38,739 nt of DNA, taken from positions 1-38,739 of IMG/VR virus record IMGVR_UViG_3300025138_000108. One strand, 5' to 3'. Positions 1 to 38,739 of the stretch are shown here, in pieces (positions within the stretch are counted from its first letter, which is position 1; every line of letters starts with the position of its first letter). Made by a program: the position numbers and the translations under genes. The stretch is from a virus. The notes under the pieces were generated by a model. That model saw only the letters and a list, made by a program, of their open reading frames with translations. It was not told the origin of the DNA and searched no databases.

Positions 1-78
1 GGTTCGGGTATTTTATTTAAAGAAGGTGTTTATTTAGACTTAACAAACACACCTGGTGTTACTATAACCTTTACATAG
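1..78 (+). CDS. 3' end of a truncated structural-type gene
   Basis: Reading frame 1 is open from the first base to a TAG stop at 76-78 and gives 25 residues ending in VTITFT. The fragment contains the stretch GILFKEGVYLDL, which resembles the C-terminal beta strands of small marine phage structural proteins. The start lies outside the window. It is followed after 8 bases by the next gene, whose ribosome site (AGGA) lies at the stop. The function cannot be assigned from so short a fragment. Its place just before the connector gene suggests a head or neck role, which is inference. Confidence 0.6.
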   Translation, partial: GSGILFKEGVYLDLTNTPGVTITFT

Positions 79-86
79 GATAACTA

Positions 87-1028
87 ATGGCCAATGTTAC
101 TTCAGGCACTACAACATTTGACAAAACTTTTTCAATCGATGAAGTAATTGAAGAGTCTTACAATAGATTAGGTCAGTTTGACATGAGCGGTTATAATTTA
201 AAAACCGCAAGACGCTCACTTAATATTTTGTTTCAAGAATGGGGTAATAGAGGTCTTCATTTTTGGGAAGTAGCTAATACAAATATTACTTTAGCAACTA
301 ATCAAAAAGAATATAAAATTTTCAGATCTACTGCAGATGGTAATTCAAACGGAATTACTTCAACTCTAACTGCTGCTATTACTTCTACAACCGCTACAAC
401 TGGAATAACTATTGCATCAAAAATTAATATGCCTGATTCAGGAGCAATTAATGTTGGTTCAGAAAATATTTCTTACACTGGATTTGATTCCTTAGAATTG
501 ACTGGCGTAACAAGAGGAGTAAATGGAACTACAGCAGCGACTCACTTAAATGCAGCTGTTATAACAAATTTTGTAAATCAAGCTTCTGATATTTTAGAAG
601 CTTCTTTTAGAAATGCTTCTAATGTTGATTCTCCTTTAGAAAAAGTAAATAGATCTCAGTACCAAGCTTTGTCTAATAAAACTGCAACTGGACAACCTTC
701 ACAATATTTTGTTCAAAGATTTATAGATCATATTTTAATAACTGTATATCTAACTCCAAGCGCAACTCAAAACGGAGCTTTTATGAATTTTTATTATGAA
801 AAAAGAATTCAAGATGCAGGTGCTTACACTAATGCAACAAATGTTCCTTTTAGATTTGTTCCTTGTATGGTTGCAGGTTTAACTTATTATTTAGCTATGA
901 AATATGCACAACCAAGAATTCAAGAATGTAAATTAATATATGAGGATGAATTAAAAAGAGCTTTAGAAGATGATGGTTCATCTGCTAGTGTATATATTTC
1001 ACCTAAAACTTACTTTCCAAGTATCTAA
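87..1028 (+). CDS. Head-tail connector, P22 gp4-like (putative)
   Basis: This 313-residue protein has an N-terminal helical region (about 16-65) with the pattern IDEVIEESYNRLG followed by RRSLNILFQEW. That pattern is typical of the P22 gp4 tail accessory factor family, which plugs onto the portal and starts the tail. P22 gp4 itself is about 166 residues. Here a Thr/Ser-rich beta insertion (about 85-160) and a longer C-terminal half are added, as in other marine podovirus-like phages. There is no signal peptide or membrane segment. It heads a run of small virion genes spaced 2-12 bases apart, so co-transcription is likely. The connector assignment rests on the N-terminal pattern and the gene order, not on an alignment. 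Confidence 0.55.
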   Translation: MANVTSGTTTFDKTFSIDEVIEESYNRLGQFDMSGYNLKTARRSLNILFQEWGNRGLHFWEVANTNITLATNQKEYKIFRSTADGNSNGITSTLTAAITSTTATTGITIASKINMPDSGAINVGSENISYTGFDSLELTGVTRGVNGTTAATHLNAAVITNFVNQASDILEASFRNASNVDSPLEKVNRSQYQALSNKTATGQPSQYFVQRFIDHILITVYLTPSATQNGAFMNFYYEKRIQDAGAYTNATNVPFRFVPCMVAGLTYYLAMKYAQPRIQECKLIYEDELKRALEDDGSSASVYISPKTYFPSI

Positions 1029-1030
1029 TT

Positions 1031-1891
1031 ATGAGCAACACAGCTAGAGGAAAACATGCATTATTTATTTCAGACCGAAGTGGTTTGCAATTTCCCTATA
1101 CTGAAATGGTTAGAGAATGGAATGGATCTAGAGTTCATACTTCTGAATACGAACCTAAACAACCTCAATTAGAACCAAAACCTTTTACTGCTGATCCACA
1201 AGGATTAATGCATCCAAGACCAGACAGATTAGAACTACCTACAGGAGATTTTTTAGTAGTCAACCCTATCACCACTGGAAGCGGTGGTACTTTTACAACT
1301 TATGTTATTGATCAACCTAATAGTGGAATAAAAATAAATGATGCAGTAAGATTAATGAGTATTCAACAACCTTTATTATCCCTTACAACTGCTCTTGAAA
1401 GAAGTATTCAAGAATTAGAATTATCTACAACATTAGCAACGGATATAAATGCTACGACTCAAACTCTGACTGTTACAGATAACCTTGGTTTTATTTCTAC
1501 TGGAGGCTTTATAATGATTGAAAAAATTAATTCTATAAGTGGACTATATGAAAATGAAATTATACAATATGCAGCTTATAATTCTGGAACAAAAACTTTA
1601 TCGGGTTTAGTTAGAGGAACTAATGCACCGTTTAGAGGACAGACTCCTAAAAACACTATTGCAAGCGATCACGATGCGGGAGCAAATATTTTTGGAACAA
1701 GAAATGTTGTTTCTTTAAATACCACAACTTCTCCAAGTGGAGGTCAGCCCTCAACAGTCACTAATCAAAACGGCTATAATTTACCTGCTACAAGTCCAGG
1801 TACTTTTTTAGTAGATGGCTATGGCCCAGGTGGAGGAAATGGTTGTATTGCCGGTCCTTTAAATGTTAATATAACGGATGGGAGAGCTTAA
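1031..1891 (+). CDS. Virion protein with a degenerate zinc-ribbon-like N-terminus
   Basis: This is a 286-residue protein. Residues 8-50 (ALFISDRSGLQFPY, then EWNGSRV and YEPKQPQ) match the layout of a conserved phage structural family. Family members as I recall them carry Cys pairs here (CDRCGFKY... VC..C.EPRHPQ). In this copy the Cys positions are Ser, Thr or other residues, so no metal site is left. The rest is a beta-rich, Thr/Ser/Gly-rich region with an ELELSTTLATDI segment and a glycine-rich C-terminus. It sits two bases after the connector gene and three before an adaptor-like gene, which supports a neck or tail structural role. The exact function is unknown. Confidence 0.55.
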   Translation: MSNTARGKHALFISDRSGLQFPYTEMVREWNGSRVHTSEYEPKQPQLEPKPFTADPQGLMHPRPDRLELPTGDFLVVNPITTGSGGTFTTYVIDQPNSGIKINDAVRLMSIQQPLLSLTTALERSIQELELSTTLATDINATTQTLTVTDNLGFISTGGFIMIEKINSISGLYENEIIQYAAYNSGTKTLSGLVRGTNAPFRGQTPKNTIASDHDAGANIFGTRNVVSLNTTTSPSGGQPSTVTNQNGYNLPATSPGTFLVDGYGPGGGNGCIAGPLNVNITDGRA

Positions 1892-1894
1892 TAA

Positions 1895-2548
1895 ATGACA
1901 TACGCAGAATTAGTACAAAAAATTAGAGATTATACAGAAGTAGATTCGAATGTTTTAACTTCTACTATTATAGATGGTTTTATAAGTGATGCTGAATTTA
2001 GAATTTTAAGAGAAGTAGATTCAGATAATAATAGAAGATATGCAACAGCTTCGTTAGTTTTAAATACTAGATTTATAGATACTCCCGACAATTTATTGGT
2101 AGTTAGATCAGCTCAAATTGTGGACTCTGATGGTACAGCCGCAACAGACAACAGAGATTTTTTACAGTACCGAGACACTAACTTTATGGCTGAATTCAAC
2201 CCTACGGGCTCCACAGGGGTTCCTAAGTACTATGGTTACTGGGATGAGGGCACTTTAGTTTTTGCTCCTACACCTAATGCTACTTACACAATTCAGTTAA
2301 ATTATATCTTGAAACCTACTGGATTATCGGCTACTAATACAACTACATATTTAAGTTTACAATTTCCCAATGGCTTATTATATGCCTGCCTAGTTGAGGC
2401 TTACGGTTTCTTAAAAGGACCTATTGACATGTTACAGCAATATGATAAAAAATATGTTGAAGCTGTTAAAGGATTCTCAATTGAACAAATGGGAAGACGA
2501 AGACGGGATGAATACCAAGCAGGTGTTCCTCGAATAGGAAAACAATAG
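1895..2548 (+). CDS. Phage adaptor / head-tail joining protein (putative)
   Basis: This 217-residue protein begins MTYAELVQKIRDYTEV, and residues 28-40 read DGFISDAEFRILR. This is the N-terminal helix pair seen in phage adaptor proteins of the SU10 or gp6-like type. The middle (about 60-145) is beta-rich and ends in a LNYILKPTGL strand, and the C-terminus is basic (MGRRRRDEYQ). It occupies the position after the connector where a ring protein joining the portal to the tail is expected. The family assignment is from pattern recognition. A tail tube or neck protein remains possible. Confidence 0.5.
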   Translation: MTYAELVQKIRDYTEVDSNVLTSTIIDGFISDAEFRILREVDSDNNRRYATASLVLNTRFIDTPDNLLVVRSAQIVDSDGTAATDNRDFLQYRDTNFMAEFNPTGSTGVPKYYGYWDEGTLVFAPTPNATYTIQLNYILKPTGLSATNTTTYLSLQFPNGLLYACLVEAYGFLKGPIDMLQQYDKKYVEAVKGFSIEQMGRRRRDEYQAGVPRIGKQ

Positions 2549-2560
2549 GAGAAAAATTTT

Positions 2561-3010
2561 ATGGCAATAACACAAGCAATAGCAAACTCATTTAAAAAAG
2601 AATTATTAGATGGAGCTATGAGTTTTAAACAAACAGGTGGTGACACTTTTAAAATAGCTCTTTATATTTCTACAGCAACTTTAACTTCAGCAACATCAAA
2701 TTATATTACAGCGGGAGAAGTATCAAACACTGGACAATACACAGCCGGTGGAGGAGCTCTAGTTAATTTAGGAACTTCTCTGACTGCAGGTGTCGCAAGA
2801 TGTGATTTCAATGATAGATCTTTTACTGGAGTTACATTAACAGCTAGAGGAGCTTTAATTTATAATACAACAGCAGGTTCAGGGTCTAGTACTACTGATG
2901 CAGTTTGTATTTTAAATTTTGGAGCAGATAAAACTGCAACTTCTGGTACGTTTACAATTCAATTTCCAGCCCCAACATCAACAGCAGCGATATTAAGAAT
3001 ATCGGGCTAG
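2561..3010 (+). CDS. Conserved beta-rich phage structural protein
   Basis: A 149-residue protein of a type common in marine phages. It has an N-terminal helix (FKKELLDGAM), a FKIALYISTATL strand, a GALIYNTT strand and a C-terminal FTIQFPAP motif. Most residues are Ser, Thr, Gly and Ala, typical of a secreted-like beta sandwich in virions. It has a clear ribosome site (AGGAGA) eight bases before its ATG. It lies between the adaptor and the WG-repeat protein. Its role is unknown, but tail or neck decoration fits the context. No enzymatic motif is visible. Confidence 0.55.
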   Translation: MAITQAIANSFKKELLDGAMSFKQTGGDTFKIALYISTATLTSATSNYITAGEVSNTGQYTAGGGALVNLGTSLTAGVARCDFNDRSFTGVTLTARGALIYNTTAGSGSSTTDAVCILNFGADKTATSGTFTIQFPAPTSTAAILRISG

Positions 3011-3029
3011 TAGGAGGTAGACTCCTATG
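3011..3029 (+). promoter_or_regulatory. Hairpin enclosing the ribosome binding site and start of the next gene
   Basis: The six bases TAGGAG at 3011-3016 are the exact reverse complement of CTCCTA at 3022-3027, leaving a five-base loop. The 5' arm is the Shine-Dalgarno sequence of the gene that starts at 3027, and the 3' arm ends on the first base of its ATG. If it folds in the mRNA, the hairpin would hide the ribosome site. Translation of this gene could then depend on ribosomes arriving from the upstream gene, which stops at 3010. The complementarity is directly visible and the regulatory role is inference. Confidence 0.45.
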
Positions 3030-4487
3030 GCGGATAAATCATATACAGTCACCGTAGCAAGTGGTAATCTTTATGGTGGAGGTACAGGTAATGTATTCTA
3101 TCTAGATGGCCTAAGAAATTCTACAGGACCAGGAACAATAGATTGGGTTCCTGATGCATCTTTACGTTTTGAACAAAGTAACGCTTCAAACAATAATCAT
3201 CCTTTAATATTTTCTACTACAACCAGTAAAGATCAGTATTTAACTTCTGGTGTAACATATTATTTAGATGGTGCTGTTACTTATTCTCAATACACAAATA
3301 CAACTACATTCAACGCAGCCACAACTCGTTATGTAGAAATCACTCCATCCTCTTTTACAGATTTTTATTATTTATGTTATGTGCATGGTATTGGCATGGG
3401 TGGTATTATGGATATGGTTGTTAATTCATGGGGAGCTCACACTTGGAACCAAGGAGCTTGGGATCAAAACCAAGATTTAACAGTTTTTGTTACTAATCCA
3501 AATAATGTTGCCTGGGGTGGAGATACTTGGGGCTTTGGTGATTGGAATAATGGCGAAGCCATGAGCATGAGTTTAAACAATGATGGTATCATTATTACTA
3601 GTCAAGTAAATGTTGGTTGGGGTTCTGATCAATGGGGTATTGAAACCTGGGGTGAATCCGGTAATTTACATGCAGTAACAGGCATAGCTATGACTATGGC
3701 TGAAGGACTTAGTGGTGTTTCTATAAATGGAGATTCAAGTTTAATACTTAATAGTCAAGCAGCTACGATGGCCTTAGGGTCTGTAGACGCTTTTTCTGCT
3801 TTTGTTGCAACACCTACAGGTATAGCGATGGTTGCTCAATTAAACTTTAATCCTGCCTTTGCACAACTAACTGGAATAGCTATGTCTGCTAATCTAGGAA
3901 CAGTTAATGCTGACAATATTACTATAGCAGAAGTTTCAGCTCAATCTCCAGTTACATGGGGTAACTCTAATTGGGGATTTGGAGTTTATGGTAATCAACT
4001 TGTAAATACTTTGGTTATGGCTATGTCTGAAAACTTTAGTGGAGTAGATCCTGCTCCAGATGCTCAATTAACAGGTCAAGCAATGGCTATGACTTTAGCA
4101 CCAGGAAATACTTTCCCTATTCACGGAGATGCTAATACAGGAGCTGGTGATACCTCTATGAATTGGGGTAATGCAACTTGGGGTAATTCGAAATGGGGAA
4201 ATGGTCAATTTATAGCTGATCCAACTTATGGTCAAACAATGACTGTAAACTTAAATAGCGTTACAGTTGATTTAAATTTACCTGTAGATGTAACAGGATT
4301 TGCATTAACAGCAGCTTTAAATTCCGTATCAAATATTGAAACAACTAATGTAGTATTCCCTACAGGATTTGGCTTGACAGCTAGCTTAGGAACCGCTACA
4401 AATGTATTGATTTGGAACGAAGTTAATACTGGTACAGCACCAGTCAATCCTCCAGGATGGCAGGAAGTTTCAACCAACGCTGCATAA
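3027..4487 (+). CDS. Virion protein with cupredoxin-like N-terminus and WG repeats
   Basis: This 486-residue protein has two parts. Residues about 1-132 form a beta-rich domain with His58 (NNNHPLIF) and then the cluster Cys117-x2-His120-x3-Met124 (LCYVHGIGMGG). This is the order and approximate spacing of the type 1 copper ligands of plastocyanin-like cupredoxins, although the His-Met gap is one residue shorter than in plastocyanin. Residues 134-486 hold repeated Trp-Gly clusters (for example WGGDTWGFGDW, WGSDQWGIETW, WGNATWGNSKWG) alternating with TGIAM-type strands, suggesting a modular fibre or tail-surface protein. No signal peptide is seen. The next gene is fibre-like. Copper binding is unproven and could be only a structural relic of the fold. 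Confidence 0.55.
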   Translation: MADKSYTVTVASGNLYGGGTGNVFYLDGLRNSTGPGTIDWVPDASLRFEQSNASNNNHPLIFSTTTSKDQYLTSGVTYYLDGAVTYSQYTNTTTFNAATTRYVEITPSSFTDFYYLCYVHGIGMGGIMDMVVNSWGAHTWNQGAWDQNQDLTVFVTNPNNVAWGGDTWGFGDWNNGEAMSMSLNNDGIIITSQVNVGWGSDQWGIETWGESGNLHAVTGIAMTMAEGLSGVSINGDSSLILNSQAATMALGSVDAFSAFVATPTGIAMVAQLNFNPAFAQLTGIAMSANLGTVNADNITIAEVSAQSPVTWGNSNWGFGVYGNQLVNTLVMAMSENFSGVDPAPDAQLTGQAMAMTLAPGNTFPIHGDANTGAGDTSMNWGNATWGNSKWGNGQFIADPTYGQTMTVNLNSVTVDLNLPVDVTGFALTAALNSVSNIETTNVVFPTGFGLTASLGTATNVLIWNEVNTGTAPVNPPGWQEVSTNAA

Positions 4488-4522
4488 TAGTGTTTGACAC
4501 TATAATAAAATTTAATTAAATT
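4487..4522 (+). promoter_or_regulatory. Hairpin overlapping a promoter-like sequence
   Basis: ATAGTGT (4487-4493) and ACACTAT (4497-4503) form a 7-base-pair stem with a 3-base loop immediately after the upstream stop codon. No run of T follows, so it is a weak terminator candidate. The same bases contain TTGACA (4494-4499), followed after 17 bases by TAAATT (4517-4522), a plausible sigma70-type promoter for the fibre gene at 4545. The transcript would start close to its GGAG ribosome site, leaving a short leader. Which reading is right cannot be decided from sequence. Confidence 0.3.
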
Positions 4523-4544
4523 AAGATATTGGAGAACAAAAATT

Positions 4545-5615
4545 ATGGCTAACAGTACTTCCGCAGATTTAAAACTTACGATCCAGGCAACAGGTGAAAA
4601 CTCTGGTACTTGGGGACAAATTACAAACACAAACTTAACTATTTTAGAACAAGCAATTGCTGGTTTTGAAACTGTTGGTATTACAACAGGTGCTACTTTA
4701 GCTTTCACAAATGGTGCAATTTCAAACGGTAAAAATCAAGTATTAAAATTAATAGGTACAATTGGAGGTGCAGTTAACGTTGTTGTTCCAGATACTTTAA
4801 CAAAATTATACGTTATAGATAATGCAACTTCAGGTGCTCATGCAGTAACTGTTAAAACTAGTTCAGGAACTGGAGTAACTTGGGCAGCAACCGACAAAGG
4901 TACTAAAATGGTTTATTCAGATGGTACTAATGTTGTTGATACAGCTTTCACAGAACTATCTTCAGATTATACACCACAGCTTTCAGCAGATTTAGACACT
5001 AACAGTCACAACATTATTATAGATACAGCACACAGTGTTTTAGATGAAAACTCTAACGAGCAAATTACATTTACAACTACTGGTTCAGCAGTTAATCATT
5101 TTGGCGTAACTAATGCAGCAACAGGTAATACACCTTCACTTGCAGCAGTGGGCGGTGACGCTAATATTGATTTTAATATTACACCAAAAGGAATTGGCAG
5201 AGCAACTTTCAATGGTCAAGGTAAAATTCAAAGTGTTGCAGAAAAAGTAACTACGGCAGCTATAGCAGCTACTGGTACAATTGCTTACGATGTTCTTACA
5301 CAAGCTGTTTTAAACTATACAACAGCTGCTTCAGGCAACTGGACATTAAATATTAGAGGTGATGGATCAAATTCACTAGACTCAATTATGGATACCGGTG
5401 AATCTATTACAATAGCTCACATTGTTGCTAATACTGGAACAGCTTATTATAACAGTGCGGTTCAAATTGATGGATCATCTGTTACACCTGAATACTCAGG
5501 CGGTTCAGCACCATCAGGAGGTAACATAAACTCATTAGATACTTATACTTATACAATTATTAAAACTGGGTCAGCTGCGTTTACAGTATTAGCAACCCAA
5601 ACACAGTTCGCGTAA
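4545..5615 (+). CDS. Tail fibre-like virion protein
   Basis: This 356-residue Thr/Ser/Ala/Gly-rich protein starts with the pattern TGENSGTWGQITNTNL (residues 17-32). I recognise that pattern from the N-termini of many marine phage tail fibre or baseplate-associated proteins. The body is predicted to be beta strands throughout, with a segment near 200-225 (NIDFNITPKGIGRATF) typical of fibre shafts. There are no catalytic motifs. It is followed directly by the glycine-rich adhesin and a small fibre-associated protein, so the three probably form the host-contact module. Fibre identity is likely, but receptor and fold are unknown. Confidence 0.6.
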   Translation: MANSTSADLKLTIQATGENSGTWGQITNTNLTILEQAIAGFETVGITTGATLAFTNGAISNGKNQVLKLIGTIGGAVNVVVPDTLTKLYVIDNATSGAHAVTVKTSSGTGVTWAATDKGTKMVYSDGTNVVDTAFTELSSDYTPQLSADLDTNSHNIIIDTAHSVLDENSNEQITFTTTGSAVNHFGVTNAATGNTPSLAAVGGDANIDFNITPKGIGRATFNGQGKIQSVAEKVTTAAIAATGTIAYDVLTQAVLNYTTAASGNWTLNIRGDGSNSLDSIMDTGESITIAHIVANTGTAYYNSAVQIDGSSVTPEYSGGSAPSGGNINSLDTYTYTIIKTGSAAFTVLATQTQFA

Positions 5616-5636
5616 TAAAATAGAAGGAGAAAGATC

Positions 5637-6467
5637 ATGCCAATAATTGGAGCAAGAGGAGCAGCATCATCAGCAGGTTTTGGAGGAATCGGAGGAGCAG
5701 CGCCAAGAGCGCCCTACTCAGCTAGTTACTTAGTAATAGCAGGAGGCGGCCCTGGTTGGTATTCCGGTCAAGCTCAATCGTCTGGTGGCGGTGGAGCAGG
5801 CGGATATAGATCTTCTTATCCTTCAGACTCATCTTCAGGTGGTGGCGGATCAGTCGAAGCACAAAAAACTTTAAACCCAGGCACAACTTACACAATTACT
5901 GTTGGTACAGGAGGACAAGCTAGTACACTTGTAGGATCTGATATTACAGATGTATCAACTGTTAGAGGCGGTAAAGGCGCTGGCCCATATGACCCATCTT
6001 CAGTTGGTGGATCAGGTGGCGGTGGAAATAACCAGGGTCGAGCACCTTCTGCAGGAACTGCAAACGAAGGTTATGCAGGTGGATCTCGAGGCGGCGGCGG
6101 AGCTGGCGCAGTTGGAGGATCACCAAACGGAGGCGCAGGTGCAGCTTCTACAATTACTGGAGCCTCAGTTCAAAGAGCTGGCGGCGGTGCTACCGCGGGC
6201 GGAACTGGCGGAGCAGGAGGCGGTGGAAATGGTGGCCAAGGAAACCAAGCAGGTCAACCAGCAACTGCTAACACAGGTGGCGGATCAGGAGCAGGTGGAT
6301 TAGTTCCAGGTCAAGATAAGGCCCCAGGAAGTCCAGGTTCAGGTGTAATTATTGTAAGAATGCCTTTAGATAGTTTTTCAGGGGGAACTACAGGATCTCC
6401 AACAGAAGCAACGGATGGTACTGATAAAGTTTTAACATTCACAGCATCAGGAACATTATCAGGTTAA
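5637..6467 (+). CDS. Glycine-rich adhesin / tail-tip protein
   Basis: This 276-residue protein has a short Ala/Gly N-terminus, a YLVIAGGG strand near residue 31, then long runs of Gly with Ser, Asn and Ala (about 50-230). It ends in a SGVIIVRMP strand (about residues 234-242) and a short beta tail. This architecture is that of the glycine-rich domain proteins of phages. The characterised T-even gp38 adhesins fold their Gly-rich part as packed polyglycine II helices and expose variable loops to the receptor. Homology to gp38 is not claimed, only the same compositional design. It lies next to the fibre-like gene and at the edge of the oxygenase island. A strong AGGAG site precedes the ATG. Confidence 0.6.
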   Translation: MPIIGARGAASSAGFGGIGGAAPRAPYSASYLVIAGGGPGWYSGQAQSSGGGGAGGYRSSYPSDSSSGGGGSVEAQKTLNPGTTYTITVGTGGQASTLVGSDITDVSTVRGGKGAGPYDPSSVGGSGGGGNNQGRAPSAGTANEGYAGGSRGGGGAGAVGGSPNGGAGAASTITGASVQRAGGGATAGGTGGAGGGGNGGQGNQAGQPATANTGGGSGAGGLVPGQDKAPGSPGSGVIIVRMPLDSFSGGTTGSPTEATDGTDKVLTFTASGTLSG

Positions 6468-6468
6468 T

Positions 6469-6909
6469 ATGGCACATTACGCAAAAATAGTTGATAACGT
6501 AGTTACTAAATGCATGGTAGTTCACAACAGCTGTGAACTAGATGAAAATGGTCAAGAGTCAGAAGCAGTAGGAGTTGCTTGGGCTAAAAATCATCAAAAT
6601 GATCCTGACGGAACTTGGTTAAAAACTTCTTATAATTCCAATAGAGGTGTTTATTATAAAGACGGAACAAACGTTCCTCATGAAGATCAATCTAAATTAT
6701 TTAGAAAAACTTTTGCTGAAATAGGATTTGACTACGATCCTGTTAATGATTGGTTTAAACCAAATAAAACTTTAGAATCATTCGTATGGAGTGATGAACA
6801 TTGGGACTACAGACCACCACAAGCTGTGCCTGATGATGGACAACAATACGACTGGAATGAAGACCAATACCAATCTACAGGTGATGGTTGGGTCGTAAGA
6901 TCAGAATAA
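6469..6909 (+). CDS. Conserved fibre-associated protein, marine phage type
   Basis: This 146-residue protein begins MAHYAKIVDNVVTKCMVV and contains WLKTSYNSNRGVYY, AEIGFDYDP and an aromatic, acidic C-terminus rich in Trp, Tyr, Gln and Asp. The same plan (AHFAKI..., TSYN, G..YD...D.F..PKP) recurs in cyanophage and pelagiphage genomes near tail fibre genes. I take it as a small virion or fibre-associated protein. It begins one base after the adhesin gene stops. Its stop is adjacent to the end of the first minus-strand oxygenase gene, so transcription converges here with no visible terminator. Confidence 0.55.
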   Translation: MAHYAKIVDNVVTKCMVVHNSCELDENGQESEAVGVAWAKNHQNDPDGTWLKTSYNSNRGVYYKDGTNVPHEDQSKLFRKTFAEIGFDYDPVNDWFKPNKTLESFVWSDEHWDYRPPQAVPDDGQQYDWNEDQYQSTGDGWVVRSE

Positions 6910-7524
6910 TTATTTAAAAGCAGCGCCAGAAGCCCAACAGACTAAAGAGTTTCTTTCACCTTTTTTGATAGGTGTAACTTCATGCAACATAAAACTAGGA
7001 AAAACAACTAATAAACCTTGCTCTCTTTCTATGTTAGTTCCGTTTCTAGATTCATAAATTACAAGATCTCCACCTTTATATTTTTTAGGATCCGTTAATT
7101 GTATCGTACAGGACAGCTTTCTTACCATCACACCCGTGCCTCTATCAGTGTGAGCAAAGTAATGCTGTTTTGGTCCGTAGGATGTAAATTGTAAAGACTC
7201 TGCTAATCCCCACATATCAAATTTATAATGTTCATGGTTTAACACAACCATAGCATCAACGACTTTTCTATATAACCAAACATAATCTTCAACAGGTTTA
7301 ATCCAAGATATAGAACTATCTCTTGCACCTTTTATTTCAGCAGTTGCTTCAGGGTTTGTACCCCCTATTTTACCTTTAACTGTGAATAAACTTTTACCAT
7401 ATTTAACTATGTCATCGCATTGTTCAGGTGTTAAAAAATTTCTTACCCACGCATACGGAGGCATTTTATCTAAATGAAACGGCCATGCCGTTGTATTCAT
7501 TTTTATTATTTCATCATATTTCAT
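6910..7524 (-). CDS. 2OG-Fe(II) oxygenase, PKHD/prolyl 4-hydroxylase-like
   Basis: This 204-residue protein would use Fe(II), 2-oxoglutarate and O2 to hydroxylate an unknown substrate. The metal triad is His125-x-Asp127 (FAHTDRG) and His181 (FMLHEVTP), with Arg191 in ERNSLVCW expected to bind the 2-oxoglutarate carboxylate. The strand KYKGGDLVIYES (148-159) is typical of PiuC/PKHD-type prolyl 4-hydroxylase-like domains. An N-terminal helical segment (FLTPEQCDDIVKYG) matches the usual start of this family. It is last in a three-gene minus-strand block and overlaps the upstream gene by 11 bases. The fold and cofactors are well supported but the substrate is unknown. Confidence 0.88.
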   Translation of the reverse strand: MKYDEIIKMNTTAWPFHLDKMPPYAWVRNFLTPEQCDDIVKYGKSLFTVKGKIGGTNPEATAEIKGARDSSISWIKPVEDYVWLYRKVVDAMVVLNHEHYKFDMWGLAESLQFTSYGPKQHYFAHTDRGTGVMVRKLSCTIQLTDPKKYKGGDLVIYESRNGTNIEREQGLLVVFPSFMLHEVTPIKKGERNSLVCWASGAAFK

Positions 7525-8002
7525 TTTGTATTCCTTTATAAGCTAGAGTTATTCTAGGTATCCCTTTCTCTTTTGGTGATAATCCACGATGCCACAATTT
7601 AGCATTAAACACAACAAGTTTATTTTGTTCAAAAGTTATTTTATGCACCTTATTATCTTTGTCTTTTATCTCAAACAATCCTGAATCTTTTTTTAAAGTT
7701 GGTGTAACCATTAACATATAAGTTTTATTTCCATCATCTTTGTGCCATCCTCCATCCATACCATTAAACTGCATATTGATGTATATTCTTTTAAATTGAT
7801 TTACTTTAAATTTGTTAATAATTTTATAAGTTACAAAATTAGTAACTCCATCGTTATGAACTTGAGTGTAAAAAAACGTGCCTTTAGTTATACCAGGTCT
7901 AGATGCATGGCCATATTGATGTTGAGTGTTAATTAAATAATGATTTGTTAAATAGTCTATAAAGTCTTTATCTAAAAAATTTCTGTATTCTTCTACAATC
8001 AT
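7514..8002 (-). CDS. 2OG-Fe(II) oxygenase, small P4H-like
   Basis: This is a compact 162-residue oxygenase. The metal residues are His87-x-Asp89 (GWHKDDG) and His138 (KLWHRGLSP), and Arg150 in IPRITLAYK is the expected 2-oxoglutarate anchor. The strand MLMVTPTLKKDSGLFEI between them corresponds to the core sheet of the double-stranded beta-helix. The N-terminal half (VEEYRNFLDKDFIDYL) is the helical cap seen in related phage proteins. It overlaps the upstream oxygenase gene by four bases (ATGA type) and the downstream one by 11, so translation is probably coupled. The substrate is unknown, with virion protein, nucleic acid or small molecule all open. Confidence 0.85.
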   Translation of the reverse strand: MIVEEYRNFLDKDFIDYLTNHYLINTQHQYGHASRPGITKGTFFYTQVHNDGVTNFVTYKIINKFKVNQFKRIYINMQFNGMDGGWHKDDGNKTYMLMVTPTLKKDSGLFEIKDKDNKVHKITFEQNKLVVFNAKLWHRGLSPKEKGIPRITLAYKGIQNEI

Positions 8003-8571
8003 CTCATTAATGGTCCTTCCATAAACAAAGCTAATGTTTTTCTTTCTCCTGTTTCAACAGGCATAACCATGTGATTAAGATAAGATCTAAACACAAGAAC
8101 GTCTCCTGCTTGAGTAAATTCATTTACAATATATGGACCTGAATTAAAAATGTGAAAGGCACCACCTTTATATGGTTTAGTAGAGATATTAATTAAGCAA
8201 GTTAATTTCATGTCTTTGTATTGTTTAGTAGTTTGATCTATGTGCCATCCATAGTTACCCTTAGTCTTTGAAGAATATATATTGTAATTAATAAAATCTT
8301 TATCTCTTAATGGATAAACAGAATAACCAAAATGATTATCATTTGTGTGTACAATTAAATTTTCTAAATCACCTAATAGATGTTTTATTTTACCCCAATA
8401 AATTAACTTGGTATCTACATTTTTAATTTTATTATTGTCATGATCTTTAGCTGCGTGTTGTTCGGGTTCATCCCCGTCAATGTTTTTACATGCAAAAGCA
8501 TCTATTTCTTTAATTTCGTTTTTTGTAAAAACGTTTTTAAAATACCAATAATCAGGTCTTGTTTCAGACAT
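7999..8571 (-). CDS. 2OG-Fe(II) oxygenase, P4H-like
   Basis: This is the first gene of the left minus-strand block and encodes 190 residues. The triad is His110-x-Asp112 (YGWHIDQTT) and His167 (YLNHMVMPV), with Arg177 in GERKTLALF. The strand PYKGGAFHIF and the following GDVLVFRSYLNHMV are the usual strand pair around the distal His in phage hydroxylases, so the active site appears complete. A promoter-like TTGACT/TATAAT pair lies on the minus strand 25-51 bases upstream of the ATG. The HxD-to-H spacing and overall plan resemble 2OG-Fe(II) proteins of cyanophages. The substrate cannot be predicted. Confidence 0.87.
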   Translation of the reverse strand: MSETRPDYWYFKNVFTKNEIKEIDAFACKNIDGDEPEQHAAKDHDNNKIKNVDTKLIYWGKIKHLLGDLENLIVHTNDNHFGYSVYPLRDKDFINYNIYSSKTKGNYGWHIDQTTKQYKDMKLTCLINISTKPYKGGAFHIFNSGPYIVNEFTQAGDVLVFRSYLNHMVMPVETGERKTLALFMEGPLMR

Positions 8572-8595
8572 ATTTTTATTTCTATCTATTGGATG

Positions 8596-8622
8596 ATTAT
8601 AATAAATGATTTATAAAGTCAA
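8596..8622 (-). promoter_or_regulatory. Candidate divergent promoter at the first strand switch of the island
   Basis: On the minus strand, TTGACT (8622-8617) is followed after 15 bases by TATAAT (8601-8596), placing a start site about 17 bases before the ATG at 8571. The octamer ATTATAAT (8596-8603) is self-complementary, so it also gives a TATAAT on the plus strand (8598-8603). No good plus-strand -35 is seen. The minus -35 lies inside the first codons of the plus gene at 8606, which hints that this gene may really begin at its second Met (8624). The 15-base spacer is short for sigma70. Confidence 0.4.
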
Positions 8623-8956
8623 TATGAATATTAAGTTTGCGAAAGAATACTTAAATAATACAATATGGAATCTTGATAATTTAGATTGGCAAGTGTCGGG
8701 TATTATTAAAAATAGATCTAATGAAAACCTGAAGTTTGACATTCGTTTTCTAAAAGATTATAAAGACAAAGGATTAGGGAAGATTATATCTGAAAAGTCA
8801 AAAGCAGATAAAGTTTTATTTGAAGATAAATTTTCTTGGTTGCTAATAGACACGAAAGAGTTAATAAAATATATGAAAGCAAAACAGCTAAAACAAATAA
8901 CAGTAGAAGAATTAAAATCTAATATAGATTGGAACATAGAATTGCCTAAAGTATGA
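8606..8956 (+). CDS. Unrecognised 116-residue protein in the oxygenase island
   Basis: This is the only member of the island without an oxygenase motif. The protein is Lys- and Asp-rich with few Gly residues. It shows FDIRFLKDY (residues 44-52), IISEKSKADKVLFED (60-74) and WLLIDTKELIKYM (78-90). The alternation of D, E..K and D.KEL loosely recalls small PD-(D/E)XK-like proteins, but I cannot align it and make no functional claim. Met1 at 8606 overlaps promoter-like bases and lacks a ribosome site, so Met7 at 8624 is an alternative start. It overlaps the next oxygenase gene by four bases, so it belongs to that operon. Confidence 0.6.
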   Translation: MIYKVNMNIKFAKEYLNNTIWNLDNLDWQVSGIIKNRSNENLKFDIRFLKDYKDKGLGKIISEKSKADKVLFEDKFSWLLIDTKELIKYMKAKQLKQITVEELKSNIDWNIELPKV

Positions 8957-9462
8957 AACTAGATTTATTCCCTGTAACAGTATTTATTGGTAACGTTGAT
9001 TTAAAAAAAATTAAATTAAAGTCAGAAATCACCACAGCTTTTTTATCAAACACCCCTACATCTATAGATAGTAAAAATGAATTAGACCCTGAAAGTGCAA
9101 AATATATTTTAAATGTTATGGGCAATCTAATGCATGAACAATACAAACATTTTAAATTAGATCTCTTAAGTATATGGAGAAACAAATATCAAGACAATGA
9201 TTTTCAAGAACCCCACATTCATTGTAGCTCAAAATTTTCTTTTATTATTTACGAAAAAGTAACTAAGGTAAATACTGTTTTCTTCAATCCTGCTAAGTAT
9301 TTAATAGATTGCATAGGTGCAGATTATGTTTATAGAAACTTCACGCCGCAACTTAAAACAGGACAAATTATTATCTTTCCTTCTTATGTTGAACACATGG
9401 TAAATAAAAACTCAGATCAAGTAACTATATCGGGAAACCTAGGTTTTAAATGGACCCAATAA
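8953..9462 (+). CDS. 2OG-Fe(II) oxygenase-like protein, HxH type, lacking the usual Arg
   Basis: This 169-residue protein has the layout of the putative 2OG-Fe(II) oxygenase family known as TIGR02466. The proximal motif is His88-x-His90 (EPHIHCSSKF), then GQIIIFPSYVEHMV with His148, and then the terminal strand DQVTISGNLGFKW. In the related island protein at 11393-11971 the matching strand reads DRISISFNYSF. Here the 2-oxoglutarate-binding Arg is therefore replaced by Gln156. The protein may have altered cosubstrate use, weak activity or a regulatory role. The start overlaps the preceding gene by four bases. Family membership is likely and activity is uncertain. Confidence 0.78.
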   Translation: MKLDLFPVTVFIGNVDLKKIKLKSEITTAFLSNTPTSIDSKNELDPESAKYILNVMGNLMHEQYKHFKLDLLSIWRNKYQDNDFQEPHIHCSSKFSFIIYEKVTKVNTVFFNPAKYLIDCIGADYVYRNFTPQLKTGQIIIFPSYVEHMVNKNSDQVTISGNLGFKWTQ

Positions 9463-10337
9463 ATTATATAAAAGTAAAAACTATCGGTCTTAAACATTCT
9501 CACAGTAATTTGTTTGAACACAGTTACAATCTTTATTTGTTATTACAACACATGAACTGTCCTAAGTATGTGTGCTTTGCCGGCTTGTACCATTCTATTT
9601 ACGGTAATCAATATTTTGGAACAGGTCTTGCGGTTAAAAGAAGCTTCATTAAAAAAACAATTGGAATAAAAGCTGAGGCATTAGTCTATAAATTTAATAA
9701 CACTAAGAACAGAGATGAATATTTTTTAAAACACGCTAACAAATATAAAGAACTATTTTTAATTTGTTACGTTAATTTATTAGATCAGTCAGAAGACAGC
9801 GATGATTTATTAAATAGATACGTAGAAAAATATAAGAAGATAAATAAAAATTTTAAAATAAGTAAACATGTTGATGTCATAGATAATCTTTTAGACCAAA
9901 GCGACTATTTTAATTTATCTAGTGCTGTATTAGATAAAGGTTTTCCTTGGTATTTCTCTGCTAGTAAAGTCGAAGACAGCTATCCTCAGTTTGTGCACAC
10001 TTTTGTTTACAACAGCGCAATCACTTCTGATTACATAAAACATCTTGATCCAATATTTAAAAAGTTAAATGTCAAAAGATTATTTAGAGTTAAATTAAAT
10101 TATACTTCAAAAACATCTAAAATTATTAACTATGCTTTTCATCAAGACGTTAATATAGCTTGTAAAACGGCGGTGTATTATATTAATACGAATAACGGCT
10201 ATACAAAAATAAAAGACGGCGAAGATATTACAAGCAAAGCAAATAGAATAGCTATCTTTAATAGTTCTCTTGAACATGCGGGATCTTCTTGTACCGATCA
10301 AAACTACAGAATAATATTAAACATAAATTATTTATAG
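9450..10337 (+). CDS. HD-like domain fused to a 2OG-Fe(II) oxygenase
   Basis: This is the largest island protein, at 295 residues. Residues about 10-150 resemble an HD-fold domain. They carry a His cluster (KHSHSN at 15-20, FEHSYN at 22-27) and the motif AGLYHSIYGNQYF (44-56), close to the AGLFHSIYGT signature I associate with DUF6817. The usual HD pair is His48-Ser49. Residues about 160-295 are an oxygenase domain with His231-x-Asp233 (AFHQDVN), His276 (SLEHAGSS) and Arg287 (NYRIILNINY). That half is clearly homologous to the stand-alone oxygenase at 12510-13001, with shared FPWYF-type, YxNxNNGYT and RxxxNxNY stretches. Two-domain chemistry is possible but unproven. Confidence 0.82.
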   Translation: MDPINYIKVKTIGLKHSHSNLFEHSYNLYLLLQHMNCPKYVCFAGLYHSIYGNQYFGTGLAVKRSFIKKTIGIKAEALVYKFNNTKNRDEYFLKHANKYKELFLICYVNLLDQSEDSDDLLNRYVEKYKKINKNFKISKHVDVIDNLLDQSDYFNLSSAVLDKGFPWYFSASKVEDSYPQFVHTFVYNSAITSDYIKHLDPIFKKLNVKRLFRVKLNYTSKTSKIINYAFHQDVNIACKTAVYYINTNNGYTKIKDGEDITSKANRIAIFNSSLEHAGSSCTDQNYRIILNINYL

Positions 10338-10338
10338 A

Positions 10339-10899
10339 ATGAGAAAACATTTAAATCATTACATATTAAAAGTTAAACTACTTACCAAAAAAGAATGTAA
10401 AACAATTGTAGAGGAACTAAAAGAAGTTAAATGGCACGAGCATTATTGGAACAGTCCTAAAGCCGGTATTACTAGCGACAACGGTAGTCAAGAACCCGAA
10501 ACAACATCCGAACTTATACCTTCACATGAATCTATTATGAAAAAGCTACATCCAAAAATATTACAGTATATGAAATATATTGATCTCCCTTGGTATGATG
10601 CTTGGAACGGATACACTAAATTAAAGTTTAATAAATATACGACTAACACTAAAATGAGAACACATTGTGATCACATACACGGCTTTCATAATAATGGACC
10701 TACAGGTGTTCCTATTTTAAGTTGCTTAAGTTTATTAAATGATAATTTTGAAGGAGGAGAAATTATGATGTTTGAGAATGAAAAGATAACATTAAAACCA
10801 GGTGAGTTACTTATTCATCCATCAAATTTTTTATTTCCCCATGAAATAAAACCTGTTACAAAAGGTCTTAGATATTCATTCGTAAGTTGGGTGTTTTAA
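10339..10899 (+). CDS. 2OG-Fe(II) oxygenase, prolyl 4-hydroxylase-like
   Basis: This 186-residue P4H-type domain has His109-x-Asp111 (RTHCDHIH), the strand FEGGEIMMFENE (137-148) and His168 in LFPHEIKPV. Arg178 lies in GLRYSFVSW. The sequence GELLIHPSNFLFPHEI between the GG strand and the distal His is the standard family layout, so all catalytic positions are present. The N-terminal helix LLTKKECKTIVEEL is the usual cap of phage P4Hc proteins. It begins one base after the HD-fusion gene stops and ends one base before the next oxygenase gene. The similarity to peptidyl hydroxylases makes a protein substrate plausible but not shown. Confidence 0.88.
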   Translation: MRKHLNHYILKVKLLTKKECKTIVEELKEVKWHEHYWNSPKAGITSDNGSQEPETTSELIPSHESIMKKLHPKILQYMKYIDLPWYDAWNGYTKLKFNKYTTNTKMRTHCDHIHGFHNNGPTGVPILSCLSLLNDNFEGGEIMMFENEKITLKPGELLIHPSNFLFPHEIKPVTKGLRYSFVSWVF

Positions 10900-10900
10900 T

Positions 10901-11401
10901 ATGGGAATAAAGATATACAAAAATGTTCTACCAGAAGATTTAATTGAAGAGGTATTTACTTATCTAGATAATAACGCCTCCAAAAATATTTGGCGTTCAA
11001 CAATATACTGGAAAGATAATTTAAAAGGTAAGAATCCAACAGCTTTACAAGTTACAGATCTTCCTATTTTTATGTCTGAAAGAGTTATTAATTGTTTTGA
11101 GAAATTAAATAAATCATACAAAAAGTATACACACCATTGTATGTTTTACATATGGCCACCTCTAAGTCATATTGGTTGGCATAATGATGCTAAGTGGCAA
11201 ATGGGTACAAGTATATATTTAAATAAGACTTGGGATAGAAATGATGGAGGTTTGTTTTTATATAAAGAAAAAGGACAAAATAAATTTTATGTCCCTGAAT
11301 ACAATACTTGTGTTGTTAATAGCAATCACACTGATCATGCAGTATCGGCTTTAGCTTCGCACGGTCCGCACAGATTAAGTCTTCAAATATTTTCAGAATG
11401 A
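10901..11401 (+). CDS. 2OG-Fe(II) oxygenase
   Basis: This 166-residue oxygenase is the last gene of the plus-strand block. The metal triad is His94-x-Asp96 (IGWHNDAKW) and His146 (HTDHAVSAL), with Arg158 in PHRLSLQIF as the cosubstrate anchor. The strand NDGGLFLYKE (114-123) matches the GG strand of P4H-type proteins, and an aromatic stretch (MFYIWPPLSHIGW) leads into the HxD. Its 3' end overlaps the end of the convergent oxygenase gene at 11393 by nine bases. There is therefore no room for an intergenic terminator, and the two operons would produce complementary RNA ends. The substrate is unknown. Confidence 0.87.
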   Translation: MGIKIYKNVLPEDLIEEVFTYLDNNASKNIWRSTIYWKDNLKGKNPTALQVTDLPIFMSERVINCFEKLNKSYKKYTHHCMFYIWPPLSHIGWHNDAKWQMGTSIYLNKTWDRNDGGLFLYKEKGQNKFYVPEYNTCVVNSNHTDHAVSALASHGPHRLSLQIFSE

Positions 11402-11971
11402 GTAATTAAAAGAGATAGAGATCCTATCTTCTTTTGAGTTATTGACATCTACAGAGTGTCCTAACCAGGATGGAAATAAAACTAGAAACCCATCTTTTGG
11501 ACTAACATTCCACGCAGACGAATTATATCTATCGTAAGAATTAACATATGCTTTAGGTAAATAGCTGCTCATTAAATTACCTATAGGGTTTTCAAATATT
11601 AGATCTCCTGAATTTTTAGGCACTGATATATAATAAACACCTGAAATAATAGCTTGAGGATGCATATGAGATTTATTGCTACAGCCAGGTTTATTTACAT
11701 TGATCCATAGGTTTGACATCTTAATATCTTTTTTAATTCTTAGAGAAGAAGAAAAAACTCGCAGGGGTGTTTCTAAACTTTCGGTAAACTCATTTATAAT
11801 CTTATCAGGTTTATCTAGTAGATTAGGGCTTTGATATCCACCCGCATTAGATTTAATTACTGAGGTATTTTTTTTAGATAAATTTAAACAGAATTTTTTT
11901 AATTGTTTAAGATCATTAGGGACTTCAGTATTTAAAGTTGGGACTGTAAATAATTCTGCTATCTGTATCAC
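11393..11971 (-). CDS. Putative 2OG-Fe(II) oxygenase, TIGR02466-like HxH type
   Basis: This 192-residue protein has the full TIGR02466-like plan. The proximal motif is His102-x-His104 in NKSHMHPQAIISGVYYI, followed by GDLIFENPIG (122-131). The distal region is LFPSWLGHSV with His172, and the terminal strand DRISISFNYSF carries Arg183. The acidic metal residue found in most 2OG oxygenases is a His here, as is usual in this family as I recall it. Such genes are frequent in cyanophage and pelagiphage genomes, but no substrate is established. It is the last gene of the right minus-strand block and overlaps its upstream partner by four bases. Confidence 0.83.
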   Translation of the reverse strand: MIQIAELFTVPTLNTEVPNDLKQLKKFCLNLSKKNTSVIKSNAGGYQSPNLLDKPDKIINEFTESLETPLRVFSSSLRIKKDIKMSNLWINVNKPGCSNKSHMHPQAIISGVYYISVPKNSGDLIFENPIGNLMSSYLPKAYVNSYDRYNSSAWNVSPKDGFLVLFPSWLGHSVDVNNSKEDRISISFNYSF

Positions 11972-12510
11972 TTATTACCTCTATTTAATTCTGCCATTGG
12001 AAAGAAGGGTGCATCTAATTTAGTGAAAAAGATAGCTTGTGTCAATCGTTCTTGATTTTCTTTTAGGTTATGTAGAGCTTGATGTGGAAAACAACCATCA
12101 AAACAAAACGCTGTATTAAAAGCACCATTAGATGTAGCCAACAAAGATTGATTAAGATTATTGTCATAAACGTTAGTGCCACTATTTTTTAAATTTTTAG
12201 ATAAATAAATAATGATTGTGAGTAAAGTATCTTCATCACAATGTATGTTACCATTTTTTTCTTTAACATTTTTCATTCTACAAAACACATTCTCAGCTAC
12301 GTATGTACATTTATGAACTGCTCCAAATATAGTTCTAAGAATCTTATCATTTGATAAATGAAACAAAGGGTAATCAAAGTTGTGAAGTGATTTAGTTCTT
12401 ACACCGATGCCGTCAGTAGCCTCTTGAGTATAGTCAAAGGTATTAGCTTTCTTGATAATTTCATCAGGATTATCATAAAAATTAGGTATAGTATAAATAG
12501 GAAAGTACAT
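11968..12510 (-). CDS. 2OG-Fe(II) oxygenase-like protein, DUF6445-like
   Basis: This 180-residue protein starts with TIPNFYDNPDEIIKKA and has DGIGVRTK near residue 36, the N-terminal plan of proteins catalogued as DUF6445 (recalled, not searched). The catalytic core has His90-x-Asp92 (GNIHCDEDT), a TIIIYLS strand, His143 in CFPHQALHN and Arg155 in ERLTQAIFF, so the metal and 2-oxoglutarate residues are all present. It overlaps the downstream gene by four bases and shares one base with the upstream gene. The divergent middle section (NSGTNVYDNN) replaces the GG strand of the P4H-like members, suggesting a different substrate pocket. Confidence 0.8.
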   Translation of the reverse strand: MYFPIYTIPNFYDNPDEIIKKANTFDYTQEATDGIGVRTKSLHNFDYPLFHLSNDKILRTIFGAVHKCTYVAENVFCRMKNVKEKNGNIHCDEDTLLTIIIYLSKNLKNSGTNVYDNNLNQSLLATSNGAFNTAFCFDGCFPHQALHNLKENQERLTQAIFFTKLDAPFFPMAELNRGNK

Positions 12511-13001
12511 TAATAATAATTTAAATTGATAACCATTCTTCTATCTGAATTAGTTTGAGATACAGCCCTGTGTTTAATAGCTGAATCAAACATCACAATA
12601 TGATTTGATTTTGATTTGACTGCTTTTCTTTTCTTTCCTGTTTGAAACTCTGTATATCCGTTATTAGAATTTACATAAAATATAGCAGTCTTATGTTGTA
12701 GTTTAGAATCGTTGTATTGATCAACATGCCAAGACGATTTTATTTCTTTGCCTTTATTAATCACAAGGTTAGCTCTAATATTTATTATCGCTATAGGTTT
12801 TAAATACTCTACTAGAGGAGCCACTAAATTAAAATAATCTGATTGTATGTTATGGCTCCAATAAAAAGGATGATAAAAATAAGAACTGTCTTTCACACTA
12901 GCTTGATGTGGGTGATAAAACCACGGAAACTTCTCAGACATCATTGTATCGTGTAGTGTTTGGAGATCTCCTAATTTTAATACTGCTTCTTTTATAATCA
13001 T
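12510..13001 (-). CDS. 2OG-Fe(II) oxygenase, stand-alone paralogue of the HD-fused domain
   Basis: This 163-residue oxygenase has His92-x-Asp94 (SSWHVDQYN), His144 (AIKHRAVSQ) and Arg155 (RRMVINLNYY). It aligns by eye over most of its length with residues 160-295 of the HD-fusion protein at 9450-10337. Shared features are FPWFY near the N-terminus, an SDYF/SDYI helix, a Y-N-x-N-N-GYT strand and the RxxxNxNY end. The pair is the clearest case of paralogy in the island, though the copies are too diverged to be a recent duplication. It lacks the HD-like part. It overlaps the upstream gene by four bases and the downstream one by one base. Confidence 0.84.
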   Translation of the reverse strand: MIIKEAVLKLGDLQTLHDTMMSEKFPWFYHPHQASVKDSSYFYHPFYWSHNIQSDYFNLVAPLVEYLKPIAIINIRANLVINKGKEIKSSWHVDQYNDSKLQHKTAIFYVNSNNGYTEFQTGKKRKAVKSKSNHIVMFDSAIKHRAVSQTNSDRRMVINLNYY

Positions 13002-13537
13002 AAAAATCTACTCCATGAAACAACCATTCTTCTACTAAAAGAATGTGCAGCGTGAGGTGTTCCTTTAGGTATATAAATAGCACCGCCCTCTGATACTTCG
13101 TATACTTTTTGTAAATGAGGAAAAGAATAATACGTAGATCCGCATAAACCTATAATACAAACATCTTCATGATCTGAATGTGGATTACCCATACTACTCT
13201 TAAATGATGTAAAAATATCTGGTCTAAAATCTTTATCGTCTGAATTTTTATGAAACACACTAGCAAGCTGTTCATGCAAAGAATTAATTTTTGGATGTCT
13301 TCTTACATTAAAAATTTCAAACACATGAGAAAAAACATCAGCGTGATTTACACCAACATCAGGATTGTGTTTTATCTCTGATCTAAAATGAGACATCTCT
13401 AAAAGCTGAAATAAATCGTCAAAATAAAAGGGTGATTTATAGTCGACAATATTTTGAAAATGGACTATATCCTTTGGTAAAGGCGTTTTATCTAAGAACT
13501 TAATAAACTCTGATTTGAGGGTATTTTTTTCTTTCAT
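12998..13537 (-). CDS. JmjC/cupin-like 2OG oxygenase (putative)
   Basis: This 179-residue protein, first in the right minus-strand block, differs in style from the P4H-like members. It has NPHSDHEDVCIIGLCGSTYY (118-137) with His120-x-Asp122, then GGAIYIPKGTPHAAHS (151-166) with His162 or His165, and Arg169-Arg170 near the end. A hydrophobic GSTYY strand after the HxD and a IPKGTPH loop are typical of JmjC-like and other cupin-fold hydroxylases. Bacterial members modify proteins such as ribosomal proteins, which favours a protein substrate here, but this is inference. The second His (His123) adds some doubt to the exact metal ligands. Confidence 0.75.
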   Translation of the reverse strand: MKEKNTLKSEFIKFLDKTPLPKDIVHFQNIVDYKSPFYFDDLFQLLEMSHFRSEIKHNPDVGVNHADVFSHVFEIFNVRRHPKINSLHEQLASVFHKNSDDKDFRPDIFTSFKSSMGNPHSDHEDVCIIGLCGSTYYSFPHLQKVYEVSEGGAIYIPKGTPHAAHSFSRRMVVSWSRFL

Positions 13538-13580
13538 ATTTGATGTATACTATACTAATTATTAATATATAATCAAGATT
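13538..13580. promoter_or_regulatory. Divergent promoter region at the right edge of the island
   Basis: This 43-base AT-rich gap separates the minus-strand oxygenase block from the plus-strand tail gene. On the minus strand TTGATT (13576-13571) and TATAGT (13554-13549) are spaced by 16 bases, a fair sigma70 match, although it leaves only a few bases before the ATG at 13537. On the plus strand TATAAT (13568-13573) lies seven bases before the ATG at 13581, which has no Shine-Dalgarno sequence. This arrangement would suit leaderless transcription, but no plus-strand -35 is evident. Confidence 0.35.
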
Positions 13581-15491
13581 ATGGCATTAAAAAAAGTAGA
13601 TTTTGCAGCAGGTTTCAATAAACAAAGCGTGCCCTCAGCTCTTCCAGGACAATGGGTAGACGGAGATTTTGTACGTTTTAGATATACTGCTCCAGAAAAA
13701 ATAGGTGGCTGGCAACAATTAAGTGTTGGGCAAGAAACTGTTCCAGGACCCGCTAGAGCTCAGTTATCTTTTACAAGTTTAAAAGGAGAGAGATACTCAG
13801 CAATAGGTACTTCTCAAGGCCTTTTTATATATTATGGAGAACAGTTTTACGATATTACTCCTTTAGATACCGCTATAACTGGAGCAACTTTTGATACCTT
13901 TTCAAGTCAAAATAATGTGACTGTTAACAAAACTTCTCATGGGTTGTCCGTGGGCAGGTATGTAACTTTTTCAGGGGTAACTCCCCCAACAGGTTATTCA
14001 GCGATAGATTTTACAACAGGTGCTTTTGAGATTCTAACTGTTCCTAATGATAATACTTTTACAATTCAAATGAGAGTTAATGCAAGTGGGGCAGCCTCTG
14101 CTTCAGGAGCTGCAACTATTAATCCTTATGTAATAATAGGACCTACATTTCAAACATTAGGATATGGCTGGGGAACGTATCTTTGGGGAAACTCTACATG
14201 GGGTACAGAAAGAGGAACTAGTAATGTAGTTTTAGATCCTGGTAATTGGTCTTTAGATAATTTCGGAGAAGTTCTTGTCGCAACTATTTTTAATGGTAAG
14301 ACATTTACATGGGATGCGGGAGCAACTAATCCCAGAACAGTCAGAGCTTCTACTTCTACTTCCGGTTTTTCTACTTCTGCTAATCCAACAGCTAGTAGAT
14401 TTACTCTTGTATCAGACAGAGACAGACATTTATTTCATTTTGGAACAGAAACAACTATTGGCACACCATCAACACAAGACCCTATGTTTGTAAGATTTTC
14501 GGACCAAGAAAATTTAAATGAATACACTCCTACCTCTATCAATACAGCAGGAACTTTTAGGTTGGATACAGGCAATAAAATTACGGCAGCTCTTCAAGGT
14601 AAGGATTATGTTTTTGTACTAACGGATCTTGCAGCTTATATTATTCAATTTGTTGGTCCACCTTTTACTTTTTCGGTAAGACAAGTAGGAACAAATTGTG
14701 GGTGTATAGCTCAACACGCAGCTTCTTATGTTAATGGAGCAGTCTATTGGATGTCGGGTGAAGGAGGATTTTTTATGTACGATGGTACGGTTAAATCTTT
14801 ACCTTGTCTGGTTGAAGATTTTGTATTTACTACAAATAATGGAAACTTAGGTATTAACTATAATTCAGCAGATACCATTTATTCAGCTCCAAATAGTTTA
14901 TACACAGAAATTAACTGGTTTTACCCTAAGTCGGGATCGGAACAAATTGATAGATGTGTGACTTATAATTTTGGTGAAAACGTATGGACTACAAGTTCAT
15001 TAGCTAGAACCACTTATCAAGACCAAGGTGTATTTAATTTACCTTATGCAACAGAATATAACGCAACGACGACTCCAGTATTTTCACCTATCTCAGGAAT
15101 TACCAATACATATGGAGCTTCTTTGTACTATGCTCATGAAATAGGAACCGATCAAGTCAATAGCTCGGGTACAACTTCTATTGATGCATTTATTAGATCG
15201 GGTGATTTTGACATTGAAGATGGGGAACTATTTATGTCTATGAGAAGATTTATGCCTGACTATAAATTTTTAGTGGGTAATTCTAAAGTAACTTTATTTA
15301 TATCTGATTTTCCTTCAGACACACAAACAGGTTCTCCTTTAGGTCCCTTTACAATAACAAGTACTACTGATAAAGTAGATACTAGAGCAAGAGGAAGATT
15401 ACTGTCTATTAAAATAGAAAATGATGCTGCAGGTGAAACTTGGCGTTATGGTAGTTTTAGGCTTGATGCACAACCAGATGGAAGAAGATAA
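13581..15491 (+). CDS. Tail nozzle/hub protein, P22 gp10-like (putative)
   Basis: This 636-residue protein begins LKKVDFAAGFNKQSVPSALPGQWVDGDFVRFRY and continues with PEKIGGWQ. This opening is characteristic of the large marine phage protein usually compared with P22 gp10, the packaged-DNA stabilisation and tail hub protein. Later parts are beta-propeller-like, with NCGCIAQHAASYVNGAVYWMSGEGGFFMYDG (about 372-402) as a recognisable segment. A short WG cluster (YLWGNSTWGT, about 199-208) echoes the repeats of the protein at 3027-4487. It resumes the plus-strand virion operon after the island, so the island separates two parts of one structural module. Confidence 0.6.
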   Translation: MALKKVDFAAGFNKQSVPSALPGQWVDGDFVRFRYTAPEKIGGWQQLSVGQETVPGPARAQLSFTSLKGERYSAIGTSQGLFIYYGEQFYDITPLDTAITGATFDTFSSQNNVTVNKTSHGLSVGRYVTFSGVTPPTGYSAIDFTTGAFEILTVPNDNTFTIQMRVNASGAASASGAATINPYVIIGPTFQTLGYGWGTYLWGNSTWGTERGTSNVVLDPGNWSLDNFGEVLVATIFNGKTFTWDAGATNPRTVRASTSTSGFSTSANPTASRFTLVSDRDRHLFHFGTETTIGTPSTQDPMFVRFSDQENLNEYTPTSINTAGTFRLDTGNKITAALQGKDYVFVLTDLAAYIIQFVGPPFTFSVRQVGTNCGCIAQHAASYVNGAVYWMSGEGGFFMYDGTVKSLPCLVEDFVFTTNNGNLGINYNSADTIYSAPNSLYTEINWFYPKSGSEQIDRCVTYNFGENVWTTSSLARTTYQDQGVFNLPYATEYNATTTPVFSPISGITNTYGASLYYAHEIGTDQVNSSGTTSIDAFIRSGDFDIEDGELFMSMRRFMPDYKFLVGNSKVTLFISDFPSDTQTGSPLGPFTITSTTDKVDTRARGRLLSIKIENDAAGETWRYGSFRLDAQPDGRR

Positions 15492-15673
15492 TGACAAAAA
15501 GATTAAATATTAAAAAAGCAATTAAGAAACCAGGTTCTTTAAGAAAAGCTTTAAACATTAAAAAAGGTGAAAAGATTCCTTTAGATAAATTAAATAAAGC
15601 AGCTAAAGCAAAAGGTAAGCTTGGACAAAGAGCTCGTTTTGCTCAAACTTTAAGAAAAATAAATAAAGCATAA
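15491..15673 (+). CDS. Small highly basic virion-type protein
   Basis: This is a 60-residue protein in which about a third of residues are Lys or Arg (for example LNIKKAIKKPGSLRKALNIKK), with no acidic cluster. The gene shares one base with the end of the tail gene and one with the start of the next small gene. Such Lys-rich peptides occur at this place in other marine podovirus-like genomes. Nucleic acid binding or packaging in the virion would fit the composition but is inference. Confidence 0.6.
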   Translation: MTKRLNIKKAIKKPGSLRKALNIKKGEKIPLDKLNKAAKAKGKLGQRARFAQTLRKINKA

Positions 15674-15837
15674 TGGCTAAATTAACTAATTACATACCTG
15701 AACCTAATTTGGAATATAATGTAGAAAATCAAAGACAAATTATAGAGTCCTTGACAACTATGAAACAGCAGCTTAATACTACTTACTTACAGGATCAAAA
15801 AGAAGATTTAGAAAGGTTTACGTGGTTTAATGGCTAA
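15673..15837 (+). CDS. Small conserved protein, 54 residues
   Basis: The ATG at 15673 overlaps the preceding TAA by one base, and the reading frame runs to TAA at 15835-15837, overlapping the next gene by eight bases. The peptide opens MAKLTNYIPEPNLEYNVENQ and ends QKEDLERFTWFNG. This pattern (NYIP.P...Y..ENQRQI, L..MK.QLN, DL.EE..RF.WF) is one I recognise from uncultured marine phages at the same locus. It is predicted to be helical from residue 18 on. The role is unknown, with a small tail or assembly component most likely. Confidence 0.65.
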   Translation: MAKLTNYIPEPNLEYNVENQRQIIESLTTMKQQLNTTYLQDQKEDLERFTWFNG

Positions 15838-16159
15838 TATATATAAAAAAGTAAATACAGATTTAATATCGGGTACAGAACAAAGTGTTTATACAGTTCC
15901 TAGTAACTCAAGATCTTTAGCTAAAGCTATTCATGTTTATAATGAAGGTGCAGGAGATGCAGTTGTTACAGTTAAAATTACTTCAGGAGGCACAACTTAT
16001 TTTTATGAGAAAAAAACCATAGCTGCGGATGCTCATCATGAATTTATTACTAACATATTAATATTACATGAGAATGATGTATTAAAAATGTTATCAGATA
16101 TTACAGGACCAGATGTAACAATTAGTTTATTAGAAATAAATAGGGAGGATAATGGATAA
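15830..16159 (+). CDS. Beta-sandwich structural-type protein
   Basis: This is a 109-residue protein with the strands SVYTVPSNSRSLAKAIHVYN, AVVTVKITSGG and YFYEKKTIAAD and the end VTISLLEI. The layout (induced-value strand, glycine turn, FYEKKTI strand) is that of small phage tail or fibre-associated beta sandwiches. It overlaps both neighbours by eight bases, so it is translated within the same operon. No catalytic motif or membrane segment is seen. The virion role is inferred from fold-like pattern and context. Confidence 0.6.
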   Translation: MANIYKKVNTDLISGTEQSVYTVPSNSRSLAKAIHVYNEGAGDAVVTVKITSGGTTYFYEKKTIAADAHHEFITNILILHENDVLKMLSDITGPDVTISLLEINREDNG

Positions 16160-16337
16160 AGATATACCGACAATAAATTGTACAACTGTCATCACTTTTA
16201 GAAATACTAAAACTGGTGAAAAGTTTACTGAGAAAGTAGAAGGACCTGATATTGTTCAAGATGTAACAGTTCAAGTTTCTCCAAAAGGATTAGATATACT
16301 TCAGAAAGTGATGAAAAATGATAAATCAAAAGGCTAA
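16152..16337 (+). CDS. Small unknown protein, 61 residues
   Basis: A GGAGG-like site (GGGAGGA at 16142-16148) lies just before the ATG. The protein is short and beta-rich, with TTVITFRNTKTGEKF and DIVQDVTVQVSPKGLDIL segments and a Lys-rich tail. It overlaps the preceding gene by eight bases and the following glycosyltransferase gene by 20. I do not recognise a family beyond its recurrence in marine phages at this position. Confidence 0.55.
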   Translation: MDKDIPTINCTTVITFRNTKTGEKFTEKVEGPDIVQDVTVQVSPKGLDILQKVMKNDKSKG

Positions 16338-17256
16338 AGGCGGAACTGAATTACAGCTTGAGTACTTAGAAAAATACGTCAACAAAGAGTTATTGGATCA
16401 AGTACAGATTACTACGTCTGTCCCTGAAAAAATACCTTTACACTCTACAAAGTTAAACATACTTTGGCAAAAAAATTCTTACGATCAACCCAATATATAC
16501 CCGTGGTTTAAAAACAAAGAGAACCATAAAAAATATGATTGGTATATTTTTAATTCACATTGGACTCATGAAAAATTTAGAATGGTGTTTCAGGTTCCAG
16601 AAGAAAAATGTGTTGTTATTAAAAACGGAATAGATAATGTAGAAAAATCTAAACCTTATCAAAAAGGTGACCCTATAAGAATTATACATCAAAATACTCC
16701 CTGGAGAGGTTTAAATGTTTTACTAGGTGCTATGCAGAAAGTTAAAAATCCTTTAATTACTTTAGATGTTTATTCATCATGTGAAGTGTACGGAGAAAGT
16801 TTTCATAAAAATAATGATAAAAATTATCAAGCTTTATATGATCAAGCAAAAAAATTACCCAATGTAAATTATATCGGTTACAAATCAAACGCCTACATTA
16901 AAGAAAATCTTAAAAATTATAACATGTATGTTTACCCTAGTATCTTTGAAGAAACTTCTTGTATATCTTTATTAGAATCAATGGCTGCTGGTTTATATTG
17001 CATTACAACAAACTATGGAGCTCTATTTGAAACCGGCGCAGAATTTCCTATGTATATTCCCTACAGTAGTAATTACAAAAGTTTAGCTGAAAAATTTGCT
17101 TATGCTATAGAAGCTGCTGCAGCAAGTCTACATGAAACTACTATACACCATCATTTAATTTCACAATCTCAATACACACATCAGTATTATGGATGGAACA
17201 AACAAGCTTCATCTTGGACTAGGTTTTTACAAGGAGCTATAAATGCAAAAAAGTAA
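16318..17256 (+). CDS. Glycosyltransferase, GT4-like (GT-B fold)
   Basis: This 312-residue retaining-type glycosyltransferase would move a sugar from a nucleotide sugar to an unknown acceptor. The C-terminal half carries a GLNVLLGAMQKV helix (131-142), YIGYKSNAYIKENL (185-198) and the donor-site E-x7-E motif (Glu212 to Glu220 in EETSCISLLE). This is followed by SMAAGLYCITTNYGALFE (221-238), typical of the Glycos_transf_1 domain. The N-terminal domain is short but has the KGGTELQ loop (7-13). It overlaps the next glycosyltransferase gene by 14 bases. Position in the virion operon suggests glycosylation of a virion protein or cell-surface alteration (inference). Confidence 0.82.
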   Translation: MINQKAKGGTELQLEYLEKYVNKELLDQVQITTSVPEKIPLHSTKLNILWQKNSYDQPNIYPWFKNKENHKKYDWYIFNSHWTHEKFRMVFQVPEEKCVVIKNGIDNVEKSKPYQKGDPIRIIHQNTPWRGLNVLLGAMQKVKNPLITLDVYSSCEVYGESFHKNNDKNYQALYDQAKKLPNVNYIGYKSNAYIKENLKNYNMYVYPSIFEETSCISLLESMAAGLYCITTNYGALFETGAEFPMYIPYSSNYKSLAEKFAYAIEAAAASLHETTIHHHLISQSQYTHQYYGWNKQASSWTRFLQGAINAKK

Positions 17257-18142
17257 TTCGCCCAAAGGCACTAACAATGAGCCCCTTTGGTTTGATGAAA
17301 ACGATAAAACGATAACAACTATAAATGTTGGAGGCAATTCTCCACATAAAATTATGTTGTGTACCCCTTGTCATAGCGATGTCTCAATGCACTATTGCCA
17401 AGCTGTTTTAAAATTTCAACAAGAGTGTTGGCAGAAAAAAATATCAGTTAGTTTTACTTTATTAAAATCTTCACTAGTTACTCAAGGAAGAAATTTATGT
17501 GTAGCAGAAATGTTAAATCATCCAGATAAATACACTCACTTATTATTTATAGATTCAGATATAGATTTTCAAGCAAAGACTATATTTAAAATGCTAGAAG
17601 CAGATAAAGATATAATAGGATGTCCTTATCCTATGAAAATGTTTAGCTGGGATAAATCATGGAGAAGATTAAATGAGAAAAAAGATGCTATAAAAACTCA
17701 AGAGGACTACTTACGTAGTGCTTATACTTATCCTGTTAAACTAAAAGATCCAAATAATGTCGAAAGTAAAGATGGAATTATTGAAATGACCCATGCTCCA
17801 ACAGGATGTTTTTTAGTTAAAAGAGAAGTGTTGGAAAAAATGATGAAAGAGTACCCTGAATTAGAAATATTTCAACCTACTATCATTAACGGTAAAGAAG
17901 AAAAAAAACCTAATATGTTTAATTTATTTGATACTTTACATGATCTTAAAACCAAACGTTATTTTGGAGAAGACTTTGGGTTTTGTCAGCGATGGAGAGA
18001 TATCGGAGGTAAGGTATATGGTTATATAAACGATGATATTACTCATGTTGGAGAACACTCTTATACTGGTCGTTTCTATGATGACCTTTGGCAAGGTAGC
18101 AGACCTCTCAAATCGGTTGACGACACTAAAAAAATCAAATAA
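17243..18142 (+). CDS. Glycosyltransferase, GT-A fold, GT2-like
   Basis: This 299-residue protein has IMLCTPCHSDVSMHYCQAV (37-55), an SSLVTQGRNLCVAEML helix, and the metal-binding DxD in LFIDSDIDF (Asp104 and Asp106). The acceptor-side GEDFGFCQRW motif appears late, in the last quarter of the protein. The order matches phage Anp1/GT2-like transferases. It shares this plan with the replication-region protein at 33283-33990, including the RN-L helix, the DxDxxF and the GEDxxFC motif, so the two are paralogous. It is paired with a GT4-like gene, and two linked transferases often add successive sugars. Acceptor and donor are unknown. Confidence 0.8.
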   Translation: MQKSNSPKGTNNEPLWFDENDKTITTINVGGNSPHKIMLCTPCHSDVSMHYCQAVLKFQQECWQKKISVSFTLLKSSLVTQGRNLCVAEMLNHPDKYTHLLFIDSDIDFQAKTIFKMLEADKDIIGCPYPMKMFSWDKSWRRLNEKKDAIKTQEDYLRSAYTYPVKLKDPNNVESKDGIIEMTHAPTGCFLVKREVLEKMMKEYPELEIFQPTIINGKEEKKPNMFNLFDTLHDLKTKRYFGEDFGFCQRWRDIGGKVYGYINDDITHVGEHSYTGRFYDDLWQGSRPLKSVDDTKKIK

Positions 18143-18197
18143 AGTAATATATTACAGGATTTCTATGCCTGCTCAACATTAAACTTATATTTAAAAT

Positions 18198-20255
18198 ATG
18201 GCTATATCTAGATCACAAATGAACAGACAATTAAGAGCAGCGGGTGGCATTATGAATGTTACACCTAGAGAAAATTTTGGTTTAGGAAGTTCACTAAAAA
18301 AGTTTGTAAGAAAAATTATACCCAATGAAATATCAGAAATAGCAGTTAAGGCTGCACCGTTTGTAGCACCTTTTAACCCGGCTTTAGCAGCAGCCATGGG
18401 TGGTATAGGTACATTCGATCAAACAGGAAGTATTAGTGCAGGTTTAAAATCTGGAGCTATGAACTACGGTGGTGGTCAGCTAGCAAGATACGCAGGTGGA
18501 GCAGGTTTCCAAGGTAATCCCTTTGGAGATGGTGGAGCATTTACAGGTGGACTACAAGGTTTCAAAGCTGGATTTAGTTCCCCTATAGGAACAGAAACAG
18601 GTCTTGGTAAATTTTTCTCAGGTCGAGGAACAGAAGCTGTTCAAGGTGTAGGTCCTAATGAAGCGTTAGCCAGTGAAGTATCATATGTTCCAAGTGGAAC
18701 AGAAGCTTTAGCTAGTGAAGTATCATATGTTCCAAGTGGAACAGAAGCTTTAGCTAGTGAATTATCTTACGTTCCTAACAATGCAACAAGTGCATTAGTA
18801 GACGCTACGGATATGACTTTGGTAGGTGATGTTAAACAAGCAGCGTCACAAGAATTTAATTTATTTAAAGCTGCAGCAGATAAAGTTAAAAATTTTGATT
18901 ATAGAGAAGCAGGTGGTAAAGCTTTAGAGTTAGGTAAAAAATTTGGTAAAGCAGCGTTTACAAAACCAGACGGTCAAGGTGGAACCATGATTGACAAAGC
19001 AGCGGTAATAGGAGCAGTAGCATTCGCTGGTTCATACATAGAAGCTAAATCATTAGCAGCTGAGGCTGGAGTAGAACTTACAGAAGAAGTTTATGATGAA
19101 GCTAGAAAAGCTGAAAAACAAGAAGAGTATGCAGGTTACTTAACTAATTTCTTTGCTGGTAAAAAAGATGGTGGTAGAATAGGTTACAAAGATGGAACTC
19201 TTGAACCAATAAATATAGGTATAGGTACCTTTAATCCAGAAAGAGCTAAGGAGTTATATGAAGACGTAAAAAGTATACCAGGAAAAATTTCAAGTATTTC
19301 TTTAGAAGATATTAAAGAAACAGGTTCAGGTTTAGGTGAAGGAATTAGTTCCTTTTATGAAGCAGTAAAAAACCCTGGAAAAACAATGAGTGAAAGTAGA
19401 CTAGGTGAGGAAGCTCGTATGTATTTAGCATATTCTGAACTTTCTAAAGCTCAAAAACAAGAAATGCAAGAAATGGGTTTAGGTCTTTTTGATGTCTATG
19501 AATATTTATCTTTAGGGGATTCGGTTGATGTTTTTAAAGACGGTGGTAGAATAGGTAGAAAATTAGGTTCACCAGAAGAAGGTGAAGAAGGTGGCGTTAT
19601 GGAAATGCTATCTGTAGATGTTGAAGCAAATCCTGACGAAGATGAGAGTATAGATAATTTAATGGCAGGAATTACATTTAGTTCTGCAGAAAAAAGTTTT
19701 TTATTTAAAAGACTTGCAGGTAGTGGCGGAGCAAGTAGATCTTACACAATGCCTCAATTATATAAAATTTTAAATAATCCACAAGGTAGTCCCCAGGATG
19801 CTAGAGCATTAAAACGAATAACTATTGGTTTAGGTATTGGTAAAAAAGACGGTGGAAGAATAGGTTATAAAGGTGGTGCTAACAGAGTATCAGAATTATT
19901 AATTTTAAGAGATGAAGCTCTTAGTAAAAATGAAGACGTTTCTATATTTGATGCAGAGTTGTTTCAATTAACAGGTAAAACATTTAGATCAATCGGCGGT
20001 ATAGGTGATATACCTACAGGTCAAATGAGAAAAAATAATGTGGGTGTGGTTGAGAGAGATTACAGAGACGAAGGTGGCTTTGTTCCAGTTGGAATTAAAG
20101 AGAGAGCAGATGACGTACCTGCTATGTTATCTAAAAATGAATTTGTAATGACTGCTGATGCCGTAAGAGGTATAGGTAATGGTAGCGTTGAAGAAGGTTC
20201 TAAAAAGTTATACAACACAATGAAACAAGCTGAACAAAAAGGAAAAGTAGCATAA
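18198..20255 (+). CDS. Large virion/ejection-type protein with DGGRIG repeats
   Basis: This 685-residue protein, Gly/Ala/Lys-rich, opens with SRSQMNRQLRAAGGIM. A hydrophobic Ala/Pro stretch (about 49-75) follows. Residues about 155-194 are a three-copy tandem repeat (EALASEVSYVPSGT). The motif DGGRIG occurs three times (KDGGRIGYKDG, KDGGRIGRKLG, KDGGRIGYKGG), each at the edge of a helical segment. The C-terminus (DDVPAMLSKNEFVMTADAV) is a signature I know from many marine phage proteins. The gene starts a block of long virion-type genes after a 55-base gap. The likely role is an internal or ejected protein, and the motif function is unknown. Confidence 0.6.
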   Translation: MAISRSQMNRQLRAAGGIMNVTPRENFGLGSSLKKFVRKIIPNEISEIAVKAAPFVAPFNPALAAAMGGIGTFDQTGSISAGLKSGAMNYGGGQLARYAGGAGFQGNPFGDGGAFTGGLQGFKAGFSSPIGTETGLGKFFSGRGTEAVQGVGPNEALASEVSYVPSGTEALASEVSYVPSGTEALASELSYVPNNATSALVDATDMTLVGDVKQAASQEFNLFKAAADKVKNFDYREAGGKALELGKKFGKAAFTKPDGQGGTMIDKAAVIGAVAFAGSYIEAKSLAAEAGVELTEEVYDEARKAEKQEEYAGYLTNFFAGKKDGGRIGYKDGTLEPINIGIGTFNPERAKELYEDVKSIPGKISSISLEDIKETGSGLGEGISSFYEAVKNPGKTMSESRLGEEARMYLAYSELSKAQKQEMQEMGLGLFDVYEYLSLGDSVDVFKDGGRIGRKLGSPEEGEEGGVMEMLSVDVEANPDEDESIDNLMAGITFSSAEKSFLFKRLAGSGGASRSYTMPQLYKILNNPQGSPQDARALKRITIGLGIGKKDGGRIGYKGGANRVSELLILRDEALSKNEDVSIFDAELFQLTGKTFRSIGGIGDIPTGQMRKNNVGVVERDYRDEGGFVPVGIKERADDVPAMLSKNEFVMTADAVRGIGNGSVEEGSKKLYNTMKQAEQKGKVA
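18660..18779 (+). repeat. In-frame 42-base tandem repeat, about 2.9 copies
   Basis: Units at 18660-18701 and 18702-18743 encode the same 14 residues (EALASEVSYVPSGT) and differ at only a few silent bases. A third partial unit (18744-18779) diverges toward its end. The repeat is in frame inside the large virion gene. The near-identity of the first two units points to recent slippage or duplication, so copy number may vary between related phages. Confidence 0.85.
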
Positions 20256-21154
20256 TGGCAACAGATTACACAACAACAACTAGACGAGCTCCTTTTTTAG
20301 AAGCGGCTCAAGAAAATTACGTAGATTTATTAACAAAACAAGTAGGTAGAGCTCCTGGCTCTACTGGTGTACCAACGCTATCGGAACTTGGACCACAGAT
20401 TGCAGGACAAAACCCTTTAACACAACAAGCTCAACAGTTAGCAGCTACACAAGGTGGTTTAGGTCAATTAACATTTGATCAAACAACTGGTGCTGTAACA
20501 GGTGCAGCAGCTGGAACAGGTGTTGCAGGTTACCAACCTTATTTAACTCAAGCAGGTCAATACTCAGGTCCTGCCGCTTATCAACAATTTATGTCGCCTT
20601 ATCAACAAGATATTATTGACACAACACTAACACAATTTGATCAAACAACTGCACAAGGTGTACCGCAGCTAGCAGCTAACGCTATCAATGCCGGAGCTTT
20701 CGGTGGTGGTAGAGAAGGTGTGGCTCAAGCTCAGTATGCATCCGATGCAGCAAGAAATAGAGCAGCTCTACAAGCACAATTATTAGGTCAAGGATTTACT
20801 CAAGCAAATCAACTCGCGAACCAAGGATTTGAACAACAAAGAAATTTAGCATCATTACAACCTTCTTTAGCAGCATCAAGTATACAAGGATTAGGTGCAG
20901 CGGGAACAGGAAATTTAGCTTATCAACAAGCTTTACTAGATGCTAATCAACAACAAAATCAATTAGCTTATAGTGAACCTTTAAATAGAATTCAATCATT
21001 TGGAACAGGTATAGCAAGTCAAGCTGGAGGAGTTCCAGTTACTACTACTAATCAAGGTATGGGTGGTGGACAAAGTGTTGGACCTTTATCTCAAGCGTTA
21101 TCAGCTGGACTAAGTGCTTATGGTCTAGGAAGTATTTTTGGAGGAAAAGGCTAG
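20255..21154 (+). CDS. Gln/Ala/Gly-rich virion-type protein
   Basis: This 299-residue protein is rich in Gln, Ala and Gly with few charged residues. It includes PLTQQAQQLAAT, YQQFMSPYQQDIIDTTL (109-125), GAFGGGREGVAQAQ and QANQLANQGFEQQRNL. The segments look like long amphipathic helices with Gly hinges, as in ejected internal proteins of podoviruses. The same FMSPYQQ...GAFGG.R pattern recurs in marine phages. It shares one base with the stop of the preceding gene and the start of the next. An internal virion protein is the best guess, and no enzymatic motif is present. Confidence 0.6.
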   Translation: MATDYTTTTRRAPFLEAAQENYVDLLTKQVGRAPGSTGVPTLSELGPQIAGQNPLTQQAQQLAATQGGLGQLTFDQTTGAVTGAAAGTGVAGYQPYLTQAGQYSGPAAYQQFMSPYQQDIIDTTLTQFDQTTAQGVPQLAANAINAGAFGGGREGVAQAQYASDAARNRAALQAQLLGQGFTQANQLANQGFEQQRNLASLQPSLAASSIQGLGAAGTGNLAYQQALLDANQQQNQLAYSEPLNRIQSFGTGIASQAGGVPVTTTNQGMGGGQSVGPLSQALSAGLSAYGLGSIFGGKG

Positions 21155-22632
21155 TGTATTATAGAAGACCATCATTTAAAAGAGGCGGACCTACAGGAAT
21201 AGCTCAACTAACTAATAGAGTTCATGCTAATATGGGTTTTCCTAATTTTGGAGTATCAAGAAATGCCGATGGTCAGCCTAATGTGTTAAAAATGAGATCA
21301 GCTCCTAGTGGTCAAGGCCTTGGTAATTTTTTTAAAGGACTTGCAGGACCAAGATACACAGATGAGAATTATGTTTCACCTTTCTTAAAACCAGATGCAC
21401 CTTTCTTTTCAACTAACACGGGGTTTGGATTTATGAAACCTGGCGGAAGCACGAATGCTATAACAAGAACAGCAGAAACTCCGATAGGAGATGTAAATAT
21501 ATACGACGATGATCAAAAGGGAATGTTCTCTGGAGTAACTGAAGGAAGATTTGTTACTATGGATGATGGCAGGATCACAGATACCAACACAGGAAAAACT
21601 GTTACTCAAGAAGAAATTGAAGTTATTAAAAGAGAGAAACCAGAACCTAAAGAAATTGAAAAACCATTAACAGGCGAACTTTCTATGAAAGACGCAATTA
21701 GTGATGAAGTAGATGTTCTTAAAGATTTATTAAAAAGTACTGGAATGAGTAAAGGTGAGAAAGCTTTACTACTTGCTAAAGTAGTTGGAACTCCAGGTTC
21801 AATAAAAGATAAATTAGATGTAGGAGGAGACTTAGCATTAAAAGAATTACAAGAACAGAAGAAACAAGACAAGGCTATAATCTTAACTGCATACAAAAGT
21901 TATAAAGCGACTGAATTAGCAAATGGTAAAAAGAATGATAAACAAAAACAAGTTGAAACATACGTAACTTTAAAAAGACAAGCAGGAGATAAAAGACCTC
22001 AAAGAGATTTAGAACTTGAAGCTATCGAAGTAGTTTACAAACCAAAAACAATAGAAACTCCTAATCCTAATCAAGAAGTTGCAAAAGCAAATTTTATGCA
22101 AACCAACGGCATAGGTAGAATCACAGAGCTTCAAGAGACACTTCAAAAATTTAAAGGATCAAAGATAAGAGGTGCTCAAGAAAAAATTAATGCCGCTAAC
22201 GCAGAGTTGAAAAAATTAGTTATAACAATGAAACTTGCAGGAATGGAAGATAGTATTAAAGCTTATGGTCTTACAGAATATCTACAAGACGGTGGTAGAG
22301 TTAAAAGAGCAATTGGTACTCCAGAAACAGGAGAAACTGATGTAAGTGTAGTGGATGAAAGTATTGTAACCCCTACAGGAACAGAAAAAATAGAAGCAAC
22401 TGAAGTAACAGCTGCAGAAAATGTAGAACCCATGCAAGAAGTTCCAGTAATGGATTTTTCTACTTTAAGAAATAGATTACCTAAAGAAATAACAGATGAC
22501 ATCGTACAGTTATTAGCTAACAGCAAAGAAGCTTTACAAGATTTTTATTATTTAACTAATCAACAAGATGTTGGTCAATTTAATACCAAGTATGGAGTTA
22601 ATCTAATATTACCGCCATCGGTATTAGCATAG
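21154..22632 (+). CDS. Virion/ejection-type protein with GTG start
   Basis: This is a 492-residue protein. The start is GTG at 21154, which overlaps the preceding TAG by one base and has GAGG nine bases upstream. An ATG further in is less well placed. The N-terminus is basic (YYRRPSFKRGGPTG) and reads like the C-terminal peptides of neighbouring proteins. The middle is Lys/Glu-rich and probably helical (about 150-370). Residues near 377-390 read LQDGGRVKRAIGTPE, a variant of the DGGRIG motif of the protein at 18198-20255, followed by an acidic VSVVDES stretch. The shared motif suggests that the two proteins act or are processed together. Confidence 0.58.
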   Translation: MYYRRPSFKRGGPTGIAQLTNRVHANMGFPNFGVSRNADGQPNVLKMRSAPSGQGLGNFFKGLAGPRYTDENYVSPFLKPDAPFFSTNTGFGFMKPGGSTNAITRTAETPIGDVNIYDDDQKGMFSGVTEGRFVTMDDGRITDTNTGKTVTQEEIEVIKREKPEPKEIEKPLTGELSMKDAISDEVDVLKDLLKSTGMSKGEKALLLAKVVGTPGSIKDKLDVGGDLALKELQEQKKQDKAIILTAYKSYKATELANGKKNDKQKQVETYVTLKRQAGDKRPQRDLELEAIEVVYKPKTIETPNPNQEVAKANFMQTNGIGRITELQETLQKFKGSKIRGAQEKINAANAELKKLVITMKLAGMEDSIKAYGLTEYLQDGGRVKRAIGTPETGETDVSVVDESIVTPTGTEKIEATEVTAAENVEPMQEVPVMDFSTLRNRLPKEITDDIVQLLANSKEALQDFYYLTNQQDVGQFNTKYGVNLILPPSVLA

Positions 22633-22641
22633 GGGGATTCC

Positions 22642-25600
22642 ATGGATTGGAAAGAGCTATCTCAACTTCCAGTGTTTTCAGAATCGCAAGATGTTGCAGC
22701 AGCCCCTCAAGGTGAAACAACTATTGGTGATTATGCATTAGATTTATTTAGAGCTCCTGTGGGAGGTATTAGCGATGCATTACAAGGTTTAATTACATTA
22801 GGTGTATTACCTTTTGATATGTTAACTGACAAAGATCTTACAGGAAGAATAGATGCTTTTTTTGATTCAACACCCATTTTAAATATAGAAGCTAAAACAG
22901 GTCTTGGACAAATTGTTCAGACCATAACTCAATTTGGTGTGCCATTAGGAATAGCATCCAAAATAGGTAGAGCTATTCCTCTTTTACAAAAAGCTGGACA
23001 AACTACAGCGCTATCAAGTCTTCCAACAATAGGAGCTAAAGGTACAGAGATTGCACGAAGAGCTGGTTATTGGGGAGCTTTAGGTGGAGCAACTGATATT
23101 GCAGTTAGTGTACCTACTAAAAATGTTGTTTTATCTGACATGCTTGGAATTACAGAAACACCAGATCTTGCATCCGCTACAGGTAAAGAATTAGCCGTAG
23201 AAAAAATGAAACAAAAATTAAAATTTGGAGCTGAAGGTGCAGTAATTGGTGGAACAATTGCAATGTTACCTGTTGCAGGAGCAATAGGTAAAAAACTTTT
23301 AGGGCCTGTGTATAATAAAGTAATTGATCCAGCAGCAGGTGCTGTATTTAGAACTTTAGATAGTAAAATTTTAAATCCTTTAACTGTAGCAATAGCAGGA
23401 AAAGGAACTCGAGGTAGTTTTTTAACTAAAGGTGTAAAAAGAGCAGGAGAGAAAAAAGCTGAGTTTAAAGATAAGTTATATGAAAAATTAGATATACCTG
23501 ATCCGAGCCAGTGGGCTTTTTTTAATACTAAAGGTGGAACTTTTGGGCAAGCGGTGGCTGGAAAACTAAGTAAATTAAAAGAATATTTTGGTTCCGCAGG
23601 ATTGATGACTAAAGGATTAAAAAATGAAGGAGATAAAGTAACAGGAAAATTAGAGGCCATTAATAAAAAATTTAATCGTAAAGATGAAATGATTAATACC
23701 AAACTTTATGACATAGTTTCTAAATTTAAAAGAAATATTTTTGATGGTGTTCCTGACATTAAATTATTAGGTAAGAATGTAACTAATCTTAAAAACATTA
23801 ATCCCGGCTACCGAAACATTACCGATGATCTTACTAGAGAACGAAATAAGATAACAGAATATATTAAAGCTGTTGGTAAAAAAGATGCTATTAAAAAATT
23901 AAAATTAGTGAACCCTTCAGTAAGAGGTGAGGCTAAAGAAATTAAAGAAATGTTAAAGGAGTCTAATATGTTAGTGGGTAATTTATTTGGTAACTCTCCA
24001 ATTAAATCTTTTAAAACATTAGCAGGTTTAAAAATGAATGATGCTGATAACTTTTTTAAACAAAGATTAGCTTCTTTCAATAATAAAAAATTTGAATTTG
24101 ATGTCAATGGACCAGCTGCGGCAGGAGCAAAAAAAGAATTAAAAAATACTATTCTTTTAAATCAAAACATGAGACCTAAAAATATTTCTAGAAAAGAAGC
24201 AGGTGTTTTAAGAAATAAATTAAAAGGTAATAAAAAATTAAATGCTAAAGAAACTAAATTTAATGAATTATTAGACGCTGAAGTTAAAACTAGAATGAAC
24301 GGTTTAAAAAGTGCAGTTATTAATGCAGGAGCTAATCCAGCTAAATACTTTAATGCAATAGGTAAAGCAATTGGTAGAGATGTAAAAAAAGTAGATGATG
24401 TTTCTAATGAAATTAAAAATTTTTTATCTACTCCTAAAGGTCAAAAAGAAGCTATCAATGATTTTAGTCCTGTCTTAGACACAATTATATGGAACAATAA
24501 ACAGGTTTATCAAAGACAATATTTTGATCTTGTAGAAGATCAATGGATGAAAAATGGTTTAGTATTTAAAAATCTTCTAACAGACGATGCAACTTATCAA
24601 GATGTCTTAAAGAGAGGTATTGATCCAACTCGTTTAGTAAAAGTTACAGCTCGTGCCAATGCAGGTATTAATTCTATAGATGACTTTGCATTAGACTCTA
24701 AATTTTTTAGAAATGAAAAATTAAGAAAACCTAAAGAAGGACAAGTAGCTCAAGCAGATACTTATTATACACTACCCGAAATTGCGAATGCTATTCAAGG
24801 AGTTAAAAGTAATTTTGATAATTTATTTGACGTGCCCTTTTATTCTAATTTAATGAAATTTAAAGCTGGTGGTCAAATTTCTAAAACAATTTTCTCACCA
24901 ATGACTCAAGTAAGAAACGTATCTACTGCATCCTTCTTTCCATTAGCTAGCGGTTTGATTGGTGGCCGTGCTTCTGTATCACAAGCATTTAGAGATACAT
25001 TTGAAGACATATTCCAAAGTGGAACATTTAATCCTAAAATGTTTGATGAATGGATGGATTCCAGTGTAACTAGAGGAGTCATCGATCAAAGTATTCAAGT
25101 TAATGAGATGAAACGTTTAGCTGAACGAGGAGTTAAAGGTCTTTTAAATATTGAAGATTTTATGAAAAATCCTACTGTTAAAAAATTTATTGATGTGTAC
25201 CAAGGTGGGGATAATATTTGGAAAGTTTATTCAGACAGATTCTATCAGTCTGCATTAAAACAAGCATTTGGTGATCCTAAAGCAGTACCTACTAAAGTAT
25301 TAGCTCAAGTTAGAGACTGGTACAAAACAGTAGCTAAAGAAGATTTTATTGAGATTAGTTCTATTTCAGGAAAACAAAAAACGGCTCAAGAAGCTTTAGA
25401 AGAAGTGTCCGCTTATTTGGTGACTAACACTATCCCAACTTACAGTAAAGTTCCTAAAGTTATACAAACCATAAGAGATTTACCTTTAGGAAACTTTATA
25501 GCTTTTCCTGCCGAGATTTTAAGAACGGGTGGAAATTTAATTACTTTAGGTGCAAGAGAATTAACTAGCACCAACCCTTACATTAGACAAATGGGAGCTC

Positions 25601-26982
25601 GTAGATTAATTGGATCAACTGCAACCTTCGGTGGAATAGGTACAGTTATTGGTGGAACAGCTCAATCAATTACAGGAGTAACCGATGAAATGATGCAAAG
25701 CGCAAGAAGCTTTGTTCCTAAATATGAAAAGAATGCAACTTTAATTCCATTAAGTTCTCCAGATGCAAATGGTGAATTTAAATATTTTAATTTCTCTTAT
25801 TCTAATCCTTATGATTATTTAGTAAGACCAGCGAATGCTGTCCTTAATGCCTTTGGTAGAGGAGAATTAAATCAAGACAATGCAGGTACTATAGCTTTTA
25901 ATTCACTTATTGGAACTACTAAAAATCCAGGTGCTTTTAGAGAATTTTTTGCTCCATTTATTGCTGAGTCTATTGGTGTAGAAAGATTTACTGATGTTAG
26001 TTCTATACTTGGAAGAGGTGGTAAAACTCCAAATGGTAAAACAATATATAGAGAAACTGATCCCATCGGAGAAAAATTGGCTAGAAGTTTAGAACATATT
26101 ATAGGTGGATTAAATCCAGGAGGTTTTAGTTCAGCACAAAAAATATGGCAGGGAGCTAGCGGACAATTTACAGATTATGGTAGTTCAAGAAATACTAAGG
26201 ATGAGATAGTAGCATTGATGTCTGGTTTAAGAGTACAAACCATTAAACCTAAACAAAGTATGCCTTTCGTTATTTCTTCTTACAGAAAAGATGAAAGAAA
26301 TATTTCACAAAAATTTAGTAGTTTAGCTTACTCAACAAATGTTTCTCCCGAAAGAAAAGTAGCTGCCTTTCAAGAGTGGATGAAGAACTCATTTATATCT
26401 CAAAGAAATTTAAGAAATGTTGTGAACTCCGCTGAAGAGTTAGGGGTATCTAGTAGTGAGATAAGAAAAATATTAATGGAACGTCTAGGAAATAAAAATA
26501 GAGTTAATGCTATCTTAAGAGGAAAATTTGTATCTCCTACGCCTAGTCAATCTAGATTAGAATCATCTATTCAAAGATTAGAACAAGAAAATTTAGGAGC
26601 ATCTTTAAGTTATGAAATTTCTATGGACCTTGTAAATGATGCATGGCAATCTTTAAGAAGAGACAATAATGGGTTTGATTTAGATTTTGGTTTAGATACT
26701 TTTATTGAAAGTATGAACTTATCTATTGGTCCAGACTTATTCTCATTAAAAGAATTACCAGCTAAAGCTTCAAGTTTAGGTACTCGAGAAACTATAGAAA
26801 CACCTGTAGTTTTACCTGTAGATAATAGAAAAAACGTAGCTGTATCTCCACAAGTAGCAAACACAGGTAGCCAAGTAATGGCTAATGCTAATTTAGGGTC
26901 TAGATATTTAGGTGGAATTAACTATAACAAAATGAATACTGCACAAAAAGCAGATTACGTAGATAAGGTATTTAAAGTATAA
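22642..26982 (+). CDS. Very large internal virion (ejection) protein, putative
   Basis: At 1446 residues this is the longest gene in the window. The N-terminal 250 residues have hydrophobic Ala/Gly-rich stretches (AGYWGALGGATDIAV and GAEGAVIGGTIAMLPVAGAIG) that could insert in membranes. The middle is Lys/Asn-rich and helical. A later region has a Gly-rich hydrophobic segment (GSTATFGGIGTVIGG), then FNFSYSNPYDYL, a stretch I recognise in large internal proteins of marine podovirus-like phages. Length and gene order match T7 gp16-type ejection proteins, which form part of the DNA conduit. No lysozyme or protease motif was found. A strong GGGGG site precedes the ATG. Confidence 0.6.
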   Translation: MDWKELSQLPVFSESQDVAAAPQGETTIGDYALDLFRAPVGGISDALQGLITLGVLPFDMLTDKDLTGRIDAFFDSTPILNIEAKTGLGQIVQTITQFGVPLGIASKIGRAIPLLQKAGQTTALSSLPTIGAKGTEIARRAGYWGALGGATDIAVSVPTKNVVLSDMLGITETPDLASATGKELAVEKMKQKLKFGAEGAVIGGTIAMLPVAGAIGKKLLGPVYNKVIDPAAGAVFRTLDSKILNPLTVAIAGKGTRGSFLTKGVKRAGEKKAEFKDKLYEKLDIPDPSQWAFFNTKGGTFGQAVAGKLSKLKEYFGSAGLMTKGLKNEGDKVTGKLEAINKKFNRKDEMINTKLYDIVSKFKRNIFDGVPDIKLLGKNVTNLKNINPGYRNITDDLTRERNKITEYIKAVGKKDAIKKLKLVNPSVRGEAKEIKEMLKESNMLVGNLFGNSPIKSFKTLAGLKMNDADNFFKQRLASFNNKKFEFDVNGPAAAGAKKELKNTILLNQNMRPKNISRKEAGVLRNKLKGNKKLNAKETKFNELLDAEVKTRMNGLKSAVINAGANPAKYFNAIGKAIGRDVKKVDDVSNEIKNFLSTPKGQKEAINDFSPVLDTIIWNNKQVYQRQYFDLVEDQWMKNGLVFKNLLTDDATYQDVLKRGIDPTRLVKVTARANAGINSIDDFALDSKFFRNEKLRKPKEGQVAQADTYYTLPEIANAIQGVKSNFDNLFDVPFYSNLMKFKAGGQISKTIFSPMTQVRNVSTASFFPLASGLIGGRASVSQAFRDTFEDIFQSGTFNPKMFDEWMDSSVTRGVIDQSIQVNEMKRLAERGVKGLLNIEDFMKNPTVKKFIDVYQGGDNIWKVYSDRFYQSALKQAFGDPKAVPTKVLAQVRDWYKTVAKEDFIEISSISGKQKTAQEALEEVSAYLVTNTIPTYSKVPKVIQTIRDLPLGNFIAFPAEILRTGGNLITLGARELTSTNPYIRQMGARRLIGSTATFGGIGTVIGGTAQSITGVTDEMMQSARSFVPKYEKNATLIPLSSPDANGEFKYFNFSYSNPYDYLVRPANAVLNAFGRGELNQDNAGTIAFNSLIGTTKNPGAFREFFAPFIAESIGVERFTDVSSILGRGGKTPNGKTIYRETDPIGEKLARSLEHIIGGLNPGGFSSAQKIWQGASGQFTDYGSSRNTKDEIVALMSGLRVQTIKPKQSMPFVISSYRKDERNISQKFSSLAYSTNVSPERKVAAFQEWMKNSFISQRNLRNVVNSAEELGVSSSEIRKILMERLGNKNRVNAILRGKFVSPTPSQSRLESSIQRLEQENLGASLSYEISMDLVNDAWQSLRRDNNGFDLDFGLDTFIESMNLSIGPDLFSLKELPAKASSLGTRETIETPVVLPVDNRKNVAVSPQVANTGSQVMANANLGSRYLGGINYNKMNTAQKADYVDKVFKV

Positions 26983-26984
26983 TT

Positions 26985-27569
26985 ATGAGCATATTAAAAA
27001 CATTACAAAGAGTACCAGGTGTTGAAACAATACAAGGCCTTGCTCAAGACAATATTATTAGTCCTGCAAAAACAGGTATTAACGCTGTAGGTAAGTATCT
27101 TACAGGTTTCCCTCTTATAGGAACAGTAGCTTCGGGTATTGGACAAATGTTTGAAGGGGACAGTCCTGTTGATGCATTCAACAGATTAAATTATTCTGTA
27201 TCAGGTAATCCAAATTTAAAAAGTTTCTATGGTGATTCAGGTGGTAATATGCTTGGAAAAGATCCTTACGGCATTAATACAGTTTCTGCTTTTGGAGATT
27301 ATAATAAATATGCCGCGAATCAAATCAATAAATTAAATGCTCGTCCAGGAGATTTAGATCCATTTCTAACTGATAAATTAAGTTTTTATGAAAATGTAGT
27401 ACAACAAGAGGAACTTAGACAATTGCAAGAAAATGCGGCCAGAGAAATTTCACTAAGAAATGTGCCTATGTATGACGACTTTCAAACATACAATGACACT
27501 AGCTATGATACATCAAACATGGATGCTCAAGGAAACTATGATGATCCAATGAGTGAGGACACAGAATAA
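26985..27569 (+). CDS. Unknown protein linked to the ejection-type genes
   Basis: This 194-residue protein starts two bases after the 1446-residue gene. It has a moderately hydrophobic, Gly-containing segment (KYLTGFPLIGTVASGIGQMFEG, about 37-58, too polar to be a clear membrane helix). A DPYGINTVSAFGDYNKY stretch follows, then a Gln/Glu-rich helix (NVVQQEELRQLQENAAREI) and an acidic C-terminus. Its end overlaps the next small gene by one base. It is probably a small virion or assembly partner, from context only. Confidence 0.55.
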   Translation: MSILKTLQRVPGVETIQGLAQDNIISPAKTGINAVGKYLTGFPLIGTVASGIGQMFEGDSPVDAFNRLNYSVSGNPNLKSFYGDSGGNMLGKDPYGINTVSAFGDYNKYAANQINKLNARPGDLDPFLTDKLSFYENVVQQEELRQLQENAAREISLRNVPMYDDFQTYNDTSYDTSNMDAQGNYDDPMSEDTE

Positions 27570-27745
27570 TGAAAAAGTCTGCAACACAAAGAATCGAGGA
27601 CCACGAAAAACTTTGCAGAATTATGCAAAAGCAAACGTTTGAACAAATTAAAGAAGTAAAAGAAAGAATTGCTCGATTAGAAAAAATGATTGTTGGTGGA
27701 GCAATAGGAATAATAATTGCAATCCTTATAAATACATCAGTATAA
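27569..27745 (+). CDS. Small coiled-coil plus membrane protein, XhlA-like
   Basis: The ATG at 27569 overlaps the previous TAA by one base, and the frame runs 58 codons to TAA at 27743-27745. Residues 8-40 form a charged heptad-like helix (IEDHEKLCRIMQ... IKEVKERIARLEKM), and residues 41-55 a single hydrophobic segment (IVGGAIGIIIAILI). This coiled-coil then C-terminal membrane anchor design is that of XhlA-type haemolysin proteins, which act with holins in host lysis. Lysis is a plausible role, but no endolysin gene is visible nearby. The gene is very short but well formed. Confidence 0.65.
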   Translation: MKKSATQRIEDHEKLCRIMQKQTFEQIKEVKERIARLEKMIVGGAIGIIIAILINTSV

Positions 27746-27747
27746 CA

Positions 27748-27963
27748 ATGGTAAAATTTGTTTTAATTTTACAATTATGTAGTGTAGTACAGATGGATTG
27801 TATGCCTGAAATAAATCAAAATCCTCTATTCAATACACACTTTGATTGTGTCAATGCGGGTCACTTGCGCTCATTAAAACTATTAGATGAAGTTGGTGAA
27901 CAATTAGTTAACAGGGCAAAAATTCAGGTTCGTATTAAGTGCAAAACAGTTAGCGAAACCTAA
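27748..27963 (+). CDS. Small Cys-containing protein with hydrophobic N-terminus
   Basis: This 71-residue protein has a short hydrophobic start (MVKFVLILQLCSVV) that could be a weak signal or membrane segment, and four Cys residues at 11, 18, 34 and 65. The body includes FNTHFDCVNAGHLRSLKLLDEVG. The same pattern (signal-like N-terminus, C..MP....F.T..DC...G...S) recurs in marine phages as a short unknown gene. It lies between the XhlA-like gene and the SpeD-like gene, with which it shares one base. A periplasmic disulfide-bonded peptide is possible. Confidence 0.55.
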   Translation: MVKFVLILQLCSVVQMDCMPEINQNPLFNTHFDCVNAGHLRSLKLLDEVGEQLVNRAKIQVRIKCKTVSET

Positions 27964-28340
27964 TGAAAAATAGTTTACTTGTACACAAACATTTAATTAT
28001 TAGAGCTGAAATAAAAAAACCACCTACAGATGAAATGGAACTTAAGCATTGGTTTGAAGAATTTGTTGAGTCTATTAATATGAAAATATTTATGGGGCCT
28101 TATGTTAAATACTGTAAGATGCCTGGTAACAGAGGTATTACAGCAGTAGCAATTATAGAAACATCACATATCGCTATGCATATTTGGGATGAACCTAAAC
28201 CAGCATTAATGCAATTTGATGTTTATAGTTGTGGTGAGTTTAATGTAGAAGATATTTGCGAAAAAATAAGAGAAGATTTTAATGTAAGTAAAATAGAATA
28301 CAAATACTTAAATCGTGAGACAGGCCTGGTAGATATTTAA
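27963..28340 (+). CDS. speD: SpeD-like pyruvoyl decarboxylase (S-adenosylmethionine decarboxylase family)
   Basis: This 125-residue protein belongs to the AdoMet decarboxylase SpeD family, whose members cut themselves before a Ser to make a pyruvoyl cofactor. Classical members decarboxylate S-adenosylmethionine for spermidine synthesis. The active site is visible as ETSHIAMHIWDE with Ser68 as the self-cleavage residue and His73, then DVYSCG with Cys90. The residue before the Ser is Thr67, where many bacterial enzymes have Glu. Some SpeD homologues are reported to act on ornithine or arginine instead, so the substrate should not be assumed. No spermidine synthase gene is in the window. It ends four bases into the convergent helicase gene. 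Confidence 0.85.
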   Translation: MKNSLLVHKHLIIRAEIKKPPTDEMELKHWFEEFVESINMKIFMGPYVKYCKMPGNRGITAVAIIETSHIAMHIWDEPKPALMQFDVYSCGEFNVEDICEKIREDFNVSKIEYKYLNRETGLVDI

Positions 28341-29767
28341 ATCCAAGCTTTTAATTCTTCACCCATTACCTCACTAGCTATATTAACTTTTTTACGAAGA
28401 GCTTTTACTATTCTTTCATCTACAGTTTTTTCAGCAATGATGTCTATGTAAGTCATTTTTCTAGTTTGACCAATACGATTTATCCTAGCTTCACTTTGAG
28501 TTCTTTTTTCAAGATCATAACCATTAGAATAATAAATCATAACATTAGCTTCTGTTAAAGTAATTCCATACCCACCTGTTTGAGGAGTACCTACTAAGAA
28601 CCTAACTTTAGATTTCGGGTCTTGTATTTCTTTAATGGCCTTTTGTCTGTCTGCAGTCGAAGTGGAACCATAATAAGTCATCACGGAACCCGGATATGTT
28701 TTTTCAATAGCTTTAACTATAGAAGCTATATCGTGTCTCCAGTGGGCCCAAATGATAGCCTTACCCTCTACCTCTTCTATTATATCCATTAAAGTAGATA
28801 TTCTTTCATTTTTAATTATTTTAAGAGTACCATCATCAGCTTTAAAATGACCACAAGTAATTTGTTGGAGTCTCATTAATTGCACTAAAGCCGTAGAGGT
28901 AGTCATTAACTTACCTTCCATTTGAGCAAGAGCTACTTTACTCATTTGATCATAAAGTTTTTTTTGTTCGGGACTCAACTGAATAATTCTTTTTTGATAA
29001 GTGTATGCAGGTAGATCCAAACAATCTTCTTTTAAAATACGTTCAGAAAATGTAGTTATTTTTTCTGAAAGTTCTCCTAAATTTTTATAACCTGTAACAA
29101 CTTGAACACTGTGAGTTGGTAGTCTCATTGTAGTTAATTGTGCATAACGAGTTCTAAAGGCAAAATAAGATGTGAAATCTAATAAACCTTCATCTAAAAA
29201 TTCACATTGTTTATATAAATCTAAAGGTGATTTAGTTACAGGTGAACCTGTCAGTATTCTTCTATATGCAGCGTGACGACCTAAAGAACATATATTTTTA
29301 GATCTTTTAGCATCAGGATTTTTAATAGTTGTAGATTCATCTATAGCCATTAATGTTCTGTGACATCTTAAAAATTTAGCGGCAAACTCCACACCTTTAG
29401 ATGTACTAAAAGCATCTACATTCATAATAAGAATGTGTAAATCTTCTCCTGTTTCAAATAAAGTATTTAATTGCCTTTGTTGAGATTTAGTAATATTGGC
29501 TTGCCATAAAACCATTTTTTTATCTATGTGTTCAACCATATGAATAGGAATTTCCGAATCATACCAGTTTTTATAAACACCTTTAGGGGCAACTAAAAGT
29601 AATCCATTAATTTTACCTTTGTCATAAAGCATAGATACATTATCTATAAGTACCTTAGATTTACCTGTACCCATCTCCATAAAGTAAGCAAATACTTCTT
29701 TATTCCATGATCTTTTTAACGCAGTTAGTTGATGAGCATATGGTTTTGTTTTAAATCTATAGTTCAT
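28337..29767 (-). CDS. SNF2-like superfamily 2 helicase
   Basis: This 476-residue ATP-dependent DNA translocase has Walker A MGTGKSK (32-38), a motif II of the form DEST (Asp143-Glu144, in AIDESTTIKNP), motif III LTGSPV (172-177) and a C-terminal helicase half ending in the motif VI region ARINRIGQTRK. The first helicase core starts right at the N-terminus with AHQLTALKRSW. This is the compact single-unit SNF2-like helicase found in many marine podovirus-like phages, probably acting in replication or recombination. It is the only replication-type gene on the minus strand, convergent with the SpeD gene and divergent from the replication operon across a palindromic gap. Confidence 0.88.
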   Translation of the reverse strand: MNYRFKTKPYAHQLTALKRSWNKEVFAYFMEMGTGKSKVLIDNVSMLYDKGKINGLLLVAPKGVYKNWYDSEIPIHMVEHIDKKMVLWQANITKSQQRQLNTLFETGEDLHILIMNVDAFSTSKGVEFAAKFLRCHRTLMAIDESTTIKNPDAKRSKNICSLGRHAAYRRILTGSPVTKSPLDLYKQCEFLDEGLLDFTSYFAFRTRYAQLTTMRLPTHSVQVVTGYKNLGELSEKITTFSERILKEDCLDLPAYTYQKRIIQLSPEQKKLYDQMSKVALAQMEGKLMTTSTALVQLMRLQQITCGHFKADDGTLKIIKNERISTLMDIIEEVEGKAIIWAHWRHDIASIVKAIEKTYPGSVMTYYGSTSTADRQKAIKEIQDPKSKVRFLVGTPQTGGYGITLTEANVMIYYSNGYDLEKRTQSEARINRIGQTRKMTYIDIIAEKTVDERIVKALRKKVNIASEVMGEELKAWI

Positions 29768-29781
29768 AATAATTCTTCTTT

Positions 29782-29823
29782 CTATTGACTAAGCTATCAC
29801 AACACTATAGCTATAGTCAATAG
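29782..29823. promoter_or_regulatory. Palindromic divergent control region
   Basis: CTATTGACTAAGCTAT (29782-29797) and ATAGCTATAGTCAATAG (29807-29823) are reverse complements apart from one extra base, separated by a nine-base spacer. Each arm holds TTGACT pointing inward (29785-29790 on plus, 29820-29815 on minus), a near-consensus sigma70 -35. The plus -10 candidates (TATAGC or TATAGT) are off the ideal spacing and the minus one is weaker. The element sits between the helicase gene (start 29767) and the plus-strand gene at 29831. It could be a bidirectional promoter, an operator for a dimeric repressor, or both. Confidence 0.5.
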
Positions 29824-29830
29824 GAAAGTT

Positions 29831-30184
29831 ATGGAAAATACAGTATACATTATTCAAGAATTACCTGGTACTAAAGCTGGAGCACCTAAATTTAATATTA
29901 TGGGGGCACAAAAGTACGGTACTTTAAAAACTTTATTACCTGAACATTCTCAAATCATTTTATCTCCTGGACCTTTAATTTTTAAATTAAGAAAACTTTT
30001 AAAAGATTATACAGATAAAGATTTTTTATTACTTACAGGTGATCCTGCAATAATAAGTGTTGCATCTTCTATAGTATCTAACATGACAAATGGTAAATAC
30101 AACTTACTTAAATGGGACAGACAAGAAAAAATGTACTATCCAATAGAAATTAATATATATGAAAAAGGAAACGTCGAAGATTAA
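29831..30184 (+). CDS. Unknown 117-residue protein, first of the replication side
   Basis: The protein opens VYIIQELPGTKAGAPKFNIMGAQKYG and continues with LLPEHSQIILSPGPLIFKLRKLL and DKDFLLLTGDPAIISVASSIVSNMTNG (87-92 for the last six residues). It looks like a small alpha/beta protein with Rossmann-like strand-turn patterns but shows no complete nucleotide-binding motif. I have seen the same protein in marine phage genomes next to replication genes, without a known role. It precedes the strong promoter at 30187, so it may be expressed separately from the genes that follow. Confidence 0.6.
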   Translation: MENTVYIIQELPGTKAGAPKFNIMGAQKYGTLKTLLPEHSQIILSPGPLIFKLRKLLKDYTDKDFLLLTGDPAIISVASSIVSNMTNGKYNLLKWDRQEKMYYPIEINIYEKGNVED

Positions 30185-30186
30185 GC

Positions 30187-30214
30187 TTGACATAGGATAT
30201 TATGGAATTATAAT
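30187..30214 (+). promoter_or_regulatory. Near-perfect sigma70-type promoter for the replication operon
   Basis: TTGACA (30187-30192) and TATAAT (30209-30214) are both exact consensus hexamers, separated by 16 bases. They lie in the 73-base gap before the gene at 30258, giving a leader of roughly 35-37 bases that ends in GGTAAAAAGGTAAAAAT. It is the best promoter in the window. It implies that host RNA polymerase transcribes the replication genes. Confidence 0.85.
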
Positions 30215-30257
30215 ACAAAAATTAATAACTACTAGAAAGGTAAAAAGGTAAAAATAT

Positions 30258-30812
30258 ATGAGTATAAACTTTGAAGAAGACAAAATAGATTCGTTGGCAA
30301 ACGCAAAGACCAATGATATCAAACAACTGTCACAACAAGTCCTTAAGTTAAGAGACTTAGAAGACAAGTTAGCTTTGAAAGAAAAAGAATTAAAAGAATT
30401 AAAAGGTGATATGGATGTGTTATCAGGAGAAGTTATTCCTACAATGATGACAGAAATGAACATATCAAAATTTAGTTTAGCAGACGGTGCAGGAGTAGAA
30501 TGCAAACCCGTCTATGGTGCTTCAATTTCTATCGCAAAGAAAGAAGAAGCATTTAACTGGCTTCGTAACAACGGCTTGGGTGATCTTATTAAAAATGAGG
30601 TTACTGTTTCCTTTGGTCGTAACGAGGATAACAAGGCAGCAGAATATGCTGGCCTTGCACAAGGTCAAGGATATCAACCAGTCCAGAAGTTAAAGGTTGA
30701 GCCCATGACACTTAAAGCGTTAGTTCGTGAGCGTCTCGAATCTGGAAAAGAGATGCCCACGGAACTATTTAATGTGTTCGCAGGAAGCCGAACCAAAATA
30801 ACAAGGAAATAG
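30258..30812 (+). CDS. Conserved phage coiled-coil protein of the replication region
   Basis: In this 184-residue protein, residues 20-58 form a strong coiled coil (LSQQVLKLRDLEDKLALKEKE...). After it come a domain with SGEVIPTMMTEMNISKFSLADG (56-77), EAFNWLRNNGLGDLIKNEVTVSFGRNED and a C-terminal MTLKALVRERLESGKEMPTELF. This combination is widespread in phages beside ssDNA-binding-like and primase genes (I associate it with DUF7173). The role is unknown, with a replication or recombination accessory factor fitting the context. It is the first gene after the consensus promoter, with the next gene four bases downstream. Confidence 0.7.
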   Translation: MSINFEEDKIDSLANAKTNDIKQLSQQVLKLRDLEDKLALKEKELKELKGDMDVLSGEVIPTMMTEMNISKFSLADGAGVECKPVYGASISIAKKEEAFNWLRNNGLGDLIKNEVTVSFGRNEDNKAAEYAGLAQGQGYQPVQKLKVEPMTLKALVRERLESGKEMPTELFNVFAGSRTKITRK

Positions 30813-30816
30813 AAAC

Positions 30817-31596
30817 ATGAACAAAGAACCAATAAAAAAAGAAAATACTGCTTTGTCTACGAACGTTATGTTCGAAGCAGATGCAGGCATACAAACTGGA
30901 GTGATAACTCAAGAAGATCTTGCGTTACCATTTCTTAAAATACTTGGCCAACTTTCTCCTGAAGTAAACAAGAGAGATGGTAAGTATGTTGAAGGAGCAG
31001 AACCTGGAATGATTTTTAATTCAGTAACAGGTGAACTCTTCAATGGTGAAAAAGGAGTCCCAGTGATTCCATGTTACTACAAACTCGAATACGTTGAGTG
31101 GAAAGATAGAGGAAAAGATGGATCTGGTGCTCCAGTAACTATTTATCCTTCATCTAGTGACATCATGACTAAAACTACAAGAGGTGGAGATTTTAAAGAT
31201 AGATTACCTAATGGTAATTATATTGAAAAAACCGCACAACACTTTGTAGTAGTAGGCAGTAGTTCACCAACAACTGCATTGATTGCTATGAAATCTACTC
31301 AATTAAAAATTAGTAGAAAATGGAATAGTATGATGCAGAGCATCAAAATGCAGGGAAAAAATGGTTTATTTACCCCGGTATGTTTTAGCCACATTTATCA
31401 ATTAAAAACTGTACAACAATCTAACGATAAAGGTACATGGTTTGGTTGGGAAGTGACTAAAAATGGTCCAATTGAAGATGCAGGTATGTATCAACAAGCC
31501 AAAACTTTTGCTGAAAGTATCTCTAAAGGAGATATTCAAGTGAAGCATGGTGAAGAGGATCCGGCAAAATCTACAGACGGACCCGCTCACTACTAA
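30817..31596 (+). CDS. ssDNA-binding-like protein (putative)
   Basis: This 259-residue protein has the core LPFLKILGQLSPEVNKRDGKYVEGAEPGMIFNSVTGE, then VPVIPCYYKLEYVEW, a KDRLPNGNYIEKTAQHFVVV strand set and SRKWNSMMQ. It is a common marine phage protein, often annotated as a single-stranded DNA-binding protein because of its place between replication genes and its OB-like strand pattern. The C-terminus is polar with an EEDPAKS stretch but is not the classic acidic tail of SSB. The DNA-binding assignment is therefore tentative. It ends 70 bases before the primase, the longest gap of the operon. Confidence 0.6.
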   Translation: MNKEPIKKENTALSTNVMFEADAGIQTGVITQEDLALPFLKILGQLSPEVNKRDGKYVEGAEPGMIFNSVTGELFNGEKGVPVIPCYYKLEYVEWKDRGKDGSGAPVTIYPSSSDIMTKTTRGGDFKDRLPNGNYIEKTAQHFVVVGSSSPTTALIAMKSTQLKISRKWNSMMQSIKMQGKNGLFTPVCFSHIYQLKTVQQSNDKGTWFGWEVTKNGPIEDAGMYQQAKTFAESISKGDIQVKHGEEDPAKSTDGPAHY

Positions 31597-31613
31597 AATT
31601 CCTTAAGGGGAAT

Positions 31614-31659
31614 GTTTAAACATGGGGCGGCGATGCGAGAGTGGAGCTGCCCTTTAAAC
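31614..31659 (+). ncRNA. Structured, GC-rich leader element before the primase gene
   Basis: In RNA, GUUUAAA (31614-31620) pairs with UUUAAAC (31653-31659), and inside it GGGCGGC (31625-31631) pairs with GCUGCCC (31646-31652) with one G-U pair. A four-base bulge (CAUG) and a 14-base purine-rich loop (31632-31645) complete a two-part stem of 14 pairs. It is much richer in GC than its surroundings and is preceded by a smaller hairpin (AUUCC/GGAAU, 31599-31613). No T run follows, so it is not a classical terminator. It ends seven bases before an ATG that lacks a ribosome site. A cis-regulatory RNA, processing site or replication element are candidates. Confidence 0.6.
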
Positions 31660-31666
31660 AATACAG

Positions 31667-33286
31667 ATGGAAAAAAAATACATAGAAATATTTAGTGGTC
31701 TTAAAAGAGATTATGGTTATGCAGATATAACTTCTGCATACAAAGATCCTTCTACGGGTAAATTAAAACTTAAATATGGATGGGCTGCGAAAGAACTTCA
31801 AGACTCAGATTACATAGATCATTTAAACGGTAAAAAATCTATTGGTATACAACCATGCAACGATGAAGGAGTAGCTAGGTTTGGTGCTATTGATATAGAT
31901 TCTGATGAGTATGCAAACTTTGATATTAGAAAATATTTAGAAATTATAGATAAGAAAAAAATTCCAGTTATTCCAGTTAAATCTAAAAGTGGTGGTCTTC
32001 ATATATATGTATTTTTTAATGAACCCGTAAAAGCTAGTTTTGTTAGAAATTTTTTAGATAAACTTTTATTTACATTTAGTTTAAAAGCTTCTACAGAAAT
32101 CTTTCCTAAACAAACTCAACTAGGAATAGGGTCGGATAGCAAACCAATTAATGGTAATTTTATTAATCTACCTTATTACAATCGTAATGAGAGAGTAGGT
32201 TTAAATTTAGATGGCTCCGAGTTTACTTTTGAGCAATTTATAAAAGTTGTGGAATCCAATACAAAAACTAAAGAAGAGATAGAAGAATTTGCAACTGAAT
32301 TAATGAGATTAGAATTAACAGGTGGTGCTGATGAATTTATTGATGGACCGGTTTGTTTACAAAGACTCTCTAAATCTAAACTAGATGATTATAGAGATAG
32401 GTTTATTTATAACTATATGGTCTTTGCTAAAAAGAAATACCCAGATAATTGGGAACAAAAACTTTTAGAAGGTGCTAGAACTTATATTGTTTATGACAAT
32501 ATATGGGGTGACGAAAAAGTAAAACAAAAAATTAAAGGGTACAAAAAAGATACCGCAGGTCATACTTGTTCAGAAGAACCTATTGTTAGTATGTGTGTTA
32601 AATCAGAATGTTTAAAAAGAAAATTTGGTATAGCCTCTGATAAAGTAAAAAAATTTCCAGCTCTTTCAGCGTTAATTAAAATAGATTATTCCCCAGAACC
32701 AGAATTTAGATTTACTGTTCATTACAATGACAAAGTAGAGGGAGAAAAAACTCAACAGATTATAGCCAGAGATATAAATTATATTATGGATCAAGAAAAA
32801 TTAAGAAGATTAATTGGAGCACATACCCCTATTCCACCTCCAAGAATAAAAGGTGATGATATGCAAACTGTTTTAGATGTTCTTTGGCAAGGAATGAAAA
32901 CAGAAAAAGCTCCCCCTGGTACATCACCAAGAGAAATTTTACATAAACATTTAGAAGACCATATCTATGGTGTTCCTGCGGTAAGTGATGCATCTTTTAG
33001 AAGTGGTAGTATATTAATTGACGATGGGTATGCTTATTTTGTATTTGATCCTTTTTATGATTATTTAAAAAATAAAGAATGGAAATCAAAAATAGATCGA
33101 ACAGGTCAAATGATGATAGATATTTATGATTCAAAACTTAGAGATTTAAAAAGATACCCTAAAAAAGAAACAGAAAAAAAATCCCACAATCCCGTGCGAT
33201 GCGTAAAAATATCAATGTCATATTTTCCAAGAGAGGAAAATAAAATTGAAACACTGCCAATGAAAAAAAGAGAGGATATATTATGA
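31667..33286 (+). CDS. Archaeo-eukaryotic-type (AEP) primase, TOTE-like
   Basis: This 539-residue protein would make primers for phage DNA synthesis. The AEP catalytic core is visible: GAIDIDSDE with Asp76 and Asp78, KSKSGGLHIYVFF with Ser108 and His112, and TEIFPKQTQLG (143-153) followed by INLPYYN (166-172). This matches the primase domain named after TOTE conflict systems, common in phages. Downstream, Cys230, Cys301, Cys310 and Cys315 (HTCSEEP, SMCVKSECLKRKFG) suggest a zinc or iron-sulfur site. No helicase domain is fused. The SNF2-like and UvrD-like helicases nearby could supply unwinding. The stop overlaps the next gene by four bases. Confidence 0.83.
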   Translation: MEKKYIEIFSGLKRDYGYADITSAYKDPSTGKLKLKYGWAAKELQDSDYIDHLNGKKSIGIQPCNDEGVARFGAIDIDSDEYANFDIRKYLEIIDKKKIPVIPVKSKSGGLHIYVFFNEPVKASFVRNFLDKLLFTFSLKASTEIFPKQTQLGIGSDSKPINGNFINLPYYNRNERVGLNLDGSEFTFEQFIKVVESNTKTKEEIEEFATELMRLELTGGADEFIDGPVCLQRLSKSKLDDYRDRFIYNYMVFAKKKYPDNWEQKLLEGARTYIVYDNIWGDEKVKQKIKGYKKDTAGHTCSEEPIVSMCVKSECLKRKFGIASDKVKKFPALSALIKIDYSPEPEFRFTVHYNDKVEGEKTQQIIARDINYIMDQEKLRRLIGAHTPIPPPRIKGDDMQTVLDVLWQGMKTEKAPPGTSPREILHKHLEDHIYGVPAVSDASFRSGSILIDDGYAYFVFDPFYDYLKNKEWKSKIDRTGQMMIDIYDSKLRDLKRYPKKETEKKSHNPVRCVKISMSYFPREENKIETLPMKKREDIL

Positions 33287-33990
33287 GTACTAAACCACCT
33301 AAAATCTTTGTGTCAATGCCTTGCTACGACACAATGCAAGTTGCAACCTGTTTATCTTTATTAAAATTTTTTGATAAAGCAACTGTTGCAAAAATACCAA
33401 CACAAATAAGTACCTACAAATGTCCATACGTAGGTTATGCACGAAATATTCTAACAGCTATGTTTTTAGAATCAAAATTTGACTATCAATTATTTATAGA
33501 TGCTGATGTTGAATTTGAACCTGAAGCAGCCGGAGGTTTAATTTTAGCCCAAAAAGATTTTGTGTGTGCTCCTTACAGAAAAAAAACAGCCGATACTTCT
33601 GTAAAATACTCTGTTGCATTTAAAGATTTTCAAAATATTAATATAGATAAAAAAGGATTAGTAGAAATAACAGGAGGTCCAGCGGGTTTAACTTTAATTC
33701 ATCGATCGGTCTATGAAAAATTAATGAAAAAAAATCCTCACTTAAAAATAAACAATGAGGAAGTTATAAGTGCAGGGGCCAAACAATATTTATATAATTT
33801 TTGGGAAAATACTTTTAATTCTAAAACAGGAACATGGTCTGGAGAAGATGTTAGTTTTTGTAATTTACTTAAAGATGAAGGTATTAAAATGTACGCTACT
33901 GTTAATTCAGAGATAGGACATCACGGAACCTATAACTATAAGGGAAAGATTGTAGACACATTTAAACCTAAAAATGAATCAAGTAACTAA
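33283..33990 (+). CDS. Glycosyltransferase, GT-A fold, in the replication operon
   Basis: This 235-residue protein has KIFVSMPCYDTMQVATCLSL (7-26), a GYARNILTAMF helix (51-61) and the DxD metal motif in LFIDADVEF (Asp73 and Asp75). The segment GGPAGLTLIHRSVYEKL follows, then GEDVSFCNLL and HHGTYNYKG near the end. It shares this order with the GT-A protein at 17243-18142 but is shorter. A sugar transferase placed between primase and helicase genes could act on DNA bases or nucleotides, as in phages that glucosylate hydroxymethylated bases. That is inference, and virion or surface glycosylation is equally possible. It overlaps the helicase gene by 17 bases. Confidence 0.8.
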   Translation: MSTKPPKIFVSMPCYDTMQVATCLSLLKFFDKATVAKIPTQISTYKCPYVGYARNILTAMFLESKFDYQLFIDADVEFEPEAAGGLILAQKDFVCAPYRKKTADTSVKYSVAFKDFQNINIDKKGLVEITGGPAGLTLIHRSVYEKLMKKNPHLKINNEEVISAGAKQYLYNFWENTFNSKTGTWSGEDVSFCNLLKDEGIKMYATVNSEIGHHGTYNYKGKIVDTFKPKNESSN

Positions 33991-35413
33991 AATATATGGT
34001 CCGCCAGGTACGGGTAAGACAGAAAAATTAATTAGAAGAGCTATGGCCTATATTAGAATAGGGACTCCTATTAAAAGTATAGGCTACTTTGCATTTACAA
34101 GAAAGGCAGCTAACGAAGCAAAGGATAGAATGCTTTTAAAAAACCCTCAATATAAAAAAAAAGAACTACATTATTTTCAAACCTTACATTCTTTAGCTTT
34201 TCATGGATTAGGATTAAAGGAAGAAAACGTTATGCAGGATTATCATTACAATGATTTAGGAAAAATTTTAAGTATAAGAGTTAATGCAAAAAGAGATTCT
34301 GATTCATCTCCGTATTTAAGTTGTGATAATGAATATTTTCAAGTTATTTTAAAAGCCAAAGAAAAAGGAATCTCTGCCTGGGACGAGTATTGTACAGGTG
34401 AACATTCTTCAAATGTAAAACCAGACTTACTTAAACACATAGAAGTAAACTATAGAAAATATAAAAAAAATAATAATCTAATTGATTTTTCAGATATGAT
34501 TAAAAAGTTTACAGCACAGCCAGAGTTGTGTCCAAAATTTACCACAGTTTTTATTGATGAAGCACAGGATCTTTCTCCTATTCAATGGGAACTTTACGAC
34601 ATGCTGAAGCGTAACTCGGAAAATGTTTACTTAGCTGGAGACGATGATCAAGCAATTTATGGATGGGCCGGTGCTGATGTAGATAGATTTATAAAAGAAC
34701 CAGCAAAAGAAAAAGTATTGTCAAAATCTAGACGAATACCCAGGGCAGTACAAGAAATTTCAGAAGTTATTACCGAAAGAATACAAGGACTTAGAGCAGT
34801 TAAAAATTATAGATCAAGAAATGAAGAAGGTTTATGTAGCAAAATCAATAGTTTAGATAATATAGATTTACATAAAGGTCAGTGGTTGATTCTTACTAGA
34901 ACTCTTTCTAGAGCTCAAGAGATTTGTAATTTATTAAAAGTTAAGGGATTATATTATGAAAATAAAAACAGAAAAAGCTACAACACTAAATTGTACAAGT
35001 CAATCATAAATCACACTAAGTGGTTAAATGGAGAAAACATTTCTGAACCAGACATCGAAGATATTAAAGAGTACATGGGAAACAGAGAACTTAAAAAAGA
35101 TTTAAAATGGTATGAGTGTTTTGATTTTGCCCCAGCAGATGAAAAAATATATATTAGATTATTGTTATCTAATCATGAAAAATTAAGTGATGAAGCTAGA
35201 GTCAAAGTATCTACTATTCATGCAGCTAAGGGTGGGGAGTGTGAGAATGTAATTTTAGTATTGGATAATGCTAAAAAAATAAGAGAAGCTACTTCTAACA
35301 GTGTAATAAAACGTGACGAAGAGCACAGAGTATGGTATGTAGGTTGCACGAGAGCAAAAAGAAATTTATATTTAATGAGAGCAAAAATAGAAAGGAAAGG
35401 CTATCAGTTATGA
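33974..35413 (+). CDS. UvrD/Rep-like superfamily 1 helicase
   Basis: This 479-residue ATP-driven DNA helicase has Walker A GPPGTGKT (9-16), a YFAFTRKAANEAKDR motif Ia (38-52), LHYFQTLHSLAF and motif II FIDEAQDLSP (193-202). Motif III/IIIa is LAGDDDQAIYGWAGAD (220-235). Late motifs are VSTIHAAKGGECENVILV and VWYVGCTRAKRNLYL. All core motifs are intact. It is shorter than cellular UvrD (about 720 residues) because the 1B and 2B insertions are reduced. It probably serves replication fork progression or recombination together with the polymerase. It starts inside the end of the glycosyltransferase gene and its stop overlaps the DUF3310 gene. Confidence 0.88.
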   Translation: MNQVTKIYGPPGTGKTEKLIRRAMAYIRIGTPIKSIGYFAFTRKAANEAKDRMLLKNPQYKKKELHYFQTLHSLAFHGLGLKEENVMQDYHYNDLGKILSIRVNAKRDSDSSPYLSCDNEYFQVILKAKEKGISAWDEYCTGEHSSNVKPDLLKHIEVNYRKYKKNNNLIDFSDMIKKFTAQPELCPKFTTVFIDEAQDLSPIQWELYDMLKRNSENVYLAGDDDQAIYGWAGADVDRFIKEPAKEKVLSKSRRIPRAVQEISEVITERIQGLRAVKNYRSRNEEGLCSKINSLDNIDLHKGQWLILTRTLSRAQEICNLLKVKGLYYENKNRKSYNTKLYKSIINHTKWLNGENISEPDIEDIKEYMGNRELKKDLKWYECFDFAPADEKIYIRLLLSNHEKLSDEARVKVSTIHAAKGGECENVILVLDNAKKIREATSNSVIKRDEEHRVWYVGCTRAKRNLYLMRAKIERKGYQL

Positions 35414-35658
35414 CCAACAAAGATATATTTAGTGATTCATTTCCACAAGATAGACAAATTGGTGGATCACATTATAAAAAATTTCCTATCCAACCTTATG
35501 AGTTTATTTCAAAAAACAATCTTTCATTTTTTCAAGGTTGTGTTGTGAAGTATGTCTGTAGGTATTTGTTTAAAGGAACTGCAATTCAGGATCTAGATAA
35601 GATAATTCATTACTGTGAATTAGAAAAATTAAAATTAAATGATAAGAAAAAGAAATGA
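35410..35658 (+). CDS. DUF3310 family small protein
   Basis: The start is taken as the ATG at 35410 (overlapping the helicase TGA), giving 82 residues. The open frame extends 26 codons further upstream but only inside the helicase gene. The core QIGGSHYKKFPIQPYEFISKN, then CVVKYVCRY and DLDKIIHYCELE is the DUF3310 pattern, often labelled a nucleotide kinase in phage genomes without firm evidence. The HY..PIQP and KY..R motifs are all present. It lies between helicase and polymerase genes, consistent with nucleotide metabolism or replication. I treat the kinase label as unproven. Confidence 0.8.
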   Translation: MTNKDIFSDSFPQDRQIGGSHYKKFPIQPYEFISKNNLSFFQGCVVKYVCRYLFKGTAIQDLDKIIHYCELEKLKLNDKKKK

Positions 35659-35822
35659 ATATGTTTTTAAAATTACGATTAAAGTTAGATGCTGCAGTTT
35701 TAAGGGCGGACAAACTTTACAAAGAGAATCAAGTAATGAAAAGGAGATTAATTAAATATGAAAAAAGAAGTATGCTTTATTACTACAACAAGAAAGGTTT
35801 AAATGAAAGTACCTCTATTTGA
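35655..35822 (+). CDS. Small basic protein before the DNA polymerase gene
   Basis: The frame from ATG 35655 (overlapping the previous TGA) to TGA at 35820-35822 gives 55 residues, overlapping the polymerase start by 20 bases. The peptide is Lys/Arg/Leu-rich (LKLRLKLDAAVLRADKLYKENQVMKRRLIKYEKRS) and reads as one long basic helix with heptad character. No family is recognised. It fills the only gap between two tightly linked genes and has plausible starts, so it is probably real but unproven. Confidence 0.5.
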   Translation: MNMFLKLRLKLDAAVLRADKLYKENQVMKRRLIKYEKRSMLYYYNKKGLNESTSI

Positions 35823-37659
35823 AGCTCAAACAGAATGGATTGAACCAGAAGAGTATCCTGATTTAAGACAGTATGATGAAATTGCAATTGACTTAGAAAC
35901 AAGAGATCCAGATTTAAAATCTAAAGGTAGTGGTGCTATTGTAGGTAATGGAGAAGTTGTAGGTATTGCAGTAGCTGTACCTGGTAGAAAATTTTATTTT
36001 CCTATTGCTCACGGATCAGGGCCAAACATGGATAAAAAACGTACCCTAGAATGGTTTAAAGATATTCTTTTAAGCAACGCGGTTAAAATATTTCATAACG
36101 CTATGTATGATGTATCCTGGATTAGATCCATGGGATTAAAAATAAATGGAACTATAGTAGACACTATGATTGCTGCATCTTTAATTGATGAGAATAGATT
36201 TAGGTTTGATTTAAACTCTTTAGGTTGGGATTATTTAGGTCATGGTAAAAACGAATCTGCCTTAAATGAAGAAGCAAAGTCTAGAGGTTTAGATCCAAAA
36301 GCTGATATGTGGCAACTTCCTGCTATGCATGTAGGAACTTATGCAGAAAAAGATGCAGAGTTAACTTTAGAACTTTGGCAGATATTTAAAAAAGAAATTA
36401 TACAACAAGATATAGAATCGGTTTTTAATCTTGAGACGGATTTATTTCCTTGTTTGGTAGATATGAGATTCCTAGGCGTAAGAGTAGATACTCAAAAAGC
36501 TCATACACTAAAGAAATCATTAGTATTGAAAGAAGAAAAATTACTCCACAACATAAAAAAAGAAACAGGAATAGAAGTTCAACTAATGGCAGCCCGAAGC
36601 GTTGCCAAAGTTTTTGATAAACTAAATTTACCTTATGAAAGAACTGCAAAATCAAACGCTCCATCTTTTACTAAAAATTTTATTTCTAATCATGAGCATC
36701 CTATTGTAAGAATGATTGCTGAAGCTAGGGAGACTAATAAGGCACATACTACGTTTATAGATACCATAATCAAACATGAACATAAAGGCAGAATCCATGC
36801 AGACATAAATCAAATAAGGTCAGATCAAGGCGGAACTGTGACTGGAAGATTCAGTTATTCTAATCCAAATTTACAACAACTTCCTGCTAGAAATAAGGAA
36901 CTTGGACCTATGATTAGGTCTATTTTCATACCCGAGGAAGGCCATAGATGGGGTTGTTTTGACTATTCTCAACAAGAGCCTAGGCTAGTAGTCCATTACG
37001 CATATTTACATAAATTTCCCTCGGTTAACGATGTTATAGATAATTATGAAAATGATACTTCTACAGATTTTCACCAGGTTGTTGCAGACATGGCTAAGAT
37101 TCCTCGTACACAAGCTAAGACAATTAATCTTGGTTTATTTTATGGAATGGGTAAAGCAAAACTACAGGCCGAACTTGGCGTATCTAAAGAAAAGGCTACA
37201 GAACTATTTGAACAGTATCATGCTAAAGTACCTTTTGTTAAACAGCTTATGAATTCTGCTTCTAACAGAGGACAGGAACGTGGACAGATTAGAACTTTAC
37301 TTGGAAGATTATGTAGGTTTCATTTATGGGAACCAAATCAATTCGGTATGCATAAAGCATTACCCCATGAAGATGCACTGCAGGAACACGGACCAGGGAT
37401 TAGAAGAGCCTTTACATACAAAGCTTTAAATAAATTAATACAAGGATCAGCTGCAGATATGACAAAAAAGGCAATGTTAGATCTTTACAAAGAAGGTATA
37501 GTGGCTCACATACAAATTCATGACGAACTATGTGTAAGTGTTAAAGATGAAAAACATGCTAAAAAAATAGTTGAGATTATGGAAAATGCTGTTACTTTGG
37601 AAGTCCCTAACAAAGTAGATTATGAATCAGGTAATAACTGGGGAGAAATAAATGGTTGA
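35803..37659 (+). CDS. polA: DNA polymerase, family A (T7/Pol I-like) with 3'-5' exonuclease
   Basis: This 618-residue replicative polymerase has a proofreading exonuclease domain with Asp30-x-Glu32 (IAIDLETRD), IFHNAMYDVSWI (97-107) and YAEKDAELT (180-188). The polymerase domain has GGTVTGRFSYSNPNLQQLP (343-361), motif A FDYSQQEPRL (386-395), motif B RTQAKTINLGLFYGMG (435-450) and motif C IQIHDELCVS (570-579). All catalytic acids are present (Asp387, Asp574 and Glu575). Leu443 occupies the place of E. coli Pol I Phe762. Length is close to phage polymerases lacking a 5'-3' exonuclease. The start has an AAAGG site, and the previous small gene overlaps it. Confidence 0.95.
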   Translation: MKVPLFEAQTEWIEPEEYPDLRQYDEIAIDLETRDPDLKSKGSGAIVGNGEVVGIAVAVPGRKFYFPIAHGSGPNMDKKRTLEWFKDILLSNAVKIFHNAMYDVSWIRSMGLKINGTIVDTMIAASLIDENRFRFDLNSLGWDYLGHGKNESALNEEAKSRGLDPKADMWQLPAMHVGTYAEKDAELTLELWQIFKKEIIQQDIESVFNLETDLFPCLVDMRFLGVRVDTQKAHTLKKSLVLKEEKLLHNIKKETGIEVQLMAARSVAKVFDKLNLPYERTAKSNAPSFTKNFISNHEHPIVRMIAEARETNKAHTTFIDTIIKHEHKGRIHADINQIRSDQGGTVTGRFSYSNPNLQQLPARNKELGPMIRSIFIPEEGHRWGCFDYSQQEPRLVVHYAYLHKFPSVNDVIDNYENDTSTDFHQVVADMAKIPRTQAKTINLGLFYGMGKAKLQAELGVSKEKATELFEQYHAKVPFVKQLMNSASNRGQERGQIRTLLGRLCRFHLWEPNQFGMHKALPHEDALQEHGPGIRRAFTYKALNKLIQGSAADMTKKAMLDLYKEGIVAHIQIHDELCVSVKDEKHAKKIVEIMENAVTLEVPNKVDYESGNNWGEING

Positions 37660-37661
37660 TT

Positions 37662-38312
37662 ATGGCTTACTTAAATGCAAACATACCCCCGCTTTACGCA
37701 CAAATAAGAAAGGAATTTTTATATGACAATAAAAAACATCATGGAGAAGTTGAAGATTGTATCATCTTTGGTATCACATCTATGGGAGGCCGTGCGATTT
37801 TATGGCATGCTCTTATGGAGAACGGTGCGATCTTTTATCGTTTGCCAATTTCGGCTTTTATTCAACGTGGTTTTCAACCGGAGTCTGTTCCCACTCGTAG
37901 ACTTGATGAACTGGAACTTTGGAATTCTTTTAGTTATCATCCTGCTGTTACTTCTTGGGCTATTTTAAGCGCCGCATCAGGTAAGTACATAGGTAAAGAT
38001 AAAAAATGGCATCACGGTGCTTATCTTTTTACTATTGACTGGGCTCACCCAGATGCTAATATCCTCGATACCGATCATTCGGAAATCCCGCACGAACATA
38101 AGTGCGCACATATAATTGCCCTAGATGATGGCAACTATGCGGCTCAGCCAAACAACAGATGTATATGGGACCTACCTTCTTTTACAGTTAAGGACAATAT
38201 TCCTGACTGGAAGGTACAAACAAGTGAATGGAATGTAGAAGATACAGGTCAATGGAAAACAGAAGACACTGATAATTTCTTTTACGAAATTGAGGAGAAA
38301 AAAAATGATTAA
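37662..38312 (+). CDS. Conserved marine phage protein of unknown function
   Basis: I place the start at ATG 37662, three bases after the polymerase stop, because homologues as I recall them begin MAYLNANIP. A TTG two codons upstream (37656) is closer to the GGGAG site and remains possible. The protein is 216 residues. It has YAQIRKEFLYD, HGEVEDCIIFGITSMGGRAILWHALMENGA (about 29-58) and RDEL-like ELELWNSFSYHP. A His/Trp-rich stretch (KKWHHGAYLFTIDWAH) follows, then an acidic C-terminus with repeated Trp. It is frequent beside DNA polymerase genes in marine phages. Many His and Asp residues hint at metal binding, but no known catalytic motif is recognised. Confidence 0.68.
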   Translation: MAYLNANIPPLYAQIRKEFLYDNKKHHGEVEDCIIFGITSMGGRAILWHALMENGAIFYRLPISAFIQRGFQPESVPTRRLDELELWNSFSYHPAVTSWAILSAASGKYIGKDKKWHHGAYLFTIDWAHPDANILDTDHSEIPHEHKCAHIIALDDGNYAAQPNNRCIWDLPSFTVKDNIPDWKVQTSEWNVEDTGQWKTEDTDNFFYEIEEKKND

Positions 38313-38385
38313 AAAAATATGGAAAACTATTTGTAAACCTTTTAAAAAATATTGGGATTGGTTAAGGAGTGGTTTAGATAAATAA
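38305..38385 (+). CDS. Tiny cationic amphipathic peptide gene, 26 residues
   Basis: ATG at 38305 is preceded at seven bases by a strong GAGGAG ribosome site inside the end of the previous gene, and the frame ends with TAA at 38383-38385. The product (MIKKIWKTICKPFKKYWDWL plus six residues) has eight Lys/Arg and four Trp/Tyr residues and would form a cationic, aromatic helix of the membrane-active type. It overlaps the previous gene by eight bases and is followed by a membrane protein gene two bases later. A lysis-related role is possible. The strong ribosome site is the main evidence. Confidence 0.5.
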   Translation: MIKKIWKTICKPFKKYWDWLRSGLDK

Positions 38386-38387
38386 AA

Positions 38388-38732
38388 ATGAGAAAACAAA
38401 AACCATTAGTATTAAATAATGAGGTAGCAGCTCCCAGTAATTTTGCATGGCTTAAAAAAAATATAGTTATTGTGCCTGTGATAGCTGCAATCTTAGCTGG
38501 AACTTTTACGTCTATTAAGTATGTATTAAATTTAACAGATACTATTACAGCTAACTCAGAAACTATTCTTAAACTAGAAGAAAAAAATACAGCATCTGTA
38601 GCTGACATCTACGATCTTAAAACAAGACTTGCAGCAGCAGAAGCAACATGGACGATGGCAGAGAATCTGTATCGCCAGCTTTCAGAAACTGTACGGGACC
38701 ACGAATATGACCTTAAAGACTTATCGAGATAA
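38388..38732 (+). CDS. Membrane-anchored coiled-coil protein, holin/spanin-like
   Basis: This 114-residue protein has a polar N-terminus (MRKQKPLVLNNEVAAP), one hydrophobic segment at about 25-42 (NIVIVPVIAAILAGTF) and then a long charged helix (about 50-113: TDTITANSETILKLEEKN, LKTRLAAAEATW, YRQLSETVRDHEYDLKDL). This membrane-then-coiled-coil order is typical of phage inner-membrane spanins and some holin-associated proteins. No peptidoglycan hydrolase is nearby in the window. It lies after the 26-residue cationic peptide, and together they may form a small lysis cassette (inference). The gene is complete and ends seven bases before the window edge. Confidence 0.6.
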   Translation: MRKQKPLVLNNEVAAPSNFAWLKKNIVIVPVIAAILAGTFTSIKYVLNLTDTITANSETILKLEEKNTASVADIYDLKTRLAAAEATWTMAENLYRQLSETVRDHEYDLKDLSR

Positions 38733-38739
38733 CCTATTA

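Follow-up and report, generated by a model that had tools for sequence, protein, structure and literature searches.

In marine phages, genes for 2-oxoglutarate (2OG)-Fe(II) oxygenases are commonly classed as auxiliary metabolic, and links to seasonality, nitrogen, iron and DNA repair have been drawn. The closest described case comes from the HTVC023P-type pelagiphages, the same phage group as the locus reported here. In these phages Wittmers et al. 2022 (PMC9599517) report eight 2OG-Fe(II) oxygenase genes that are not orthologous to one another, often lying close together and with ferrochelatase-named partners. The genes in that report are nearby but not adjacent and were termed auxiliary metabolic, and its accessible part mentions neither contiguous arrays of up to 12 genes nor the edges of a cassette, exchange together with the tip, or non-redundant gene sets. 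A different phage lineage, the T4-like cyanomyoviruses (S-RSM4, S-RIM44, Sf-CH3 and S-SZBM1), likewise carries about 4–9 diverse small oxygenases beside tail-fibre genes, with several runs also including tryptophan-halogenase-named genes. T4-like phages further possess gp37/gp38-type tip or adhesin modules, in which a conserved N-terminal anchor and a variable Gly-rich distal protein are exchanged among related phages. The cassette described below resembles these modules in its N-terminal anchor, its variable Gly-rich protein and its exchange, but where the cassette has about a dozen oxygenases, the classical modules have a chaperone or adhesin.

The window analysed here (IMGVR_UViG_3300025138_000108, the whole stretch of 38,739 nt) is a fragment of an HTVC023P-type pelagiphage. 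Its virion genes are homologous to, and collinear with, those of HTVC027P and HTVC023P, and its full-length stabilization protein shares 70% and 59% identity with theirs, respectively. This marine virus is thus related to phages of SAR11, an abundant ocean bacterium, and from these relatives we infer Pelagibacter as the host of the uncultivated contig. The features of the locus are listed below, with s1 to s12 denoting the twelve genes of the island at 6910–13537 in coordinate order.

4545–5615, plus strand: conserved gene of the tail region; anchors the cassette on the left
5637–6467, plus strand: Gly-rich (30% Gly) tail-tip/adhesin-like protein in the left part of the cassette (PF21722 Gly_rich_2, above cut-off)
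5683–13566, no strand: exchangeable hypervariable cassette with near-fixed edges
6469–6909, plus strand: second tip-region gene (phrog_7759)
6910–7524, minus strand: s1, predicted 2OG-Fe(II) oxygenase, PiuC/prolyl-4-hydroxylase-like (PF13640; H125 D127 H181 R191)
7514–8002, minus strand: s2, predicted 2OG-Fe(II) oxygenase, phrog_274 type (H87 D89 H138 R150)
7999–8571, minus strand: s3, predicted 2OG-Fe(II) oxygenase (PF13640; H110 D112 H167 R177)
8606–8956, plus strand: s4, conserved gene of this locus that is not an oxygenase
8953–9462, plus strand: s5, predicted 2OG-Fe(II) oxygenase, HxH type (PF13759; H88 H90 H148; without the usual Arg)
9450–10337, plus strand: s6, DUF6817 fused to a predicted C-terminal 2OG-Fe(II) oxygenase (H231 D233 H276 R287)
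10339–10899, plus strand: s7, predicted 2OG-Fe(II) oxygenase (PF13640; H109 D111 H168 R178)
10901–11401, plus strand: s8, predicted 2OG-Fe(II) oxygenase (PF13640; H94 D96 H146 R158)
11393–11971, minus strand: s9, predicted TIGR02466/PF13759 2OG-Fe(II) oxygenase, GTG start (H102 H104 H172 R183)
11968–12510, minus strand: s10, predicted 2OG-Fe(II) oxygenase, phrog_1644 type (PHROG name 'minor coat protein'; H90 D92 H143 R155)
12510–13001, minus strand: s11, predicted 2OG-Fe(II) oxygenase, phrog_274 (PHROG name 'DNA endonuclease V'; H92 D94 H144 R155)
12998–13537, minus strand: s12, predicted small JmjC/ribosomal-oxygenase-like protein, YcfD/NO66-like (H120 D122 H162 R170)
13581–15491, plus strand: conserved virion/stabilization protein; anchors the cassette on the right (phrog_3287; the DSL-LC04 homologue is annotated as stabilization protein)

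The initial annotation had described twelve adjacent genes, eleven of them with an HxD/H or HxH/H motif, and the reading frames, profiles and conserved triads bear this out. All 12 ORFs are present, adjacent or overlapping by a few bases, and Pfam/PHROG profiles back nine of the eleven oxygenases (all but s10 and s12). Seven (s1, s3, s5, s7, s8, s9 and s11) match PF13640 or PF13759 above the curated cut-off; s2 and s6 fall below it (E = 3e-4 to 6e-4) and strongly match phrog_274 (3e-22 and 1e-41), the family that also holds s11. For s10 and s12, which returned no usable or curated Pfam match, AlphaFold models give a confident double-stranded β-helix (pLDDT 91.6 and 88.4), so that this fold is predicted from AF2 and Foldseek for these two and from profile homology for the other nine. 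Within each of the eleven families the HxD/HxH...H metal triad is at least 98% conserved, and the 2OG-type Arg after the distal His is conserved in 10 of 11, being absent in s5; a triad regular expression matched 1,049 of 1,068 called oxygenase genes versus 244 of 1,055 other ORFs. Profiles and models together confirm the eleven proteins as predicted enzymes of the 2OG-Fe(II) oxygenase superfamily.

Foldseek searches of the PDB placed the s10 model nearest to HIF prolyl hydroxylases, with PHD2, OGFOD1 and Tpa1 as its matches, and the s12 model nearest to the ribosomal oxygenase YcfD and to NO66/MINA53, and the s12 profile also matches YcfD by sequence (E = 1.3e-5). The two phage proteins share the fold and metal triad with YcfD/RoxA, NO66/MINA53, PHD2 and OGFOD1/Tpa1 at about half the YcfD length; for s12 (179 amino acids, against roughly 360–370 residues in YcfD) the catalytic core alone aligns, with a TMt of 0.35–0.37. 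Lacking the YcfD/RoxA dimerisation and winged-helix domains, s12 falls outside that family, although it may work like YcfD. A sequence-profile search of the PDB with s10 and a search for s12 relatives in phage records and GTDB genome contigs both led nowhere.

Oxygenase arrays proved to be the norm at this locus. Nearly all HTVC023P-type relatives carry one (median 3–6 genes depending on stringency, maximum 12), with three array genes in HTVC027P and four to five in HTVC023P, while cyanophage S-RSM4 has eight or nine adjoining a tail-fibre gene. The extraordinary density first claimed for the island is therefore ruled out by a census in which arrays of 2–12 are usual, and its uniqueness is not upheld. 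The 11-gene array itself recurs in three independent contigs (L090, L091 and L093), and in a fourth, L094, with one swap.

The diversity of the enzymes, by comparison, held up. The best pair within the island is 30% identical, in keeping with the mutual divergence first noted, and across 28–32 distinct arrays we observed no pairs at least 35% identical, versus 13.6–16.1 expected (0 of 1,000 shuffles). Close paralogues are avoided within arrays, which rules out tandem duplication and agrees with the earlier reading of diverse subtypes. All eleven oxygenases are under purifying selection, with dN/dS of 0.03–0.25 apart from a single value of 0.35, where dS is very low.

The array takes up most of an exchangeable 7.9-kb cassette that also holds the Gly-rich adhesin-like gene and the gene at 6469–6909, an association that is new. 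Among sister phages that have a stabilization protein at least 84% identical but another cassette, homology at the DNA level ends in 25 of 25 at 5683 (interquartile range (IQR) 5672–5684), near codon 16 of the Gly-rich gene. It picks up again at 13566 (IQR 13566–13566), some 15 nt ahead of the ATG of the stabilization gene. The N-terminus of the Gly-rich protein is conserved, with MP(I/L)xGxxGAGSxRGFG common to these proteins across loci, and the remainder is variable. On sequence grounds this gene probably encodes a host-binding tail-tip protein, a predicted adhesin; a sequence search of the PDB gave no match to a solved adhesin.

Tip genes and array are exchanged as one block between the conserved anchors. 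In contigs L090 and L093, the cassette is 88–98% identical while the flanks are 60–75% identical, with dS of 0.04–0.96 inside versus 0.87–2.2 in flanking genes, and we found seven separate cassette groups on divergent backbones. Array similarity is predicted by similarity of the phrog_7759 gene: all 25 pairs with similar phrog_7759 and divergent backbones share at least half of the array, and 54 of 72 pairs with near-identical backbones and different phrog_7759 have no array gene in common. Partial rank correlations with array similarity are 0.34 for the Gly-rich gene and 0.23 for phrog_7759 (0 of 500 permutations) versus 0.10 for the stabilization gene (37 of 500); the array tracks the tip, not the backbone. 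Of the two readings offered initially, the variable cassette linked to host contact thus stands, as block exchange with the Gly-rich tip gene attests, and a multi-step pathway becomes less likely, as sister phages whose backbones are nearly identical frequently have no oxygenase gene in common.

Published functional readings are hard to reconcile with this pattern. That the enzymes alter host 2OG/nitrogen or iron metabolism has been proposed (PMC3037559; PMC9599517; PMC13184970), and expression of iron and nitrogen genes of the host goes up when HTVC027P infects (PMC12753301, whose main text does not give the expression timing of gp72–74); yet sisters with near-identical backbones often have wholly different enzyme sets, swapped along with the tip, and a metabolic need common to them would not be expected to follow an adhesin, so we consider this improbable. 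Still harder to credit is AlkB/TET-like repair or modification of nucleic acids. It was suggested for Syn9 (PMC2984593), fits the 'DNA endonuclease V' name of cyanophage homologues and the PHROG names of phrog_274 and phrog_2297, and agrees with the position of the ACG-2014j gene near UvsY/UvsW, but profile searches gave no AlkB/TET/JBP family match for any of the eleven, and the array belongs to the tail-tip module and moves with it, rather than with replication genes.

Swapping of the whole block instead suggests that the enzymes chemically finish the part of the virion that touches the host, rather than acting on host metabolism. We put at about even the prospect that the island supplies the enzymes of a receptor-binding-tip cassette, a set of non-redundant protein hydroxylases modifying the distal tail tip. 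Such a cassette would comprise a Gly-rich adhesin-like protein, a second gene of the tip region and as many as twelve small 2OG-Fe(II) oxygenases, each of which would hydroxylate or otherwise oxidise specific residues in the tip proteins linked to it during virion production, drawing on host 2OG, O2 and Fe(II). The modification may tune folding, stability or receptor contact, and each tip variant would therefore move with its own matched enzyme set. By analogy, s10 (PHD2/OGFOD1/Tpa1-like), s12 (YcfD/NO66/MINA53-like) and s1 (prolyl-4-hydroxylase/PiuC-like) have a protein-hydroxylase character; the PHD2 match says little about substrate, given how many PDB entries are of PHD2, PiuC is to our knowledge not an established protein hydroxylase, and a literature search linking phage fibres with prolyl hydroxylase found none. 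Oxygenase runs adjoining tail-fibre genes in unrelated cyanomyoviruses (those above and ACG-2014h) are a convergent arrangement; single such genes away from tail fibres in S-SSM7, Melnitz and ACG-2014j count against a tip role.

The same co-exchange is predicted if the enzymes oxidise the receptor itself, as envelope proteins or glycans of the host, blocking superinfection or progeny re-adsorption, since enzymes and adhesin must then both match the receptor. The backbone does carry glycosyltransferase genes close by, but unsystematic inspection turned up no transmembrane or export feature, the window's cassette has no other sugar or lipid enzymes among up to 12 oxygenases, and the nearest folds with known substrates (s10 and s12) act on cytoplasmic proteins, which leaves this modification of the host surface unlikely. 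Co-exchange could also be plain linkage, because array and tip genes sit between the same two anchors and have the same edges: the interval between the Gly-rich and stabilization genes would be a recombination hot spot gathering accessory genes, and the oxygenases would serve miscellaneous functions. Single-gene swaps do occur (L094 lost s10 and gained a different oxygenase), and some pairs share array genes despite different tips. An indiscriminate hot spot should, however, gather mixed cargo, whereas the cargo is mainly one fold across phages, with close paralogues excluded and strong purifying selection, and we judge mere hitch-hiking quite unlikely.

The cassette evidence places the oxygenases of HTVC023P-type phages in a probable receptor-binding tip module, which shifts what is to be tested from host metabolites to virion proteins, and a tip role is testable in cultured HTVC023P and HTVC027P. 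Confirmation of that role would reveal a protein-hydroxylation system in which many enzymes serve a single structure of the virion, in a virus group abundant in the ocean. More tentatively, each tip cassette may bring a private, site-specific enzyme set that writes a combinatorial hydroxylation pattern on the phage's own adhesins; host range would then be set by post-translational chemistry as well as adhesin sequence.

Several further features of the locus were recorded. The array is not a single late operon because gene orientations are mixed, and no Gly-rich tip ORF is present at 17 of 74 loci, most of which nevertheless carry oxygenases; both points weigh against modification of the tip. 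A sigma-70 promoter scan found 43 sites versus 41 expected. The ferrochelatase-named family phrog_2954, reached by iterated profiles only, was left out of our conservative oxygenase count; hhalign against two oxygenase alignments was negative and a PDB profile search gave nothing relevant. Its HxD...H is invariant, and phrog_3531 looks like a phrog_2954 domain fused to a 2OG domain. Homologues of s4 occupy the same locus in many relatives, often immediately upstream of the stabilization gene.

The window is an entire 38.7-kb uncultivated viral contig, collinear with the Pelagibacter podophages HTVC027P and HTVC023P, to which its stabilization protein is 70% and 59% identical, respectively. Because the genomes of these relatives measure 58–61 kb, it represents a fragment, and we infer a Pelagibacter-type host.

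4545–5615, tail-region gene (left anchor)
5637–6467, Gly-rich, adhesin-like tip gene
6469–6909, phrog_7759 tip gene
6910–13537, array of twelve genes, s1–s12
13581–15491, stabilization gene (right anchor)

The twelve-gene island of the initial annotation is borne out: its members are real open reading frames (ORFs), adjoining or slightly overlapping, and Pfam, PHROG, structure models and the HxD/HxH...H metal triad mark eleven as 2-oxoglutarate (2OG)-Fe(II) oxygenase-like. Seven genes match PF13640/PF13759 above Pfam cut-offs, while s2 and s6 have sub-threshold Pfam matches and strong matches to phrog_274, which also takes in the Pfam-positive s11. Structures of the two doubtful genes were modelled from alignments of relatives; s10 (11968–12510; pLDDT 92) came closest to HIF prolyl hydroxylases and OGFOD1/Tpa1, and s12 (12998–13537; pLDDT 88) to YcfD, YxbC, NO66 and MINA53, with YcfD also found by the s12 profile at sequence level (E 1.3e-5). 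The triad is essentially invariant across all eleven oxygenase families; s5 is without the usual 2OG-binding Arg. For these proteins, the labels that PHROG gives to phrog_274 (‘DNA endonuclease V’) and phrog_1644 (‘minor coat protein’) appear wrong. In s6 (9450–10337), DUF6817 is fused at the N-terminal side of the 2OG oxygenase domain. The remaining gene, s4 (8606–8956), is not an oxygenase, yet many relatives have it at this locus; this conserved 116-amino-acid family (43 ORFs in related loci) usually lies directly upstream of the stabilization gene, and in the window inside the array.

The density of oxygenases, initially considered extraordinary, is not so, because relatives and the isolated cyanophage S-RSM4 hold comparable arrays. 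Among 37 complete intervals retrieved by the flanking stabilization protein, a query that does not select for oxygenases, the median was 5 with sensitive profiles, falling to 4 when the ferrochelatase-named family was excluded and to 3 with a single profile round, counts that vary with profile stringency and come from metagenomic contigs; the maximum was 11, and just 1 of the 37 held none. Adding loci fetched by oxygenase queries raised the maximum to 12 (L165). One group of differing composition (L113/L185/L189/L225) carries up to 11 on one strand by sensitive profiles, of which 7 of 11 hold under strict criteria in L185; HTVC027P has 3 at the locus, and HTVC023P and 023Pt_psg01 have 4–5. In S-RSM4 (FM207411.1; L246:4802–11074), a tail-fibre-like gene and the neck gene g13 flank nine called oxygenase genes, most annotated hypothetical; eight of the nine have Pfam 2OG matches of varying strength and the other is ferrochelatase-named. 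The phenomenon is thus wider than a single contig. Wittmers et al. 2022 (PMC9599517) describe eight non-orthologous 2OG-Fe(II) genes with ferrochelatase-named partners in the HTVC023P-type phage group, nearby rather than adjacent and classed as auxiliary metabolic genes, and a time-series study (PMC11561400) reports both gene types enriched in seasonal phages; in the accessible parts of the open-licence literature we found no description of contiguous arrays, cassette edges or the tip link.

Two reciprocal comparisons (same backbone with a different array; same cassette with divergent flanks) define an exchanged cassette. In 25 sister phages with a different array and a stabilization protein at least 84% identical to that of the window, DNA homology breaks off at a median of 5683, around codon 16 in the Gly-rich gene, and is regained at 13566, some 15 nt ahead of the stabilization ATG (interquartile ranges 12 and 0 bp); between these edges, one sister only showed a nucleotide match (217 bp at 70%). 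Conversely, the cassette of the window recurs at 88–98% identity in L090, L093, L094 and L091/L118, where flanks are 60–75% identical, and synonymous divergence is 0.04–0.96 inside it versus 0.87–2.2 in the anchors. Seven separate cassette groups sit on divergent backbones. A variant at L094:10001–13583 is without an s10 orthologue and has gained an oxygenase beside s5, showing single-gene turnover inside the array.

At the 55 loci that have a Gly-rich tip, and with both anchors controlled for, array similarity tracks the tip genes (partial r 0.34 and 0.23, 0 of 500 permutations), whereas the stabilization gene, adjoining the other side of the array, contributes little when similarity of the tip is taken into account (0.10, 37 of 500), in a test whose locus pairs share lineages and are not independent. 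The Gly-rich proteins, absent at 17 of 74 loci and matching PF21722 as their sole family, have a common N-terminal segment and a differing remainder, the pattern to be expected if they are modular distal adhesins. The main null is plain linkage at a hot spot of recombination, and modification of the receptor in the host by the array enzymes, the main functional rival to protein hydroxylation, would predict identical tip–array linkage. Neither a role in metabolism, whether of host 2OG/nitrogen (PMC3037559) or of iron (PMC13184970), nor one in DNA repair (cited in PMC2984593) accounts for the whole-set exchange with the adhesin among sister phages.

The array genes are under constraint, with dN/dS of 0.03–0.25 in every comparison except one (0.35, at dS 0.04). 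At 50% identity, the 423 oxygenase genes of 74 loci fall into 187 families, each of which is represented at most once in any array. Among 28–32 mutually distinct arrays, pairs at least 35% identical numbered 0, against 13.6–16.1 expected under random dealing of genes (0 of 1,000 shuffles); each array is therefore a non-redundant kit, as expected if every enzyme has its own site of action or its own substrate. As to substrate, we infer that the enzymes would hydroxylate proteins, an activity favoured on two grounds: the structures nearest to s10 and s12 are of enzymes with protein substrates, and the independent runs of cyanophages likewise adjoin tail-fibre genes, some with halogenase-named genes. 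In three cyanophages (L242:2782–5893, L243:4398–5954 and L249:3927–5513), tryptophan halogenase-named genes separate the oxygenase run from the tail-fibre genes; other oxidative tailoring enzymes may be part of the same kind of module.

The pelagiphage ‘ferrochelatase’ family (L086:10295–10915, alignment A6) has an invariant HxD (109, 111), H162 and a PGDMLVY segment, residues suggestive of a 2OG oxygenase; its profile comparisons with 2OG oxygenases were negative, and phrog_3531 seems to fuse its domain with a 2OG domain. Elsewhere, the window encodes a glycosyltransferase followed by a phrog_1574 protein (16318–18142), with another protein of that family encoded among the replication genes (33283–33990), and an S-adenosylmethionine decarboxylase (PF02675) and a ferredoxin-named protein (phrog_3704) at 27963–28340 and 37656–38312. 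A TATATA-rich element (13549–13575), about 10 nt 5′ of the stabilization ATG, is a possible divergent promoter; it recurs in relatives, including those in which an oxygenase gene on the minus strand begins there, back to back with the stabilization gene.
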